Shown here: positions 1 through 64,000 of the stretch, in pieces
Numbering within the stretch: the first letter of the stretch is position 1
Layout of the letters: every line of letters starts with the position of its first letter
Origin: Sediminibacterium magnilacihabitans
Lineage (GTDB): Bacteria > Bacteroidota > Bacteroidia > Chitinophagales > Chitinophagaceae
NCBI GenBank assembly: GCA_002973575.1
Contig: PVEQ01000001.1
Span: 124,001 to 188,000, forward strand
DNA length: 64,000 nucleotides
Direction: 5' to 3'
The notes under the pieces: model-generated
The model's database searches: none
The model's input: only the letters and a program-made list of their open reading frames with translations
Told to the model about the DNA's origin: nothing
Position numbers and translations under genes: made by a program

Positions 1-1
1 G

Positions 2-1525
2 TTTGGAGATGATGCTCAATTAACAAAACAATGTGGCGGTACGCTACGGGGCATTATTAATAATCTTGAATACATCAGGCATCTTGGATGCACGGCTATC
101 TGGCTCAGTCCCGTCTTTAAGAATAACCCTGAATCCTATCATGGGTACGCTATTGAAAATTATTTGGAAATTGATGAACGCATTGGCACAAAAGCAGACC
201 TTGAAGAATTGGTGGATTTAGCGCATACCTATGATATGCGGGTATTTCTGGATATAGTGCTGCATCATTCCGGTGATAACTGGTGTTATCCTGATGGACA
301 AGAATACTATTATTATAACGGAATTGAATTCCCTTTTGGTGAATGGCGACACACAGACAAACCTGTTCCAATTGAATTAAGAAACCCTGCTTTATATGGA
401 CGCAAAGGGCAAATCAAAAATTTTGACGCCTATCCGGAAACACAAGAGGGCGATTTCTTCAGCCTGAAAGCTTTTAAAAATGATGAATCAAGAGAAGCGA
501 TTTACATTCAAAAAGTATTAACCGCTATTCATTGCTACTGGATAAGGGAAACAGATATTGATGGTTTCCGGCTGGATGCCGTAAAGCATATGGGTGAATT
601 AGCCATCAGCCGCTTTTGTTCTTATGTAAGAGAGTATGCCTATTCTTTAGGAAAGAGAAATTTTTTCCTTTTTGGCGAGTTAGTTGGTTCAGATGCTATG
701 GTAAGTAATTATGTAGGTCCTAAAACACTTACAACATACAATGACCAGAATCTTTATTATGGTTTGAATTCTGTTTTAGATTTTCAGTTACACTTTGCAT
801 TAGAAGGCGTAATAAAAGGCAAAGATTCTCCGGGTAAATTAATTGAGCGATACACGGAGCTGCAGAAGAACGCATTGGACAGAGGCGAATATGGTGAATT
901 CCTTGTTACATTTTTGGATAATCATGACCAGATTGGTGATGCCTTTAAACATCGTTTTGGTCATCACGCCGAACCGGAACAAATAATTGCCGGTATTGCC
1001 TTTTTGCTTTGCGCCCTTGGCACACCTTGTCTTTACTATGGAACAGAACAAGGTTTTGATGGATGTGGTAAAGGCGACCGTTACATCAGGGAATGTATGT
1101 TTAATCCAAACGATAAAACTACTAATGTACTCAATCAGCAATCTGAAATATATAAAGCAATAGCTTCCATTGCACGGTTCCGGAATGAAAGTAATGTACT
1201 GCGGTTTGGCAGAATGTTCATGAGGGAAACTTCGCAAAACGGCAGCCGCTTTCATCTTCCTGAATGTAATAAATGTATATTATCCTTTTCAAGAATATTA
1301 TATGACCAGGAGGTTGTATTTGTATATAACTCTTCTACATGTGATGTTAAAGAAGAACATATACTGGTGGATTGCCAGTTAAACCGGAACCGCAAATGGA
1401 TGAAGCCGGTATATGGGCTAAAAGCGAATGTGGAAATACTGCATTCGGAAAATCCAGCCAATCCGGTATGCTATATAAAGTTGTATTTAAGGCCGATGCA
1501 GTTGGTGATTTTAAAAAACTATTAA
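2..1525 (+). CDS. Alpha-amylase family glycoside hydrolase (GH13), 5' end outside window
   Basis: Hydrolyses or transfers alpha-glucosidic bonds; the exact substrate cannot be told. The reading frame is open from base 2, and the codons before the TTG at 164 encode typical GH13 barrel sequence (GGTLRGIINNLEYIRHLG, then AIWLSPVF), so the gene starts before the window and the TTG is not the start. Conserved region I is DIVLHHSGD (about nt 250-276), region II is GFRLDAVKH with the catalytic Asp (about 563-590), region III is FFLFGELVGSD with the acid/base Glu (about 664-696), and region IV is FLDNHDQ (about 910-935). A C-terminal beta domain follows. No signal peptide can be judged. It lies 118 bases before an ArsR gene and belongs to the carbon-metabolism genes scattered through this metal island. 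Family call is firm; trehalose synthase or neopullulanase-like specificity is possible. Confidence 0.9.
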   Translation, partial: FGDDAQLTKQCGGTLRGIINNLEYIRHLGCTAIWLSPVFKNNPESYHGYAIENYLEIDERIGTKADLEELVDLAHTYDMRVFLDIVLHHSGDNWCYPDGQEYYYYNGIEFPFGEWRHTDKPVPIELRNPALYGRKGQIKNFDAYPETQEGDFFSLKAFKNDESREAIYIQKVLTAIHCYWIRETDIDGFRLDAVKHMGELAISRFCSYVREYAYSLGKRNFFLFGELVGSDAMVSNYVGPKTLTTYNDQNLYYGLNSVLDFQLHFALEGVIKGKDSPGKLIERYTELQKNALDRGEYGEFLVTFLDNHDQIGDAFKHRFGHHAEPEQIIAGIAFLLCALGTPCLYYGTEQGFDGCGKGDRYIRECMFNPNDKTTNVLNQQSEIYKAIASIARFRNESNVLRFGRMFMRETSQNGSRFHLPECNKCILSFSRILYDQEVVFVYNSSTCDVKEEHILVDCQLNRNRKWMKPVYGLKANVEILHSENPANPVCYIKLYLRPMQLVILKNY

Positions 1526-1537
1526 CCAGTATATAAT

Positions 1538-1555
1538 TATCTGTATAATCAGATA
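1538..1555. promoter_or_regulatory. Inverted repeat, candidate operator for the downstream ArsR gene
   Basis: TATCTG and CAGATA form a perfect 6-bp inverted repeat separated by TATAAT. It sits about 90 bases before the ArsR start at 1644, in AT-rich DNA. ArsR-family repressors usually bind imperfect 12-2-12-type inverted repeats near their own promoter, so autoregulation is the natural reading, but no second copy was found in front of another gene here. Confidence 0.4.
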
Positions 1556-1643
1556 GTAATATGATAATAATCAGGTAAGACCAGTAGATGAATCATAGTT
1601 TTTCATTCAGAAGGGAAAGACCTTCATAAAAAAGGGGAATGCT

Positions 1644-1949
1644 ATGACAAAGAATACAAACAAAAAACAAAACAAAGATGAGATGCAGAATATGGCTGAA
1701 ATAATGAAGGCGATGGCACATACTGACCGGCTGGCAATATTAAAATTGTTGTGCAAAAATCAAACAGATGGATTGAGTGTAAAAATGATTTATGAAAAAT
1801 TGCAGTTGCAGCAGCCGGTTGTATCCCGTCATTTGAATATACTGAAAAGTGCAGGTGTTGTTCGTCGTTTTCAACAAGGGCAAAAGATTAATTACTGTTT
1901 ATGTATGGATAAGAAAAATATAGAGTCCTTGCTCAAATGTTTTTGCTGA
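1644..1949 (+). CDS. ArsR/SmtB-family transcriptional regulator
   Basis: A 101-residue winged-helix repressor, probably controlling the Cu/Ag efflux genes that follow. The helix-turn-helix spans about residues 46-70 with recognition helix QQPVVSRHLNILKSAG, followed by a beta-wing (VVRRFQQGQKINYCL). The classical ELCVC metal box of helix 3 is absent (GLSVKMIYEKL instead). A Cys-rich C-terminus (YCLC at 84-87 and CFC at 99-101) could be the metal or thiol sensor, which is inference. The start is supported by a purine-rich AAAGGGG about 8 bases upstream, unusual for this genome where Shine-Dalgarno sites are rare. It precedes the split cusA by 59 bases in the same direction. Confidence 0.85.
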   Translation: MTKNTNKKQNKDEMQNMAEIMKAMAHTDRLAILKLLCKNQTDGLSVKMIYEKLQLQQPVVSRHLNILKSAGVVRRFQQGQKINYCLCMDKKNIESLLKCFC

Positions 1950-2008
1950 AAAATTTTATCAATAAGCATTCAGGTATCTGGCTACATCAATAATTAAATA
2001 TTAATACA

Positions 2009-3280
2009 ATGATAGAAAAAATAGTTTCCTGGTCAATCCGCAACCGGTTCTTTGTTTGGCTCGGGATTATTCTTATTGCCGTAGGCGGGTTTTATTCTAT
2101 CAAAGAAACACCAGTGGATGCATTACCTGACTTATCAGAAAACCAGGTTATCATATTCACAGAATACATGGGCCGCAACCCAAAAATTATGGAAGACCAG
2201 ATAACTTATCCGTTGGTCTCTAACCTTCAGGGAATCCCAAGGATAAAATCAATCCGTGCTGCTTCTATGTTCGGTATGAGCTTCATATTTGTAGTGTTTA
2301 AAGATGATGTAGATATTTATTGGGCAAGAACAAGAGTGCTGGAGCGTCTAAATTATGCTCAAAAATTTTTACCACAGGGAGTCACCCCTTCTCTGGGCCC
2401 TGATGGCACCGGCTTAGGACATGTCTTTTGGTACACTCTTGATGGCAAAGGATACAATTTGGGTGAACTACGGGCTTTACAAGATTGGTACGTAAAGTTC
2501 GCCTTGCAAAATGTGGAAGGTGTAAGTGAAGTAGCGTCTTTTGGTGGTTTTCAAAAACGCTACCAGGTAACCATAGACCCATACAAACTGGTTTACTATG
2601 GAGTGCCGTTGATGGATGTTACCCGTTCTGTGGCTGCTAATAATAAAGATGTCGGAGGGAGTTTATACGAGATGAATGCCACGGGTTATCTCATCCGGGG
2701 ATTAGGATATATCACCAGTCTTGATGATATTAAAGAAATCCCCATCGGAACTTATAAATCCATTCCTGTAAAATTGAGTGATATTGCTGAAGTACAGATG
2801 AGCCCCGACTTAAGGTTGGGCATTGTGGAAGAGAATGGAGAAGGTGAGGTAGTAGGCGGTATTGTGGTGATGCGTTTTGGAGAAAATGCAAAAGATGTGA
2901 TAGAAAGGGCAAAAGCAAGAATGAAGGATATTGAAAAGGGGCTGCCAGCAGGAGTAAAATTCAAAACAGCTTATGACAGGAGTGATTTGATACTCGCTGC
3001 CATAGATACCCTCAAAGAAGCGCTGTGGCAGGAAGTGCTTATAGTTTGTATTGTTGTGCTTCTTTTCCTTTTCAGCGTTAGAAGTAGTCTTGTGGCCATT
3101 ATCTGTATACTTCTCTCCGTGCTTATTGGATTTATACTCATGAAATTTTTTGGTATCACAGCCAATATTCTTTCATTAGGAGGTATAGCCCTTGCTATTG
3201 GCGATGTTGTGGACCCCGGCATTGTGATGGCCGAGAACGCATACAGGCAATTAACCAATCGTATTCTTCAGAATAAATAA
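2009..3280 (+). CDS. cusA: CusA-type RND permease, N-terminal half (split gene)
   Basis: First 423 residues of a heavy-metal RND pump (Cu+/Ag+ out of periplasm or cytoplasm, driven by protons). It has TM1 (residues 13-31), the porter subdomains PN1/PN2 (PVDALPDLSENQVIIFTEYMG start), and TM2-TM4. TM4 reads LALAIGDVVDPGIVMAENAY and keeps the Asp that matches the proton-relay Asp of E. coli CusA. The frame ends with TAA shortly after TM4, in the cytoplasmic TM4-TM5 loop. The rest is encoded by a separate ORF 11 bases later in a different frame. Normal CusA is about 1050 residues in one chain; the two parts here add to 1070, so nothing essential seems lost. A second split copy at 16710-19949 breaks at the same place, arguing against a sequencing error. 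Confidence 0.85.
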   Translation: MIEKIVSWSIRNRFFVWLGIILIAVGGFYSIKETPVDALPDLSENQVIIFTEYMGRNPKIMEDQITYPLVSNLQGIPRIKSIRAASMFGMSFIFVVFKDDVDIYWARTRVLERLNYAQKFLPQGVTPSLGPDGTGLGHVFWYTLDGKGYNLGELRALQDWYVKFALQNVEGVSEVASFGGFQKRYQVTIDPYKLVYYGVPLMDVTRSVAANNKDVGGSLYEMNATGYLIRGLGYITSLDDIKEIPIGTYKSIPVKLSDIAEVQMSPDLRLGIVEENGEGEVVGGIVVMRFGENAKDVIERAKARMKDIEKGLPAGVKFKTAYDRSDLILAAIDTLKEALWQEVLIVCIVVLLFLFSVRSSLVAIICILLSVLIGFILMKFFGITANILSLGGIALAIGDVVDPGIVMAENAYRQLTNRILQNK

Positions 3281-3291
3281 AGCATTCCGGT

Positions 3292-5235
3292 ATGGCAAAG
3301 CAAAAAGAAATAAAAGTAAAGGAACGAATCGGGCATACTAAAGAAATCCCGGAAACAGAAAGAGTGGCAATTATAGAAGAATCGTCACGAACCGTGGGCA
3401 GGTCCGTCTTTTTTTCTGTTATCATCATGATTATTTCCTTTGCGCCAATCCTGTTCCTCACCGGCCAGGAGAAAAAACTTTTTACCCCGCTTGTGCTTAC
3501 TAAAACTTTTTCATTACTGGGAGCAGCCATCCTTGCAGTCACCGTTGCCCCTATGCTCACAAGGACTTTCATGAAGTGCAAACTGATTCCTGAAAGCAGA
3601 AATCCGGTTTCTAATTTTTTTATTACTATTTATCAACCAGTAGCAAGGTGGTGTTTAAAATGGCGCAAAACAGTTTTAGCTATATGCTTTGCAATAATAG
3701 CCGGCAGCGTACCCTTAGTAATTAACCTGGGAACAGAATTTATGCCTCCGCTGGATGAAGGTTCCTTATTGCTAATGCCGGTTACCCTGCCAGATGTTTC
3801 AAATTCAGAAGCCAAACGAATAACCCAGTTGCAGGATAAAATCATTAAAAGCTTTCCTGAAGTGGAAAATGTATTAGGTAAAGCAGGCCGTGCGTACACA
3901 GCTACTGACAATGCGCCAATCAGCATGATTGAAACTATTATAGTGTTGAAACCGAAAAAGCAATGGCGGAAAGGGATGACAAAAGAAAAGCTCATAAAAG
4001 AAATGAATGAAAAAGTGCAGATTCCAGGTGTCGTTGTTGGATGGACACAACCTATCATCAATCGTATCAATATGCTTTCAACCGGTATCCGTACTGATGT
4101 AGGTGTAAAAATCTATGGAAAGAATCTTGATAGCATCTATAACATCGGCCGAAAAGTAGAATCAGCCCTGAAAAACATTCCAGGGTTGGTTGATTTATAT
4201 GTTGAGCAACTTACAGGAGGTAAATATCTGGATATAAAAATCAGGAGACCCGATGCTGCAAGATATGGATTGAACATTGATGATGTGAACATGGTCATAG
4301 AAAGTGCTCTGGGCGGAATGATTTTGACAACGACTGTTGAAGGCAGGGAACGTTTTAATGTAAATCTCCGGCTGGCGCAGGAATACAGGAATGATATTGA
4401 TGAAATCAAAAGAATCCCTATACAAACGATGAAATATGGGGTTATCCCGCTTTCCTCGGTTGCTGATGTAAAAGTAACAGAAGGGCCACCCATGATAAAT
4501 TCTGAAAACGCCATGCTCCGGGGTACAGTACTTTTTAATGTTCGTGGCAGAGATATGGGTGGTGTAGTAAACGATGCAAAGAAAAAGATTGAAGAAACTT
4601 TTAAGCAATTGCCACAAGGTTATTATTTAGACTGGAGTGGACAATATGAAAACCAGGTGAGGGCACAGCAAAGACTGAAGGTTATTATTCCCATTGTGAT
4701 GCTGGTTATTGCTTTTATTCTTTATATCACATTCCATTCCTTTAAAGCTGTACTGATAGTATTTATCAGCATACCTGTTGCGCTTATGGGCGGCGTTTAT
4801 TCGCTTTACTATTATAATGTCAATTTCTCTGTAGCAGTTGCTGTTGGCTTCATTGCACTGTTTGGAGTAGCCGTTGAGACCGGTGTATTGATGATAGCTT
4901 ATTTGAACGATTCAATAAAAAAACTGGTTGAGGCCAAAGGCAATAGTATTCAAAATATAACTAAGGAGGAACTTAAAGAAACATTTTTGTTTGGCGCTAC
5001 ACAGCGTGTACGTCCCTTGCTGATGACGGTTTTAGCCAACATACTAGGCTTGATACCGGTAATGGCTTCTACAGGTACCGGTAGTGATGTAATGAAACCG
5101 ATAGCTATACCGTTTGTTTTTGGTCTCATCACAGCAACCTTGTTTGTATTGATTGTATTACCGGTGATTTATAATCTGATTAAAGAGCGGGAACTTAAAA
5201 AAGGAAAATTGGAAGTACTAACTATTGAGGAATAA
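3292..5235 (+). CDS. cusA: CusA-type RND permease, C-terminal half (split gene)
   Basis: 647 residues carrying TM5 to TM12 and the PC1/PC2 and docking domains. It starts with a charged cytoplasmic segment (ETERVAIIEESSRTVGRSVF) that in intact CusA lies in the TM4-TM5 loop. The three Met residues that form the Cu(I)/Ag(I) path in E. coli CusA have clear counterparts: LLLMPVTLPD, APISMIETI and INMLSTGIRTD. This assigns the pump to monovalent copper/silver. Frame differs from the N-terminal half (start ATG 11 bases after its stop), so two polypeptides are expected unless ribosomes shift. Followed after 17 bases by the outer-membrane partner. The two halves would have to assemble in the membrane, as engineered split transporters can; that is inference. 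Confidence 0.85.
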   Translation: MAKQKEIKVKERIGHTKEIPETERVAIIEESSRTVGRSVFFSVIIMIISFAPILFLTGQEKKLFTPLVLTKTFSLLGAAILAVTVAPMLTRTFMKCKLIPESRNPVSNFFITIYQPVARWCLKWRKTVLAICFAIIAGSVPLVINLGTEFMPPLDEGSLLLMPVTLPDVSNSEAKRITQLQDKIIKSFPEVENVLGKAGRAYTATDNAPISMIETIIVLKPKKQWRKGMTKEKLIKEMNEKVQIPGVVVGWTQPIINRINMLSTGIRTDVGVKIYGKNLDSIYNIGRKVESALKNIPGLVDLYVEQLTGGKYLDIKIRRPDAARYGLNIDDVNMVIESALGGMILTTTVEGRERFNVNLRLAQEYRNDIDEIKRIPIQTMKYGVIPLSSVADVKVTEGPPMINSENAMLRGTVLFNVRGRDMGGVVNDAKKKIEETFKQLPQGYYLDWSGQYENQVRAQQRLKVIIPIVMLVIAFILYITFHSFKAVLIVFISIPVALMGGVYSLYYYNVNFSVAVAVGFIALFGVAVETGVLMIAYLNDSIKKLVEAKGNSIQNITKEELKETFLFGATQRVRPLLMTVLANILGLIPVMASTGTGSDVMKPIAIPFVFGLITATLFVLIVLPVIYNLIKERELKKGKLEVLTIEE

Positions 5236-5252
5236 AATTTAAAAATATACAC

Positions 5253-6512
5253 ATGAAAAGAATACTGACATACAGTTTATTAATGATGATAACAATCGCA
5301 GCGAAAGTAAAAGCACAGGATACTACGAGGTTGGGCATGCAGGATATATTTTCAACCATTGATAAGAATTATCCATTGCTGCAATTGTACGAAGCCAGAA
5401 TTTCCTCTGTACGTTCATTGGTAGAAGGCGCCAAAGCATGGATGCCCCCCACTGTGGCGTTAGCCTTTGACAGGTTTCCCTACCGTCTCTCACTCCTTAA
5501 AGAAATGACCCCCGATAACCAGGCAGGCCTGATGCTGTCAGTTCAGCAGATGATTCCCAACCCGGCAAAACTAAACGCCAAGAAAGATTACATCGCTTCA
5601 TTGGAAAATGTACAACATAACGACTTGGAGTGGCAAAAGAATGTATTGCATTTTACCGCAAGATTATATTATTACCGGCGCTATACAGCAGAGCAAAAAT
5701 TAAAAATCATCAAAGAATACCGTGAGTTGCTCCAAATGCTTATCAAAACAGCAAAAGACAAATATGCTTACAACCAGTCCGACCTTCCAACTATTTTCAA
5801 AGCCGAAGCTTCGTTGAGTGAGTTAGGAAATATGGAAACAATGCTATTCTCTCAAATAGCTGAATCCAATATTGGCCTTAATACATTAATGAGCCGGGAT
5901 GTTAATGCTCCTTTTTTCATTGATACTTTATTAACGCCAAAAGACTACAGCAATGAGTATCTGCTTGCGTTAGACAGCTCACAACTACAACGTAATGATA
6001 TTCTTTCTGTTGAAAGCCGTATCCGCTCCATGAAGATTAATCAAAGATGGGCAGCTACAGGTTCTAAACCCGATTTTGGAATTCAATTTTCTCATGGCCA
6101 AATGTTTGGCATGCCCAAACAATTTTCCATCATGGGTATGATGACAATACCGATTGTACCCTGGTCATCTAAAATGTATAAATCAGAAGTAAAATCAATG
6201 GGATTTGAGATACAGGCTATGCAAAAAGAAAAATCAACCATGCAACTAATGGCTTCACAAATGATACGGGAAAAAATCACCATGCTCATTTATGAAACAA
6301 GGCAGCTTATTAACTATGACAAAAACGTATTGCCTTCATACCAAAAAAACCTGGAGAGCAATCTGCTGGCTTACCGGCAAAATACAGGCAATTTTTTTGT
6401 GTTGCTGGATGCATGGAATATGGTACTTATGAAACAACTGGAAAGAATTGATAAGCTGGGCCAGGTATTTACTGTTCAGTCTGAATACGAATATCAACGG
6501 GAAATTAAATAG
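5253..6512 (+). CDS. cusC: TolC/CusC-family outer-membrane efflux protein
   Basis: 419 residues with an N-terminal signal peptide ending near KVKAQ. The mature part is dominated by long amphipathic helices with the repeated TolC architecture (about residues 30-215 and 235-415), expected to trimerise into an outer-membrane barrel and periplasmic tunnel. It lies between the split cusA and two adaptor genes (gaps of 17 and 2 bases), so it is the exit duct of this Cu/Ag cassette. Pfam-type OEP repeats are divergent, as is usual in Bacteroidota. No lipobox was seen. It may also serve the second Cu/Ag cassette at 16.7-25.3 kb, which has no TolC gene. Confidence 0.8.
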   Translation: MKRILTYSLLMMITIAAKVKAQDTTRLGMQDIFSTIDKNYPLLQLYEARISSVRSLVEGAKAWMPPTVALAFDRFPYRLSLLKEMTPDNQAGLMLSVQQMIPNPAKLNAKKDYIASLENVQHNDLEWQKNVLHFTARLYYYRRYTAEQKLKIIKEYRELLQMLIKTAKDKYAYNQSDLPTIFKAEASLSELGNMETMLFSQIAESNIGLNTLMSRDVNAPFFIDTLLTPKDYSNEYLLALDSSQLQRNDILSVESRIRSMKINQRWAATGSKPDFGIQFSHGQMFGMPKQFSIMGMMTIPIVPWSSKMYKSEVKSMGFEIQAMQKEKSTMQLMASQMIREKITMLIYETRQLINYDKNVLPSYQKNLESNLLAYRQNTGNFFVLLDAWNMVLMKQLERIDKLGQVFTVQSEYEYQREIK

Positions 6513-6541
6513 CAATGTCAAAAAGTATTCACCATATAAAA

Positions 6542-7906
6542 ATGAAAATAGCCAATTATGGGTTATTCCTCCTGACGGCCGGAGTTACTCTTGTGTTTAT
6601 TGCTTGTAATGACAAAGAAGACAAACACAGTGGTCATAACAACAAGATAACAGAAGCTAAAGCGGACAGCAGCATGCAACATGATGCTATGGAGGGGATG
6701 CAGATGAATGATGATAGCAGCAAAAGCATGAACAATATGAGCAGTGATACTGTAAATCATTCATCCCATAATACTATGGATGGCATGAGCATGAATGATA
6801 AAAACAGTATAGCTGATACAGCCGTCAACGAAATATATTGGAATACGATGCCTGCTAACCAAACTGTCATCTCTACTCAAAAAGCGGTTGAGCCGGTTGA
6901 CAGTAATATGAACTATACTTTCAAAGGGAATGGCTATATCAGTTTTGACTTTCGGAGAAGCCGCAAAGTACCGGTACGTATCGGAGGCAGGATTGAAAGG
7001 TTATATGTAAAATACAACTATCAATATATTAGAAAGGGTGAAAAAATCCTGGAATTATACAGCCCCGAAATCAATACTTATATTGAAGAGTTATTATTTC
7101 TAACCCGGCAACCTGCTGACTCGGCGCTTCTGGATAAAGCAAAACAAAAATTATTACTGCTCGGCCTTTCTGCGGCACAAATAAAACAAATTCAAAATTC
7201 CAGCCAGGCCCCTCTTACTATTTCTGTTTATAGCCCTTTTGAAGGATATGTTTTGTTCAATCCTTCGGCAATGGCAGGTATGAGTACAAGTGGCAATAAT
7301 TCTTCAGGCATGGGCGGTATGAATTCAGGAGCCAATGCCGCTCCTTCCGTTACCCCTACTGTCTTGCCTGATAATAGCATTCGTGAAGGTATGTATGTGG
7401 CCAAAGACCAGACATTATTCTGGATAAATGATTTTAAAGAAGTGTGGGGTATTGCAGCATTCACCAAAGAAAACGAAAAATACCTGCGCAATGGACTTCC
7501 AGTAACTGTTACCAGCGAACTGATGCCCGAAAAAACATTTCAAACATCAATCCAGTTCATGGAACAGATATACCAGGGCGGCCAGAAATTCAGCCAGGCA
7601 AGAGTTTATCTCCCTAATACTTCTGGCATATTAAAACAAAATTCATTGATAACAGTCTCATCGTCCATACCTGTAAGGTCATTAATGGTACCGGTCAGCA
7701 GTGTGTATTATCTGGGAAAAATCGCTATTGTATGGGTACGGACTGGAGTAACTAAAGAAGGCAGTAATATATTTCAGTCACGAGTAGTTCGTATAGGGCA
7801 CAGAGATGGTAAAATGGTGCAGATACTGGAGGGTTTAAATACCGGTGAGTTCATTGCAAAGGATGCCGGTTATTTGGCCGATAGTGAAACCATTATTAAA
7901 TATTAA
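6542..7906 (+). CDS. cusB: CusB-type periplasmic adaptor lipoprotein, Met/His-rich N-terminus
   Basis: Membrane-fusion protein linking CusA to CusC. The ATG at 6542 gives a classical lipoprotein signal (MKIANYGLFLLTAG, then FIAC); an in-frame ATG at 6515 only adds nine residues and lies 2 bases after the cusC stop, so it is also possible. Residues about 30-95 are rich in Met, His and Asp (repeats such as EGMQMNDD and DGMSMND), a likely Cu(I) capture tail. Then come barrel-sandwich hybrid (GGRIERLYVKYNYQYIRKG), helical hairpin (LYSPEINTYIEELLFL) and beta-barrel domains. A Gly/Met-rich insert (MAGMSTSGNNSSGMGGMN) interrupts the lipoyl half. Paired with a second adaptor immediately downstream, as in the other Cu/Ag cassette. 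Confidence 0.85.
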   Translation: MKIANYGLFLLTAGVTLVFIACNDKEDKHSGHNNKITEAKADSSMQHDAMEGMQMNDDSSKSMNNMSSDTVNHSSHNTMDGMSMNDKNSIADTAVNEIYWNTMPANQTVISTQKAVEPVDSNMNYTFKGNGYISFDFRRSRKVPVRIGGRIERLYVKYNYQYIRKGEKILELYSPEINTYIEELLFLTRQPADSALLDKAKQKLLLLGLSAAQIKQIQNSSQAPLTISVYSPFEGYVLFNPSAMAGMSTSGNNSSGMGGMNSGANAAPSVTPTVLPDNSIREGMYVAKDQTLFWINDFKEVWGIAAFTKENEKYLRNGLPVTVTSELMPEKTFQTSIQFMEQIYQGGQKFSQARVYLPNTSGILKQNSLITVSSSIPVRSLMVPVSSVYYLGKIAIVWVRTGVTKEGSNIFQSRVVRIGHRDGKMVQILEGLNTGEFIAKDAGYLADSETIIKY

Positions 7907-7916
7907 ATCAGTAGTT

Positions 7917-9053
7917 ATGAAAAATAGATATTGGTTTGTTGCAATGCTGACTATACTGCTGCTGGCAAATGCGTGTACACGAAAAAAAAATGACAACACA
8001 AAGCAAGAGCATGCTGGCCACAGTGTTTCTCAACCTGCCATGAATAACATGGATATGATAACATTGACAGGCCGGGATGAACAATATGCAAATATTACTA
8101 CTGATACAGTAAGACTAAAAGCCATGGCCGAATACACCACTCTGCTGGGCACAACCAGTTTTGATGAACGAAAGGTAACGGTGGTTACGTCTCGTATCAG
8201 GGGAAGGCTTGATAAACTTTTTGTTCGCAATCCACAGGAAATTGTAGGTAAAGACCAGCCACTGTATTCCATTTATAGCGAAGAACTTCTTTCTTACGAA
8301 AATGAATTGCTGAATGCCCTGCAACAGCAACAACAGTTTACCAATATGAAAGAGGTGATGGAGCAGTTAGTTGAAGCGGCGAGGAAAAGGTTATTGTTAT
8401 GGGGGCTTACGGCAGAACAGATAAAGCAGTTGGAAAAAGACCGTGAAGCATCACCACTTGTTACGTTTTACAGCCCGGTATCCGGAACCTTGATTGAGCT
8501 GCCTGTTAGTGAAGGACAGTATGTTGAAACAGGCACTCCATTGTTTCGCCTTGCAGATTTATCTCAACTATGGATAGAAGCACAAATGTACACCAGCGAA
8601 CTGCGCTGGTTATATGAAAAACCTGTTATAACGGTGGAGTTTGACGCTTATCCAAATGAAATTTTCTCTGCTGTACCTGTATTTGATAACCCGACTGTTG
8701 AAGCAGACCAGAAAATCAGCCTTGTAAGATTTCTTGTTGCAGGCCGAAGTCATCAATTGAAGCCGGGAATGATGGCCTATGTCAATATAAAACGGAACGA
8801 AAAGAAAACGGTTGTTATACCTAAGTCTTCAATATTAGTGGGCAATATGATTACCGCATGGATAAAAACCGGCGATGGTACGTATGAGAACCGGATGATT
8901 GAATTGGGAATTCAGAATAAAAGAGAAGTAGAAGTTATTAGCGGATTAAAAGAAGGTGAACTGGTTGTTACAAACGGAGCTTTTTTGTTGAATAGTGCGT
9001 TGATACTAAAGAAAGGCGCTGGCATGCCGGGTATGGAAGGCATGAAGATGTAA
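7917..9053 (+). CDS. cusB: Second CusB-type periplasmic adaptor lipoprotein
   Basis: 378 residues. The upstream in-frame start at 7845 would overlap the previous gene by 62 bases and lacks a signal peptide; the ATG at 7917 gives MKNRYWFVAML and the lipobox LANAC, so it is chosen. Domains in order: lipoyl half with SRIRGRLDKLFVRNPQEIVG, hairpin with YSEELLSYENELLNALQQQQ, second lipoyl half (FYSPVSGTLIELPVSEGQ), beta-barrel and membrane-proximal domain, and a Met-rich end (GMPGMEGMKM). Its hairpin signature YSEEL differs from YSPEI in the preceding adaptor, and the same pair of types recurs at 22622-25267. This suggests a hetero-adaptor ring, as in other tripartite pumps with two adaptor genes; the heteromer is inference. 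Confidence 0.85.
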   Translation: MKNRYWFVAMLTILLLANACTRKKNDNTKQEHAGHSVSQPAMNNMDMITLTGRDEQYANITTDTVRLKAMAEYTTLLGTTSFDERKVTVVTSRIRGRLDKLFVRNPQEIVGKDQPLYSIYSEELLSYENELLNALQQQQQFTNMKEVMEQLVEAARKRLLLWGLTAEQIKQLEKDREASPLVTFYSPVSGTLIELPVSEGQYVETGTPLFRLADLSQLWIEAQMYTSELRWLYEKPVITVEFDAYPNEIFSAVPVFDNPTVEADQKISLVRFLVAGRSHQLKPGMMAYVNIKRNEKKTVVIPKSSILVGNMITAWIKTGDGTYENRMIELGIQNKREVEVISGLKEGELVVTNGAFLLNSALILKKGAGMPGMEGMKM

Positions 9054-9078
9054 TATTTTTTTGTAAAAAAATCTATGA

Positions 9079-9195
9079 ATGAAACAGGACTATTTTTTCG
9101 GGCTGGATATTGTGTATATAGCCGCAACAATTTTCTTCATTATTGTGGTAGTATATCTTTTCTGGATTTCACGAAAAAGAAAAAAAGATAAATGA
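9079..9195 (+). CDS. Single-pass membrane microprotein, 38 aa
   Basis: Not recognised. It encodes MKQDYFFGLD, then a hydrophobic helix of about 20 residues (IVYIAATIFFIIVVVYLFW) and a basic tail ISRKRKKDK. It starts 25 bases after the cusB stop. A similar 31-residue ORF at 10051-10146 ends in SSKRKNDK after one hydrophobic helix, so the two look related in design and flank the PPK2 gene. The positive-inside rule puts the tail in the cytoplasm. Comparable tiny proteins (KdpF, CcoQ-like) stabilise membrane complexes; a role with the neighbouring pump or ATPase is inference. Confidence 0.5.
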   Translation: MKQDYFFGLDIVYIAATIFFIIVVVYLFWISRKRKKDK

Positions 9196-9249
9196 GCAAA
9201 GACTGATAATAAGAAAAATGATTGTTGCACAAAATGGTAAAGGTTATTT

Positions 9250-9996
9250 ATGAAACAAATTCAATTAAACAAAATTGACACCGGCGCACCGGGCAATGCA
9301 AATAAAGAGGAACTGAAAAAAGAACTTTTTTCGTTGCGAAAAAAAATGTTTTCGCTGCAACATTTATTCTATGCAAATGGTTCCAAAAGTATGCTGATTA
9401 TTTTCCAGGGCATGGATACATCTGGTAAGGATGGAACAATACGACATGTATTTTCCTGCGTAAATCCATTGGGGGTGCATGCAAACTCCTTTACAGAACC
9501 ATGTGATAAAGAAAGAATCCATGATTTTTTATGGCGCATTTATCAGAGATTACCAGAAAAAGGGCGCATCCAAATCTTTAATCGTTCACATTATGAAGAC
9601 ATTCTTGTTCCAACCGTACATGGATTGCTAAATAAAAAACTTATTGAACGCAGATACGATTATATTAATTCTTTTGAGAAACAACTGGAAGATGATGGAA
9701 CAATTACTTTAAAATTTTATCTCCATATCAGCAGAGATGAACAAAGGAAGAGGCTTGAAGAAAGATTGACCGATCCATTGAAGAAATGGAAATATAAAGC
9801 ATCCGATGGAATTGAATCTGAAAAATGGGATGATTATATCCGGACTTATGAAAGTATTATTAATCGCTGTAGCCCTGATATTCCCTGGCAGATTATTCCG
9901 GCAGATGATAAATGGTACAGGAATTATTTGGTGGCGAAAGCAATAGTAGGCAAATTAGAATCCCTGGAAATGAGGTATCCAGGGGATAAAAAATAA
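9250..9996 (+). CDS. ppk2: Polyphosphate kinase 2 family protein (PPK2)
   Basis: 248 residues, cytoplasmic. PPK2 enzymes transfer phosphate between polyphosphate and nucleoside mono- or diphosphates. The Walker A motif is GMDTSGKDG (residues 55-63), the Walker B/lid region is FNRSHYEDI (about 109-117), and the following helices carry the Arg/Lys-rich lid (RDEQRKRLEERL). Single-domain length and the pattern VNPLGVHANSF then DFLWRIYQRLPEKG resemble class III enzymes, which can phosphorylate AMP and ADP; the class is inference. It is flanked by two membrane microproteins and precedes P-type ATPase genes. Polyphosphate also binds metals, and PPK2 could regenerate nucleotides when metal stress lowers ATP. 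Family call is firm. Confidence 0.92.
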   Translation: MKQIQLNKIDTGAPGNANKEELKKELFSLRKKMFSLQHLFYANGSKSMLIIFQGMDTSGKDGTIRHVFSCVNPLGVHANSFTEPCDKERIHDFLWRIYQRLPEKGRIQIFNRSHYEDILVPTVHGLLNKKLIERRYDYINSFEKQLEDDGTITLKFYLHISRDEQRKRLEERLTDPLKKWKYKASDGIESEKWDDYIRTYESIINRCSPDIPWQIIPADDKWYRNYLVAKAIVGKLESLEMRYPGDKK

Positions 9997-10050
9997 AATA
10001 AAAAGATAGTCGCCACCAGGATGAATATTTAATGACTTAAATCTTTTACT

Positions 10051-10146
10051 ATGAGTAAGTATTATTTTATAGGAGGAGCAGTATTTTGTCTGGCTCTGGT
10101 TGTTTACGCTATTTGGGCTTCAAGTAAAAGAAAAAATGATAAATGA
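10051..10146 (+). CDS. Single-pass membrane microprotein, 31 aa
   Basis: Not recognised. MSKYYFIGGAVFCLALVVYA gives one hydrophobic helix, followed by IWASSKRKNDK, a basic tail very like the ISRKRKKDK tail of the 38-residue ORF at 9079. ATG start, TGA stop, 55 bases after ppk2. An independent second copy of the same layout near the same gene makes chance less likely. Function unknown. Confidence 0.5.
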   Translation: MSKYYFIGGAVFCLALVVYAIWASSKRKNDK

Positions 10147-10218
10147 ACCTGCTGATTTGTTATGAGAAGAATAAATGGTCGCATTCTTAATAAGTTATAA
10201 AAACTTAAATGGGTTTAT

Positions 10219-10422
10219 ATGAAATGGAAACATACACTGATGATGCTGGTAGGGTGCGCCCTTCCTCTGTTGCTGATTTTTATAGCACCGTTATTGGGAA
10301 TCAGGGGTAATTGGCCGGTATTCATTTTCGTGGCAGCCATGTTTGCCTGTCATTTGCTTATGCCAATGCATCATCATTCTGATAACTCAAAAAAATCAAA
10401 TCATGAACAGCATTCACATTAA
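10219..10422 (+). CDS. Small DUF2933-like membrane protein with His-rich tail
   Basis: 67 residues: two hydrophobic segments (HTLMMLVGCALPLLLIFIAP and VFIFVAAMFACHLLMPM) followed by a His-rich end (MHHHSDNSKKSNHEQHSH). The Cys-His-Met-His pattern ACHLLMPMHHH is typical of DUF2933 proteins that accompany copper and silver resistance genes. It overlaps the next gene by 20 bases, so translation is probably coupled. The His/Met cluster at the membrane surface could bind Cu(I) or Ag(I); this is inference from composition and context. Confidence 0.65.
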   Translation: MKWKHTLMMLVGCALPLLLIFIAPLLGIRGNWPVFIFVAAMFACHLLMPMHHHSDNSKKSNHEQHSH

Positions 10423-10690
10423 AAAGTTTGGCTTTGCCTTTGGTATAACAGGGATGCTCCTGTATCTCGGTTGTATGATTGTGATGGCAACAGTGGGCCG
10501 TGAAGGAACCATACAATTCTTTAATAACCTTTTCCACGGTATTGATACATCACCGGTTATTCGTATGGAAGTATCGTTGACAGAAGCTGTAATGGGATTA
10601 CTTGAAGTGTTTATTATTTCCTGGCTTACCGGGGCAAGTATAGCGGCTATATACAATATTATGATGCACATTGGCAAGAAGCCACAATAG
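10403..10690 (+). CDS. DUF5676-like small membrane protein
   Basis: 95 residues from the ATG at 10403 (MNSIHIKKFGFAFGITGMLL). The longer frame from 10343 adds a 20-residue stretch that overlaps the previous gene in another frame and is unlikely. Two transmembrane helices (about 9-29 and 60-85) are joined by a polar loop with GREGTIQFFNNLFHGID. The first ten residues and the LTEAVMGLLEVFIISWLTG segment fit DUF5676 proteins, which are often found with DUF2933 and metal-transport ATPase genes. Function unknown. It lies 54 bases before the large P-type ATPase. Confidence 0.6.
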   Translation: MNSIHIKKFGFAFGITGMLLYLGCMIVMATVGREGTIQFFNNLFHGIDTSPVIRMEVSLTEAVMGLLEVFIISWLTGASIAAIYNIMMHIGKKPQ

Positions 10691-10744
10691 ACAATAATGA
10701 GGAATGTCTATACATACAGAATTTAAAACCGTAAATAAAGTATT

Positions 10745-13444
10745 ATGAAACTACCGGACATAGATGAAGTAAAAGCGGCATGGTCACTGGATGACAAAAC
10801 GGTAATATCGCATCTTCATGCAGACCCGGAAAATGGGCTGTCCCTCACAGAAGCAGAAAGAAGATTGTCCTTTGTTGGATACAATAAAATTGAGGCAGGC
10901 AAAAAAATTAGTGTGTTCACAATACTACTGAATCAATTTATCAGCCCCTTTGTTTTATTGTTAGCTGTTGCTGCCGGGCTGTCTTTTTTCTTTGAAGAAT
11001 GGCTGGATGGCTTTGCCATCATTGCTGTAATTATCATTAACGCAGTCATAGGTTTTTTAATGGAATTTCAGGCAGAAAGGTCAATGGAAGCGCTGAAAAA
11101 ACTTACGATGGTTCCTGCCAGAGTTCTTCGTGATGGTAAACTCACACAAATACCATCTGAAGAAGTAGTGCCAGGTGATATACTTTTCGTAGAAGGCGGC
11201 GATATGATTACCGCTGATGCAAGATTGATAAAATTAACTCAATTGCAGACAGATGAATCAGCATTAACCGGCGAATCTTTACCGGTAGAGAAAATAATTA
11301 CTGCCCTCCCAAGTGCGACATCATTGGCTGAACGCAGTAATATGCTGTATAAAGGAACCTTTGTTGCCAAAGGCAATGGATATGCGGTAGTAGTGCACAC
11401 CGGTATGTCAACGGAACTTGGCTCTGTAGCAAGAATGGTTCAACAAGCACAGCAGGCCGCTACGCCGCTGGAAAAAAAGATACAGCAATTCAGTAAAAAA
11501 CTAATCTGGATAACGGTTGGCCTTCTTGTAATAATTTTTATTGCAGGTATTTTAAACGGGCAAAAGATAGTGGAGATGCTTGAGACATCCATCGCCCTGG
11601 CGGTTGCTGCCATACCTGAAGGTCTTCCTATTGTGGCAACATTAGCCCTGGCCTTTGGTATGCTTCGCATGGCAAAGCATAACGTAATTGTAAAAAAATT
11701 GTCCGCCGTTGAAACCCTTGGTGGAACAAATGTTATTTGTACGGACAAAACCGGCACTCTTACTCAAAACAAAATTGAGGCAGCATATATCCAAATACAT
11801 GGCAAGGCTTCACGCATTACTGCAGACATTTCAAATGTATCCATAAAGCTTGAAGATGATGAAAGTCTCAGGGATTCTATGCCATATTCTCTGCTTCACA
11901 GAACATCCGCATTGTGTAATACCGCTTCCTATCATTACGACGGTCAGTCTGAGAAAGAATCAGGCGACCCTCTGGAAGTAGGTTTGCTTAAAATGGTATT
12001 TTGTTCTGACAGAAAACCTGAAGACCATCACAGGCAATTTCCGAAAGTGGATGAAATACCATTTTCTTCCGAAACTAAAATAATGGCGACCCTTCACAAA
12101 AACAATCAGGAATTCTTCATTGCAGCTAAAGGAGCTGTGGAAGAGTTACTCGCCTGTTGTTCTGCTGTACTGGAAGGAGACCAAATAGTTGAACTCACTC
12201 CTGATAAGAGAAAAGACTGGTTAACAACTGCAGAAAGAAAAGCACAATCTGGATTAAGAATGCTGGCATTCGCATTCAGAACTACTAATGCAAAAGAAAA
12301 AGAATTTCTTCATCATTTAGTCCTTATAGGTTTAATTGGTTTTCTGGATCCCCCAAGACCCGAAGTCCCTGCAGCTATTGAGGAATGTAAATCTGCCGGC
12401 ATCAAAGTAGTAATGATTACCGGTGACCATCCAGCTACTGCTAAAAATATTGCCATGCAATTGGGACTTGCAAAACAAGAGGATGCGGTAATGCACGGAA
12501 ATGATATGAAACCCTATAATCAACTCACTATTGAGGATAAGGAAAAGTGGCTTAATGCACCTGTCTTTGCCCGTGTTTCACCGGAACATAAGCTGAATCT
12601 TGTTTCATTATTCCAGGAAAACAAAATGGTAGTAGGAATGACTGGTGACGGAGTGAATGACGCTCCAGCTTTAAAGAAAGCAGATATTGGTATTGCGATG
12701 GGCCAACGGGGAACACAGGTAGCCCAGGAAGTGGCAGATATGGTATTAAAAGACGACGCATTTTCATCAATTGTATTAGCAATAAAACAGGGAAGAGTGA
12801 TATTTGATAACATCCGCAAGTTTGTCATTTTCCTGTTGAGCTGCAATTTGAGTGAACTGTTGATAGTTGCTGCTGCCTCTGTGCTTAATCTGCATTTTCA
12901 GCTGTTTCCCCTACAAATTTTATTTATCAACCTTGTAACGGATGTATTGCCTGCATTAGCATTGGGAGTTACAGAAGCAGCACCGCATATCATGCAACGC
13001 AAGCCCTACTCATCAGAGGTCTCTATTATTGACAAAAAAAGATGGACAGCTATATTTACTTATTCAGCCATCATTGGAGTAACCTCTATAGGGGCAGTTT
13101 TTTTAAGTCATGAATTATTACATGATGCAGAAGGATGGAACAGGGAGTTATGCAATAATATCCTTTTTTACACACTGATTTTTTCACAGGTACTTCATGT
13201 GTTCAATATGTCCTTTGAACGGGGTGTGCCTTTTCATAAAACAGAAGTATTCCGGAATAAATATGTTTGGTATGCTGTGGTGAGTTGTATTGCGCTTGCC
13301 ATGATATCCTACTGGATTATACCTGTAAGGAATGTATTGGAAGTAACCATTTATGGATGGAAGGATTGGGCGGTTGTGGTAACAGCCTCTTTTCTGTCAC
13401 TTTTCCTGATACAACTGGTCAAAAAACAGAGATGGGTAATATAG
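10745..13444 (+). CDS. P2-type cation-transporting ATPase (calcium-ATPase-like)
   Basis: 899 residues, ATP-driven cation pump of the inner membrane. It has the N-terminal cation ATPase domain (residues 10-80), actuator loop TGES (about 175-178), M4 motif IPEGLP (about 289-294), phosphorylation site CTDKTGTLTQNK (Asp about 333), hinge TGDGVNDAPA and a six-helix C-terminal half ending at residue 895. PEGLP in M4 with acidic M6 residues is the P2 signature (Ca2+ or Na+/K+-like), not the CPC/CPH motif of soft-metal P1B pumps. Its presence in a copper island is therefore notable; similar ATPases occur in stress-type gene groups with PPK2 and PfkB. Substrate could be Ca2+, Mn2+ or Na+; not resolvable here. 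Confidence 0.88.
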   Translation: MKLPDIDEVKAAWSLDDKTVISHLHADPENGLSLTEAERRLSFVGYNKIEAGKKISVFTILLNQFISPFVLLLAVAAGLSFFFEEWLDGFAIIAVIIINAVIGFLMEFQAERSMEALKKLTMVPARVLRDGKLTQIPSEEVVPGDILFVEGGDMITADARLIKLTQLQTDESALTGESLPVEKIITALPSATSLAERSNMLYKGTFVAKGNGYAVVVHTGMSTELGSVARMVQQAQQAATPLEKKIQQFSKKLIWITVGLLVIIFIAGILNGQKIVEMLETSIALAVAAIPEGLPIVATLALAFGMLRMAKHNVIVKKLSAVETLGGTNVICTDKTGTLTQNKIEAAYIQIHGKASRITADISNVSIKLEDDESLRDSMPYSLLHRTSALCNTASYHYDGQSEKESGDPLEVGLLKMVFCSDRKPEDHHRQFPKVDEIPFSSETKIMATLHKNNQEFFIAAKGAVEELLACCSAVLEGDQIVELTPDKRKDWLTTAERKAQSGLRMLAFAFRTTNAKEKEFLHHLVLIGLIGFLDPPRPEVPAAIEECKSAGIKVVMITGDHPATAKNIAMQLGLAKQEDAVMHGNDMKPYNQLTIEDKEKWLNAPVFARVSPEHKLNLVSLFQENKMVVGMTGDGVNDAPALKKADIGIAMGQRGTQVAQEVADMVLKDDAFSSIVLAIKQGRVIFDNIRKFVIFLLSCNLSELLIVAAASVLNLHFQLFPLQILFINLVTDVLPALALGVTEAAPHIMQRKPYSSEVSIIDKKRWTAIFTYSAIIGVTSIGAVFLSHELLHDAEGWNRELCNNILFYTLIFSQVLHVFNMSFERGVPFHKTEVFRNKYVWYAVVSCIALAMISYWIIPVRNVLEVTIYGWKDWAVVVTASFLSLFLIQLVKKQRWVI

Positions 13445-13531
13445 ACTAAAACCGATTTGATTTCACTATTTAATTTAAAAGCGAACTGAAAAAATATTAC
13501 CAGTGACTTTATAAGGTATTTAAATGATGAT

Positions 13532-13615
13532 ATGGCAATAATGACGACTACAGGTCAGTTCTTTCTGAAATTGTTGAAAGCAGTATTTGCCAAAAAGAAA
13601 GACTGTTGCAAATAA
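13532..13615 (+). CDS. Possible Cys-tailed microprotein, 27 aa
   Basis: Not recognised. The frame reads MAIMTTTGQFFLKLLKAV followed by FAKKKDCCK and TAA; a second ATG at 13541 would give 24 residues. It is an amphipathic basic helix with a terminal Cys-Cys pair, which could bind Cu(I) or Hg(II). It sits between the P-type ATPase and the Cys-rich secreted gene at 13721. No ribosome-binding site supports it, and so short a frame may be chance. Confidence 0.3.
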   Translation: MAIMTTTGQFFLKLLKAVFAKKKDCCK

Positions 13616-13671
13616 AATTTTAAGGAATTCAGCGTTTTGTCAAAGGACTGACATCAGATAAGATTAACAGA

Positions 13672-13691
13672 TTATACTTTTAAAAGTATAA
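13672..13691. promoter_or_regulatory. 20-bp perfect palindrome upstream of the HYC_CC_PP-like gene
   Basis: TTATACTTTTAAAAGTATAA is its own reverse complement over all 20 bases. It ends about 10 bases before a TATCTTTA sequence at 13701-13708 that resembles the Bacteroidota -7 element TAnnTTTG, and 29 bases before the ATG at 13721. This position suits an operator that blocks RNA polymerase. Being AT-rich, the palindrome could partly be chance. Confidence 0.45.
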
Positions 13692-13700
13692 ATAACTGCC

Positions 13701-13708
13701 TATCTTTA
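13701..13708 (+). promoter_or_regulatory. Candidate -7 promoter element (TATCTTTA)
   Basis: Matches the Bacteroidota TAnnTTTG consensus except for the last base and lies 12 bases before the start codon at 13721, with the 20-bp palindrome just upstream. A short leader would result. No clear -33 TTG was identified at the usual distance. Confidence 0.35.
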
Positions 13709-13720
13709 GGTAAGCGATTT

Positions 13721-14143
13721 ATGAAAAAATGTTTAGTAACCATATTAGCTTTCATCTATCTTATCTCTGCGGTAGGTGCTACTGTGCATTTGCACTATTG
13801 CATGGATAAATTGGTTGCCTGGGGCTTTGTGAGTGAAAAGAACAATGAAAAGGTTTGTTCATACTGCGGTATGGCAAAATCTGCCGCTGACAAACATTGC
13901 GTAAAGGAAAGTAAAGGTTGCTGTAAAGATGAACAGAAGATTGTAAAACTGGAGAATGACCAGAAAGTTTCTGATGTAGCCTTCCAGTTTACGCAAATTT
14001 TTTCAGACGCTATTTCTCATTCGTTTTCCGATTATGCTTTTGAATACGCTTCCTCATTAACAGAAAAATTTCCTGTTACTCATGCTCCTCCACGAACACA
14101 AGGTGTTTCCCTTTTTGTTCGTAATTGCGTTTTCCGCATTTGA
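13721..14143 (+). CDS. Small secreted Cys-rich protein, HYC_CC_PP-like
   Basis: 140 residues with a signal peptide (MKKCLVTILAFIYLISAVGA). The mature start contains LHYC (residues 24-27), then CSYCGMA, a lone Cys and GCCKDE, and a Pro pair (HAPPR) before a hydrophobic C-terminus FVRNCVFRI. This order HYC, CC, PP defines a Bacteroidota family of unknown function often found with metal-resistance genes. Related but more divergent proteins are at 15481 and 32604 in this window. The Cys/His groups suggest periplasmic Cu or other soft-metal binding. It has a palindrome and promoter-like box upstream and a nested hairpin 12 bases after the stop, so it may be a monocistronic, regulated unit. Confidence 0.7.
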   Translation: MKKCLVTILAFIYLISAVGATVHLHYCMDKLVAWGFVSEKNNEKVCSYCGMAKSAADKHCVKESKGCCKDEQKIVKLENDQKVSDVAFQFTQIFSDAISHSFSDYAFEYASSLTEKFPVTHAPPRTQGVSLFVRNCVFRI

Positions 14144-14154
14144 TTTTGCTTTAC

Positions 14155-14193
14155 AAATACCCGTAGTACTTTATTTACGGGCTATAGGTATTT
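14155..14193 (+). terminator. Nested hairpin after the HYC_CC_PP-like gene
   Basis: Outer arms AAATACC (14155-14161) and GGTATTT (14187-14193) are complementary; inside them CCGTA (14161-14165) pairs with TACGG (14176-14180). It begins 12 bases after the stop at 14143. There is no long U-tract, so intrinsic termination is plausible but not certain. Similar two-level hairpins follow several other small metal-protein genes here. Confidence 0.5.
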
Positions 14194-14310
14194 CTTTATA
14201 CCCGAATGAATCTTTCAATTCACTTATTCTTATTTACCTGGAATGTCACTACTGATTTCAATCAGCATTCCGGCGCACAGCATTAATCAATAATATCTAA
14301 AATTTAGTTT

Positions 14311-14880
14311 ATGAAAAAGATTTTAATGTCATTGGCCATTGCAGGCTTATTTGGAGCAACAGCCAATGCACAAAATAATGTAAGCGGAGTGTATCTAAAT
14401 CTTGCTGACTTTGAAAATGGCAAACTTTCCTATGCCAGCAATTCCCCGTCAGGTTCAAGTAAAATTCAGTTCAATGAATTTTTTGAAAAACCTTTTATCA
14501 CTGTTAAACATGATGGCGAAAAAACTCAACTCTTCAAGGATGAAATCTTCGCTTATCAGAACAAGGGTACTGTTGTCCGTACTTCGAATTTCACCAATTA
14601 CACTTTTGTGGAAAAGGGCCCCGTTTGGGTTTTTTATAAGGACATCACCATTGTAAATGGCAAAGAAAGAAGAAGGGAAAGAAAATACTTCTATTCCACT
14701 TCAGGTGATGGCGCCATCCTCCCCTTAACAATAAATAACCTGAAAAAGTCATTTCCCGACAAACATTTATTCCATGACCTTTTAGATGCCCAATTCGGCA
14801 GAGATAGTGAATTGTCATATTATGACAGCTTTGAGAAGAAATTTAAAATAAACCATCTTCTGGAAACAACAGTTCTTTAA
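14311..14880 (+). CDS. Secreted protein of unknown function, 189 aa
   Basis: Signal peptide MKKILMSLAIAGLFGATANA with cleavage before QNN. The mature protein is mainly predicted beta-structure with YLNLADFENGKL at the start, a basic patch (GKERRRERKYF) and a helical C-terminal third (LFHDLLDAQFG). No Cys, no metal motif and no recognised domain. A similar opening (GVYLNxxDF) is common in uncharacterised Bacteroidota exported proteins. It stands alone between hairpin-bounded small genes, 60 bases before the three-repeat metal-binding protein. Function cannot be inferred beyond export. Confidence 0.7.
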   Translation: MKKILMSLAIAGLFGATANAQNNVSGVYLNLADFENGKLSYASNSPSGSSKIQFNEFFEKPFITVKHDGEKTQLFKDEIFAYQNKGTVVRTSNFTNYTFVEKGPVWVFYKDITIVNGKERRRERKYFYSTSGDGAILPLTINNLKKSFPDKHLFHDLLDAQFGRDSELSYYDSFEKKFKINHLLETTVL

Positions 14881-14940
14881 ATTCCAAAACGCAAAAATTT
14901 AATTCTCAAAAATATTTTCTAATCATACAAAACAAACAAA

Positions 14941-15384
14941 ATGAAAAAAATTATCATTCTCCTGGTCTCAGTAACAGCTTCGTTTGCAACATTTGCACAG
15001 GAAAAGGCTGGAAAAAAAGACACTATTACACATGCTATTTTGTACGCCTGTCCAATGCACCCGGATGTAACCAGTGATAAGCCAGGTAAATGTGCAAAGT
15101 GTGGAATGGATTTAACGCTTTCTCCAAAGGAAAGAATGAAAAAGGAAGTGGCAAAAAACTATACATGTCCTGTGCATGCAGATGTACTTGTAAAAAAGCC
15201 GGGTAAGTGCCCTAAATGCGGAAAAGATTTGATACTGTCGCCAAAGGAGAGGATGAAAATGGAAGTGGTAAAAAACTATACTTGCCCGATGCACCCGGAC
15301 GTAGTCAGTGATAAGCCGGGAAAGTGCCCCAAATGTGGAATGGATATGGGTGAAAAGAAGGAAAAGAATCAGAAAAACAGATAG
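14941..15384 (+). CDS. Periplasmic protein made of three heavy-metal-binding domains
   Basis: 147 residues: signal peptide ending TFAQ, then three tandem heavy-metal-binding domains at about residues 36-60, 75-99 and 114-138. Each has the YxCPMHPD...[11 protein letters not shown] pattern with two Cys pairs, a Met and a His; the central copy is altered to YTCPVHADVLVKKPGK and CGKD, so its Met ligands are lost. Linkers SPKERMKKEVAKN and SPKERMKMEVVKN are near identical, showing recent internal duplication. The domain is known from CusB and CopB ATPase N-termini, where it hands over or stores Cu/Ag. Here it is free-standing, so a soluble periplasmic chelator is likely. Confidence 0.85.
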   Translation: MKKIIILLVSVTASFATFAQEKAGKKDTITHAILYACPMHPDVTSDKPGKCAKCGMDLTLSPKERMKKEVAKNYTCPVHADVLVKKPGKCPKCGKDLILSPKERMKMEVVKNYTCPMHPDVVSDKPGKCPKCGMDMGEKKEKNQKNR

Positions 15385-15480
15385 AGATAAGCTTGAAAAT
15401 GAGGCAAATCACTCAATTATATGATGGCTGTCAGGTCTGCTCTGATTAGTAAACTATAATTTTACTAAATTAACATTGTT

Positions 15481-15870
15481 ATGCGAAGAGTTATCGCCAT
15501 AATATTATTGCTAGTTTACGCAAATGTTGGTTTTGCCACAACACTAAACTTTCATTTTTGTAAGGGGCACCTTTCAAAAGTGAGCCTTGTTAATGTCAAG
15601 TTTCATTCATCCTGTTGTTGCAAAACTGAAAGCATGACAGATGGTTGCTGCAAGGACAAAATTTTAATATCAAAATCAGATAATCATCAATCTCAAATAT
15701 CTTCCATTCTGCCCGAGGCTGGCTTTAAAATTCTAATTATTCCCGCTATCATACTTCAAAATGAGCTTCCGTATAACCAACAAGACCTGCAGAATTTATT
15801 CTTTTATACAAAGCTTCGAAGTCCTCTCATTGATGATATTTTTATTGCTGTTTGCAATCTCCGTATTTGA
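15481..15870 (+). CDS. Small secreted Cys-rich protein, second HYC_CC_PP-like member
   Basis: 129 residues with a signal peptide (MRRVIAIILLLVYANVGFAT). The mature N-terminus has NFHFC in the place of LHYC, then SSCCCKTE and DGCCKDK, and the C-terminus IFIAVCNLRI ends like FVRNCVFRI in the protein at 13721. It therefore appears to be a divergent member of that family, lacking the Pro pair. Six Cys occur within 60 residues, suggesting soft-metal binding in the periplasm. It is followed by a stem-loop at 15884-15927 and precedes the DUF3347 gene. The exact function is unknown. Confidence 0.65.
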   Translation: MRRVIAIILLLVYANVGFATTLNFHFCKGHLSKVSLVNVKFHSSCCCKTESMTDGCCKDKILISKSDNHQSQISSILPEAGFKILIIPAIILQNELPYNQQDLQNLFFYTKLRSPLIDDIFIAVCNLRI

Positions 15871-15883
15871 TTTAGCTCATTAA

Positions 15884-15927
15884 GCCGGAAGCACCTCGAT
15901 GACCTTCAAATGGTTTTCGGTGCCGGC
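15884..15927 (+). terminator. Bulged stem-loop after the second HYC_CC_PP-like gene
   Basis: GCCGG (15884-15888) plus CACC (15892-15895), separated by a three-base bulge, pairs with GGTGCCGGC (15919-15927); the loop contains a weaker ACC/GGT hairpin. It starts 14 bases after the stop at 15870. A small hairpin CCATC/GATGG follows at 15938-15951. There is no strong U-tract. Confidence 0.4.
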
Positions 15928-15991
15928 ATATTGTCGTCCATCTTCTGATGGTTGTCACATTTTACCTATTATTCATCTGAAGAAAATAATT

Positions 15992-16678
15992 ATGAAAAAG
16001 CTGTTGGCCGGGTTTGGGGTAATAACAATTCTTGTTATTACAGCCTGTAATAATAATAAACAAAATAATACGCATGACCATAGTATGAATCATGACTCCA
16101 TGAACCATGATTCAATGCAAATGGATACCATGAAAGGTATGAAACATGAAGGCATGAATCACAGTAAACAAACTGGTTCAATGACTGATATGAATGACGA
16201 CATGAAATCATCAGGCATCTATACCAGTAGCACAGACCCTGTGGTCAGAAAATTCATCAACAATATCATTTCCGAATATCTCTTTATTAAAAATGGATTG
16301 GCAGCTGATGATAAAATGGAGCCAAAAACAGGCGCTGCTAAAATGGCGAGTAGCGTAAGGAAGTTTGATAAGTCTTTTTTCACGGCAAGTCAGAAGAAGG
16401 AATTTGATAAATATGCTGATAACATGAATGACCAATTGCAGGGAATTATTATTGCAAAACAGATTGAAGAACAAAGAGCATTATTTGGTTCATTGTCGCA
16501 GCAGGTGTATGAATTGGTAAAGTTGTTTGGAGCAAATCAAATCTTATACTATGACCATTGCCCGATGGCTTTGAATAATAAAGGTGCCATGTGGCTCAGC
16601 GAAACAAAAGAAATTACAAATCCATATTTAGGGAGCAGTATGTTAACCTGTGGCACTGTACAGGAAATTGTTCAATAA
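15992..16678 (+). CDS. DUF3347 lipoprotein with Met/His-rich N-terminal linker
   Basis: 228 residues from the ATG at 15992, which gives a lipoprotein signal (MKKLLAGFGVITILVITAC); the longer frame from 15899 lacks one. Residues about 30-75 hold repeated MNHDSM and MKGMKHEGMNH units, a likely Cu(I)-binding tail. The rest is the helical DUF3347 domain with the conserved end YDHCPMALNNKGAMWLS, then NPYLGSSMLTCG, whose Cys, His and Met residues are thought to bind copper. DUF3347 also occurs at the end of some Bacteroidota CusB adaptors. It lies 31 bases before the second split cusA and probably delivers metal to that pump. Confidence 0.85.
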   Translation: MKKLLAGFGVITILVITACNNNKQNNTHDHSMNHDSMNHDSMQMDTMKGMKHEGMNHSKQTGSMTDMNDDMKSSGIYTSSTDPVVRKFINNIISEYLFIKNGLAADDKMEPKTGAAKMASSVRKFDKSFFTASQKKEFDKYADNMNDQLQGIIIAKQIEEQRALFGSLSQQVYELVKLFGANQILYYDHCPMALNNKGAMWLSETKEITNPYLGSSMLTCGTVQEIVQ

Positions 16679-16709
16679 TATAAACTCATTCATCAATTAA
16701 TCAGTTGTT

Positions 16710-17990
16710 ATGATAGAGAAATTGATTTCACTTGGGCTTCGTAACCGGTATATTATCCTGCTAATTGCAGGCAGTCTTTTTGTGTGGGGGTTTTTTGCCG
16801 TAAAACAGAACCCTATTGATGCTATACCTGACCTGAGCGAAAATCAGGTAATAGTATTTACAGAATGGATGGGCAGAAGCCCTCAGGTAATGGAAGACCA
16901 GGTTACCTATCCGCTTGTAAGTAACCTGCAAGGCATTCCAAGAGTTAAAAACATCCGTGGCACTTCCATGTTCGGGATGAGTTTCGTCTATGTGATTTTT
17001 GAAGATGATGCCGATGTGTATTGGGCAAGAAGCCGGGTGCTTGAAAAATTGAACTACGCACAACGGTTTCTTCCGCAAGGCATCACACCTACATTGGGCC
17101 CTGACGGAACCGGTGTTGGCCATATATTCTGGTATCATCTTGAAGCGCCTAAAATTGACCTTGGCGAGCAAAGGGCATTACAGGATTGGTATATCAAACT
17201 GGCATTGCAGACTGTTCCCGGTGTATCTGAAGTAGCTTCATTTGGTGGGTTTGAAAAACAATATCAATTAATTATTGACCCTGTAAAACTACAGTACTAT
17301 AATATTTCCATGATGGATGTTATGAATAAAGTAAAAGCCAATAACAATGATGTGGGCGGCAGAAAGTTTGAGATGAGTGATATGGCCTATATCATCCGGG
17401 GTCTTGGCTATGTAAAGAAAAAGGAAGATATAGAAGAGATTGCGCTGAAGAATTACAATGGAATTCCTGTAAGGGTAAAAGATATTGGTACTGTACAGTT
17501 GGGGGGAGATTTACGGCTTGGAATCTTTGATGTAAATGGTGAGGGAGAAGTTGTTGGTGGTATTGTGGTGATGCGCTATGGACAAAATGCAGATAAAGTA
17601 ATACAGGCCATAAAAGCTAAAATGAAAGAAGTGGAAAAGGGCCTGCCCGAAGGGGTCAAGTTTAGAATTTCCTATGACCGAAGCACACTTATTGAAGCGG
17701 CCATTGAAACGATAAAAGAAAAATTGGTAGAAGAAATTATCGTAGTATGTATTGTCGTTATCATTTTTCTTTTCAACTGGCGCAGTGCCCTAAGTATTAT
17801 CATACAGATTCCCATCACCATTGCTATTAGTTTTATTCTGCTTAATGCGTTTGGCCTGTCGTCTAATATCATGTCGTTAACAGGAATTGCACTTGCCATA
17901 GGTGTAATAGTGGATAATGGGATCATCATGTCGGAAAACTCATACCGCAATCTATCAGAATGGCAAAATAATCCTTCACCAGACAAATAA
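16710..17990 (+). CDS. cusA: Second CusA-type RND permease, N-terminal half (split gene)
   Basis: 426 residues with TM1-TM4 and the first porter domains, closely similar to the copy at 2009 (PIDAIPDLSENQVIVFTEWM, FGMSFVYVIFEDDADVYWAR). TM4 is LAIGVIVDNGIIMSENSY and keeps the relay Asp. The chain ends in NLSEWQNNPSPDK and TAA, just where the TM4-TM5 cytoplasmic loop begins. The C-terminal half starts at 17997 in the same frame: only TAA, AAA and AAC lie between. Readthrough or a single-base correction would fuse the halves into about 1079 residues. Because the other copy is split at the equivalent place in a different manner, I treat the split as real. Confidence 0.85.
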   Translation: MIEKLISLGLRNRYIILLIAGSLFVWGFFAVKQNPIDAIPDLSENQVIVFTEWMGRSPQVMEDQVTYPLVSNLQGIPRVKNIRGTSMFGMSFVYVIFEDDADVYWARSRVLEKLNYAQRFLPQGITPTLGPDGTGVGHIFWYHLEAPKIDLGEQRALQDWYIKLALQTVPGVSEVASFGGFEKQYQLIIDPVKLQYYNISMMDVMNKVKANNNDVGGRKFEMSDMAYIIRGLGYVKKKEDIEEIALKNYNGIPVRVKDIGTVQLGGDLRLGIFDVNGEGEVVGGIVVMRYGQNADKVIQAIKAKMKEVEKGLPEGVKFRISYDRSTLIEAAIETIKEKLVEEIIVVCIVVIIFLFNWRSALSIIIQIPITIAISFILLNAFGLSSNIMSLTGIALAIGVIVDNGIIMSENSYRNLSEWQNNPSPDK

Positions 17991-17996
17991 AAAAAC

Positions 17997-19949
17997 ATGA
18001 ATAAAATCAATAAATGGTGGAATAAAATGGTGGGCAGAAGTGATACCTATCGCCCAATACCCCAGGATGTACGCATTCGTATAATTGAAAGCTCCTGTAA
18101 GCAAGTATCAAGAGGCGTATTTTTTTCAACTATAATCATTATCACCTCATTCTTACCGGTATTCATGCTCACAGGCCAGGAAGGAAAACTCTTCCATCCT
18201 CTTGCCTATACAAAGACATTTATAATGGTGGTTGATGCTATTCTTGTAGTAACACTTGCCCCTGTGCTGATATCTTTCTTTATGAAAGGACGTTTCAGGC
18301 CGGAATCTTCTAATCCTATCAACAGAGTTCTTGAAAAAATATATGAGCCACTTATCAGGGGTTGTATCAAATGGCGCAAGACAACTATTGGTATCAATAT
18401 TCTTGCCCTGGCAATAAGTGTACCGCTGATTGTAAGTCTTGGCCGTGAGTTTATGCCGCCGTTGGATGAAGGGTCGCTTTTATTTATGCCGGTAACATTA
18501 CCCGATGTATCAAATTCAGAGGTTAAAAGAATTTTGCAGGTGCAGGATAAAATCATCACTACTGTGCCCGAAGTTGCTCATGTAATGGGTAAAGCAGGAA
18601 GGGCCAATACGGCAACCGATAATTCTCCTATCAGTATGATTGAAACTATCATCTTACTCAAACCCCGAAGTGAATGGAGAAAGGGAATGACGAAAGAAGA
18701 TATAATTAATGAACTCAACAGTAAACTGCAAATACCAGGAGTGACAAATGGATGGACACAGCCCATCATTAACCGCATCAATATGCTTTCTACCGGCATT
18801 CGTACGGACATTGGCTTAAAAGTATATGGCCAGAACCTTGATACGATTTACGCCTTTGCTCAAAAACTGAAGAAAGAGCTTGAAGGTATTGATGGTGTGA
18901 AAGACCTCTATGTAGAACCAATTACCGGCGGAAAGTATATTGATGTAGCTGTGAAAAGGGAGGAAATCGGCCGTTACGGCTTAAGTGTAGATGATGTGAA
19001 TGCCATTGTGGAAAGTGCCCTGGGCGGTATGCGGTTAACAACTACTGTGGAAGGGAGACAGCGTTTTTCGGTAAACGCAAGGTTTGGTCAGGATTTCAGA
19101 AATAATATTACTTCACTCAAACGTCTGCAGGTTCAAACCATGGATTTTGGACCTATCCCACTGGAGGCTGTTGCTGATATTAAATTAAGCGAAGGCCCGC
19201 CGATGATTAACTCTGAAAATGCGATGCTGAGAGGAACAGTGTTGTTTAATGTTAGGGGCAGAGATTTGGGAAGCACAGTAAGTGAAGCAAGAGAAAAACT
19301 GGATAAAATGGTTATACGGTTGCCGAAAGGTTATTTTCTTGAATGGAGTGGTCAGTATGAAAATCTTATCCGTAGCGAAAAAACACTAAAGCTTATTCTG
19401 CCAATTGTGCTGGTAGTAATATTTCTCTCCATGTATTTCGCCTTTCATTCAGCAAGGGAGGCTTTTCTTAGCCTGATTACAGTTCCGTTTGCATTAATCG
19501 GAGGCGCTTACATCATCTATTTCTGGGGTGTGAACTTATCGGTGGCGGTGGCGGTGGGCTTTATTGCATTGTTTGGGTTAGCTGTGGAAACAGGCATTGT
19601 TATGGTAATTTATCTCAATGATGCCATGCAACAACTTGTAGCTAAAAAAGGAAACTCAAGAGAAACGATTACAAGGGACGATTTAAAAGAATATGTAATT
19701 GCTGGCGCTGCAAAAAGGCTTCGTCCAAAGCTGATGACAGTTTGTGTGTCATTGTTTGCATTGATTCCAATACTGTGGAGCCATGGTGTGGGAAGTGATG
19801 TAATGAAGCCTATTGTACTGCCGATGGTTGGTGGTGTACTTACCTCTGCCACACATATATTATTGGTAACGCCATTGATTTTCCTGATGGCAAAAGAATA
19901 TGAGTTAAAAAAATATGGCAAAATAGAAGTGCTGGAAGTTAAACATTAA
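17997..19949 (+). CDS. cusA: Second CusA-type RND permease, C-terminal half (split gene)
   Basis: 650 residues. It opens with a Lys/Asn/Trp-rich segment (MNKINKWWNKMVGRSD), then the loop motif RIRIIESSCKQVSRGVFFS leading to TM5. The Cu(I)/Ag(I) Met triad is conserved: LLFMPVTLPD, SPISMIETI and INMLSTGIRTD. Later TM10-TM12 (VAVGFIALFGLAVETGIVM, RLRPKLMTV) keep the Glu of the proton relay. In frame with the N-terminal half across one stop codon. Followed after 4 bases by a DUF4136 lipoprotein gene. This cassette has no TolC gene of its own before the adaptors at 22622-25267. Confidence 0.85.
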   Translation: MNKINKWWNKMVGRSDTYRPIPQDVRIRIIESSCKQVSRGVFFSTIIIITSFLPVFMLTGQEGKLFHPLAYTKTFIMVVDAILVVTLAPVLISFFMKGRFRPESSNPINRVLEKIYEPLIRGCIKWRKTTIGINILALAISVPLIVSLGREFMPPLDEGSLLFMPVTLPDVSNSEVKRILQVQDKIITTVPEVAHVMGKAGRANTATDNSPISMIETIILLKPRSEWRKGMTKEDIINELNSKLQIPGVTNGWTQPIINRINMLSTGIRTDIGLKVYGQNLDTIYAFAQKLKKELEGIDGVKDLYVEPITGGKYIDVAVKREEIGRYGLSVDDVNAIVESALGGMRLTTTVEGRQRFSVNARFGQDFRNNITSLKRLQVQTMDFGPIPLEAVADIKLSEGPPMINSENAMLRGTVLFNVRGRDLGSTVSEAREKLDKMVIRLPKGYFLEWSGQYENLIRSEKTLKLILPIVLVVIFLSMYFAFHSAREAFLSLITVPFALIGGAYIIYFWGVNLSVAVAVGFIALFGLAVETGIVMVIYLNDAMQQLVAKKGNSRETITRDDLKEYVIAGAAKRLRPKLMTVCVSLFALIPILWSHGVGSDVMKPIVLPMVGGVLTSATHILLVTPLIFLMAKEYELKKYGKIEVLEVKH

Positions 19950-19953
19950 GAAA

Positions 19954-20631
19954 ATGAAAAGGCATAAAAAATATTCACCTACAGTTCTGATTGTATCAGT
20001 CATACTTTTCTCCGCATTTGTTAGCTGTAACCGGAAAGTTTATAAAGACATTCAAAGCAACTATGACAAGTCCGCCGACTTTAAACAATATAAAACGTTT
20101 GCCTGGCTTCCTGATAAAGATTCTACAGATGCAAAAACTGTTTTTGGACTGATGCGGAATAACACGATTAATTATTTCACCCACTGCATGGCAGAGCGGG
20201 GTTACAAAGCAGATGTTGACAACCCTGATGTTTTATTGGAACTCATTATCAAAAGCCAAACAAAAGAAATAGAAGACCCGTCTCTTCCAAAACCATTTAG
20301 TACAACAACCGTAACAGTATATACTAATCCATACTTGCATCCTTTGTCAAATCCATTCAAATATAATAAGCCCTTTACTTATAAATATTTCAATTATCCG
20401 CCGCAAAAGCAATTGCCAAAGGAGACATACCTGAAAAATTCAATAACGCTAAATGTAATTGACAGGCTGCAGCAAAAAATAGTCTGGAGCGGAACTGCTA
20501 ATGCCGATTTATACGATACTGCTTACCTCCGGATGAACCTGCACCCGGTGGTTTACGATATTCTTGAGCAATATCCTGTTAAGCCCTATTACAAACACAG
20601 GAACAAAACAAAATCAGTAAACAATTTTTAA
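19954..20631 (+). CDS. DUF4136 lipoprotein
   Basis: 225 residues. The signal ends in a lipobox (FVSC, Cys about residue 25). The DUF4136 core begins with NYDKSADFKQYKTFAWLP, the usual YDxxxDFxxYKTFxW pattern, and contains NNTINYFTHCMAERGYKADV and PDVLLEL; the C-terminal part has NVIDRLQQKIVWSGTANADL. A Tyr/Pro-rich stretch lies between. Function of the family is unknown; it is anchored in the periplasm. It starts 4 bases after the split cusA, and a second DUF4136 gene follows another RND permease at 42931. Repeated position behind RND genes suggests an accessory role in efflux. Confidence 0.85.
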   Translation: MKRHKKYSPTVLIVSVILFSAFVSCNRKVYKDIQSNYDKSADFKQYKTFAWLPDKDSTDAKTVFGLMRNNTINYFTHCMAERGYKADVDNPDVLLELIIKSQTKEIEDPSLPKPFSTTTVTVYTNPYLHPLSNPFKYNKPFTYKYFNYPPQKQLPKETYLKNSITLNVIDRLQQKIVWSGTANADLYDTAYLRMNLHPVVYDILEQYPVKPYYKHRNKTKSVNNF

Positions 20632-20647
20632 AATAAACAATTTTAAA

Positions 20648-21091
20648 ATGAAAAACTATTATATCATAACAATGTCTTTTGTTTTACTGTCTGTATTGCT
20701 CTCATGCAATATCAACGGCTCACACAGTAAAGAGACAAAAGGCAAGTCTTCCGGGCCAACGATTGCTTTTTCTGATACAGTCATCACCAGATTGCCAAAT
20801 AACCAGGTGTGCATGGTAAATAACCGCTTCCTGAATTCAGATCAGATTCCGGTTCCGATAAATGGCAAAACATATTATGGCTGTTGTGAGGGTTGCGTTA
20901 AAATGCTTAACGAAGATTCAACTTCCCATTATACCTATGACCCCCTATCAAATGAACAGGTGGACAAGGCAACAGCATTTATAATTGGCAAACCCGGGTC
21001 AAAAGAGGATGTCTTCTATTTTGTATCGGAGTCAAACGCAAATGAATATTTCAATAAATACCTGAAAAAGACATCAGCTTTAAAACAATAA
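20648..21091 (+). CDS. YHS/TRASH-like metal-binding lipoprotein
   Basis: 147 residues with lipobox LLSC. Residues about 55-85 contain NNQVCMVNNRFL followed by INGKTYYGCCEGCVKML. A Cys-Met opening and a C-x2-C after aromatic residues are typical of YHS and TRASH domains, which bind Cu, Ag or other soft metals (as in CusF-like and MerTRASH chaperones). The C-terminal half (DVFYFVSESNANEYFNKYLK) resembles the NosL-like or YHS tail that packs on the metal site. It lies 16 bases after the DUF4136 gene and 25 before the multicopper oxidase, so a role as a copper donor in this operon is likely. Confidence 0.75.
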   Translation: MKNYYIITMSFVLLSVLLSCNINGSHSKETKGKSSGPTIAFSDTVITRLPNNQVCMVNNRFLNSDQIPVPINGKTYYGCCEGCVKMLNEDSTSHYTYDPLSNEQVDKATAFIIGKPGSKEDVFYFVSESNANEYFNKYLKKTSALKQ

Positions 21092-21116
21092 ATTAATTAC
21101 TCAAAATTCTTCAACT

Positions 21117-22610
21117 ATGAAACGCAGAGATTTTATTAAAAACACTGGCATTGGAGCAGGTAGTGTTCTTACTGCTGGTTCATTTATGAGCCTTTTGGCC
21201 TCATGCAATAAAAATAGCATGATGGGTGGAAATATGAATATGGGTGGTCAACCGGTACCGGTAACAGAAGGAAGCTTCACCAGACTGCTGCCCATTCCAA
21301 ACACTGTAACTGGTACTACGTCTTTGATTGCACAGGCTACCAATACCAATATAAATGGTAACGGCTTTTCAGTCTTAGGCTACCAGTCAGGAGGCATATT
21401 GGGCCCAACTATCCGTGTCAACACTGGCACAAACGCCAATATAAATTTTCAGAATAATCTTTCGGAGAAAAGCAATATCCACTGGCATGGCTTAAAAATT
21501 CCTGATGATATGGACGGACATCCGGAAGCCATTGTAAATTCCGGCAGTAGTTTTAATTATCAGTTTGTCATCAATCAACGGGCTGGATTAAACTGGTATC
21601 ACCCTCATCCGGATGGAGCAACAGCAAGACAGGCTTTCCAGGGATTAGCAGGATTATTTATTGTTAATGACACAGAGGAAGCAGCCCTCAACCTGCCATC
21701 TGGTATTTATGAAGTTCCATTGGTGATTCAGGATAAGAGGCTTACTTCATCTGGCATTGCATACAATCCCACTTCAATGGAAGTAATGACAGGTTATATG
21801 GGTGAAACCATACTGGTAAATGGAGAAGCATCACCATTTACGGAAATAGCAACACGATTTTATCGTTTGCGAATATTGAACGGCTCTAATGCACGGATTT
21901 ATAATCTTGGGCTAAGCAACAATGCTGATTTAATAATTATTGGTAACGATGGAGGCCTGTTAAAAAAACCTGCCACTGTCAAGAGTATTTTATTGTCGCC
22001 GGGTGAGAGATTAGATGTATTGGTAAACTTTTCCGGACTTTCAATAGGCTCTGAAATATTTTTAGAGAACAAAATGTTTGACAATGCTGGAAGTGCCCAG
22101 GGAAAACAAGGGTTTAAGATTCTGAAATTTAAAATAACACAAACAGTAAACGACACTTTCAATGTTCCTGCCAGTCTTTCGTCTATTAATTCAATACCGG
22201 CAACAGCCGCTACCCGAACAAGAAACTTTGTACTGAACGTAATGCAAATGAGCGGCGGCATGAATATGACCGGTATGCACCAAATAAACGGGAAGACGTA
22301 CAACAAAAGCCGCATTGATGAAACCGTGTCGGCTAATGCAACGGAAATATGGGAATTTGACAATTCACAGGGCGATGAACCACATCCTATTCATCTTCAT
22401 GGAGTACACTTCCAGGTACTGGAAAGAACAGGTGGCCGTGGCCAATTGTTAGCCTCTGAAAGCGGTTGGAAAGATACTGTTCTGCTCTTGCCACAGGAAA
22501 AAGTAAAATTGATTATTCCCTTTGCATCCTTAACCGGGGTTTTTGTTTTTCACTGTCACAACCTGGAACACGAAGATGATGGAATGATGCTCCAATATCA
22601 ATTGAATTAA
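21117..22610 (+). CDS. Multicopper oxidase (CueO/CopA-like, TAT-type leader)
   Basis: 497 residues. The leader [20 protein letters not shown] has the twin-arginine form RRDFIK, implying export of a folded cuproenzyme; a Cys at residue 30 (LLASC) may make it a lipoprotein. Copper ligands are all present: [10 protein letters not shown] (about 122-131), WYHPHPDG (about 161-168), PHPIHLHG (about 421-428) and [12 protein letters not shown] (about 479-490) with the axial Met of the type 1 site. A Met/Gly tract ([10 protein letters not shown]) precedes domain 1 and [10 protein letters not shown] lies in domain 3. The enzyme probably oxidises Cu(I) to the less toxic Cu(II). It lies in the second Cu/Ag cassette. 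Confidence 0.93.
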
Positions 22611-22621
22611 CCAATAATTAC

Positions 22622-23995
22622 ATGAAAAGACTATTATTACTAAGCGGCTTTTTTTTGACAATCATCACTGTTTCCTGTAACAACAACAAAGGCCCTCATT
22701 CAGGACATACTACAGATGTTGCAAAGGAAATGTACACCTGCCCCATGCCGGGAGATTCAGTATTCAGTGATAAGCCCGGTAAATGTCCTAAATGCGGAAT
22801 GGGGCTTGTTAAGATGAAGCAAGGTAATCATCAGCACAACGACGGCAATCAAACAGAAGTTTATACCTGCCCCATGCATCCGGAAATCATCCGGGATAAG
22901 CCGGGGAAATGTCCCATTTGTGGTATGGACCTGGTAAAGAAAGGTGGAGCAGTGGATAATTCGTCAGATTTGAATATTGATTTTTTATTACAGCCTACGA
23001 ATGAATATGTTTTATCCTCCATACCCATCACATCACTTCATTCAGCCAATGAAGAAATTGAAGTTGAGGCACTGGGCAAAATAGCTTATGATACAAAACA
23101 GGTGGGAACAATTTCAGCAAGGGTATCTGGCCGTATTGAAAAATTGTATGTACGCTACCGCTATCAGAAAATAACAAGCGGTCAAAAGGTGATGGAAATA
23201 TATAGCCCGGAAATATTAACAGCACAGCAAAATCTTCTGTTTCTCTTAAAGAATGACATTGAAAACACTGTTTTAGTAAATGCTGCTAAAGAAAAGTTAT
23301 TGTTATTGGGCATGAGTCAGGAACAATTAAATGATGTAATAGAAACAAAGAAAGCCGCCTTCACCATTTCTGTGTATAGCAAGTACAGCGGACACATACA
23401 TGAAGCTGGTTCGCAATCTATGCAAAAGGAGCTTGGAGAAATGAGAGATATATCCCTTCTTACCGAGGAATTGCCGTTGAAAGAAGGAATGTACGTTCAG
23501 AAAGGTCAGACGGTTTTTACTGTATATAATCCAAACCGGGCCTGGGCTATTCTTAATTTTTATGCCGATAAGCAAGGCCTCATCCGTCAAGGCAGTCCTG
23601 TACGTATAGTACCGGAAACGGCGCCGGATAAAGATTTCAGAGCAACAATCAATTTCATTGAGCCATTTTATCGCCAGGAAAGCAAGACCGTTACAGCAAG
23701 AGTTTATTTTGATAATTCCATCTTGAAGATTCCTATCGGCAGTCAGGTTAAGGCCACAATTTTCGGAAACAGCCGTGAAGCGAACTGGCTTCCGGTACAA
23801 GCAGTTGTTTCGCTGGGATTGGATAAAGTAGTATTTATAAAAGATGGTATCGGTTTCAAAGCTTACAAAGTAAAAACTGGTATTACTTATAAAAATAGAA
23901 TCCAGGTTTTAGAGGGTTTGTCTGCGCATGATTCTGTTGCAGCAAATGCACAGTTCCTGATGGACAGCGAAAGTTTCATTAAAGTAAACGAATAA
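22622..23995 (+). CDS. cusB: CusB-type adaptor lipoprotein with two heavy-metal-binding domains
   Basis: 457 residues. Lipobox VSC near residue 19, then two heavy-metal-binding domains at about residues 37-64 ([23 protein letters not shown]) and 80-106 ([23 protein letters not shown]). The adaptor core follows: [19 protein letters not shown] (lipoyl), [20 protein letters not shown] (hairpin), [12 protein letters not shown], and a beta-barrel with [19 protein letters not shown]. The hairpin signature YSPEI matches the first adaptor of cassette one. The metal-binding domains could load Cu(I)/Ag(I) into the pump, as the Met-rich N-terminus of E. coli CusB does. It is 3 bases before the next adaptor. 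Confidence 0.9.
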
Positions 23996-23998
23996 ATT

Positions 23999-25267
23999 AT
24001 GAAGAAAGATATTTATACGGCCAGCTTCAATAATTCAATCCCCCTGCAGTGGAAAGAAGTCATTACGCAGTTTGTTGTTTATCTATTGGCAGTTGTTGTT
24101 TTAGGATTATTAGTTAACTCCTGCAAAAGCAAATCAGAAGTATCTAAAGACCCGGATATTTATTACACTTGTTCAATGGACCCACAGGTGGTGGAATACA
24201 AACCAGGTAAGTGCCCCATTTGTAAAATGGAACTGACGCAGGTGCGTAAAAGCAAGAGCGGGAATCCACATGAGATACAGCTAAGTGAAAATCAAATAAA
24301 ACTGGGCAATATCCAGTTAGATACAATCAGTACAGGCAGTATCGGTGACAAAATGTATCTGACCGCTACATTAAATTTTGATTTATACAAATCCAATTCT
24401 GTAAGTTCAAGGGTGCCGGGCAGAATTGAAACGCTATATTTTAAAAACCTCGGTGATTATGTACATAAAGGCGAAAAGCTCTTTGATATTTATAGTGAAG
24501 AACTAAATACAGCCAAACAGGAATACCTGTTGGCCTTGCAACAACAGCAAACTCTTAATAATTCATTGATAGATTACAATGAACTAATTCAAAGTGCAAA
24601 AAATAAATTACTGCTTTGGGGCCTCACAGAAGTACAAATTGATGAGCTTTCAAAAAGCAGAAAAATAAACCCACTCACCTCATTTTACAGTCCTGTTTCA
24701 GGATTTATTACCACATTGGATATTAAAGAAGGTGATTACACAATGGAAGGTGGAACGATTATGCGACTCGCCGATTTATCTACCCTATGGGCAGAGGCAC
24801 AGGTATATACTTCGCAATTGGCTGAACTGGACAAGAGCGGAACGGCCATTGTTCAGATTCCCGATATGCCAGGCAAAGAATTTACCGGCCGGATTGAATA
24901 CTTAAATCCGGAAATCAATCCTGATACAAGAATTAATTTGATACGGGTTGCTATACCCAATACATCTCAGCAATTAAAGCCCGGAATGCCTGCCTATGTT
25001 ATTATTAAAGGTAGTCAACGCAGTACACTAACATTGCCCCTGGATGCTGTTTTGCGTGACGCATTGGGTGCAACTGTATGGGTAAAATCAGGGCAAAATT
25101 CATTTGTAAGCAAAATGGTAGAAACAGGCTTGGAAGCAGAAGGCAGAATTGAAATCAAATCAGGACTGAAACAGGGAGATATTGTAGTAGTTAAAGGAGC
25201 CTACTTGCTGCAAAGCGAATATAAATTTAAGAAGGGAGCTAATCCTATGGAAGGTCACAATATGTAA
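23999..25267 (+). CDS. cusB: CusB-type adaptor with one heavy-metal-binding domain
   Basis: 422 residues. Residues 25-40 form a hydrophobic anchor (FVVYLLAVVVLGLLVNSCK) after a 24-residue polar lead, longer than usual; the NSC could be a lipobox, making this a lipoprotein. One heavy-metal-binding domain follows ([25 protein letters not shown]; about 54-80), with Asp replacing the usual His. The core has SRVPGRIETLYFKNLGDYVH, IYSEELNTAKQEYLLALQQQ and FYSPVSGFITTLDIKEGD, so it is the YSEEL type that pairs with the YSPEI adaptor just upstream. The same order occurs at 6542-9053. Ends the second Cu/Ag operon; the next gene starts 33 bases later and is metabolic. Confidence 0.9.
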   Translation: MKKDIYTASFNNSIPLQWKEVITQFVVYLLAVVVLGLLVNSCKSKSEVSKDPDIYYTCSMDPQVVEYKPGKCPICKMELTQVRKSKSGNPHEIQLSENQIKLGNIQLDTISTGSIGDKMYLTATLNFDLYKSNSVSSRVPGRIETLYFKNLGDYVHKGEKLFDIYSEELNTAKQEYLLALQQQQTLNNSLIDYNELIQSAKNKLLLWGLTEVQIDELSKSRKINPLTSFYSPVSGFITTLDIKEGDYTMEGGTIMRLADLSTLWAEAQVYTSQLAELDKSGTAIVQIPDMPGKEFTGRIEYLNPEINPDTRINLIRVAIPNTSQQLKPGMPAYVIIKGSQRSTLTLPLDAVLRDALGATVWVKSGQNSFVSKMVETGLEAEGRIEIKSGLKQGDIVVVKGAYLLQSEYKFKKGANPMEGHNM

Positions 25268-25300
25268 TCATCTTTTCTTAATTACAGTAATAAGTATTTT

Positions 25301-26248
25301 ATGATTGTCACAATAACCATCAACCCCGCTGTAGATAAAAGCACCACTTTGGATAAATTGATTCCAGAAAAAAAACTCCGGTGTTCCGATTTGCTGGTAG
25401 AAGCCGGTGGAGGTGGTATCAATGTCAGCAAGGCCATTGAAAAATTGGGCGGAGAAAGTTTGGCAATGTTTCCTTCTGGTGGAGCGAATGGAAAACTGCT
25501 TGAGGGAATTCTTTTTGAAAACAAAATTCCTTTCAAAAGTATTCCGGTTGAAAATGAAACAAGGGAAAGTTTTACCGCAACAGAATTATCAACAAATGCA
25601 CAGTATCGCTTTGTAATGCCTGGCGGCAACTTAAGCAGCGCAGAAATTGATTCTTGCTTATCAACTATCACTGCATTAAACCCACTTCCCTCCATTATTA
25701 TAGCCAGTGGAAGCCTGCCGCCCGGAGCACCAGATGATATTTTTGCACGCCTTGCGGTTATAGCAAAGAAGCGGGGAATAAAATTGATTGTTGATACTTC
25801 CGGCAAACCATTACACCTTGCTGCACAAGAAGGTGTTTATCTTTTGAAACCTAACCTTTCGGAATTATGCAGCCTGGTAAATAAGGATTATCTCCAAATG
25901 AGTGAAGTTGATGAAGCGGCAAAACATGTTATAAGAAATGGTCATTGTGAGGTGATGGTGGTTTCAATGGGGCCTGCAGGGGCAATGCTTGTAACAAAAG
26001 ATATGCATGAGAAAATTCCCGCCCCGACAGTAAAAAAGTTAAGTACCGTTGGTGCAGGTGATAGCATGGTAGGCGGTATGGCCTGGATGCTGGAAAAGGG
26101 AAAACCTCTATTGGAAATGGTTCGCTTCGGAGTGGCATGTGGCACCGCAGCAACGATGAATTCCGGCACACAGTTATTTAAAAAGGAAGATGTCTATAGA
26201 TTATACCAGTGGATTAATCAGCACAGTATTTCTTTTGCAGCAGCATAA
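25301..26248 (+). CDS. pfkB: PfkB-family hexose kinase (6-phosphofructokinase II / 1-phosphofructokinase type)
   Basis: 315 residues, cytoplasmic. Ribokinase-fold signatures are NPAVDKSTTLDKL at the N-terminus, the GGGGINVSKAIEKLGG substrate loop, KPNLSEL, and the ATP/anion-hole motif STVGAGDSMVGG (catalytic Asp about residue 252). Phosphorylates a sugar phosphate, most likely fructose 6-phosphate (Pfk-2) or fructose 1-phosphate. It lies between a copper adaptor and D-lactate dehydrogenase, and with PPK2 and the amylase forms a set of carbon/energy genes embedded in the metal island. A similar mix of PfkB and stress genes is known in hypoxia or redox-stress regulons; that link is inference. 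Confidence 0.9.
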   Translation: MIVTITINPAVDKSTTLDKLIPEKKLRCSDLLVEAGGGGINVSKAIEKLGGESLAMFPSGGANGKLLEGILFENKIPFKSIPVENETRESFTATELSTNAQYRFVMPGGNLSSAEIDSCLSTITALNPLPSIIIASGSLPPGAPDDIFARLAVIAKKRGIKLIVDTSGKPLHLAAQEGVYLLKPNLSELCSLVNKDYLQMSEVDEAAKHVIRNGHCEVMVVSMGPAGAMLVTKDMHEKIPAPTVKKLSTVGAGDSMVGGMAWMLEKGKPLLEMVRFGVACGTAATMNSGTQLFKKEDVYRLYQWINQHSISFAAA

Positions 26249-26272
26249 TTATATAAAATAGAATTGCATATT

Positions 26273-27265
26273 ATGAAAGTAGCAGTTTTCAGCACACATA
26301 AATTTGAGAAAGATTTTTTGCTCCGTGCGGCAAAAGGTAAACATGAATTAATATTGCTTGAACCACAACTTTCGTTAACTACTGCTGGTTTGGCCGAAGC
26401 ATGTAATGCCGTTTGCATTTTTGTGAATGATGATGGCTCAAAAGATGTTTTAAAAAAAATATCGGCTATAGGAATTAGATATCTGGTTCTTCGCTCTGCA
26501 GGTTTTAATCATGTAGATATCAAGGCTGCCTATGAATTGGGCATGAGAGCGGCCCGAGTGCCTGAGTATTCGCCTTATGCCGTAGCTGAACACACGATTG
26601 CACTAATGCTTGCATTGAACCGAAAATTGGTATTAGCTCATAACCGGATCCGTGATTTAAATTTTTCTTTGAATGGCCTGACTGGTTTTGATATGCATGG
26701 TAAAACTGCCGGCATTATCGGAACTGGGAAAATAGGAAGAATTGTTGCGGAGATACTTCATGGTTTCGGATGCAGAATAATGGCCTATGATATAATGCCT
26801 GACAATGATTGGGCAAGTAAATATGGAGTGGTCTATACCGGCATTGATAACTTATGTAGTCAATCAGACATTATCACATTGCATGCACCATTGACCGAAC
26901 AAACCCGCTACATCATTAACAGGGACAGAATTGCAAAAATGAAAAAGGGTGTAATGATGATTAATACCAGTCGTGGGGCATTAGTGAATACAAAAGATGT
27001 TATCGCTTCTTTAAAATCCGGTCAGATTGGCTACCTGGGGCTTGATGTGTATGAAGAAGAAAGAGGTTTGTTTTTTGAAGACCATTCCAGCGACATTTTG
27101 CAGGACGATATTATAGCAAGATTAATGACATTTTCAAATGTGTTAATCACCAGTCACCAGGCTTTTTTGACAGACACCGCTTTGTATAACATAGCCGAAA
27201 CAACTATCACCAACCTTGACTGCTTTGAAAATAAAACAGCATGTAAAAATGAGTTAAAGCCATAG
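26273..27265 (+). CDS. ldhA: D-2-hydroxyacid dehydrogenase, D-lactate dehydrogenase type
   Basis: 330 residues from the ATG at 26273 (MKVAVFSTHKFEKDFL); a TTG nine bases upstream is less likely. Reduces pyruvate to D-lactate with NADH if the LdhA assignment holds. NAD-binding motif GIIGTGKIGRIVAEIL is near residue 145, followed by YDIMP; the catalytic Arg is in NTSRGALVNTKD, Glu in LDVYEEERG and His in ITSHQAFLT. The spacing LDVYEEERGLFFEDHS is characteristic of LdhA-type proteins rather than formate or phosphoglycerate dehydrogenases. It is 24 bases after pfkB, so the two may be co-transcribed and supply fermentation when respiration is impaired by metal. Family call is firm. Confidence 0.9.
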   Translation: MKVAVFSTHKFEKDFLLRAAKGKHELILLEPQLSLTTAGLAEACNAVCIFVNDDGSKDVLKKISAIGIRYLVLRSAGFNHVDIKAAYELGMRAARVPEYSPYAVAEHTIALMLALNRKLVLAHNRIRDLNFSLNGLTGFDMHGKTAGIIGTGKIGRIVAEILHGFGCRIMAYDIMPDNDWASKYGVVYTGIDNLCSQSDIITLHAPLTEQTRYIINRDRIAKMKKGVMMINTSRGALVNTKDVIASLKSGQIGYLGLDVYEEERGLFFEDHSSDILQDDIIARLMTFSNVLITSHQAFLTDTALYNIAETTITNLDCFENKTACKNELKP

Positions 27266-27300
27266 ATTTTGATGACTTGGCAAGCATCAATATCGTTAGC

Positions 27301-27326
27301 TTCCGAACTTGTAAATTCCTTCGGAA
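27301..27326 (+). terminator. Hairpin after ldhA, flanked by direct repeats
   Basis: TTCCGAA (27301-27307) and TTCGGAA (27320-27326) form a 7-bp stem with a 12-base loop, 35 bases after the ldhA stop. The sequence GGCAAGCATC occurs on both sides (27279-27288 and 27331-27340), so hairpin plus flanks look like a small composite element. It probably separates ldhA from the next gene. Confidence 0.45.
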
Positions 27327-27371
27327 AGATGGCAAGCATCCTGCCTCAATAAATATTCATAAAATAATAAA

Positions 27372-28087
27372 ATGAAAAGGAAGCTGATTATTGGCATTAC
27401 GGCACATTGTAGAAAATGTCATTGGGATATTTATGCAAATTGGATTAAAGGAGATGACCCTGATATTGATGTTTTAAGAATTTCAAACAGGGATTATGTT
27501 ACATTGGAGTCAGGGAGATTTGATGGGATGTTGTTAGCCGGTGGGCAGGATGTACACACCCTCTTTTTTATGGTAAGCCAGAATACTACAAATTGCTGAA
27601 TCCTAAGAATGTGGCCTGGCGAAGAGATGAGTTTGAACTGGAGGTCATTCGTAAAACACTGCAACAGCAAAAACCGTTACTGGGTATTTGCAGAGGATTA
27701 CAAATTGCGAATGTTTATTTTGGAGGAACTTTAATACCCGATATTCCTTTACATTTACAGACTTATGAACATCTGACAAAAGCAGGAAAGCCTTGTATGC
27801 ATGAAATCACAGTAAAGAAAAATACTCTCCTCAGTCAAATTGTACACACTAAAAAAGGGGAAGTATTTTCAGCACACCATCAAAGTGTTGATAGAATTGG
27901 CAAGGGATTATGTGTGAATGCTATGGCAAAAAAAAGGATTATAGAGGGGATGGAAATTAAAGATGATAGGAGTAAAAACTTGCTATTATTGCTCCAATGG
28001 CATCCCGAAAGAATGAAAAATAAGCAAAGTGTTTTTTCAAAAAATATTCGGGATTATTTTTTGAATGAGATAAAAAAGACAATTTAA
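27372..28087 (+). pseudogene. Frameshifted class I glutamine amidotransferase (PuuD-like gamma-glutamyl hydrolase)
   Basis: The N-terminal part runs from 27372 in one frame (MKRKLIIGITAHCRKCHWDI, then LLAGGQDVH) and stops at 27599. The rest continues in another frame: upstream of the ATG at 27593 that frame already reads FYGKPEYYKLLNPKNVAWRRD, the sequence expected after GGQDVHP. The change of frame occurs at 27562-27575, at CCCTC followed by six T. The C-terminal part has the nucleophile loop GICRGLQIANVYFGG and the His-Glu pair QWHPER. Joined, the protein would be about 238 residues, normal for the family. It may be a pseudogene, a base-calling error in the T-run, or rescued by slippage. 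Confidence 0.75.
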
Positions 28088-28243
28088 GTCTGAAGGAAAT
28101 AAATTGAAAAATGGGAAGAAGATTTGCTTAATGAAATACAATATCACCTGTTAGCTACAACCCTATTAGACACTTCCCGTTTACTTAATCGGATATTTTT
28201 TGCGACGCTTTATAGTCACATTGTAACCTTGCAGACAATTTTG

Positions 28244-28265
28244 TATTTAAGTATTTGCTTAAATA
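28244..28265. promoter_or_regulatory. Palindromic operator between promoter elements of the mer-type cassette
   Basis: TATTTAAG (28244-28251) and CTTAAATA (28258-28265) are perfectly complementary with a six-base spacer. The repeat ends two bases before the TAATCTTTG promoter box and 40 bases before the ArsR start. This is where an ArsR repressor would block polymerase, so autoregulation of arsR-merTP-GDCCVxC is strongly suggested. Confidence 0.7.
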
Positions 28266-28267
28266 AG

Positions 28268-28276
28268 TAATCTTTG
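28268..28276 (+). promoter_or_regulatory. Bacteroidota-type -7 promoter element (TAATCTTTG)
   Basis: Exact match to TAnnTTTG (28269-28276 with one extra leading base). A TTTTG at 28239-28243 lies 24 bases upstream as the likely -33 element, slightly beyond the common spacing. The palindrome at 28244-28265 fills the space between them. Confidence 0.6.
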
Positions 28277-28305
28277 TTACTTTTGCCCGACTAACAAATT
28301 TGACA

Positions 28306-28677
28306 ATGGCAAACGACACTTGCATAAGGTTACAGGCAGACATAGAACAAATTAAAAGCTGCCGGGAAAAATTAAAGGCTAACTCAAAATCATTTTTACA
28401 GTTGGGACAAGTTCTTGCTTTGGCAGGCAACGAAGTGCGACTGAAAATACTGTTTCTGCTTGAAGAGGAAAATGAACTTTGCCCTTGCGACCTTAGCGAT
28501 ATTTTGGGAATGAGTATTCCAGCAGTTTCTCAACACTTACGCAAACTGAAAGACGGTAACATCATTGAAGCCAGAAAAGAAGGGCAAACAATTTTTTATT
28601 CATTACGCAATGAGCATTTAAAAGTTTTAAAACCATTCTTTAAAATTATCAATCAACAAAATTTGGCGACAGTATGA
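28306..28677 (+). CDS. ArsR/SmtB-family metal-sensing repressor
   Basis: 123 residues from ATG 28306; a TTG two codons upstream is less likely. Helix 3 has the metal box ELCPCDL (residues 57-63), the counterpart of ELCVCDL in ArsR and CadC, and extra Cys at 6 and 19 could complete a thiolate site. The recognition helix is IPAVSQHLRKLKDGNI (about 71-86), followed by the wing RKEGQTIFYSL. It overlaps merTP by four bases (ATGA), showing a tight operon. A perfect palindrome and promoter lie immediately upstream. The context with MerTP and GDCCVxC suggests Hg(II) or a similar thiophilic ion as inducer. Confidence 0.9.
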   Translation: MANDTCIRLQADIEQIKSCREKLKANSKSFLQLGQVLALAGNEVRLKILFLLEEENELCPCDLSDILGMSIPAVSQHLRKLKDGNIIEARKEGQTIFYSLRNEHLKVLKPFFKIINQQNLATV

Positions 28678-29291
28678 CAACGACTCCAAAAAATAGTAAA
28701 GGCTGGATTGCAGGGCTGTTGACAGCAGTTGCAGCATCGCTTTGCTGCATTACACCTGTTTTAGCTTTCTTAGGTGGTGCAAGCGGACTTGCTTCATCAT
28801 TTTCGTGGATTGAGCCGTATCGTCCATATTTTATCGGTTTAACAATTGCAGTTTTTACATTTGCCTGGTATCAAAAACTAAAACCACAAAAACAAGTTGA
28901 CTGCGATTGTGAGACTGACAATAAAAAATCATTTTGGCAATCAAAAACATTTTTAGCTATCGTTACTGTGATTGCAGGATTGTTAATAGCATTTCCATAC
29001 TACGCAAAAATATTTTATCCAAAGCCTCAAGAAGCAAAGGTTATTATTGTTGACAAAAGCAATATACAGACAGCAGAATTTAAAATAAAAGGTATGACTT
29101 GCAAAGGCTGCACAGAACATATAAACAGCGAACTTTCAAAAACAACGGGAGTGATTGAGTTCAATACTTCTTATGAAAAGGGCAATAGCCTTGTTAAGTT
29201 TGACAACAGTAAAACTTCTGTTGACAGCCTTGTATCCGCCATTAATAAAACTGGATATAAGGTAACTTCTCAATCTGTAATCAACAACTAA
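28674..29291 (+). CDS. merTP: MerTP: mercuric-ion transporter fused to a MerP-like domain
   Basis: 205 residues. TM1 carries the vicinal Cys pair (ASLCCITPVLAFLGGASG, Cys 24-25) that takes Hg(II) in MerT. TM2 and TM3 follow (about 44-62 and 93-112), with a loop containing VDCDCETD as second thiol site. The C-terminal MerP-like HMA domain has GMTCKGCTEHI (Cys about 142 and 145). Such fusions import Hg(II) for reduction by MerA. No merA or merB is present in the window, so either reduction is done elsewhere or the fusion serves another thiophilic ion. Overlaps its neighbours at both ends, so it is translationally coupled. Confidence 0.9.
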   Translation: MTTTPKNSKGWIAGLLTAVAASLCCITPVLAFLGGASGLASSFSWIEPYRPYFIGLTIAVFTFAWYQKLKPQKQVDCDCETDNKKSFWQSKTFLAIVTVIAGLLIAFPYYAKIFYPKPQEAKVIIVDKSNIQTAEFKIKGMTCKGCTEHINSELSKTTGVIEFNTSYEKGNSLVKFDNSKTSVDSLVSAINKTGYKVTSQSVINN

Positions 29292-29506
29292 TGGAAAAAA
29301 CTATTATACTTCAATCTGTTATTACTTGCCCTGTTTGTGGACACAGACAAGAAGAAACAATGCCAACAGATGCTTGCCATTATTTTTATGAGTGTTCAAG
29401 TTGCAAAACACGACTTAAACCAAAGGAAGGCGACTGTTGCGTTTATTGCAGTTACGGGTCAGTAAAATGTCCGCCTATGCAATTAGGAACATCCTGCTGT
29501 TCGTAG
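29291..29506 (+). CDS. GDCCVxC-domain small Cys-rich protein
   Basis: 71 residues with twelve Cys: CPVC near the start, CSSC, the naming motif GDCCVYCSYG, then KCPP and a terminal SCCS. The arrangement of two CxxC pairs resembles a zinc-ribbon with an added vicinal Cys motif. This family is known to travel with MerTP/ArsR cassettes and has no proven function; metal trafficking to MerTP or protection of cytoplasm is plausible. Its ATG shares the last A of the merTP stop codon. No signal peptide, so it is cytoplasmic. Confidence 0.85.
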   Translation: MEKTIILQSVITCPVCGHRQEETMPTDACHYFYECSSCKTRLKPKEGDCCVYCSYGSVKCPPMQLGTSCCS

Positions 29507-29983
29507 CGACGAAAGGGTATGCAGCTCAAAAAAAGTATTGTCAAAAGCGGGGCAAACGAATATATCCGCATCTGCATATCGCTATCAGCTTCATCCGGGA
29601 TTGGCTTGCTTCGCTGCATCAATTAAGGTTTATTCAGCTTCAGTAATCCTATTTACCTTCGGTTACCGAACTGGACATTATAAAATATCCCGCCTTCGTT
29701 AATACCTGAATCTTGTGGCAACTCTCCTTTTGATAACAGGGGTGTCAGAGTAAGGAATCTTTTATATGGGGCTATTGTAGCTAAAATTTTTATGGGAGGT
29801 GAGGATGGCACCGGGCAGCCTGGGTCTGGCGGCTGTGCTGGTGGTGGAGCAATTTTTGTAAGCACCTCATCTTTACCTCCCAGTATATACTCTTGTAAGA
29901 TAATTTTATTAGTGGATAATAAAAACGCATTAGATATTTGTTTTTGATGCCCTCAACTTTTTGTCTCCAATTTTTTTTCCCGC
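29507..29983. other. 477-base stretch without a convincing gene
   Basis: Follows the mer-type cassette and lies downstream of the minus-strand TonB receptor. Plus-strand frames are short and lack family features. On the minus strand a frame is open from about 29943 to 29653, with only a GTG start at 29865; it contains a Pro-rich segment (IAPPPAQPPDPGCPVPSSPP) and could be a small exported or leaderless peptide, but nothing supports it strongly. The stretch is locally more GC-rich than its surroundings and contains a long inverted repeat at 29793-29882. Confidence 0.5.
29793..29882. repeat. Long imperfect inverted repeat in the gap before the TonB gene
   Basis: TGGGAGGTGAGGATG (29793-29807) pairs with CATCTTTACCTCCCA (29868-29882) at 13 of 15 positions, with a 60-base GC-rich loop. 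It could be a terminator for the minus-strand receptor gene (about 100 bases downstream of its stop) or the trace of a mobile element. Confidence 0.45.
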
Positions 29984-32185
29984 TTATAATTTTGCCCCAA
30001 CTGATACAAAGAAAGTTCTACCATCGGCCGGTAATGCACCCGGTCCGGGATAACCACCTGCACGACGTGTAAAATATCTCTCATCAAACAGGTTATTTAT
30101 ACCAGCTTTCAAATTCAGGCCTTTTGAGAATTTATAAGTGGCTGTTAAATCAGTTACAGTATAAGAAGGGATTAGCCCAGTATTTCCGTTTGCCGATGGT
30201 GTAACTGTGTTATTTGCATCGCTGAAGGTTTCTCCAACACTACTTACCTGTGCTGTTAATAAAAACCCTTTATAACCGCCGGTGATACCGCCCCTGAAAA
30301 TATTGGCTGGTGCATTCTCCACTTTCTTTCCTTTGGTATTGGCATCTTTATGGTCGCCACTATACTTGGCATCTGTGTATCCATAAGAACCAAAAATGAT
30401 TAAGTCTGTATGCTTGCTTTTACTAAATGCCCTGATGGGGTTAAACTCTGCATATCCTTCAAACCCTTTACTGGTGCTGCTGCCCACATTAGTAATAAGA
30501 CGGTAGGAAGGTGTTCCGCTAACAGTAACTGTACCTACACGGTTATCATACTGTAAGTAAAATCCACTTACGTCAAACTGCAGAAAATTTTTCACTTTGC
30601 CCCGATAGCCTAAATCAATATTATATCCCCTGGCATCTTTTAAATCAGGGTCAACTACATCAGTTGTAGGCGGCGCCTGCAGGTTTGCAAACTGAATAGG
30701 CCGATAAGCCTGTGAAATATTTGCATACACTTCAGTGGCCTTTGTGATATGATACTCTGTTCCAATGCCTGCAAGAACAAAACTTCTGTTCCTTGTAATA
30801 TTTTGTAAGATTATTTCTGCACCACCGGAAGCATATCCGTTTCGCCCCGAAGAAGAACCTTCCAGCCACTCATAGCGAAGGCCTGGAATAATCAACAACT
30901 TATCTGTAACACGAAAAATATTTTCTACAAATGCGGCTACGTTTCTGGATTCAAATGTTATATCACGGGGGTAATTACCGGTAACAGCTATATCATATCC
31001 TGTACCTGTTGTTCCTTTACCATCTGCCTGCCTTGTGGTAGTGCCGGTGTATAAACGGATACCGCCGGATAAAGTATTTTTCATTTTGCCCAAATGATAG
31101 TCAGTGATAATGCGGCTTTCTAAACCATAATTTCTGTATTGGTCAAGATTAACAACCCTGTTATTATAAGTAAGTGTTGCGGCATTGATGCTATCTTGTG
31201 TTGTGATGGATTGTAAAAAACCAACGCTGTTCCTGTCGCCGATAGTGCCAAATAATTTTGTATTCCACCGGGTGTTTTCATTTATTTGATAGTTGGCGAT
31301 TAAAGCTGGTGTCGTCCATGTTATGTCAAACCAATTACGGCTTCGGAAACTTTGTTGAGCATCCTGTTTTATTTGTGTATCGGTCAAACCACCGGGTTGC
31401 TGGCTGCGGATATGCGAACGCATCACTTCAGCCATTAATGAAAATTTTGTACTGAAATTATAGGTTACAGTAGCGTAACCTGTGTTGGTGAAATAGCGGC
31501 TGTTTTCTCTCCACCCATCTCCGTTACGATGGTCAAAAAATGTATAATAATGAACTTTACCCTTTTTGCCTCCTATCGCATTATAACTATTAAACAGTCC
31601 GTTACTGCCAAATGTTTGCTGTGTTTCAAACTCAAGAGACTTGTTTATTTCACTCCCGTTTTTGAGAATATAATTTACCAGTCCGCCGAACTGGGGGCCA
31701 TATTGCAAAGAACCTTGCCCTCTTACTATCTCTATTCTTTGCACAGCCTGTAATTGTGGATTATAATAAGCTTCAGGATAACCGAATGGGTCAGCAGCAA
31801 TATCATATCCATTTTGACGAACATTAAACTCCCAACTTCTGTTAGGGCTCAATCCTCGGGCGGCAATGCCAATTTGAATTCCGCTGGCGTCGCTTTCCCA
31901 AATATGAATACCGGGTACTTTGGCCAGTACTTGCCGCATATTATTTGTTACAACATTCCCCTGCACATTGTCCAGCACAATCAGTGCATTCTTTTTGCCG
32001 GCATAAATATTTGTTCCAACAATTTCCGGCATTTGCTGATAATCACTTTTGCTGTTCCTGCCCACTACTGTTACGTCGGGTAAGCTTCTTATATGCAACG
32101 TATCATTTCTTTCCTTTTTGGTTTGTGCCTTGGCTACATTTATTGCTAATATCATTAAACAAAAAACAATTCCTCTTTTATTCAT
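29984..32185 (-). CDS. TonB-dependent outer-membrane receptor (FecA-like)
   Basis: 733 residues from the start at 32185, which gives MNKRGIVFCLMILAINVAKAQ; the longer frame to 32230 adds 15 residues without a better signal. Plug domain: PDVTVVG, MRQVLAKVPGIHIWESDASG, GIAARGLSPNRSWEF and QRIEIVRGQGSLQYGPQFGG (about 40-180). A 22-strand barrel follows with the TonB-box II region GLNLKAGINNLFDERYF near the end; the last residues are FFVSVGAKL. No carboxypeptidase-like N-terminal extension, unlike SusC proteins. FecA-type receptors import Fe-citrate, but this one sits alone on the minus strand in a copper island, so copper or chelate uptake is possible. Substrate not resolvable. Confidence 0.9.
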   Translation of the reverse strand: MNKRGIVFCLMILAINVAKAQTKKERNDTLHIRSLPDVTVVGRNSKSDYQQMPEIVGTNIYAGKKNALIVLDNVQGNVVTNNMRQVLAKVPGIHIWESDASGIQIGIAARGLSPNRSWEFNVRQNGYDIAADPFGYPEAYYNPQLQAVQRIEIVRGQGSLQYGPQFGGLVNYILKNGSEINKSLEFETQQTFGSNGLFNSYNAIGGKKGKVHYYTFFDHRNGDGWRENSRYFTNTGYATVTYNFSTKFSLMAEVMRSHIRSQQPGGLTDTQIKQDAQQSFRSRNWFDITWTTPALIANYQINENTRWNTKLFGTIGDRNSVGFLQSITTQDSINAATLTYNNRVVNLDQYRNYGLESRIITDYHLGKMKNTLSGGIRLYTGTTTRQADGKGTTGTGYDIAVTGNYPRDITFESRNVAAFVENIFRVTDKLLIIPGLRYEWLEGSSSGRNGYASGGAEIILQNITRNRSFVLAGIGTEYHITKATEVYANISQAYRPIQFANLQAPPTTDVVDPDLKDARGYNIDLGYRGKVKNFLQFDVSGFYLQYDNRVGTVTVSGTPSYRLITNVGSSTSKGFEGYAEFNPIRAFSKSKHTDLIIFGSYGYTDAKYSGDHKDANTKGKKVENAPANIFRGGITGGYKGFLLTAQVSSVGETFSDANNTVTPSANGNTGLIPSYTVTDLTATYKFSKGLNLKAGINNLFDERYFTRRAGGYPGPGALPADGRTFFVSVGAKL

Positions 32186-32232
32186 AAGTGTGATTTTTAG
32201 TTGCAAAAGTGCCAACACATTAAGCAGCATCA

Positions 32233-32360
32233 GTTATGCAAAGGGGAAATAGAGTTATGCAATACGGAAAACCTGAGATTTCTTTGAAAATATGTTATAT
32301 ACAGGCAACCTGTTTGGGCTTTTAATTGTACCAATGAAATTGCGATGTTGCTATGCAATA
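32233..32360 (-). promoter_or_regulatory. TTGCATAAC direct repeats upstream of the TonB receptor gene
   Basis: On the minus strand TTGCATAAC occurs at 32262-32254 and 32241-32233, exactly 21 bases (two helical turns) apart, with a partial third TATTGCATAG at 32360-32351. Between them and the gene, TTTTGCAAC (32208-32200) could be the -7 region. Same-face repeats suggest binding of an activator or repressor of the receptor gene. Confidence 0.4.
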
Positions 32361-32543
32361 CAAATTGCTGGAGATATCCTGCTTATTTAGAGCAAAGATG
32401 TTACGAAATCAGATGAAAAACTGGTCTTTTATGCTTAATTCATACGTTTTCAGGTAGAAAGGCCCATTATTTATCTGAATTAAAACAGCAAAATTCTATA
32501 AACATTGTCAATAATTTTACAAATAGTCTGAGCAGTTCTTATA

Positions 32544-32551
32544 TATCTTTG
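32544..32551 (+). promoter_or_regulatory. Bacteroidota-type -7 promoter element (TATCTTTG)
   Basis: Exact TAnnTTTG match 52 bases before the start of the His-rich protein gene at 32604. No clear -33 TTG was seen at the usual 17-23 bases. The 418-base intergenic region 32186-32603 therefore appears to hold divergent promoters for the TonB receptor (minus) and the third RND operon (plus). Confidence 0.5.
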
Positions 32552-32603
32552 CCCTGCAAGGAATTATTTTTCAATAAAATAGCCCTATTTTTACAAATAT
32601 TAA

Positions 32604-33128
32604 ATGACCCGGAATTTATCCATAAAACTAAAAGCACTATTCCTGCTGATTGTATTTGCATCAAATACAGCAGTAGGATTTGCCTGTGCTTTAGGCATGG
32701 ATATGGGTTTTAATACATCTCATCATAACGAAACTGAAGAACCTGCAGAAGTGCATATACATGCTGATGGTAAAAAACATGTTCATGAAAAAGAAACACC
32801 AGAAGTAACCACACATGTTCACCAGGATGGTTCTAAACATCAGCATGAAGATGAGGCGACAAAACAAGTTCCTGCGGGTAAAAGCATCTCTTTTACCAAA
32901 GGCGCTGGTGGATGCTGCAGCAATGAAGTGCAAAAATTTCAAAATTTAGATAAAACCGTTGCTGCAAATACCAGCATAAATGTACCAGCATTTATAGCAG
33001 TATTGAGTGTTTTTTTGGATATTGATATATCTAACGGTATTAAGTACCTCCCTACTAAATGCACCGCCCGTTTTTATTATCCCCCTCCGCCTGACATTCG
33101 CATAGCGATTCAGCGTTTCCAGATTTGA
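32604..33128 (+). CDS. His-rich secreted protein heading the third RND operon
   Basis: 174 residues with a signal peptide ending near VGFA. Residues about 35-90 hold His-rich imperfect repeats: HIHADGKKHVHE and HVHQDGSKHQHE, separated by KETPEVTT. Then GGCCSNE, and a C-terminus YYPPPPDIRIAIQRFQI. The CC and PP elements and the last few residues recall the HYC_CC_PP-like proteins at 13721 and 15481, but the HYC motif is missing. The His repeats are suited to Zn, Ni or Cu(II) rather than Cu(I), which fits the non-Cus pump that follows. Its stop codon is the first base triplet of a nested hairpin element. Confidence 0.7.
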   Translation: MTRNLSIKLKALFLLIVFASNTAVGFACALGMDMGFNTSHHNETEEPAEVHIHADGKKHVHEKETPEVTTHVHQDGSKHQHEDEATKQVPAGKSISFTKGAGGCCSNEVQKFQNLDKTVAANTSINVPAFIAVLSVFLDIDISNGIKYLPTKCTARFYYPPPPDIRIAIQRFQI

Positions 33129-33213
33129 TTACTGTAAAACAGATGAAGCCTTTGACTTCATCAAACTTCATTTTGCCTTTGGCAATCTGGAGCTATTTGT
33201 TTTACCGTAATCA
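33126..33213 (+). other. Nested three-way hairpin element between the His-rich gene and tolC
   Basis: Outer arms TGATTACTGTAAAAC (33126-33140, including the stop codon) and GTTTTACCGTAATCA (33199-33213) pair at 14 of 15 positions. Inside are two perfect hairpins: GATGAAG (33142-33148) with CTTCATC (33156-33162), and TTGCC (33173-33177) with GGCAA (33181-33185). The whole folds as a three-way junction ending 6 bases before the tolC ATG. It could attenuate transcription, protect mRNA, or be a REP-like element. Confidence 0.6.
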
Positions 33214-33219
33214 ATTTTT

Positions 33220-34410
33220 ATGTTCAGATATAGTATCATAGTTTTTCTTACAGGAATTATTGGTTTACCAGCAGCGGCACAGCAGGTACTTACAGAAAAT
33301 GAAGCTGTGGCTAAAGCATTAGCTAATAACAAGAATATTCAGGCCGCATCACTACAAGTAAAACAGCAACAGCAATTACTAAAGTCAGCTATCAACCTGC
33401 CGAACCCTGATTTTTTTTGGGAAAGTCCAACAGGCAAGTTTTATACAGGTAGTATCACCCAATCTTTTGAATTTCCAACGGTGTACAGTAACCAATACCA
33501 TTTGCAAAAACAGCAAATTGGTGTGGCACAAAAAGAGAAGCAGCTGACAGAGGCAGAATTAAAATACAAGGTCAGGGTTTTATACTTGGAAATACAGTAT
33601 GCTGATTCGCTTACCAGGCAACTGTATATTCAGGATACCTTGTATGAAAAGATAAAACTGTCAGCCATACGCCAGTTTAAGGCCGGGCAAATTGATTATC
33701 TGCAACAAACATTTGCTGAAACGCAGTATGGAGAAATTCACAATCAATATCAGCAATCGCTTACTAGAGCCACATCCTTAAAAGCACAATTGCAGTGGTT
33801 CACCGGCATCAAAGATTCTATTTCAGTGGAACCGCTGACTGTTGTAATTACTCAGACACAATTCTCCCTTGCACCTGATTCCACAGCATTACTTTCAAAT
33901 CCCGCCGTAAAGCTTTTACAGCAACAGGAGAATGTTGCCAGACAAAATATTGCGTTACAAAAAAGCAGGGCTTTGCCCGGTTTGGCTTTTGGCTACTTTA
34001 ACCAGGGCGAAAGGGATTCAAAATGGTTTAACCGCTTCAGGGTTGGTATAAGCATTCCATTATGGTTCGGGCAGTACAAAAGTAATATCAGTGCTGCCAA
34101 AACAGAACAGCAAGTAATTCAAAACAAACAACAGGGGCTACAGCAGGAATTATCAGCACAGGTTATAAATGCTAACAGCGAAATGCAAACTAACTGGCAG
34201 TCTGTTAACTACTACCAGCAAACCGGTTTAAAAAAGGCACAGGAAGTTATTACTACTTCACAGCGTTTTTTTGTGAGTGGTGAAATTGACTATATAAGCT
34301 TACTTAGAAACAGCAATGACGCATACACCGTTTACCAGAAATACCTGGAAGCTGTAAGAAATTATAATCTCAGTGTTATCAATCACAAATATTTAATGGG
34401 TCAATTATGA
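33220..34410 (+). CDS. TolC-family outer-membrane efflux protein (third RND system)
   Basis: 396 residues with signal peptide ending LPAAAQQ. OEP repeats are clearer than in the protein at 5253: LTENEAVAKALANNKNIQAA opens repeat one, and the mature chain alternates long helices with short strands (SITQSFEFPTVYSNQ, GISIPLWFGQY). The last 30 residues (SGEIDYISLLRNSNDAYTVY) are the usual end of repeat two. It overlaps the adaptor gene by four bases (ATGA), so it belongs to the RND system completed by the permease at 39623. Expected outer-membrane trimer for metal export. Confidence 0.88.
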   Translation: MFRYSIIVFLTGIIGLPAAAQQVLTENEAVAKALANNKNIQAASLQVKQQQQLLKSAINLPNPDFFWESPTGKFYTGSITQSFEFPTVYSNQYHLQKQQIGVAQKEKQLTEAELKYKVRVLYLEIQYADSLTRQLYIQDTLYEKIKLSAIRQFKAGQIDYLQQTFAETQYGEIHNQYQQSLTRATSLKAQLQWFTGIKDSISVEPLTVVITQTQFSLAPDSTALLSNPAVKLLQQQENVARQNIALQKSRALPGLAFGYFNQGERDSKWFNRFRVGISIPLWFGQYKSNISAAKTEQQVIQNKQQGLQQELSAQVINANSEMQTNWQSVNYYQQTGLKKAQEVITTSQRFFVSGEIDYISLLRNSNDAYTVYQKYLEAVRNYNLSVINHKYLMGQL

Positions 34411-36077
34411 AACGATTAATCATTCAATTTTTATTGGGGCTATTACCGGTAATGGCATTTGCACACGGCGGCGAAGACCATGACGAAGCAAAAAAAGCAA
34501 GTGTAACGCCTGTAAGTTACTTCTCTTCTGAGGCTGCTTCTGAAATTTATGAAGTGCTGCTAAAGTACAGCCCGATAGTGCCAGGCAAGGAAACAATGCT
34601 TCGCCTGTACTTAAGTGAATACAATACTAACAAGCCTATTGACAGCGCTAAACTGGAAATAACAGTAGCCGGTAATCCCAATATAAAGATTACTGCTGTG
34701 AAAATTGACAAAGGTGTATTTGAGTTGAAAACCACATTTCCTGAAAAGAAAGCATATAACCTTGTAGTCAATATCAATAGTTATGCAGGTATTGATTTAA
34801 TCCAGCTAAATAATATTGAAGCTGGAAAAGAATTGGTCACAACAACAACCATGAGCAGTCCTCATGCTCATTGGTACAGCAGTAACTGGTTTTTTGGAAT
34901 ACTTGGATTGCTGATTGGCTTACTTGTTATGTTTTTTATAAATAAAAGCCGCAGCAGGAAAATGATTACAGGAGCTATCATTCTTTTCTGCCTGTTACCG
35001 ACAGCAACATATAATCCGGTTTCTGCCCATGATGGTCATGATGAAGCTGGTGCAGCAAAAAGCGGTGGATCTTCTACAACATTTATAGTTGAGAAAGAAA
35101 CGCAGTTCCTATTTAATATTCAAACACAAAAAATTGCTACTGGAGATTTTAATGAATCATCCGTTTTATTGGGAACTGTAATTGCCGCCCCGCAAGGCCG
35201 GGCTGTTATACAATCACCACAGGCAGGAAAGATTGTTTCCTTAAGCGTAGCCCCGGGCCAAAGAGTTGGTAAAGGACAGGTAGTAGCTGTTATAGAACAA
35301 CAAGTAGATGCCGGAACGCAAATCAGTATCATTTCTCAAAGCAACAGTGTAAATGCTGAGTATGAAGCTGCCAAAGCACAATATGAAAGGTTACTGGCGA
35401 TAGAAGACATTGCAGCGAAAAAAGATATTACTGAAGCAAAGGCCCGGTATGAAAGTGCTAAGAAAAATAAAGCACTATTTGATGCCAATACAGGGAGGAA
35501 TACAGGCAGCACAAAAGCGATAACCCTCACTTCGCCTGTTAGTGGTGTTGTCGGCACTTTTAACTATGCTATAGGTGCTGTTGTAAACAGCGGTGAAACC
35601 TTGTTTGAAATAACCAATCTTGACCAGGTGTTTGTGGAAGCTCAGGTTTTTACAACAGATGCCGAAAAATTGAAATCAGCCACCGGGTTTACCACTATTT
35701 CAAACGTGGATACGCTTGCTTATAAATTGAAAATGATTAGCAGTGCCCAATCAGTTAACAGCGGCAATCAATCCCAGAAAGTAGTATTTGAAATCATTAA
35801 CCCCAAAGGTCAGTTTAAAATTGGTGAAAATGTAAATGTGCGGATGACAGGAAACAATATCATCAGGCAGGTGGTATTACCCAACGAAGCTATCACAGAT
35901 GTAAATGGTAAACCAGCAGTTTTTGTAAAAGATAAGGCTGAGCAATACAGTATCAGCTTTATTGTAAAAGGACAGAGCAATGATAAGTTTACTGTCATCA
36001 GCAAAGGTGCAGAAGATGGTGAACGGATAGTTACTGCCAATGTGTATCAAATGAAAATGATGTATTTAAATCAATAA
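34407..36077 (+). CDS. Adaptor protein with N-terminal YtkA-like domain (fusion)
   Basis: 556 residues, about 150 longer than a normal adaptor. After a signal peptide (AFAHGGEDHDE) comes a beta-sandwich with EIYEVLLKYSPIVPGKETML, like YtkA/FixH or FupA domains (about 25-140), then HAHW, a TM helix (NWFFGILGLLIGLLVMFFI, about 152-172), a second TM (ITGAIILFCLLPTATY) and a His segment (SAHDGHDEA). Residues from about 215 on are a CusB/HlyD adaptor: SPQAGKIVSLSVAPGQRVGK, a helical hairpin (EYEAAKAQYERLLAIED), and SPVSGVVGTFNYAIGAVVN. The fusion puts a possible metal-binding sensor or loader on the same chain as the pump adaptor. Confidence 0.85.
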   Translation: MKRLIIQFLLGLLPVMAFAHGGEDHDEAKKASVTPVSYFSSEAASEIYEVLLKYSPIVPGKETMLRLYLSEYNTNKPIDSAKLEITVAGNPNIKITAVKIDKGVFELKTTFPEKKAYNLVVNINSYAGIDLIQLNNIEAGKELVTTTTMSSPHAHWYSSNWFFGILGLLIGLLVMFFINKSRSRKMITGAIILFCLLPTATYNPVSAHDGHDEAGAAKSGGSSTTFIVEKETQFLFNIQTQKIATGDFNESSVLLGTVIAAPQGRAVIQSPQAGKIVSLSVAPGQRVGKGQVVAVIEQQVDAGTQISIISQSNSVNAEYEAAKAQYERLLAIEDIAAKKDITEAKARYESAKKNKALFDANTGRNTGSTKAITLTSPVSGVVGTFNYAIGAVVNSGETLFEITNLDQVFVEAQVFTTDAEKLKSATGFTTISNVDTLAYKLKMISSAQSVNSGNQSQKVVFEIINPKGQFKIGENVNVRMTGNNIIRQVVLPNEAITDVNGKPAVFVKDKAEQYSISFIVKGQSNDKFTVISKGAEDGERIVTANVYQMKMMYLNQ

Positions 36078-36092
36078 CTAAAATAAACAAAT

Positions 36093-36542
36093 ATGAGAAA
36101 GTTTTTAATGATGTGCCTGCTGCTGGTAACTGTTACCACAACATTTGCACAAAACGGCGATAAAGAAGCCGTAAAGTCAGTGCTGAATAATTACAAAATG
36201 GCAATTGAAAAGTTAGACACTACCGGTGTTGTGAATCTTTTTGTAAAAGACTCTAAAATATATGAACAGGCAAGCGATGAGGGCACAATCGGCCATTATC
36301 TGGAGCATCATTTAGGCCCCGAACTCAAAGAGTTCAAATCATTCGCCTTTAGTAATTACAAAGTGGATGTAACGGTTGCAGGCGAATATGCCTTTTCAAC
36401 CGAAACTTATATCTACACAATCATTCTTGCTAAGGATGGTAAAGAAATAAAAAGCCAGGGAGTGGCTACTTCCATATTAAGAAAAACAAAGGATGGCTGG
36501 AAGATAGTACAAACTCATTCTTCATTCAGAAAAGCAAAATAA
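36093..36542 (+). CDS. Secreted NTF2-like (SnoaL/DUF4440-type) protein
   Basis: 149 residues with signal peptide ending TTFAQ. The fold signature is DKEAVKSVLNNYKMAIEKLD, then DSKIYEQASDEG and a beta-sheet ending SILRKTKDGWKIVQTHSS, which is the typical DUF4440/SnoaL cone. It is a paralogue of the protein at 45504 (similar EKLD(x)TG, LFxxDxxIYE and GxYxxxxxxHLxxELKxxKSxxF patterns). Function is unknown; NTF2-like proteins bind small ligands in a central pocket. It lies 15 bases after the adaptor gene and 23 before an HMA protein, so it is in the efflux operon. A ligand or metal-chelate binding role is only inference. Confidence 0.8.
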   Translation: MRKFLMMCLLLVTVTTTFAQNGDKEAVKSVLNNYKMAIEKLDTTGVVNLFVKDSKIYEQASDEGTIGHYLEHHLGPELKEFKSFAFSNYKVDVTVAGEYAFSTETYIYTIILAKDGKEIKSQGVATSILRKTKDGWKIVQTHSSFRKAK

Positions 36543-36565
36543 ATCTCTGACTATAAAAAGAAAAA

Positions 36566-36919
36566 ATGAAACACCTAAAATCAATGATGCTGTTACTGAT
36601 TGCAACAATCACCTTTACAGCAACAAAAGCACAGGATACCAAGACCGAAACCTTCAAAGTATGGGGCAATTGCGGTATGTGTAAAAAAACAATTGAAAAG
36701 GCAGCTAAAACAGATGGAGTTGAAAAAGCAGAGTGGAACAGGGAAACAAAAATATTTACCCTTGTGTATAATCCGGCAGTTATCAGCAATGAAAAAGTAC
36801 AAAAAGCTATTGCCGCTGTAGGTTACGATACGGAAAAATTTACCGGCGATGACAAGGCTTATGAAAAACTCCCCGGCTGCTGCCATTATGAGAGAAAAAT
36901 GAAAGAGGATATTAATTAA
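36566..36919 (+). CDS. Secreted heavy-metal-associated (HMA) domain protein
   Basis: 117 residues: signal peptide ending TKAQ, then an HMA ferredoxin-like fold with GNCGMCKKTIEKAAK (Cys 36 and 39), a common variant of GMxCxxC. The fold continues as VEKAEWNRETKIFTLVY and ISNEKVQKAIAAVGYDTE. A C-terminal extension LPGCCHYERK adds two Cys and a His, likely a second site. It would carry Cu or Zn/Cd in the periplasm, passing it to the adaptor or lipoproteins around it. Located in the third RND operon between the NTF2-like and heavy-metal-binding lipoprotein genes. Confidence 0.88.
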   Translation: MKHLKSMMLLLIATITFTATKAQDTKTETFKVWGNCGMCKKTIEKAAKTDGVEKAEWNRETKIFTLVYNPAVISNEKVQKAIAAVGYDTEKFTGDDKAYEKLPGCCHYERKMKEDIN

Positions 36920-36952
36920 TTCGTCACTTTTTAAAAAATCAAATAAACAACA

Positions 36953-37954
36953 ATGAAACAAATATTTAAAATTGCCCTGCCAATACTGGCTCTTGGTACA
37001 ATTGTTTTTTTCACTGCCTGCAATAACAGCGGAACAAACTCTAAAAAGGAAAATGCTGATTCAACCCATACGGAAGCGGCTCACAGTGGCGACCATACGT
37101 TTGCCTGCCCTATGCATCCTGAAATAATAGGAAAAGAAGGTGATACATGCCCTAAGTGCGGTATGAAACTGGAACATAATGATAATGCAACCGCAGCAAC
37201 GAATGTATCCATGCAATTCAACACCACTCCGGCAACTGCGAAACCAAATGAGGAAATTACTTTGTCGCTAACACCAAAAATGAAAGATAATCCCAATGAA
37301 CAAGTTCCTTTGGATGTTGAACACACAAAGAAAATCCACCTGATAATTGTAAACGATGACCTTAGCTGGTTTGACCACATACATCCTGAGTTGAACGCAG
37401 ATGGCTCTTATACCGCTAAAGAAAAATTTCCTGCACCCGGCAAGTACACTTTGTTTGCTGACTATAAGCCAAGCGGTGCTAACCATACAGTTGACTATCT
37501 GAATGTAACGGTGGAAGGAACAGTGCCTGCCGCAAAGGTTTACGGACCCGATAAGTTAACCGGCACTGCAGGTGACGGATTTTCTGTGTCACTTGCCCCG
37601 GAAGGAGGAAAGTTTTTAACCAACATGGCTATGCATATTAACGGTGTTATGATGCTTAATGGTAAAGAAGTAGATGTAAACACTTTAGAGGATTACCTCG
37701 GTGCAAAAGCCCATATGGTAGTTGTAAGCCTTGCCGATAAAAAATATTTGCATGTTCATCCAAGTGTGGAAGGTGGCAAGTTTGATTTGCATACAACATT
37801 TGATAAGCCGGGTGTATATCGTGGTTGGATACAATTCCAGAGTAAAGGGAAAGTTTACACCAGCGACTTTGTAATGAATGTTGCAGAAGGCAACGCTGAT
37901 AATATGAAAGGCATGGATATGAAAAAGGACGAACATACTGACCATGCACATTAG
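36953..37954 (+). CDS. Lipoprotein with heavy-metal-binding domain and two beta-sandwich domains
   Basis: 333 residues. Lipobox FFTAC (Cys about 21), a His-rich linker (HTEAAHSGDH), and one heavy-metal-binding domain ([25 protein letters not shown]; about 50-75). Two Ig-like or YtkA-like modules follow: about 85-190 with KKIHLIIVNDDLSWFDHIHPEL, and about 205-315 with LGAKAHMVVVSLADKKYLH and VHPSVEGGKF. Both HIHP and HVHP motifs are typical of metal-binding sandwich proteins seen with copper systems. The C-terminus is Met/His-rich (NMKGMDMKKDEHTDHAH). It is probably an outer- or inner-membrane anchored periplasmic metal buffer. Confidence 0.85.
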   Translation: MKQIFKIALPILALGTIVFFTACNNSGTNSKKENADSTHTEAAHSGDHTFACPMHPEIIGKEGDTCPKCGMKLEHNDNATAATNVSMQFNTTPATAKPNEEITLSLTPKMKDNPNEQVPLDVEHTKKIHLIIVNDDLSWFDHIHPELNADGSYTAKEKFPAPGKYTLFADYKPSGANHTVDYLNVTVEGTVPAAKVYGPDKLTGTAGDGFSVSLAPEGGKFLTNMAMHINGVMMLNGKEVDVNTLEDYLGAKAHMVVVSLADKKYLHVHPSVEGGKFDLHTTFDKPGVYRGWIQFQSKGKVYTSDFVMNVAEGNADNMKGMDMKKDEHTDHAH

Positions 37955-37990
37955 TAATTAATTTATTTTCTAACAATAAAATTTTAAACA

Positions 37991-38419
37991 ATGAAAAAGA
38001 TAACAATCCTGGCTACAATGATGCTGATAGCATCCTTTACCACATTTGCACAACATAGCGGCGGCGACCATAAACATGGTTCACCACATGGAGGAACAGT
38101 TAAATCTGCCGGTGATTTTCATATTGAAGTAAGTGTAAAAGATGGAATGGTGATGGCCTATTTACTGGACGGCAAGGAAAAAGCGATGAAGAATACAGGT
38201 GTAACGGGAACAGCGGTTATACAAATGGTTGATGGGCAAACTTCAAATATTACATTAATCCCAAGTGGAAACGAAGGGTTTATGTACACTCTTGACAAGA
38301 ATAAAAAGTACAACAAGGCCATTGTAACGTTTACAAGCGGTGGTAAAACTGCATCAGCTTCGTTTGACCTGACTGTAAAGGCCAAGCCTGCAGCAGATGG
38401 ACATGACCATCAACATTAA
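37991..38419 (+). CDS. Small secreted His-flanked protein, 142 aa
   Basis: Signal peptide ending TTFAQ. The mature chain opens with HSGGDHKHGSPHGGTVKSAG and ends with DGHDHQH, with a beta-sandwich between them (FHIEVSVKDGMVMAYLLDG to ASASFDLTVKAK). The His clusters at both ends could bind Zn, Ni or Cu(II). The central pattern GGTVKSAGDFHIEVS recurs in periplasmic proteins adjacent to RND efflux genes in Bacteroidota, but the family has no name known to me. Last gene of the operon, immediately followed by a strong terminator. Confidence 0.7.
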   Translation: MKKITILATMMLIASFTTFAQHSGGDHKHGSPHGGTVKSAGDFHIEVSVKDGMVMAYLLDGKEKAMKNTGVTGTAVIQMVDGQTSNITLIPSGNEGFMYTLDKNKKYNKAIVTFTSGGKTASASFDLTVKAKPAADGHDHQH

Positions 38420-38427
38420 TCCGTAAA

Positions 38428-38460
38428 ATATCATGGCAGGCAATCCACCTGCCATGATAT
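38428..38460 (+). terminator. Strong 13-bp perfect hairpin terminator
   Basis: ATATCATGGCAGG (38428-38440) and CCTGCCATGATAT (38448-38460) are perfectly complementary with a 7-base loop, 8 bases after the stop at 38419. A run ATTGTTTTTA follows about 12 bases later. It ends the operon starting at 32604 or 33220 and would work in both directions. Confidence 0.8.
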
Positions 38461-38511
38461 AACCAATTGCATTGTTTTTATAAGTACCGTTAAAAAATTA
38501 TTTAACACCGG

Positions 38512-39423
38512 ATGTTGGAGCCTGCTCAAAAATATGATGCTGAAGTTAAACTGAGACTTATACCGGATATAATTCCGGGATGGAAAACAATTATAACACT
38601 GGTTTCCATAACAGTACTTTTTGGTTTCTCAATCTGGTGGTTCAATAAAAACCCGGCTTTACAGGGTTTGTGGAACAACTTCATCATTGACAAAAGGGTG
38701 CCTGCGTCATTTTGCGAACAGCTGCATATAAACAGCCCGGTCCGTCAGCCGGTTAATACTTTTAGTAACATAATTTATTTGGTTACCGCTATCATCATTT
38801 TGAGTGCCTCATGGAAAAGCAAACGTTCAAACACAAATGAGCACCTGGTTAAAAGCAATTTTTTCTCAATTCTTTTTGCCTTTGTGCTGCTGTATGTTTT
38901 TGCTGCAAGTACTTTTTACCATGCTTCTCTCATCGGAATAGCTCATACGCTTGATTATTCTGCTGTATTTTCTTTTTCGCTTTTCCCTGTTATGTTTCTT
39001 CTATATCAATGGTGGCTTATGAAAAAGAAAAAATTGTCAAATACGAAAAGGAGAAAAACAGAAATCCGTTTTTTATTGGTTTTTTGCGGCGCTAACCTTG
39101 GGCTGGCTTTGCTAACGCCAAAGGGCAAGGAACAGATTGTAGCCATATTACTCGTTTTGTTTTTTTTGGCAACAGCTATTATTACCCTCGTAATTGAGAA
39201 ACATAAGTCCGGGACCAGTTATCTTATTTACTCCATCCTTGCGGTTCTGACGGCGACGGTATGGTTTGAGTTTGATAAAAATAAAATTGCATGCAACCCA
39301 AGAAGTTTTTTTCAGCCGCATAGTCTTTGGAATGTTTTTATTGGGGTATCAGCATTCTGGTTTTACCTGTATATGTGTATAGAGAAAAGCGGTGAACCTT
39401 TAATTGTAAAATTGGAACAATAG
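38512..39423 (+). CDS. CREST/ceramidase-like multi-pass membrane protein
   Basis: 303 residues, about seven transmembrane helices. Features of the CREST hydrolase superfamily (alkaline ceramidase, PAQR) are visible: a Ser and His in STFYHASLIG (about 131-140), an Asp in HTLDYSAVF, and a C-terminal PHSLWNVFIG (about 267-276), with FCEQLH and RQPVNTFSN near the first helix. These form a Zn-dependent membrane amidase/hydrolase site in known members. Bacteroidota make sphingolipids, so a ceramide substrate is possible, but the link to metal resistance is unknown. It starts 52 bases after a strong terminator and is followed by a large nested hairpin, so it is probably a separate unit. Confidence 0.75.
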   Translation: MLEPAQKYDAEVKLRLIPDIIPGWKTIITLVSITVLFGFSIWWFNKNPALQGLWNNFIIDKRVPASFCEQLHINSPVRQPVNTFSNIIYLVTAIIILSASWKSKRSNTNEHLVKSNFFSILFAFVLLYVFAASTFYHASLIGIAHTLDYSAVFSFSLFPVMFLLYQWWLMKKKKLSNTKRRKTEIRFLLVFCGANLGLALLTPKGKEQIVAILLVLFFLATAIITLVIEKHKSGTSYLIYSILAVLTATVWFEFDKNKIACNPRSFFQPHSLWNVFIGVSAFWFYLYMCIEKSGEPLIVKLEQ

Positions 39424-39466
39424 TTATTTTATATGAATAATGCAGTGGTTAAGGTTTGATGGTGAA

Positions 39467-39544
39467 CAACAGGCGGCCTGCTGCCCTCTTTCCATTCAGC
39501 AGTGATGGAGGATTTTTTCTCAGGCAGCAGGCGCCTGTTTGTTG
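39467..39544 (+). other. Large nested hairpin between the ceramidase-like gene and the RND permease
   Basis: CAACAGGCGGCCTGCTGCC (39467-39485) pairs with GGCAGCAGGCGCCTGTTTGTTG (39523-39544) apart from one bulged G and a few mismatches at the outer end. The interior has a smaller hairpin TCCAT (39491-39495) with ATGGA. The GC-rich stem is unusual for this AT-rich window. It begins 43 bases after a stop and ends 78 bases before the RND start. Confidence 0.6.
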
Positions 39545-39622
39545 TAACTCTAATATTGAATCAATTATTTGAACTACTTCAGATAATGTGTATCTGAAAA
39601 CATACTATTTAAATTATTTGAA

Positions 39623-42600
39623 ATGCTGAACAGACTCATACACTTCTCTCTTAAGAACCGTTTACTTGTGGTGGCTACAGCTGCTCTGTTAATGGTGTAT
39701 GGCGTTTTTACTTTGGTAAACCTGCCTGTGGATGTTTTACCTGATTTAAACCGGCCCAGGGTAACTATTTTCCTTGAATCTAATGGCATGTCACCAGAAG
39801 AAATTGAAGCGCAGGTTATATTACCCGTTGAAACTTCTTTGAATGGCGCACCTGGAGTAGAAGTAGTAAGGTCAGTAGCATCTCCCGGATTGGGTTTGGT
39901 ATTTGTAGAATTTGACTGGAAGACGGATATATACAGGGCCCGGCAATTGACTGCGGAGAAAATACAAACGGTTCAACTGCCTAATAAGATTGTACCTGTA
40001 ATGGGGCCTATCAGCTCTGTTATGGGACAGTTTATGATGATAGCCGTTTCTTCCGATACTACATCTCCTGAAGATTTGAGAACGCTGAGTGATTTTGTTA
40101 TCCGCAGAAGGCTGATGAGTGTTAAAGGTATTGCACAGGTAATTCCCATTGGCGGTGTCCGGATGCAGTACCAGGTTTTAATTTCTCCGGAAAAATTACG
40201 GCAGTATAATTTATCTGTAGGTGATGTTGACAATGCTCTGCAGCTTACAAATATCAACACAACAGGCGGCTTTGTAAACGACAATAAAGGCTCTGAAGTG
40301 TTGGTTCGTAATCTTGCACGGGCAAATACATTAGAAGATTTGGCCAATACGGTAGTAGCCAATAAAAATGGCGCACCTGTACTCCTTCGCCAACTGGCCG
40401 AAGTAAAATTTGGCGGGCCAGTTAAAAGAGGTGATGGTTCCCTTAATGGGAAACCTGCTGTAATCCTGAGCATAGAAAAACAGCCGAATGCCAATACGGT
40501 TACATTAACATCAGAAATTATAAAAGCAATTGATGATATAAAAAAATCAGTACCGTCTGATGTAAAGATTAATACGGATGTATTTCAGCAAAAACATTTT
40601 ATTGTAAACTCCCTTACCAATGTGGAGGAAGCTTTAAGAGATGGGTTTATCCTGGTTATAATCATTTTGTTTCTCTTCCTTCTTAATTTCAGAACTACCA
40701 TCATTACACTCACTGCTATTCCTCTATCACTTATTATTACGGCGATTGTTTTTAAAATGTTTGGAATATCCATCAATACACTTACACTTGGCGGCCTTGC
40801 CATTGCCATTGGCGAGTTGGTGGATGATGCGATTGTAGATGTGGAAAATGTATTCCGGCGATTAAAGGAAAACTGGATAAGCCCCAACCCAAGACCACTT
40901 ATGAAAGTGGTTTATGAGGCCAGCAGTGAGGTGAGAAATTCAATTGTATATGCCACTATCATTGTTGTACTCGTATTTCTTCCATTGTTTTATTTGCAGG
41001 GTATTGAGGGAAAAATATTTGCGCCATTAGGTATAGCATATATCACTTCAATCATAGCTTCTTTAGCCGTATCACTTACCGTTACACCGGCTTTGTGCAG
41101 CTACCTGTTAGGTAAAAAAAGGTATCTCGACCATGTAAATCTTGCTTTCTGGAAAGGAAGAAAAAAACACACCCACACTTTTGAAGAGGCCGAACAGGAA
41201 AAACCTCATGGGCGGACTATTGAAGAAGAAGCTTTGTATGCCTCCTCTCATGACGACAGTACTTTCGTAAAGTTCTTAAAGCGACAGGACATCAAATTAC
41301 TTAAGATAGGATTAAAGCATCCGAAAATAGTTATTGGCATTGCAATCACAATGATTATAACTTCTATTAGTGTCATTCCTTTTTTGGGAACAGAATTTTT
41401 GCCTCCGTTTAATGAAGGCAGTTTTACAATCAATCTTTCACTGCCACCAGGTACTTCACTGGAAGAAGCAAATAAAACAGGGAGCATTGCTGAAAAGGAA
41501 ATTTTAAAAGTTCCGGGTGTGCAACTTACTGCCCGCCGAACCGGCCGGGCCGAACTGGATGAACATGCAGAACCGCCAAGCAACTCAGAAATTGAAGTAG
41601 CGTTAGAAGCCGATAAAATTGGCAACAGGGACAAAATACTTGCGCAGATAAGAGAAAGGCTATCCATATTAAAAGGTGTAACCGTAAATATAGGGCAACC
41701 CATTTCTCACCGGCTTGACCATTTACTTTCAGGTGTTCGGGCACAGATTGCCATCAAAATATTTGGAAACGATTTGGCTGACTTACGCAGTAATGCCGCC
41801 AGGCTAAAAGATATCATCAGTACAGTTCCCGGCGCTGTGGATGTACAGGTTGAAAAACAGGTATTGGTGCCCCAGCTAAGTATAAGAATAGACCGTGCGG
41901 CTGTACAGCGGTACGGATTGCAAGTGGGTAAAGTAGCCGAGGATATTGAAATTTTTTACAACGGTAAAGTAAGTACCCAGATATTGGACGGGCAAAAAAC
42001 ATTTGATATCGTTTTGAGAACCTCAGACAGTATAAGAAATAACCTTGATGAAGTGGGAAACACACAAATCGCCACATCTGATGGAGCGCTGATTCCGCTA
42101 AAACAAATCGCACAAATTGAAATGGAAAGCGGTGTCAATTCTGTATATCATGAAAACACATTAAGGCGAATTGTGGTTTCTGCTAATGTACAAGGCCGGG
42201 ACCTTGGCAGCACGGTAAAGGAAATGCAACAGAAGGTAAATGAACAATTACAACTGCCGCAGGGGTATTTCTTGCAATGGGGTGGCCAGTTTGAAAGCCA
42301 GCAATCCGCTTCCAAACTCATCACAATACTGAGTATCTTCTCAATTGCAGGTATTTTTTTAGTACTATATAGTCATTTTAAATCGAGCCGCATAGCGCTT
42401 CAGATTATGCTGAATGTGCCATTGGCATTGATAGGAAGTGTGGTGGCGGTATTACTCACCGGAGGTGTTTTTTCTATTGCTACTATGGTAGGCTTTATTA
42501 CACTTACAGGTATAGCATCAAGGAATGGTATTATGATGATAAGTCATTACATACACCTGGTGGAATTTGAAGGCGAAACCTTTAATGATAAAATGATTAT

Positions 42601-42853
42601 CCGTGGTTCGCTGGAAAGATTAGTGCCAGTGTTGATGACTGCCTTGGTCGCAGCATTAGCATTAATTCCATTAACGTTGGATGCCACTGCACCGGGAAAA
42701 GAAATATTATACCCTGTTGCTACTGTTATCCTCGGCGGGTTAATCAGTTCTACTTTATTAGATATGATTGTAACACCTGTTGTATTTAAACAGTTTGGCA
42801 AAAAAGCATTGGACAAATACATAGCTGAGCATACTAAAAAAGAAATGGAGTAA
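39623..42853 (+). CDS. Heavy-metal RND permease, non-Cus type (third system)
   Basis: 1076 residues in one chain. Porter domains begin with PVDVLPDLNRPRVTIFLESN; TM4 reads GGLAIAIGELVDDAIVDVEN, with a double Asp and a Glu, and TM10-12 contain MVGFITLTGIASRNGIMM. This TM4 pattern differs from both CusA (VVDPGIVMAEN) and CzcA (DFGLIVDGAVIIVEN) types and matches an uncharacterised heavy-metal RND subgroup. The CusA Met triad is missing (FTINLSLPPG at the first position), so Cu(I)/Ag(I) is unlikely. A cytoplasmic loop with HTHTFEEAEQEKPHGR is longer than usual. Its partners are the TolC and adaptor at 33220-36077, 3.5 kb upstream. Confidence 0.9.
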   Translation: MLNRLIHFSLKNRLLVVATAALLMVYGVFTLVNLPVDVLPDLNRPRVTIFLESNGMSPEEIEAQVILPVETSLNGAPGVEVVRSVASPGLGLVFVEFDWKTDIYRARQLTAEKIQTVQLPNKIVPVMGPISSVMGQFMMIAVSSDTTSPEDLRTLSDFVIRRRLMSVKGIAQVIPIGGVRMQYQVLISPEKLRQYNLSVGDVDNALQLTNINTTGGFVNDNKGSEVLVRNLARANTLEDLANTVVANKNGAPVLLRQLAEVKFGGPVKRGDGSLNGKPAVILSIEKQPNANTVTLTSEIIKAIDDIKKSVPSDVKINTDVFQQKHFIVNSLTNVEEALRDGFILVIIILFLFLLNFRTTIITLTAIPLSLIITAIVFKMFGISINTLTLGGLAIAIGELVDDAIVDVENVFRRLKENWISPNPRPLMKVVYEASSEVRNSIVYATIIVVLVFLPLFYLQGIEGKIFAPLGIAYITSIIASLAVSLTVTPALCSYLLGKKRYLDHVNLAFWKGRKKHTHTFEEAEQEKPHGRTIEEEALYASSHDDSTFVKFLKRQDIKLLKIGLKHPKIVIGIAITMIITSISVIPFLGTEFLPPFNEGSFTINLSLPPGTSLEEANKTGSIAEKEILKVPGVQLTARRTGRAELDEHAEPPSNSEIEVALEADKIGNRDKILAQIRERLSILKGVTVNIGQPISHRLDHLLSGVRAQIAIKIFGNDLADLRSNAARLKDIISTVPGAVDVQVEKQVLVPQLSIRIDRAAVQRYGLQVGKVAEDIEIFYNGKVSTQILDGQKTFDIVLRTSDSIRNNLDEVGNTQIATSDGALIPLKQIAQIEMESGVNSVYHENTLRRIVVSANVQGRDLGSTVKEMQQKVNEQLQLPQGYFLQWGGQFESQQSASKLITILSIFSIAGIFLVLYSHFKSSRIALQIMLNVPLALIGSVVAVLLTGGVFSIATMVGFITLTGIASRNGIMMISHYIHLVEFEGETFNDKMIIRGSLERLVPVLMTALVAALALIPLTLDATAPGKEILYPVATVILGGLISSTLLDMIVTPVVFKQFGKKALDKYIAEHTKKEME

Positions 42854-42930
42854 TAGAACGATATAGCTAAACACCTTATTCAGCGATGAGTGTTGTTAAA
42901 CAATATTGGCAACCGTTAAAAGTAAAAACA

Positions 42931-43593
42931 ATGAAATACAGATTATTCATTTTGTTTCTTGCTGCAGTGATTGTATCAGGATGCAGTACCGCTTACAATT
43001 TGTCATACACAGATTACGACCAAACCGCTGACTTCGCTAAGTACAAGACCTTTTCCTGGATTCCTCATACAGACAATGATAACACTCCTTATCACAACCA
43101 GATTATTTTCAATAATACCATCAATTATTTTTCGCATGAATTGGCGGCAAGGGGTATGACTTTAGATAATGACAACCCGGATGTGCTCTTTGAACTCAAA
43201 GTAACAGAAAGTAAAAAGAGCAGGACTGAACAGGTCCGCACAACTGTTCCTGTCTATAATTATAATAATGCCTATCAGTACAGGGCCATTTCACCTCATA
43301 ACCCCTATTATAATGTTAACCCAAGGGCTTATTATTATAACAGGCCATTAAATTACAATTATAACAGCTATACATACGGCTATACTACCAAAACTGTAGA
43401 ATACATCCTGGGAGCAATAACTGTAAACGTTATTGACAGGAAGCAAAATAAGTTTATTTATACTGCCACAGTGGAAGCCGATTTATACGACCCCTCCACT
43501 CTGCAGAGAGAATTGCACCCTGCCGTGCATACACTTTTGGAAAATTACCCGGTAAAGCCCCCTGCGGTGACAAAAAAGAAAAATGGAAGATGA
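42931..43593 (+). CDS. DUF4136 lipoprotein, second copy
   Basis: 220 residues from the ATG at 42931, giving MKYRLFILFLAAVIVSGC with a lipobox; the ATG at 42886 precedes it in frame without a signal. The core has DYDQTADFAKYKTFSWIP, NNTINYFSHELAARGMTL, PDVLFELKV, and a Tyr/Asn-rich mid-section (NPYYNVNPRAYYYNRPLNYN). The end KFIYTATVEADLYDPS matches VWSGTANADLYDTA in the paralogue at 19954. It directly follows the RND permease (77 bases), just as the other copy follows a split CusA. Periplasmic, function unknown; association with RND pumps is the best clue. Confidence 0.85.
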   Translation: MKYRLFILFLAAVIVSGCSTAYNLSYTDYDQTADFAKYKTFSWIPHTDNDNTPYHNQIIFNNTINYFSHELAARGMTLDNDNPDVLFELKVTESKKSRTEQVRTTVPVYNYNNAYQYRAISPHNPYYNVNPRAYYYNRPLNYNYNSYTYGYTTKTVEYILGAITVNVIDRKQNKFIYTATVEADLYDPSTLQRELHPAVHTLLENYPVKPPAVTKKKNGR

Positions 43594-43679
43594 CAGCATA
43601 TTTATAAAAGTTAAATACGGTCTGGATATACATCACTTAACATGAATTTGATTTTAAAATATCATCTAAAACTAAAAAT

Positions 43680-44108
43680 ATGAAACAGTTATTTGCATTT
43701 GTTATGATGCTATTATCTGCATCATTTTTAAAGGCACAGGATATTATTATTTTGCGTACAGGAGAATCTATCAATGCCAGAATATCTGAAGTTGGCATCA
43801 GCGAAGTAAAGTATTTTAAATCTTCTAACCTTAGTGGGCCGGTATATGTTACTGCCAAAGCAGACATTGGCAGCATTGTATATGAAAATGGGAATAAAGA
43901 TGTATTTAATGCCCCTGCACAACAGCCAACTACCGTAATTGTACAACAACCAACACCACTTACTGTTTACACTGAACAATCCGTTCGCCGGATAAGCTTA
44001 TGGAACAGCGGCTGGTGGCATCCTATTGTCGTTAGTCATATTGACTTTGGGCACCATGGCGGATATTATTATGGTGGTCATCATGGAGGTCATGGCGGGC
44101 ATCATTAA
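43680..44108 (+). CDS. Secreted protein with Gly/His-rich C-terminal tail
   Basis: 142 residues; signal peptide ending FLKAQ. The first half (DIIILRTGESINARISEVGI to ADIGSIVYENGN) is like Bacteroidota lipid- or stress-associated beta domains that detect membrane state, though unnamed. After a Pro/Gln/Val linker (QQPTTVIVQQPTPL) the tail reads HIDFGHHGGYYYGGHHGG followed by more Gly-His, ten His in about 25 residues. The tail should bind Ni, Zn or Cu(II). It lies 86 bases after DUF4136 and is directly followed by the repeat element at 44120. Metal-scavenging role is inferred from the tail only. Confidence 0.65.
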   Translation: MKQLFAFVMMLLSASFLKAQDIIILRTGESINARISEVGISEVKYFKSSNLSGPVYVTAKADIGSIVYENGNKDVFNAPAQQPTTVIVQQPTPLTVYTEQSVRRISLWNSGWWHPIVVSHIDFGHHGGYYYGGHHGGHGGHH

Positions 44109-44119
44109 ATAGAAAAATA

Positions 44120-44195
44120 TGGGTCGGAGTCCTGCTTTGTTTGTCCCGTTTTAAAAATGGAAAACCTTTAGTAGCAGGGTTTCCGCACCCACCAA
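44120..44195 (+). repeat. Intergenic hairpin repeat, copy A
   Basis: 76 bases starting TGGGTCGGAGTCCTGC and ending GCAGGGTTTCCGCACCC plus ACCAA, folding as an outer stem (GGGT with ACCC, CCTGC with GCAGG) with an inner palindrome CCGTTTTAAAAATGG. It begins 11 bases after the stop at 44108. About 85 percent identical to copy B at 59361-59437, 15 kb away. Confidence 0.75.
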
Positions 44196-44256
44196 TTGAC
44201 AACTCTGTTTTAAACCGGATTTAATTCAAGTATTACTTTAAAATAAAGTCATTTCA

Positions 44257-44910
44257 ATGGAGCAGCAAAAAAAATTTATACCGGCACTCAGGTTCAAATG
44301 GCTTACTCCTGTATATGATTTTTTCATCAGTATTACTATGCCCGAGAAAAAGATTAAAAAGGCATTGATTTCCGATACAAATATCTATGCCGGTGCAAAG
44401 CTGCTTGATTTTGGGTGTGGCACTGCTACATTAACTATCATGGCAAAACAGTCATCGCCGGAGGCAAAAGTAACAGGCATTGATGTTGATAAAGAGATAT
44501 TGGAGAAAGCAACCAAAAAGATAAAAGAGGAAAGGCTGGATATTTTTTTATTTGATTATGATGGAAAACATTTGCCCTTTCAGCGTAATGCTTTTGACAG
44601 AGTAATTTCCTGCCTGGTTTTTCATCACCTTGATACAGATGTAAAACAAAATATGCTGGCAGAGATTTTCCGGGTTATGAATAAAGATGGTGAGTTGGTT
44701 ATTGCCGATTTTGGCCGTTCTAAATCATGGATTCAAAGAATGCTTTTTAATATGATAAGAAGCTTAGATGGATTTAAATCAACGGATGCAAATGCCAGAG
44801 GATTATTACCTGAAATGATTTCGGATGCCGGATTTGAAAATGTAGGCATTAAAAATCGCTTTAAGACAATGTTTGGTGAAGTACAAATAATCAGTGCGAA
44901 AAAAATATAA
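44257..44910 (+). CDS. Class I SAM-dependent methyltransferase
   Basis: 217 residues, cytoplasmic. SAM-binding motif I is LLDFGCGTATLT (about 48-59), followed by the acidic motif GIDVDKEIL, then motif with FQRNAFDRVISCLVFHHL and the post-motif ADFGRSK. It resembles the UbiE/ArsM-like branch. ArsM methylates arsenic and needs conserved Cys residues, of which only two are visible here (GCG and SCL), so ArsM activity is doubtful. Target unknown; a small thiol or lipid is possible. It lies 61 bases after repeat copy A and 18 before DUF2911. Confidence 0.8.
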   Translation: MEQQKKFIPALRFKWLTPVYDFFISITMPEKKIKKALISDTNIYAGAKLLDFGCGTATLTIMAKQSSPEAKVTGIDVDKEILEKATKKIKEERLDIFLFDYDGKHLPFQRNAFDRVISCLVFHHLDTDVKQNMLAEIFRVMNKDGELVIADFGRSKSWIQRMLFNMIRSLDGFKSTDANARGLLPEMISDAGFENVGIKNRFKTMFGEVQIISAKKI

Positions 44911-44928
44911 ATACAACTATACAGTATC

Positions 44929-45498
44929 ATGAGAAAGAAATTTTATTTACTGCTTTTAATAATTGGGTCAGCGCTTTCTGTAACAGCACAGGAACTAATG
45001 AAAGAGGAGGTTTGCTACAATCCTAATTTAAAAAAAGATACCAGCAAGAAAAGTATTAAATCTATGGCTTTTGCAGTTGTCAATGGCGATAGCATAAAGA
45101 TTAATTATCATTCTCCGGGTGTTCGTAAAAGAATTATTTGGGGCGGATTAGTTCCTTATGATGAGGTATGGGTAACAGGTGCTCATGATGCCACCACATT
45201 GGACATGCCACAGGCTTTTGTTGTGATCGGTAAAGAAATACCCGCCGGTAAATATGCTTTCTTCTCCATCCCTGGTAAAAAAGAATGGACTTTGATAATA
45301 AATAAAAACTGGAAACAGCATCTTGCCACAGAGTACGATGAAAAAGATGATGTAGTGAGAATAAAAGTGAAACCGAAGAAAAATAATTATACCGAAAGAC
45401 TGCAATATTTTATAGAACCTGCTAACGGTAATAGTGTAAACATTGCTATGGCTTGGGAACAAATAAAAATTGAATTTGAACTAAAAATTATAAAATAA
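44929..45498 (+). CDS. DUF2911 secreted protein
   Basis: 189 residues with a signal peptide (LLLLIIGSALSVTAQE). The DUF2911 domain is clear: INYHSPGVRKRIIWGGLVPY, then VWVTGAHDATTLDM, IPAGKYAFFSIPGKKEWTLI and AMAWEQIKIEFEL at the end. Function unknown. Proteins of this family are exported and may bind small molecules. In this window it is the second of a string of periplasmic genes leading to the multicopper oxidase and CPH-type ATPase, and sits 5 bases before the NTF2-like gene, so it is likely co-transcribed with them. Confidence 0.88.
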   Translation: MRKKFYLLLLIIGSALSVTAQELMKEEVCYNPNLKKDTSKKSIKSMAFAVVNGDSIKINYHSPGVRKRIIWGGLVPYDEVWVTGAHDATTLDMPQAFVVIGKEIPAGKYAFFSIPGKKEWTLIINKNWKQHLATEYDEKDDVVRIKVKPKKNNYTERLQYFIEPANGNSVNIAMAWEQIKIEFELKIIK

Positions 45499-45503
45499 TT
45501 ACT

Positions 45504-46031
45504 ATGAAAAGAATACTATTCTTTATTGCTTTTACTTTGACTATTTCCTTACCATCATTTTCTCAAAGTAAAGAAGATGGCACCGACCGTGCCGCAATCA
45601 AACAATATTTTAGGGACAGAGATACGAATACAGTCTCACCTAAAACTAAATATATTAATGCGGTCAGGGCTGTCCTGAAACAATACAACAGTGCATTAGA
45701 AAAGCTGGATATAACAGGCACAGAAAACCTTTTTGCTGACGATGCTGTAATTTATGAATCCGGTGAAAATGAAGGGCCTTATACCAGTTATATGCAAGAA
45801 CATTTGAGATCTGAGTTAAAGCAGTACAAATCACTAAAATTTACTGATTACAAAGTGGAGGTTATAATTGCGGGCAATTATGCTTTTACTACAGAGACAT
45901 ACAACTATGTAATAGTAGTTGCAAAAGACAATACAGAGGCGAAATATAAAGGTGTTACCACCGCCATACTAAAGAGAGCAAAAGGTGAATGGAAAATTTC
46001 AGTAAGTCACAATTCATCAGGAAAACAATAA
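45504..46031 (+). CDS. Secreted NTF2-like protein, second copy
   Basis: 175 residues, signal peptide ending PSFSQ, then an extra acidic/basic linker (GTDRAAIKQYFRDRDTN) absent from the paralogue at 36093. The cone fold has AVLKQYNSALEKLDITGTEN, AVIYESGENEGPY, SLKFTDYKVEV and TAILKRAKGEWKISVSHN. Two secreted NTF2-like genes in two different metal operons suggests a real association rather than a random neighbour. No metal ligands are obvious, so a small-molecule or lipid ligand is as likely. It is 4 bases before the Met-rich DUF2231 gene. Confidence 0.8.
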   Translation: MKRILFFIAFTLTISLPSFSQSKEDGTDRAAIKQYFRDRDTNTVSPKTKYINAVRAVLKQYNSALEKLDITGTENLFADDAVIYESGENEGPYTSYMQEHLRSELKQYKSLKFTDYKVEVIIAGNYAFTTETYNYVIVVAKDNTEAKYKGVTTAILKRAKGEWKISVSHNSSGKQ

Positions 46032-46035
46032 AGTA

Positions 46036-47004
46036 ATGTTCAAAGATTTTTCTTCATTACATCCACTGGCGGTGCATTTCCCCATTGTGCTTATTCTATT
46101 GGCTGCCGTTTTACAGGCCGTTCTGGTTTGGAAAGACCTGAAGCAGATTAAATGGGTTACACTTGTTATCATGGCCGGTGCTTTCTTTTCATCCCTTGCC
46201 GCCAGCACCATCTTTCATGCAGAGCCATCAACAGATGCCCCTAAAGCAGCTTTGGAAATATTTGTGCAGCATGAGAAATATGCTCAATTAACATTATGGA
46301 CGAGTGGTATCACTTTGTTATTAAAGTGTATCGGCGTTTTCTTTAAAATTAATCGTCGCTCATTTGAAATTATTGTACTTGTATCCGCAGTCATTGCTGC
46401 TGTTTTTCTTTCCATTGCAGGTCACCATGGGGCAAAACTTACCCATGTGGCCGGTGTGGGGCCAATGGGTAAATACCTGATGAAAGGCCATGGCGCTGTT
46501 GAAGATATGGAAGGCATGGATATGAAGAATGATTCAGAATTGAAGATGAATGATACTATGCCTGGTATGAACACTATGGATAAAATGTCAGGTATGGATA
46601 CAAAGAAGATGGACTCTTCTATGAGTATGAAAGACATGGTTATGCCCGGAATGAGTAAAAGCAGGGATATTAAAGATATGAAGGGGATGAAGAATATGCC
46701 AGGTATGAAAGGCATGGATGAAATGAAGGACATGAAGGATATGCCGGGCGTGGATAAAATGAAAATGGATTCATCCATGAACATGAAAGACATGAAGGAT
46801 ATGAAAATGGATTCCTCTATGAAAGATATGAATAACATGCCCGGAATGGATAAAATGAAAATGGACTCATCTATGAACATGAAGGACATTGATATGTCAG
46901 GTATGGGAGATATGAAAATGCCTGTAAAAAACCCGATGGATACATTGCGTTTTCCTGACAACAATCCGGGCCGTAAAAAGAATTATAAGCAGAATAAACA
47001 ATAA
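46036..47004 (+). CDS. DUF2231 membrane protein with a long Met-rich tail
   Basis: 322 residues. The first 150 form a four-helix DUF2231 domain (HPLAVHFPIVLILLAAVLQA, FFSSLAASTIFHAE, HHGAKLTHVAG). From about residue 155 to 300 the chain consists almost wholly of MDM, MKM and MPGM units (for example PGMNTMDKMSGMDTKK and DKMKMDSSMNMKDMKD), about 50 Met in 145 residues. Met-rich tracts bind Cu(I) and Ag(I) as in CopC, CusF-like and PcoE proteins; a tail of this size on a membrane anchor is unusual. The tail should face the periplasm. It lies 11 bases before the multicopper oxidase-barrel fusion, so it may hand Cu(I) to it. Confidence 0.85.
   Translation: MFKDFSSLHPLAVHFPIVLILLAAVLQAVLVWKDLKQIKWVTLVIMAGAFFSSLAASTIFHAEPSTDAPKAALEIFVQHEKYAQLTLWTSGITLLLKCIGVFFKINRRSFEIIVLVSAVIAAVFLSIAGHHGAKLTHVAGVGPMGKYLMKGHGAVEDMEGMDMKNDSELKMNDTMPGMNTMDKMSGMDTKKMDSSMSMKDMVMPGMSKSRDIKDMKGMKNMPGMKGMDEMKDMKDMPGVDKMKMDSSMNMKDMKDMKMDSSMKDMNNMPGMDKMKMDSSMNMKDIDMSGMGDMKMPVKNPMDTLRFPDNNPGRKKNYKQNKQ
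46753..46887 (+). repeat. Tandem 39-bp coding repeat in the Met-rich tail
   Basis: Two near-identical 39-base units (46753-46791 and 46849-46887) encode DKMKMDSSMNMKD, separated by KDMKMDSSMKDMNNMPGM-type sequence with further partial copies. The differences are mostly synonymous, so selection for Met content and recent duplication are both likely. Confidence 0.75.
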
Positions 47005-47015
47005 ATGATAACTAC

Positions 47016-49277
47016 ATGAAGAAACTGTTTTCATTTATATTGCTGATTCCGGTTTGCACTGTTGCACAGATGAAACATTCCATGTCATCAGCAAAAGGCG
47101 ACAGCACAAAAAAGATTACATCGTACAATTTTCCTTTAAAGCCAAACCAACTTGCATTTGGAAAAATTTACCAGGGTAAAAAAGTGGAGTATGACCTGTA
47201 TGTAACTGACACCATGGTAAACTTTACAGGCAAACGCCGTCATGCCATTGCTATCAACGGGCAGATTCCGGCCCCGATTCTTGAGTTTACCGAGGGTGAT
47301 ACTGCCATCATCCGGGTACATAACATGATGAAGATGGAAACATCTATTCACTGGCATGGCATATTATTGCCTAACAAAGAAGATGGCGTTCCCTATTTAA
47401 CAACGTCTCCCGTTAAGCCTGGCCAAACTTATACTTTCACTTTCCCGTTAATACAAAGCGGCACCTACTGGTATCACTCACATACCATGCTTCAGGAACA
47501 AAGTGGTTTATATGGTTCTATTGTAATCCATCCGGCCAAGCCAGAACCTCAATTGAAAGAGTATGTATTATTATTATCAGACTGGACAGATGAAAACCCA
47601 CATCAGGTAATGCGTTACCTAAAACGTGGCGGTGAATGGTATGCTATTAAAAAAGGTGCATTGCAAAGTTATGGAGAAGCAATTGCAGCAGGTGCATTCA
47701 AAGATAAACTCAAACAGGAATGGCAGCGTATGCCTGCCATGGATGTCTCAGATGTTTATTACAATAAATTTTTACTGAACGGACAGGAAACAAACGAGTT
47801 TAAAGATGCAAAGCCGGGAGAAATAATCCGGCTTCGGATTATTAATGGTTCAGCCTCTACATACTTCAATCTGCAATATGCAAACAGCTATATGCGTATA
47901 ATTGCTGCCGATGGTATCAACGTTACACCTGTTAATGTAAATAAGCTTGAAATCGCTATTGCAGAAACCTATGATGTATTGATTACCGTACCGGAATCAG
48001 GCGCAGCTGAACTTCGGGCTACTTCATGGGATGTAACAGGATACTCATCTGCTTATTTCGGCAACGGCTCTATTATTAAAGCCCCTGATATTCCAAGGCT
48101 GAATTATTTTAAAATGATGAAGGAAATGGGCAACATGAATATGAAAGGGACGGATATGAGTAAAATGCAGGGCATGAATATGAAAGGCATGAACATGTCT
48201 AACGATACCGTGTCAGCAAAGAAGAAAACGGATATGCAGAATATGGAGGGAATGAAGATGGATGATATGCAGGGCATGGATATTAAGATGGACATGCCGG
48301 GTGAATTTAATTACAACATGCTGCGGGCACTGCATCCAACAACGTTAGATTCTTCATTATCGCCAAGGGAAATTAAACTAACGCTAACCGGTAATATGCT
48401 CCGGTATGTCTGGTCGTTCAATTATAAAAATTTATCGGCTGCTGATAAAATCCTTATCAGAAAAGGCGAAAGAGTGCGGTTCGTTTTAACCAATAACACT
48501 ATGATGCGGCACCCATTGCATTTGCATGGGCATTTTTTCCGGTTCATCAATGCGCAGGGTGAGTATTCACCAATGAAACACACATTCGATATTAAACCAA
48601 TGGAGACTGTTACCATAGAGTTTGAGGCTAATGAACAACAGGACTGGTTTTTTCATTGCCATATTTTATACCACATGATGGCTGGTATGGCCAGGATAGT
48701 AAGCTATGAAGGAAGTGAGCAAAATGAATTTGCAAAAACCAGCTATAAGAAATTAAAGAAGGAAGATAATGCAATCTATCCCTGGTATGATTTATCTGTA
48801 CACACACAGGGGGCATGGTTGAGTGGAAATATTTCAAACAATAAAATGGCATTGGAATTTGAAGGTCGTGTAAGCTGGAAAGGAAACTATGAAACAGAAA
48901 CACATTTGCTCCGCTACCTTGACAAAAATCAATACCTGGCCTTTTATATAGGATATGATTACCGGAAAAATAAAACGCTTCCGTTGTTTAACAAACCGAA
49001 TAGCAAAGATAACCGGCATGTTTTGGATGCAGGCTTTTACTATTTGCTGCCTATGCTAATCCGTTCTGAATGGAGAATTGACCACACCGGACGTTTACGA
49101 CTACAACTGGAAAGAAGGGATTTACCCTTGAGCAATAACTTCTTTTTTGATTTCAGAATAAATACTGATAAGGAATATAATGTAGCGGCAAGATACATGA
49201 TTGCCAAATCGTTTTCTATCAGCACAAATTATGACAGTGATTACAAATGGGGAATTGGATTAACATGGCATTACTGA
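47016..49277 (+). CDS. Multicopper oxidase fused to a C-terminal putative outer-membrane barrel
   Basis: 753 residues. Signal peptide near residue 18 (CTVAQ). Three cupredoxin domains: HWHG at 112-115, WYHSHT at 152-157, HPLHLHGHFF near 498 and HCHILYHMMAGM near 546, giving all trinuclear and type 1 ligands. A Met-rich insert (about 365-430: MGNMNMKGTDMSKMQG and similar) resembles that of CueO. After residue 565 there are about 190 extra residues, YPWYDLSVHTQGAWLSGNIS onward, of alternating hydrophobic/polar strands that end in GIGLTWHY, an aromatic terminus like the BAM signal. This resembles CopB-type barrels. Fusion would tether Cu(I) oxidation to the outer membrane. Confidence 0.85.
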   Translation: MKKLFSFILLIPVCTVAQMKHSMSSAKGDSTKKITSYNFPLKPNQLAFGKIYQGKKVEYDLYVTDTMVNFTGKRRHAIAINGQIPAPILEFTEGDTAIIRVHNMMKMETSIHWHGILLPNKEDGVPYLTTSPVKPGQTYTFTFPLIQSGTYWYHSHTMLQEQSGLYGSIVIHPAKPEPQLKEYVLLLSDWTDENPHQVMRYLKRGGEWYAIKKGALQSYGEAIAAGAFKDKLKQEWQRMPAMDVSDVYYNKFLLNGQETNEFKDAKPGEIIRLRIINGSASTYFNLQYANSYMRIIAADGINVTPVNVNKLEIAIAETYDVLITVPESGAAELRATSWDVTGYSSAYFGNGSIIKAPDIPRLNYFKMMKEMGNMNMKGTDMSKMQGMNMKGMNMSNDTVSAKKKTDMQNMEGMKMDDMQGMDIKMDMPGEFNYNMLRALHPTTLDSSLSPREIKLTLTGNMLRYVWSFNYKNLSAADKILIRKGERVRFVLTNNTMMRHPLHLHGHFFRFINAQGEYSPMKHTFDIKPMETVTIEFEANEQQDWFFHCHILYHMMAGMARIVSYEGSEQNEFAKTSYKKLKKEDNAIYPWYDLSVHTQGAWLSGNISNNKMALEFEGRVSWKGNYETETHLLRYLDKNQYLAFYIGYDYRKNKTLPLFNKPNSKDNRHVLDAGFYYLLPMLIRSEWRIDHTGRLRLQLERRDLPLSNNFFFDFRINTDKEYNVAARYMIAKSFSISTNYDSDYKWGIGLTWHY

Positions 49278-49305
49278 GAAATTAAACAACGCATAAAAAT
49301 GTTTT

Positions 49306-51591
49306 ATGGAACATAATAACGACAGCAAACAAAAATATACCTGCCTTATGCACCTGGAAGTTATAGAGGACAGACCGGGTATTTGCCCGAAGTGTGGAAT
49401 GATGCTCATTCCGATTGGCACAAAAGAGGAAGAACATTCTCATTCCCAACATCAACATACCGATTATAAAAAAGAGGAGCCTTCTTCTCATGAAGAGCAT
49501 GTTGCACCAATTGCAGAAGTGAGAAACACACAAGGGTTTCAGAAATACACCTGTCCCATGCATCCGCAAATAGTACAGGATAATCCCGGCAAATGTCCTT
49601 TATGCGGGATGACACTCGTACCACTTACCAAGCCCGGTGCACAAGGAGGGCATGAAACTCATTCATCAGGTATTGCAGATTTCAAAAAACGCTTCTATGT
49701 TGTTTTAATACTGACAATACCCATCATGTTGTTGTCGCAAATGATACAGCATTGGCTGAATATTCATATCAGTTTTCCCGGTTCAAAATATGTATTGCTC
49801 ATTCTATCATCCATTGTATTCTTTTACGGAGGCTGGCCTTTTTTGAAAGGATTGGTTGGAGAAATGCGGGCAAAGAACCCAGGGATGATGACACTTGTAG
49901 CTTTTGCCATTTCAATAGCCTATGTGTACAGTGTGGCAACGGTATTTGGATTAAAAGGCATGGATTTCTTTTGGGAATTGGCCACTTTGATTTTAATAAT
50001 GCTGCTGGGTCACTGGATAGAAATGAAATCGGTAGCAGGCGCTTCCAGAGAACTGGAGCTGCTGGTGCAATTAATGCCTGATGATGCCCATTTGGTGAAT
50101 GGAGATAAAATAACCGATGTAAAAACAGAATCGCTGAAAGAAAATGATGTAATACTTATCAAACCTGGTGAGAAAGTAGCCGCAGATGGTGTTATTGCAG
50201 ATGGCGAAAGTTATCTTAATGAATCCATGCTCACCGGTGAATCAAAACCTGTTGAAAAAACAAAAGGAGATAAAGTAATTGCAGGTTCTATTAATGGAAA
50301 CGGCGCTATTAAAGTATCCGTATTACATGGTGCAGCGGATTCTTATTTATCACAAGTGATAAAACTGGTACAGGATGCCCAAAAATCAAAATCAAAAACA
50401 CAATTAATTGCAGACAGGGCAGCAAGATGGCTGACACTGATTGCTATTGTAGCTGGCATTACTACATTCCTTGTTTGGTATTTATCTGGAAAGGATTTAG
50501 CTTTTTCCATTGAGAGGATGGTAACTGTTATTGTGATTTGCTGTCCCCATGCATTAGGATTAGCAGTGCCATTGGTGGTAGCGAAATCAACTGCCCTATC
50601 AGCAAAACATGGTTTATTGATAAAGAACAGAACGGCGTTTGAAAACGCAAGAAAGATAACTACCCTGGTATTTGATAAAACAGGAACGCTGACAGTTGGT
50701 AAGTTTCAGGTGGTGCGGTATGTAACGCATAATGATAAATACACCCAGGAACAAATACTCAAATACGCAGCAGCACTTGAACAAAATTCAGAACATCCTA
50801 TAGCAACCGGCATAACCGCCAAAGCAAAAGAACTGAATCTTGAACTTCCTGCTGTTACTGGATTTGAAGCAATAACCGGTAAGGGCATAGCAGGAATCAT
50901 TGACAAAAAAGATATTCTGGTAGTAAGCCCGGGATACCTGCAGGAAAAATTTACTTTTCTTACAAAAGACAGTGCTGTAAAAGCGGAGGAAACATTAGTC
51001 TTTGTATTAATTGATGATGATATTGCCGGCTCCATTGCACTGGCTGATGAAATAAGACCTGAATCAGCAGAAGCAATTAAAACATTGCATGAAAATAATA
51101 TCAAGGCAATCTTATTAACCGGCGATAATGCAACTGTGGCAAAAGGTGTAAGTGAACGATTAGGCATGGACAGTTTTTTTGCTGAAGTATTGCCACATCA
51201 GAAATTAGAGAAAATAAAAGAGTTGCAGGATAAAGGAGAATATGTTGCAATGACAGGTGATGGTGTAAATGATGCACCTGCTTTGGCACAGGCCAATGTA
51301 GGGATTGCAGTTGGTTCAGGTTCTGATATTGCCGCCGAAACAGCGGGGATTGTATTGGTTAACAGCAATCCTAAAGACGTTGTTTCATTGATTCAGTTTG
51401 GTAAAGCCACTTACAAAAAGATGATGCAGAATTTGATGTGGGCTACAGGTTATAACGTAGTGGCTTTACCATTGGCGGCAGGTGTGCTGTACAAAATGGG
51501 CATATTATTAAGCCCTGCTGCCGGTGCTGTATTAATGAGTGTAAGCACAGTTGTGGTAGCGATTAATGCAAGTTTGCTAAAAGTAAAATAG
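49306..51591 (+). CDS. copB: Copper-exporting P1B-3 ATPase (CopB-type) with two heavy-metal-binding domains
   Basis: 761 residues, ATP-driven export of Cu(II)/Cu(I)/Ag(I). N-terminus: heavy-metal-binding domains at about residues 9-38 (YTCLMHLEVIEDRPGI, CPKCGMM) and 81-110 (YTCPMHPQIVQDNPGK, CPLCGMT), joined by a His-rich linker (EEHSHSQHQHTD). No HMA domain. Actuator motif TGESKPVEK (about 309), metal-binding TM6 motif CCPHALG (CPH, about 411), and DKTGTLT (about 456), then TGDGVNDAPA. CPH rather than CPC defines P1B-3 pumps. It follows the multicopper oxidase by 28 bases, linking cytoplasmic export to periplasmic oxidation. Confidence 0.95.
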   Translation: MEHNNDSKQKYTCLMHLEVIEDRPGICPKCGMMLIPIGTKEEEHSHSQHQHTDYKKEEPSSHEEHVAPIAEVRNTQGFQKYTCPMHPQIVQDNPGKCPLCGMTLVPLTKPGAQGGHETHSSGIADFKKRFYVVLILTIPIMLLSQMIQHWLNIHISFPGSKYVLLILSSIVFFYGGWPFLKGLVGEMRAKNPGMMTLVAFAISIAYVYSVATVFGLKGMDFFWELATLILIMLLGHWIEMKSVAGASRELELLVQLMPDDAHLVNGDKITDVKTESLKENDVILIKPGEKVAADGVIADGESYLNESMLTGESKPVEKTKGDKVIAGSINGNGAIKVSVLHGAADSYLSQVIKLVQDAQKSKSKTQLIADRAARWLTLIAIVAGITTFLVWYLSGKDLAFSIERMVTVIVICCPHALGLAVPLVVAKSTALSAKHGLLIKNRTAFENARKITTLVFDKTGTLTVGKFQVVRYVTHNDKYTQEQILKYAAALEQNSEHPIATGITAKAKELNLELPAVTGFEAITGKGIAGIIDKKDILVVSPGYLQEKFTFLTKDSAVKAEETLVFVLIDDDIAGSIALADEIRPESAEAIKTLHENNIKAILLTGDNATVAKGVSERLGMDSFFAEVLPHQKLEKIKELQDKGEYVAMTGDGVNDAPALAQANVGIAVGSGSDIAAETAGIVLVNSNPKDVVSLIQFGKATYKKMMQNLMWATGYNVVALPLAAGVLYKMGILLSPAAGAVLMSVSTVVVAINASLLKVK

Positions 51592-51609
51592 CGTTAGCGA
51601 TAAAAAAGA

Positions 51610-51939
51610 ATGGAAATTATTCAGAAGGTTATTCATTATTTTCTTCACTTTGTTTTTCCCTTGGGAATAGCTTTTATCTTTTTCAGAGAAAGATGGAAAC
51701 AAACTTACCTGATATTATTATTAACAATGTTGATAGATTCCGACCATTTATTAGCAACCCCTTTTTATCATCCCTGCCGCTGCAGTATTGGCTTTCATCC
51801 GTTGCACAGTTATATCGCAGTAATGATATATACCTTGCTGATTTTATTTCCCAAATTCCGTGTCATATCAATCGGATTATTATTGCACATGGCTACTGAC
51901 TATATTGACTGTATTTTCATTACTCATAATTGTAACTAA
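51610..51939 (+). CDS. DUF6122 small membrane protein
   Basis: 109 residues with three hydrophobic segments. Hallmarks: HYFLHFVFPLGIAFIFF, LTMLIDSDHLLATPF, CRCSIGFHPLHSY and LLLHMATDYIDCI. The Asp/His spacing (DSDHLL, HPLHS, HMATDY) is typical of DUF6122, found in many Bacteroidota and resembling membrane metal-dependent hydrolases (YdjM-like), but activity is unproven. It starts 18 bases after the copper ATPase and 11 before the PepSY gene, so it is probably co-transcribed. Confidence 0.8.
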   Translation: MEIIQKVIHYFLHFVFPLGIAFIFFRERWKQTYLILLLTMLIDSDHLLATPFYHPCRCSIGFHPLHSYIAVMIYTLLILFPKFRVISIGLLLHMATDYIDCIFITHNCN

Positions 51940-51950
51940 TATTATAGTTT

Positions 51951-52736
51951 ATGGCAAAAAGCAAACACTACTACATACGAAAAGCTCACCGCTGGCTTGG
52001 CGTTATTTTAGGTATCCAGTTTTTATTATGGACAATTGGCGGCCTGTATTTCAGTTGGAGCAATATGGATGAAGTACATGGTGATTTTCAAAAAAAGAAT
52101 GCGCCGTTACTATCTTCTAATATCTCACTGGTTAGTCCTACGATGGTTCTTGATACCATAAAGAAAGTTCATCGCATTGATTCAATTGTATCAATTCAAT
52201 TGATTGAAATTTTGGGTAAGCCTTTTTACCAGGTTCGTTGTATAAGTGCCATTCACAACGAAGCAAATCATCAGCATGACATCCAATCCATGAATCATCT
52301 GGCTGATGCAAATACTGGTCAACTTCGTGGCCCATTGACAAAAGAAGAAGCAGTTGATGTAGCCAAAATGAGATTTAACGGTGAACCAAAAGTAAAATCA
52401 GTTGAATATTTAACAGGCACAAATGGTCATCATGAATACAGGGAAAGCCCACTGCCTGCTTATGCCATCACCTTTGAACACCCATCAAAAACCACTGTTT
52501 ATGTTGCCAGTGAATTAGGAACCATTCAAAAGTTCAGAAATAATAAATGGCGCATATTTGATTTTCTTTGGATGATGCATACTATGGACTATGAAAGCAG
52601 GGACAATATTGGTAACTGGTTGCTTCGGGCATTTTCCATTTTTGGATTGGTAACCGTGTTAAGTGGGTTTGCATTGTTCTTTGTGACTATCAAACGCAGG
52701 AAGAAAAAGGTTGCCAATTTCCCATCGCTGAATTAA
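51951..52736 (+). CDS. PepSY-domain membrane protein
   Basis: 261 residues. TM1 at about 14-34 (RWLGVILGIQFLLWTIGGLY), a periplasmic loop with two PepSY-like regions (LDTIKKVHRIDSIVSIQ and LTKEEAVDVAKMRF), and a C-terminal TM (SIFGLVTVLSGFALFFVTI) with a basic end KRRKKK. The WMMHTMDYESRDN segment just before the last helix has the conserved His pattern of PepSY-associated TM proteins, which reduce or move iron and copper across membranes in several bacteria. Ends this copper operon. The exact role is unknown; heme or metal reduction is one possibility. Confidence 0.85.
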   Translation: MAKSKHYYIRKAHRWLGVILGIQFLLWTIGGLYFSWSNMDEVHGDFQKKNAPLLSSNISLVSPTMVLDTIKKVHRIDSIVSIQLIEILGKPFYQVRCISAIHNEANHQHDIQSMNHLADANTGQLRGPLTKEEAVDVAKMRFNGEPKVKSVEYLTGTNGHHEYRESPLPAYAITFEHPSKTTVYVASELGTIQKFRNNKWRIFDFLWMMHTMDYESRDNIGNWLLRAFSIFGLVTVLSGFALFFVTIKRRKKKVANFPSLN

Positions 52737-52847
52737 CATCAATGTTCAGAACATTTGTTATGTTCCATAAATAAATGTTGCAAACAAACAGATTGGACTG
52801 ACGATTATTGAAACAATTATATTCTGTAATTGATTATTTAAACTTTT

Positions 52848-53012
52848 GTGAGCATTTCAAGAACAAAGAAGAGTAATAAAAACAAAAGGGTTAAGAGCAA
52901 AAAGTCAATTCCAAAGGTTTTGAAATATGCCCTTTGGGTTATTCTTGCTCTTATTATACTTGCAATTTTTGCTCTTATCATGCTTCTGCAAAACATACAT
53001 ATTGAAAAGTAA
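52848..53012 (+). CDS. Lys-rich single-pass membrane microprotein, 54 aa
   Basis: Not recognised. GTG start after an in-frame stop three codons upstream; the first 26 residues are basic (SRTKKSNKNKRVKSKKSIPK), followed by one hydrophobic helix (ALWVILALIILAIFALIMLL) and QNIHIEK. The ORF at 53570 has the same design. In both, the basic N-terminus should stay in the cytoplasm. The minus strand also has a 64-codon frame here, but it lacks a paralogue. Confidence 0.45.
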   Translation: MSISRTKKSNKNKRVKSKKSIPKVLKYALWVILALIILAIFALIMLLQNIHIEK

Positions 53013-53100
53013 TAAAGGCTGACACTATTCAATCCGAAGGTATTTTTGGGTTTTAAAAATAGTCGGCAAAATATGATTTAAGGCTGCTCAAAGGCCTGAT

Positions 53101-53170
53101 TTGCAACAATATTGCTAAATAATACATTGACAGGTGTGTAAATTGCAACAAAACATCCTATTTTTGCAAC
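53101..53170 (+). promoter_or_regulatory. Three TTGCAAC direct repeats at 42- and 21-bp spacing, and -7 box, upstream of DUF6660 gene
   Basis: TTGCAAC occurs at 53101, 53143 and 53164, spacings of 42 and 21 bases, i.e. four and two helical turns. The last copy overlaps a TATTTTTG box (53159-53166, exact TAnnTTTG) only six bases before the ATG at 53173, which would give a near-leaderless mRNA. A protein binding one face of the DNA is likely. Confidence 0.5.
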
Positions 53171-53172
53171 CA

Positions 53173-53490
53173 ATGAAATTATTCTTCTCAATATTGTCTT
53201 TGGCAATGCTTTACATTTCCTGCCTGCCTTGTGGCGACAGGAACGAATGTAATGTCAGGACAGAAGCAAAAATTTCAGCTACCGATAACCACCAGCAGCA
53301 TAAACACAATTCAGAAGCCTGTACTCCATTCTGCTCCTGCTCCTGTTGTGCAGCTTCAGCATTTTACTCTCCCTTCTCTAAGGCACAGGTAAATAAAATT
53401 GAATTTCAATCGGTGAAGTATCCCCTGTATAATGTAACGTTTAGTACAGAAGCTCATAACAGCATCTGGCAGCCTCCCAAACTTTCTTAA
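53173..53490 (+). CDS. DUF6660 small Cys-rich secreted protein
   Basis: 105 residues from the ATG at 53173 (MKLFFSILSLAMLYISCLPC); the longer frame from 53134 has no signal. The family pattern is complete: CLPCGD early, then HQQHKHNSEACTPFCSCSCC, and the C-terminus SIWQPPKLS. His-x-x-His plus CTPFCSCSCC could bind Cu, Zn or other soft metals. DUF6660 genes in Bacteroidota usually stand next to CusA/CzcA-type RND operons, as here (250 bases before the permease). It has its own promoter-like region with repeats. Confidence 0.85.
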   Translation: MKLFFSILSLAMLYISCLPCGDRNECNVRTEAKISATDNHQQHKHNSEACTPFCSCSCCAASAFYSPFSKAQVNKIEFQSVKYPLYNVTFSTEAHNSIWQPPKLS

Positions 53491-53569
53491 CCTCCTTTCT
53501 TTATTGAATTTGCTGTAAGTCATTTATTGGCTTATTCAGCTATTGTATCATTCATTCCCATTGCTGGCA

Positions 53570-53722
53570 ATGGCCACAGCCAAGAAAATTACAAAAGGCA
53601 AAAAAAGAAAAAAGCCTTTAGTGATAAGAATAATCAGAATCATTCTTATTGGAATTGCCTGCGCTATTCTTCTTGCAGCCATTGTGGAAAGAATTATTCA
53701 TTTCTTCAGGTATCATATATAA
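53570..53722 (+). CDS. Lys-rich single-pass membrane microprotein, 50 aa
   Basis: Not recognised. ATG start; N-terminus ATAKKITKGKKRKKP is strongly basic, then IRIIRIILIGIACAILLAAI forms a membrane helix, ending in VERIIHFFRYHI. The design equals that of the ORF at 52848 (basic N-terminus then one helix). It ends 17 bases before the RND-TolC fusion gene, so it is probably its first operon partner. Another frame over the same bases is longer but looks like a shadow. Confidence 0.55.
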   Translation: MATAKKITKGKKRKKPLVIRIIRIILIGIACAILLAAIVERIIHFFRYHI

Positions 53723-53739
53723 CCAAACAGAATTAAGAC

Positions 53740-56700
53740 ATGCTCAATAAAATCATTCAATTCTCCATCAAAAATAAATTGGTCATTGGCCTGTTTACAC
53801 TTGCATTGATAATATGGGGTGTTTACTCGGCAAAAAAATTGCCGATTGATGCCGTGCCCGATATTACCAATAACCAGGTACAAATCATTACTATCAGCCC
53901 ATCATTAGCAGCTCAGGAAGTGGAACAACTGATTTCCTTTCCGGTTGAGCAAACGATGGCCACTATTCCCGAAATCAAAGAAATCCGTTCTATATCAAGA
54001 TTTGGGTTATCAGTTGTTACCGTTGTATTTCACGATGATGCAAATATCTATTGGGCCCGTCAGCAGGTAGGTGAACGGCTTATAGAAGCCCGCAATCAAA
54101 TACCCAATAATATCGGTAACCCGGAAATGGCTCCTATCTCTACTGGATTAGGTGAAATTTATCAATATGTGTTACATGCAAAAAAAGGATATGAAGATAA
54201 ATACAATGCCATGTCGCTCCGTACTATTCAGGATTGGATTGTGCGTCGTCAGTTGCTTGGCACACCTGGTATTGCGGATGTAAGCAGTTTCGGGGGCTTA
54301 TTAAAGCAATACGAAATAGCATTGAATACCGATAAACTTCGAAGCTATAATTTATCAATAGCAGATGTATTTAATGCCCTCGAAAAGAATAATCAAAATA
54401 CCGGCGGTGCGTATATTGATAAAAAACCGAACGCTTATTTTATCCGCAGCGAAGGCTTTATTAAGACCATCACCGATATAGAAAAAATAGTTGTTACAAG
54501 AACTTCAGGCGGAGCGCCGGTGCTTGTAAGAGATATTGCTACGGTACAGCTTGGTCATGCTACACAATATGGGGCATTAACCCGTAATGCAGAAGGCGAA
54601 GTGGTTGGTGGCATTGTTTTAATGCTGAAAGGAGCAAATTCCAGTATTGTAATTAATAGTGTAAAAGATAAAATAATTCAAATTCAGAAAAGTTTGCCGG
54701 AGGGTGTGGTCATTGAACCCTTCCTTGACAGAAGTGCTTTAGTTAGCAGGGCAATTGGAACTGTAAAAACTAACCTTATTGAAGGCGCCTTGATTGTAAT
54801 TTTTGTATTGGTGGTTTTCCTTGGCAATATCCGTTCCGGGTTGATAGTGGCTTCGGTAATTCCGCTTGCTATGCTTTTCGCTATTGCGTTGATGAACATG
54901 TTTGGTGTATCCGGTAACCTGATGAGCTTAGGCGCCATTGACTTTGGGTTGATTGTAGATGGAGCAGTGATTATTGTGGAAGCAACCATGCATCAATTAG
55001 GACATCGAAAACCCGGAAGGCTCACACAAGACCAGTTGGATGATGAAGTTTATAAATCAGCAGGTAAAATGATGAATTCTGCTGCATTTGGTCAAATCAT
55101 CATATTGATTGTATATCTGCCTATTCTTGCATTGGTTGGCATTGAAGGAAAAATGTTTGGCCCGATGGCGCAAACAGTTTCATTCGCTATACTTGGTGCA
55201 TTCCTGCTTTCACTTACTTATGTACCCATGATGAGTGCCCTTGTATTAAGCAAAAAAATAAGCCACAAGGAAAATCTTTCTGATAAAATGATGAAGTTTT
55301 TCCAAAGGCTTTATACGCCATTAATACGTGGCGCACTGAAGATGAAATTGCTGGTGGTGAGTATTGCTGTAGGAGTATTTATAATCAGCCTGATTATTTT
55401 TAAAACATTAGGTGGTGAATTTATTCCCACATTGGAAGAAGGAGATTTTGCTGTAGAAACAAGATTGTTGACAGGTAGTTCGTTAAGCCAGACGATTGAA
55501 AAAATAACCCAGGCTTCTGATTTACTGATGAAAAAATTTCCCGAAGTGAAAGAAGTGATTGGAAAGATTGGCGCCTCTGAAATACCTACCGACCCTATGC
55601 CCATAGAAGCATGTGACATTACAATTCTTTTAAAAAACAAAAAAGAATGGACAAGTGCACATAACCGGGAAGAACTGGCCGAACTGATGCAGAAGGAGCT
55701 GGAGAAAATTCCCGGTGTTTCCTATGGGTTGTCCCAACCGATACAGCTTCGTTTTAATGAATTGATTTCAGGCGTTCGACAGGATGTTGGGATTAAAATA
55801 TTTGGAGAAGACCTTGATGTACTGGCAGACCTGGCAAAAAAAATCGGTGTGATTGTACCTACTGTCAAGGGTGCAGAAGATTTATATGTAGAACAGGTAA
55901 CCGGGCTTCCGCAGATTGTTGTTAAACTAAACAGGGATAAGATTGCTCAATTTGGCTTGAATGTAGAAGATGTAAACCGCACGGTAAGCGCTGCCTTTGC
56001 CGGAGAATCAGCAGGTATTGTTTACGAAGGTGAAAAAAGATTTGATATGGTAGTACGTTTGGAAAAGGCAAACCGGCAAAGTATTGAAGATGTAAAAGGC
56101 TTATTTGTTGCAGCGCCGGATGGCAACCAGATTCCTTTGGAACAGGTAGCAGATGTTAGCTTACAGTTAGGCCCCAACCAAATACAGCGGGAAGATGCAA
56201 AACGCAGAATCATTGTAGGCTTTAATACACGGGGCCGTGATATTTCATCGGTTGTAAAAGAGATACAGGAAAAAATTGACAAACAGATAAAGCTTCCTCC
56301 TGGCTATTTTATTACTTATGGCGGACAGTTTAAAAATCTTGAAGAAGCAAACAAAAGATTATCTGTTGCTGTCCCTGTGGCATTAGCATTAATTCTGCTG
56401 CTTCTTTTCTTTACGTTTGGTTCAATTAAATATTCCTTACTCATTTTTACTGCTATCCCCATGAGTGCTATTGGTGGTGTGTTTGCCTTATGGTTCCGGG
56501 GTATGCCATTCAGCATTTCTGCAGGTGTTGGTTTTATTGCTTTGTTTGGTGTGGCAGTACTAAATGGTATCGTACTTATCAGCGAGTTCAACCGGCTAAA
56601 AAAAGAAGGTATGACAGATATCAATGCAATTATTTTAAAAGGAACATCTGTAAGGTTAAGGCCTGTGTTAATGACCGCTACGGTTGCATCATTAGGTTTC

Positions 56701-58113
56701 TTACCAATGGCATTATCTACCGGCTCTGGTGCGGAAGTGCAAAAGCCTTTGGCAACAGTTGTAATTGGCGGATTGATTACAGCTACTTTTCTTACACTGA
56801 TAGTGCTGCCGGTATTGTACACCTGGTTTGAAAAGATAAAATCAAAAACAAAAAAATCATCTCCGGCCAAACACTTCCCTACATTAATCATCCTGTTTTT
56901 AGCTTCATCATTTACTGCAAATGCACAACACCCAAAGACAGTTCTGAATCTTAATGATGCTGTTACATCAGCCATAAATAATAATCCATTGGTAAAAGTA
57001 GGAACGCTGGATATTGGCTACCAGCAACAATTGAAAAAAACAGTAAAGGACTATGGCAGAACAAATGTTGGTCTCACATTCGGGCAATATAACAGCCGGA
57101 TTGCCTATGACAATAATTTCAACATTAACCAGGGCATTCCTAATCCTGCCTATTTCAAAAGCCTCATACGGTTATCTGAATCTAATATCAAAAGCAGTGA
57201 ACTGCAATTAAAAATTTATCAAGCAGAGCTGTCAGCTAATACAAAGACATCTTACTACCAGTTAAGTTTTTGGATAGAAGAAATAAGGTTGCTGAAAGAA
57301 CTTTTAGCTATCTATGAAAATGTATTGAAAGCGTCAGCGTTGCGGTATAAAACCGGCGAAACAAATGCACTGGAAAACTATAATGCCGAAAGCAAAGTGA
57401 ATGAGATAAAGGCACAGTTGCGGAATGCAGAAGAAGATTACCGGATTGAGTTAAACCGGTTGAAGGTATTTACAGCAGACTCGTCTGTTACAGCAATCAA
57501 AGACACTTTACTTGTGGAGAAGGTTTTGCAGATGAACCTGGACAGCGCTGCCATTGCTGCTAACCCTGTACTTGCATTTATTAAACAGCAGATTGATATT
57601 GCTGAAAAAGAAAAAGGTGTTGAACAGTCAAGATTAAAGCCTGATTTCTCTGTAGGTTATTTCAATCAGTCGCTGGTGGGGTACCAAACAATAAACGGGG
57701 TTGATAAATATTATGGAGCAGGTCATCGTTTTCAGGGCGTTAATTTAGGTATCAGCATTCCCATATTTGCAAAGGCACAAAAAGAAAAAATAAAAGCTGC
57801 TGAAGTAAACCGGGTGCGCCGTGAAGCAGAACTGACGAATTACCAATACAACCTGCAGGCTGAACTGACACGGCTGTTTGGCGAATTGCAAAAGCAAAGA
57901 GTTCAAATAAACTACTACCGCAATACGGCTTTACCGCAAGCAAATCTCATCATCACGCAGGCGCAAAAGGCCTTTACTGCTGGTGAAATCGGTTATTATG
58001 AATTAACACAATCACTCAATAATGCTGTTATTGTAAAACAGGAATACACAAAACTTTTAAATCAATACAATCAAACCGTCATTGCAATTGAATTTATTGG
58101 CGGCATCAACTAA
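53740..58113 (+). CDS. czcA: CzcA-type RND permease fused to a TolC-like outer-membrane protein
   Basis: 1457 residues. Residues 1-1035 are a heavy-metal RND pump: PIDAVPDITNNQVQIITISP, TM4 GAIDFGLIVDGAVIIVEATM (Asp, Asp and Glu as in CzcA/CnrA), and TM10 VGFIALFGVAVLNGIVLISE. The Cu(I) Met triad is missing (FAVETRLLTG, PIEACDITI, RFNELISGVR), so divalent Co, Zn, Cd or Ni are the likely substrates. Residues about 1044-1065 (HFPTLIILFLASSFTANAQ) look like an internal signal peptide, after which two TolC repeats follow to the end. Such CzcA-TolC fusions are known in Bacteroidota; cleavage by signal peptidase would release the outer-membrane part. Confidence 0.93.
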   Translation: MLNKIIQFSIKNKLVIGLFTLALIIWGVYSAKKLPIDAVPDITNNQVQIITISPSLAAQEVEQLISFPVEQTMATIPEIKEIRSISRFGLSVVTVVFHDDANIYWARQQVGERLIEARNQIPNNIGNPEMAPISTGLGEIYQYVLHAKKGYEDKYNAMSLRTIQDWIVRRQLLGTPGIADVSSFGGLLKQYEIALNTDKLRSYNLSIADVFNALEKNNQNTGGAYIDKKPNAYFIRSEGFIKTITDIEKIVVTRTSGGAPVLVRDIATVQLGHATQYGALTRNAEGEVVGGIVLMLKGANSSIVINSVKDKIIQIQKSLPEGVVIEPFLDRSALVSRAIGTVKTNLIEGALIVIFVLVVFLGNIRSGLIVASVIPLAMLFAIALMNMFGVSGNLMSLGAIDFGLIVDGAVIIVEATMHQLGHRKPGRLTQDQLDDEVYKSAGKMMNSAAFGQIIILIVYLPILALVGIEGKMFGPMAQTVSFAILGAFLLSLTYVPMMSALVLSKKISHKENLSDKMMKFFQRLYTPLIRGALKMKLLVVSIAVGVFIISLIIFKTLGGEFIPTLEEGDFAVETRLLTGSSLSQTIEKITQASDLLMKKFPEVKEVIGKIGASEIPTDPMPIEACDITILLKNKKEWTSAHNREELAELMQKELEKIPGVSYGLSQPIQLRFNELISGVRQDVGIKIFGEDLDVLADLAKKIGVIVPTVKGAEDLYVEQVTGLPQIVVKLNRDKIAQFGLNVEDVNRTVSAAFAGESAGIVYEGEKRFDMVVRLEKANRQSIEDVKGLFVAAPDGNQIPLEQVADVSLQLGPNQIQREDAKRRIIVGFNTRGRDISSVVKEIQEKIDKQIKLPPGYFITYGGQFKNLEEANKRLSVAVPVALALILLLLFFTFGSIKYSLLIFTAIPMSAIGGVFALWFRGMPFSISAGVGFIALFGVAVLNGIVLISEFNRLKKEGMTDINAIILKGTSVRLRPVLMTATVASLGFLPMALSTGSGAEVQKPLATVVIGGLITATFLTLIVLPVLYTWFEKIKSKTKKSSPAKHFPTLIILFLASSFTANAQHPKTVLNLNDAVTSAINNNPLVKVGTLDIGYQQQLKKTVKDYGRTNVGLTFGQYNSRIAYDNNFNINQGIPNPAYFKSLIRLSESNIKSSELQLKIYQAELSANTKTSYYQLSFWIEEIRLLKELLAIYENVLKASALRYKTGETNALENYNAESKVNEIKAQLRNAEEDYRIELNRLKVFTADSSVTAIKDTLLVEKVLQMNLDSAAIAANPVLAFIKQQIDIAEKEKGVEQSRLKPDFSVGYFNQSLVGYQTINGVDKYYGAGHRFQGVNLGISIPIFAKAQKEKIKAAEVNRVRREAELTNYQYNLQAELTRLFGELQKQRVQINYYRNTALPQANLIITQAQKAFTAGEIGYYELTQSLNNAVIVKQEYTKLLNQYNQTVIAIEFIGGIN

Positions 58114-58137
58114 TTAAAACGGGTAAACAATAATAAT

Positions 58138-59352
58138 ATGAAACAGAAATTTTTAAGTTCACTGATAATACTCACTGCCGCCATTGTATGGCTTTCATCC
58201 TGCTCTTCCAAAGGCAGCGCAGAAACTACACCTACAGGGGAAACCAAAACCAAAGAGGCGGACATGGTGGATTTGTCCGAAGACCAATTCAGAACTGTAA
58301 ACATACAGTATGGCGCTGTAGAAGATAAAAATCTAAGCAGTGTTATCCGGGCATCGGGGGTACTGGATGTTCCTCCACAACAGCTACTAACTGTTTCTTC
58401 TCCTTATGGAGGTACCTTAAAAAGTACCGATTTGCTGCAAGGCAAACCGGTAGTGAAAGGTGAAGTAATAGCAGTACTTGAAAACCCAGAATTTATCCAG
58501 CTTCAGCAGGACTATCTGGATTATAAGAGTCAGTTGGTATATCTGAAAGAAGAATATGAACGACAACAGGAATTGGCAAAAGAAAATGTAAATGCAAAAA
58601 AGACATTACAAAAAGCCAGCAGCGAATATAATAGTATGACGGCAAGGGTGCAGGGCTTAAAATCTAAGTTGCAACTCATCAATATTAACCCTGATAAAAT
58701 CAATCCGGCAAGTATCTCAGGCAGGGCAAATATTTATGCTCCCATATCAGGCTATGTTACTAAAGTGCTCGTCAACATAGGCAAATTTGTAAATGCTAAC
58801 CAGGAGCTATTTGAAATTGTAGATACTCGCCATCTTCATGCAGAGCTTATCATTTTTGAAAAAGATGTTCCGAAATTGAAAATAGGCCAGAAAATCCGTT
58901 TTGTGTTGAACAATGAAACAAAGGAACGTTTTGCAGAAGTGTATTTAATTGGCAGGGAAATCAGTGCTGAAAGAACGGTTCGGCTGCACGGACACCTGTT
59001 GCAGGAAGATAAGAATCTGTTGCCGGGCATGTATTTGAAAGGAATTGTAGAAACAGGTATTGCTACTACTACCGCCCTTCCCGATAAAGCTATTGTACAA
59101 TCGGCAGGTAAATCTTACATTTTTATTGCAGCAAATGAAATAAAAGAAGAACAAAAACCTGATGAAGAGAAAAAGGGCGGGGTAACTGAAAAACATATTC
59201 CGTTTAAAAGAATTGAAGTAACCATTGGTGTTTCAGAAAATGGCTACACAGAAGTGATTTTGCCCGAAGGATTTGACAGAAATAGCAAAGTGGTGATTAA
59301 TGGAGCTTATGATTTGTTATCTAAGATGAATAATGTGGAAGAGGAAGAATAG
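58138..59352 (+). CDS. czcB: RND periplasmic adaptor lipoprotein (CzcB-type)
   Basis: 404 residues. Lipobox LSSC (Cys about 22), then an acidic/Thr linker and the adaptor core: SSPYGGTLKSTDLLQGKPV (lipoyl), a long hairpin (QLQQDYLDYKSQLVYLKEEY to YNSMTARVQGLKSK), APISGYVTKVLVNIGKFV, and the beta-barrel with ELIIFEKDVPKLKIGQ. A final domain carries an acidic/Lys insert (EEQKPDEEKKGG). No Met-rich tail and no heavy-metal-binding domain, in keeping with a divalent-cation pump. It follows the CzcA-TolC fusion by 24 bases and completes a three-part pump with only two genes. The repeat element copy B begins 8 bases after its stop. Confidence 0.92.
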   Translation: MKQKFLSSLIILTAAIVWLSSCSSKGSAETTPTGETKTKEADMVDLSEDQFRTVNIQYGAVEDKNLSSVIRASGVLDVPPQQLLTVSSPYGGTLKSTDLLQGKPVVKGEVIAVLENPEFIQLQQDYLDYKSQLVYLKEEYERQQELAKENVNAKKTLQKASSEYNSMTARVQGLKSKLQLININPDKINPASISGRANIYAPISGYVTKVLVNIGKFVNANQELFEIVDTRHLHAELIIFEKDVPKLKIGQKIRFVLNNETKERFAEVYLIGREISAERTVRLHGHLLQEDKNLLPGMYLKGIVETGIATTTALPDKAIVQSAGKSYIFIAANEIKEEQKPDEEKKGGVTEKHIPFKRIEVTIGVSENGYTEVILPEGFDRNSKVVINGAYDLLSKMNNVEEEE

Positions 59353-59360
59353 ATTTTACA

Positions 59361-59437
59361 TGGGTCGGGGCCCTGTCTTGTTTTATCCCGTTTTAAAATG
59401 GAAAAACCTTGAGCGGCAGGGTTTCCGTACCCACCAA
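59361..59437 (+). repeat. Intergenic hairpin repeat, copy B
   Basis: 77 bases, TGGGTCGGGGCCCTGT at the left and GGCAGGGTTTCCGTACCC plus ACCAA at the right, with inner palindrome CCCGTTTTAAAATGG. It aligns over its full length with copy A at 44120-44195 with one-base indels. It begins 8 bases after the adaptor stop and ends 25 bases before the MgtC start. Confidence 0.75.
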
Positions 59438-59461
59438 CAATCAGATAATAATACATCCAGA

Positions 59462-59929
59462 ATGGATATACAAATTGAACTAATTATTGTGGCTAAACTT
59501 ATCGCCTCATTCCTGCTTGGAGCCTTTATTGGGCTTGACAGGGAAAAACATGGCCGTGATGCCGGCATCAGAACTTACGCTGCCGTTTGTATCGGTGCAA
59601 CTTTATTTACTGCTGTTGCGGCCCATCTTGTTAGTGATGTGTCAGCTGCTTCAAGAGTAATAGCCAATATTGTTACCGGTGTGGGTTTTCTTGGCGCTGG
59701 TATTATTTATCGCAACAGCAGCGCCGGTACATCGCATGGTTTAACAACGGCGGCCACTGTCTGGTGTACAGCCGCTGTAGGAGTGGCGGTCGGCCTCAAT
59801 ATGTTTATTATCGCCATTGTTGGGGCCATTGCATTGTATTTTCTGCTTTCATTACATCACCAGCCCTGGTATGTAAAGTGGAAAAAGAAAATGGTAAATA
59901 AGCATAATGAAAACACCAACACTAATTAA
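59462..59929 (+). CDS. MgtC/SapB-family membrane protein
   Basis: 155 residues from the ATG at 59462; the longer frame from 59333 crosses the repeat element and has no support. About five transmembrane helices. Conserved blocks are LGAFIGLDREKHGRDAGIRT, AVCIGATLFTAVAAHL and GVGFLGAGIIYRNSSAG, which define MgtC/SapB. These proteins modulate Mg2+ homeostasis and ATP synthase in several pathogens; many environmental members occur in metal-resistance regions, where Mg2+ or Mn2+ is replaced or protected. The C-terminal extension (HQPWYVKWKKKMVNKHN) is short, so it is the minimal type. Role in Zn/Cd stress here is inference. Confidence 0.9.
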   Translation: MDIQIELIIVAKLIASFLLGAFIGLDREKHGRDAGIRTYAAVCIGATLFTAVAAHLVSDVSAASRVIANIVTGVGFLGAGIIYRNSSAGTSHGLTTAATVWCTAAVGVAVGLNMFIIAIVGAIALYFLLSLHHQPWYVKWKKKMVNKHNENTNTN

Positions 59930-59965
59930 TTTTTAAAAGTAAATGTATAACAACTGTTCTGTAAC

Positions 59966-60583
59966 ATGTACAGCATTATAACAGGCACCATATTATTAGG
60001 CATTACACATGCTCTTATCCCCAACCACTGGTTGCCATTGGTGGCAATTGCCCGGTCGGAAAAATGGGAGAAATATGAATTGATGCTGGTGGCTTCCATC
60101 ACCGCATCCGCCCATGTGATGGGTACTGTTATCCTTGGAATTGCATTGGGAATGGTAGGCTCAAGGCTGGCACATCAATATGAAGGATATGTTCATGTTA
60201 TTGCGCCGGTACTATTGATAATTTTCGGACTGATATATTTTACTGTTAACCTGCCCCACCATCATCATGCTGCCAACAAAGATGTGCAGCAATATAAAAA
60301 ATCAAAAACAAAATGGGTGTTGATTTTTGCAGTAACCATGTTTTTATCTCCGTGCCTGGAAGTGGAAAGCCTTTTTCTTGCAGCAGGCGCCTATGGGTTG
60401 GATAATATTTTATTACTGGCCCTGGTGTATGCTGCAATCAGCATCACAGGAATTATCACTCTTGTAATGCTTGCATTTAAGGGAGTGCAGATGATGAACT
60501 CACAATTTATTGAGCATAATGAAAAACGTATTACCGGCATGGTATTAATTATAGTAGGTATTGTTACATTTTTCTTACACTAA
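59966..60583 (+). CDS. Multi-pass membrane protein, possible NicO/UreH-like metal permease
   Basis: 205 residues, about six transmembrane helices. TM1 has THALIPNHWLPLV, resembling the HxxxxDH-type signature of NicO/RcnA and UreH-like transporters in place and composition, and a His-rich loop (NLPHHHHAANKDV) follows TM3. TM4 holds LSPCLEVESLFLAAGAYG with Cys and Glu. The family name is uncertain. Position between MgtC and a Zn/Cd ATPase, 10 bases before the latter, suggests transport of Zn, Ni or Co. The HHHH loop would face the cytoplasm or the periplasm depending on topology, which I cannot settle here. Confidence 0.65.
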   Translation: MYSIITGTILLGITHALIPNHWLPLVAIARSEKWEKYELMLVASITASAHVMGTVILGIALGMVGSRLAHQYEGYVHVIAPVLLIIFGLIYFTVNLPHHHHAANKDVQQYKKSKTKWVLIFAVTMFLSPCLEVESLFLAAGAYGLDNILLLALVYAAISITGIITLVMLAFKGVQMMNSQFIEHNEKRITGMVLIIVGIVTFFLH

Positions 60584-60593
60584 ACATAGTATT

Positions 60594-62594
60594 ATGGCAC
60601 ATAAACACGATGAAACAAAAATTGCAGAGCAGGAAGCCTGCTGTGACCTGGATGAAAAACTCAACGAAGCAAAAGTGGTTTCACAGCATAATAAAGAGGA
60701 TGGTCATGACCACGGAGAGGAAGAAGGCCGCGCCATCAGACCCTGGTTACCCGCTATTGTAAGTTTTGCTTTATTAATAGCAGGTATTGCATTGGACAAT
60801 TGGATTAAACCAACTCCTTCCTGGTTTACTGGCTGGCTTCGTCTTATTTGGTATATCGCAGCATATATCCCGGTGGGATTGCCAGTAGTAATAAAAGGAA
60901 TAAAGACGGCCATTAAGGGAGATGTATTTACAGAATTTTTTTTAATGAGTGTTGCCACCATTGGTGCATTTTATATTGGCCAATATCCCGAAGGGGTTGC
61001 TGTTATGCTCTTTTATGCAGTTGGGGAATTATTTCAGGATGCTGCTGTAAACCGTGCCAAAAGAAGCATCAAGGCATTGCTGGATGTAAGACCAGATAGC
61101 GCCGATGTGCTAAGAAATGGTATCTACGTCAATCTTCCGCCTGAGAGTGTAAAAGTTGGAGAAATCATCCAGATAAAAGTTGGTGAAAGAGTTCCATTGG
61201 ATGGAGAAATGCTAAGTGAAGGAAGTTCATTTAATACCTCTGCTTTAACCGGTGAAAGCAAACCTTCCACTTTTGTAAAAGGCGAAACAGTACTGGCTGG
61301 TATGATAAACCAGGAAAAAGTAGTGGAGTTGAAAGTAACAAAGCTATTTAATGATTCTTCTCTTGCAAGAATATTGACACTTGTACAAGACGCTACAACA
61401 AGAAAAGCGAAAACCGAACAATTCATCCGCAAGTTTGCAAGGATATACACTCCGATTGTTGTGTTTCTTGCTATTGGTATCACACTTATCCCCTGGTTAT
61501 TTGCAGAGAATTATGTGTTCAATACATGGTTATACAGAGCATTAATCTTCTTAGTAATCAGTTGCCCCTGTGCATTGGTAATTTCAATTCCTTTAGGTTA
61601 TTTCGGTGGTATTGGCGCAGCCTCACGAAGCGGCATTTTATTCAAAGGCTCCAACTACCTGGATTTAATGACCAAAATAAACCAGGTAGTAATGGATAAA
61701 ACAGGCACACTTACCAAAGCTGTTTTTAAAGTGCAGGAAGTGGAGAGCTATGACATACCCAAGGAGGAATGGCTGCCGCTTGCTGCCGCACTGGAAGCTA
61801 AATCAACCCATCCTGTTGCAAAAGCTGTTGTGGAGTATGCAAATAATAACTTTAGTAAAATACAAGTAGATGCATTGGATGAAATCAGTGGTCATGGACT
61901 GAAAGGCGTAGTGAATGGAAAGGAAGTGCTGGCCGGTAATGTAAAGCTGATGGATATGATGAAAGTGTCGGTGAATGATGGACTAAGAAAAATTGTGGAT
62001 ACTATTGTTATAGTCGCTATTGATAGAAAACTGGCTGGCTATTTAACCATAGCCGATGAAATAAAAGAGGACAGTAAACAGGCTGTTGATACTTTGCATA
62101 AACTAAATGTAAAAACAACCATGCTTAGCGGGGATAAACAAGCGGTTGTAGATAAAGTAGCAAAGCATTTAGGCATTGACAAAGCCTATGGCGACCTCTT
62201 GCCCGAACAGAAGGTGAAACAAGTGGAATCTATCAAGGAGAATAAATTAAGTGTAGTGGCTTTCGTAGGCGATGGTATTAATGATGCACCCGTACTTGCT
62301 TTGAGCGATGTGGGGATTGCAATGGGTGGCCTGGGCAGCGATGCCGCTATCGAAACAGCCGATGTGATTATACAAACCGACCATCCATCTAAAATTGCTA
62401 CAGCAATACAAATTGGTAAAGCAACCACAAAAATTGTCTGGCAGAACATAGGACTGGCGTTTGCTGTAAAACTGATTGTATTGATATTAGGAGCCGGTGG
62501 GTTGGCCACCATGTGGGAAGCCGTTTTTGCTGATGTAGGAGTAGCGATGCTGGCAATATTGAATGCGGTAAGGATACAGCGAATGAGATTTTAA
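60594..62594 (+). CDS. cadA: Zn2+/Cd2+-type P1B ATPase (ZntA/CadA-like)
   Basis: 666 residues from the ATG at 60594 (MAHKHDETK); the longer frame from 60561 overlaps the previous gene. The N-terminus has no HMA domain, only a short EQEACCDLDEKL segment with a vicinal Cys pair and a His stretch (HNKEDGHDHGEEEG), an uncommon shortened form. Actuator TGESKPSTF (about 221), TM motif SCPCALVIS (about 323), DKTGTLTKA (about 368), GDGINDAPVL near 559. CPC with a Lys in M7 and Asp in M8 regions (KLIVLILGAGG, FADVGVAML) is the P1B-2 pattern for Zn, Cd and Pb. It would export divalent metal to the periplasm for the CzcA pump. Confidence 0.93.
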   Translation: MAHKHDETKIAEQEACCDLDEKLNEAKVVSQHNKEDGHDHGEEEGRAIRPWLPAIVSFALLIAGIALDNWIKPTPSWFTGWLRLIWYIAAYIPVGLPVVIKGIKTAIKGDVFTEFFLMSVATIGAFYIGQYPEGVAVMLFYAVGELFQDAAVNRAKRSIKALLDVRPDSADVLRNGIYVNLPPESVKVGEIIQIKVGERVPLDGEMLSEGSSFNTSALTGESKPSTFVKGETVLAGMINQEKVVELKVTKLFNDSSLARILTLVQDATTRKAKTEQFIRKFARIYTPIVVFLAIGITLIPWLFAENYVFNTWLYRALIFLVISCPCALVISIPLGYFGGIGAASRSGILFKGSNYLDLMTKINQVVMDKTGTLTKAVFKVQEVESYDIPKEEWLPLAAALEAKSTHPVAKAVVEYANNNFSKIQVDALDEISGHGLKGVVNGKEVLAGNVKLMDMMKVSVNDGLRKIVDTIVIVAIDRKLAGYLTIADEIKEDSKQAVDTLHKLNVKTTMLSGDKQAVVDKVAKHLGIDKAYGDLLPEQKVKQVESIKENKLSVVAFVGDGINDAPVLALSDVGIAMGGLGSDAAIETADVIIQTDHPSKIATAIQIGKATTKIVWQNIGLAFAVKLIVLILGAGGLATMWEAVFADVGVAMLAILNAVRIQRMRF

Positions 62595-62649
62595 GATTCT
62601 TAAATATTTTTTAAACCAATTTTCTAACACGTTATTTAAAACAAATTGT

Positions 62650-63036
62650 ATGAACTATTATTTCACAAAAACCATTGACGGGAATTTTAATGACATCATT
62701 GAAAGAGTAACTGAATCATTAAAAGCCGAGGGATTTGGAGTGCTTACAGAAATTGATATAAAAGCAACCTTAAAAAAGAAACTTGATGCAGATTTTTATA
62801 ATTATAAAATACTTGGTGCCTGCGACCCAACTTTTGCATACAAAGCACTCCAAACTGAAGACAAGATAGGTGCCATGTTACCCTGCAATGTAATTATTCA
62901 GGAAAAAGAAACTGGGAAAATAGAAGTTTCAGCAGTGGACCCTGTTGCTTCTATGCAGGCAATAGAAAACCCCGGTTTGAAAGATATTGCTGAAGAGGTA
63001 AGGGAGAAATTGAAACGGGTTATTGATTTGATTTAA
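62650..63036 (+). CDS. DUF302 protein
   Basis: 128 residues, cytoplasmic or membrane-associated (no signal peptide). The DUF302 fold is clear: NDIIERVTESLKAEGFGVLT, EIDIKATLKKKLDADFYNYK, ILGACDPTFAYKALQTEDKI and GAMLPCNVIIQEKETGKIEV. DUF302 proteins are widespread, of unknown function, and often adjacent to metal-transport genes; some bind hydrophobic ligands. It comes 55 bases after the Zn/Cd ATPase and may be the last gene of this divalent-metal operon. The Cys in ACDP and LPCN are conserved in the family. Confidence 0.9.
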   Translation: MNYYFTKTIDGNFNDIIERVTESLKAEGFGVLTEIDIKATLKKKLDADFYNYKILGACDPTFAYKALQTEDKIGAMLPCNVIIQEKETGKIEVSAVDPVASMQAIENPGLKDIAEEVREKLKRVIDLI

Positions 63037-63051
63037 TAACATTTTATTACA

Positions 63052-63144
63052 ATGAAAAAGCTAAATGAACTAATGCAGAAAATACTCCTGCTAACGACTA
63101 AAATTGAAACTGACTACCCGGAATTATACCGCTATCATAATTAG
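63052..63144 (+). pseudogene. Truncated small protein, 30 aa, at the likely island edge
   Basis: MKKLNELMQKILLLTTKIET followed by DYPELYRYHN and TAG. The beginning (KLNELMxKI, then KIxxxYPELYxYL) matches my memory of a Bacteroidota small-protein family of about 60 residues whose chain continues past YPELYxYL. Here the frame is lost right after YRY, where AT-rich sequence with no coding character begins. It therefore looks cut by a rearrangement at about 63136. Confidence 0.4.
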
Positions 63145-63153
63145 TACATATTT

Positions 63154-63585
63154 TTAGGCATCGTTAGTCTTAATCATAATGGCGTTTCTTTCAAATTCTG
63201 AACTTAAAAGCTTTAGAGGGATTTTATCCGGGCAATACTTTGTTGTTTCTATTAAGTAAACTACGCTCAGGTTGGTAAGCGGTTTTAGCCATACCAAATA
63301 TTCCCGAAGATGTTTCGCAATTTGCTTAACAGTTGTATTTGGCTTCTCTTTTATTACCAGTATCAGTATGCCATTCTTTTCATTGGTCAGGAATCTTCCT
63401 GCTTTCAGCATTGCCCCTAAATATCCCTTACGGCTTGTTCCTGTGTCACATTCCATAATGATATAATCATTGTCCTTCTGTAAAACAGTATCAGGTTTAT
63501 ACCCCTTGGCAAGTTGCTTTCCTGAATTGACAACCGAATAGCCATTGGCACTGTGCAAGAGATTCTTAAATACTTTGTCTTTCAT
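63154..63585 (-). CDS. Possible PD-(D/E)XK-like nuclease, minus strand
   Basis: 143 residues from the ATG at 63585 (MKDKVFKNLLHSANGYSVV). The longer frame from 63660 overlaps the upstream gene by 25 bases; a TAGAATTTG promoter-like sequence lies between, favouring the shorter form. The core reads KGYKPDTVLQKDNDYIIMEC followed by DTGTSRKGYLGA: a PD motif, a strand, then E-x-D and a Lys, which is compatible with a PD-(D/E)XK active site. The rest (LRQYL-like helices and LSVVYLIETT) fits an alpha/beta fold. I cannot name a family. Same strand as the HNH-like gene, so the two may form a defence-type pair. Confidence 0.5.
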   Translation of the reverse strand: MKDKVFKNLLHSANGYSVVNSGKQLAKGYKPDTVLQKDNDYIIMECDTGTSRKGYLGAMLKAGRFLTNEKNGILILVIKEKPNTTVKQIAKHLREYLVWLKPLTNLSVVYLIETTKYCPDKIPLKLLSSEFERNAIMIKTNDA

Positions 63586-63635
63586 CGCTTTGATAAAAAT
63601 TGATTTTAAGTATTGTAAAAAGCAAATTCTAACCC

Positions 63636-64000
63636 CTATTTCAAATTTGTCAAAATGCAATTCAGAATCAGGTTCGCTCTTGCCTTAGCAAACTCTTCAA
63701 ATTTATCCTCCTTCCACAACGATTCATCAGCAGGAATTAAATGACGCTTTACAAAAGCAGCTTTATCGGCTACATGATTATTAATCCAATCCCTGAACGG
63801 GCTTCCATTTTTTAATCCCCGGTTAGTGCTGAAATCTATTAATTGAAAATTTCTGATACTATTGATTTTTGCTGATTCAACCTCCAAAGACTCTAATATT
63901 GATTTGGGCATGATGTGGTCAATATCATTTATCCTTATAGTCTGTCCTCTGTCGTACATAAGATAATAAACAAATGAACTTTCTAAGTCATCGAGGTTAT
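63636..64000 (-). CDS. HNH/DUF1524-type nuclease C-terminal part, 5' end beyond window
   Basis: The frame is open through base 64000 (NLDDLESSFVYYLMYDRGQT read upstream of the internal Met), so the start lies outside. Visible residues contain IDHIMPKSILESL, an HNH-type D-H-I-x-P motif, followed by SIRNFQLIDFSTNRGLKNG, PFRDWINNHV and HLIPADESLW, the typical end of DUF262/DUF1524 (GmrSD-like) proteins. In those enzymes, a ParB-like N-terminal domain uses NTP and the HNH domain cuts modified or phage DNA. Only the C-terminal third is in view, so the full domain set is unknown. The next minus-strand gene follows downstream (51 bases to its chosen start). Confidence 0.75.
   Translation of the reverse strand, partial: NLDDLESSFVYYLMYDRGQTIRINDIDHIMPKSILESLEVESAKINSIRNFQLIDFSTNRGLKNGSPFRDWINNHVADKAAFVKRHLIPADESLWKEDKFEEFAKARANLILNCILTNLK

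Follow-up and report, generated by a model that had tools for sequence, protein, structure and literature searches.

A CusA-type copper/silver pump encoded by two separate genes in Sediminibacterium magnilacihabitans and many other Bacteroidota

RND pumps are usually treated as single-chain protomers. The closest described relative of the genes analyzed here is CusA of E. coli (HME-RND, TIGR00914; PDB 3k07, 3ne5), which is one polypeptide and was the top match of both our gene products in sequence and in fold. Among other RND systems, each MdtBC subunit is itself a full-length RND protein (MdtB, among the matched chains, has 1040 aa), and NolGHI was first listed as three ORFs. In the available text of PMC8277102, MdtBC is a heterotrimeric pump made, like the split CusA reported here, from two different gene products, and NolGHI, an RND protein with a name that would point to several genes, is cited as a single one. 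Split CusA differs from MdtBC in that each gene product would be part of one protomer, and from NolGHI in that the split is real. We propose, with a probability of about 0.87, that it arose by an ancient fission of a CusA-type copper/silver RND pump, and that the two gene products pair into one pump protomer. The pump is cut in its transmembrane core, in many families of one class, and in some lineages it is swapped in order or re-fused. Split CusA offers nature's own test case for the assembly of membrane proteins from fragments and for the reasons why gene fission persists; as each half is annotated as a permease subunit, pump counts in Bacteroidota may be inflated and some pseudogene calls may be false.

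The window, i.e., the whole stretch of 64,000 nucleotides analyzed, contains two such gene pairs (Table 1). For the second pair a preliminary description had stated that only TAA AAA AAC lies between two in-frame ORFs and that a continuous reading would have 1079 codons; the ORF list and the sequence agree with the former, and the sum 426 + 3 + 650 with the latter. It had also placed the break of the first copy at the equivalent loop with the C-half in another frame, as is indeed the case. The N-half comprises TM1-TM4, the first periplasmic block and the proton-relay Asp equivalent to D405 (codon 17913-17915), and the C-half comprises TM5-TM12, the second periplasmic block, the three-Met Cu/Ag site and the equivalents of E939, K984 and K482. 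The stop in the middle marks a true boundary between two separate genes, as it does in many other Bacteroidota; it is neither a defect nor a signal for readthrough, and as judged from the sequence this boundary lies in the TM4-TM5 loop. Translation of the C-half may begin at Met11 instead of the ATG given in Table 1, and C-half homologues of 640 aa are on record.

Table 1. Positions in the window of the two split CusA pairs and of genes in their surroundings.
Feature	Position	Strand	Remarks
First copy, N-half	2009-3280	+	423 aa
First copy, C-half	3292-5235	+	647 aa; ATG 11 nt past N-half stop; different frame
Outer-membrane channel gene (CusC-like, OEP) after first pair	5253-6512	+	Pfam PF02321
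CusB-like adaptor	6515-7906	+	PF16576
Second CusB-like adaptor	7845-9053 (start tentative)	+	PF16576 on 7920-9050
Heavy-metal-binding-domain (HMBD) protein, upstream of second pair	14941-15384	+	PF19335, three stretches
cusA N-half gene (second pair)	16710-17990	+	426 aa; stop TAA 17988-17990; TIGR00914 1-427, E 1.4e-142
Junction TAA AAA AAC	17988-17996	+	N-half stop and two codons before C-half ATG
cusA C-half gene (second pair)	17997-19949	+	650 aa; ATG 17997-17999; TIGR00914 430-1037, E 4.3e-181
Multicopper oxidase, downstream of second pair	21117-22610	+	PF07731/PF07732/PF00394
CusB-like adaptor with HMBD domains	22622-23995	+	PF16576, PF19335
Second CusB-like adaptor with HMBD domain	23999-25267	+	PF16576, PF19335

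Neither half alone reaches the curated TIGR00914 cut-off of 701.45 (profile scores 476.6 and 604.2), and a genome search reading through stops gives the locus 1064.5. The N-half aligns with E. coli CusA chains over its residues 1-421 and the C-half over its residues 24-629, with identities in the fold alignments of 45-47% and 35-38%, respectively. Where the TIGR00914 family has a single polypeptide of 12 TM helices, the window has two ORFs, and the predicted models, whose confidence is modest (pLDDT 70.8 and 72.9), place TM1-4 in the N-half (helices 13-33, 325-354, 357-380 and 387-420) and TM5-12 in the C-half. CusA entries head the fold matches of both models with an rmsd of 8-13 A, so that these matches confirm the family and not the geometry. 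Like E. coli CusA, the split pump keeps the proton relay and the three-Met site and has copper genes with CusB-like adaptors nearby. Rfam gave zero matches at the gathering threshold over the 64-kb window. A promoter scan of 16500-18300 returned 13 consensus-like sites where shuffled sequence gave 6.1 (sd 2.1), among the 13 an 11-of-12 match within the N-half gene (17275-17303) and a 9-of-12 match spanning the junction (17980-18007); all are consensus matches only, and with such extra sites, one of them inside the N-half, the C-half gene may have transcription of its own.

The distribution of the split was addressed by searching species genomes for similarity to the C-half and fetching the best 80 of 590 loci found. 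The same loop is split in 74 of these 80, one is fused and five have no pair under a 700-nt limit, of which three lie at edges (L084, L095, L103), one has an insert (L086) and one has the swapped order (L094); conservation in related genomes, which had been suggested as a check on the split, is thus high and exceeds chance. In an even class sample of 295 genomes a C-half match was found in 41 (50 matches), every one of which had an equal number of N-half matches; sequence comparison shows the N- and C-halves to be separate genes that are found together. Three of the 50 matches are fused (G200, G122 and G128, by open-frame length, confirmed on fetched DNA). Five class-sample genomes have an N-half match and no C-half match at threshold: in G232 and G250 it sits in a long open frame (1284 and 1065 aa), in G244 the C-half is fragmented over several frames, the sequence of G257 stops inside the N-half and in G277 a contig end cuts the C-half. 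The family sample (117 genomes) gave 43 matches in 39 genomes, and the 28 distinct loci read were 27 split and one fused. In the phylum sample (118 genomes) the ten best matches, including four from the genome that contains the window, are in short frames and all belong to the window's class, while the next nine all belong to a family outside the class (f15), with 53-56% identity and frames of 1031-1055 aa; the four f15 loci that were read (L147-L150) are all fused. These fused proteins share 52-58% identity with the window halves and have the same relay and copper-site residues, and differ in being encoded by a single ORF of about 1050 aa instead of two. The split is thus frequent in the class without being universal, given that the majority of the genomes sampled show no match at the thresholds used. 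Other sources list C-halves of 640-650 aa, at 98-99% identity, as proteins in their own right (P0001, P0002, P0004, P0005 and P0008-P0011, among 120 listed), and a C-half with 60-80% identity is present in twelve plasmid records. In the two of these that were read, complete plasmids of Runella and Adhaeribacter, the halves are annotated as two genes for two permease subunits, and the relative on a Pelobacter plasmid, from beyond the phylum, is fused. The two-gene version of CusA is real, old and widespread; no description of it was found among the matches listed in the open-access literature on split pumps or on the heavy-metal RND pumps of this phylum, a scope outside which most subscription papers fall.

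Among the 123 distinct C-halves of the locus table, 106 belong to splits with the usual gene order, 97 of them as adjacent pairs and nine with an insert of 0.28-1.1 kb. In the adjacent pairs, and ignoring kinship throughout, the N-half stops are TAA (64), TGA (28) and TAG (5), and the frame of the C-half relative to the N-half is 0, 1 or 2 in 12, 37 and 48 cases. Of the 97 pairs, 87 have an ATG between -14 and +12 nt relative to the stop, whereas Met frequency would predict a chance of about 27% per locus, and 21 have ATG-TGA overlaps; of the ten pairs with no near ATG, three have a nearby GTG or TTG instead and most others a more distant ATG. In five related loci (L035, L036, L037, L038 and L041) the ATG is at +10, +11, +12, +11 and +10, respectively, which covers all three frames, so that the frame drifts and the start is kept. 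The earlier suggestion that conservation concerns the break point and not the mechanism therefore holds, as the same loop is split while frame and spacing vary among relatives, and the shared frame of the window pair is a chance of spacing only. The TM4-TM5 loop is cytoplasmic in RND pumps. The 87 C-halves with a near ATG have a head before the conserved block with a median of 20 residues (range 2-28), often longer by eye than the fused loops; the median net charge is +1 (at least +3 in 20 heads) and the first 8 residues include an aromatic one in 58 heads, which is only weakly compatible with a cytoplasmic N-terminus. At locus L184, on the reverse strand, the halves are separated by about 190 bp in which stretches resembling repeats and palindromes were seen by eye.

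Five of the nine inserts contain the gene for a heavy-metal-binding protein (L086, L138, L139, L141 and L142), one contains a methyltransferase gene (L046) and one (L140) encodes a 194-aa protein; no clear gene was seen in L060 and L107/L157. The L140 protein has 34% identity to the product of a window ORF (14311-14880, +), a 189-aa protein with zero Pfam matches, whose relative there lies between CusA halves. In loci L134-L137, which form one clade in the trees, the order is C-OEP-CusB-CusB'-N, complete, with the halves 4.2-5.9 kb apart; L094 and L181 are swapped too, with one half cut by the sequence end. Pfam confirmed the OEP gene and two CusB-like adaptor genes between the swapped halves in all six loci, and in L134 the intervening genes also encode a DUF2231 protein, a heavy-metal-binding protein and one unassigned protein. 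With the C-half first, the N-half last and whole genes between them, neither readthrough nor frameshift can join the halves there.

In a FastTree phylogeny of the N and C proteins the split rows, so far from one class, formed one clade adjoining the fused f15 group, and a quick IQ-TREE tree left the branching order of the two groups undecided. The first FastTree run left out five of the 123 rows (the second copy of L043, and L074, L084, L094 and L095, which are end-cut or lack a complete N-half in the DNA fetched) and included four outgroups. The fused rows L144, L118/L130, L075 and L200 are nested within the split clade, which suggests four or five later re-fusions. An AU test on 50 rows, picked after the first tree was seen and before the addition of L200, rejected a clade of split rows from which the nested fused rows are excluded (p 0.0019), and parsimony on a 134-row tree needs 6 changes, compared with 14 separate fissions were fission irreversible. 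A far homologue in the window (W000_og), with an end branch of 7.37 in the 51-row tree, was excluded from the AU test and the 134-row tree. The long branch L163 at the base of the split clade has a support of 0.32-0.40 in FastTree and an SH-aLRT of 99 in the quick IQ-TREE tree; given this discordance a second independent split, and thus two fissions rather than one, is possible.

In the available text of PMC8092243, mutation of D405, E939 or K984 abolishes metal transport in E. coli CusA, and M573, M623, M672 and E625 are its Cu(I)/Ag(I) subgroup residues. Asp occupies the D405 column, in TM4, in all 110 split N-halves, and among the 110 split C-halves the E939 column has Glu in 103 and Gln in 7, and the K984 column Lys in 104 and another residue in 6. 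All four subgroup residues, which bind copper, as well as K482 and T987, are invariant in the 110 split rows. The transmembrane Met pairs have changed in part: M391, M410 and M1009 are kept in 108-109 of the rows. Unlike in E. coli CusA, M403 is I, V or L in all 110 rows and M501 is I in 88; M486 is L in 74 and M in 35. The relay is complete in the window pair, with D405 on the N-half and E939 and K984 on the C-half, so that a single half should not be able to pump by itself. Purifying selection, as read from dN/dS values of about 0.01-0.03 for both halves in the seven of nine pairs for which it was computable (dS is saturated in many), is acting on both, and N and C distances correlate with an r of 0.857, a value obtained without a control gene. 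We suggest that the two genes, usually adjacent, are probably translationally coupled, and that both half proteins would insert side by side in the membrane and pair via the transmembrane core, with TM4 of the N-half against the C-half helices carrying E939 and K984. One N:C pair would most likely stand in for each CusA protomer, and three pairs for the trimer which, with CusB-like adaptors and a CusC-like channel, would export Cu(I)/Ag(I) on the proton gradient.

Of the two explanations offered in the preliminary description, selection for a two-part pump is supported and regulated readthrough is not. That some full-length CusA is made from the window copy by programmed or regulated readthrough is suggested by its ORFs, in frame and one stop plus two codons apart, and by the in-frame state of 12 of the 97 adjacent pairs and 4 of the 27 split loci of the family sample. 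The in-frame state is however rarer than one third (binomial p 2e-6, kinship ignored), the frame differs between close relatives with the ATG kept at the junction, all three stop codons are used, other genomes have a swapped order or genes inserted between the halves, and the RNA fold around the window stop has no outstanding structure (z 0.08); we regard this explanation as very improbable. As a candidate for programmed readthrough the junction was rejected, with in-frame extension, stop type and downstream signal all lacking conservation.

A pseudogene, in which the stop broke a once intact pump, might be imagined because CusA is a single chain in E. coli, as it is in the closest group from beyond the class, but the split in nearly all fetched relatives, the purifying selection on both halves and the retention of the catalytic residues make it hardly credible. 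That the stop is a sequencing or assembly error is almost certainly wrong: a one-codon change would in principle open the frame, and the single gene cited for NolGHI is a precedent of sorts, but this genome alone has four split loci, two-gene pairs are annotated on complete plasmids, and the near-identical separate C-halves from other sources make the base-call error at 17988-17990 that had been named as a refutation very unlikely. The halves could also be two pumps or have separate functions, e.g., the C-half as a transporter of its own, and their distance in the swapped operons would agree with this. Against it stand their co-occurrence in equal copy number, the division of the proton relay between them (from the residue columns and the available text of PMC8092243) and repeated re-fusion, which is best explained by halves forming one working unit, and we consider it improbable. 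Ancient fission into two pairing gene products is accordingly preferred.

The source genome has four split CusA loci, two of them outside the window (contigs C2 and C9), plus uninterrupted RND pumps. The neighbors of the second pair are copper genes for an HMBD protein, a multicopper oxidase and two CusB-like adaptors. With regard to the adaptor and outer-membrane partners of TIGR00914 pumps, the two CusB-like genes are downstream and an OEP gene follows the first pair; no OEP gene was found beside the second pair among the flanking ORFs scanned by Pfam. The first copy has Leu at K984, M391 and M486 and Thr at M501 and may differ in transport or coupling; given such changes at K984 and the Gln at E939 in seven rows, some pairs may couple differently. 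Cross-assembly of N- and C-halves from the four paralogous loci into mix-and-match metal pumps, as heterohexamers, is an unlikely prospect, though one that, if true, would give an ability beyond any single-chain RND pump. The two different CusB-like adaptors in tandem (22622-25267, +) have a counterpart in the operons of relatives, where the same doubling is seen. Elsewhere in the window, a single ORF of 1457 aa (53740-58110, +) combines a CusA/CzcA-type pump (ACR_tran 5-1030) with an outer-membrane efflux domain (OEP 1269-1452), and contig C2 has a frame of 1479 aa which is similar to it in length.
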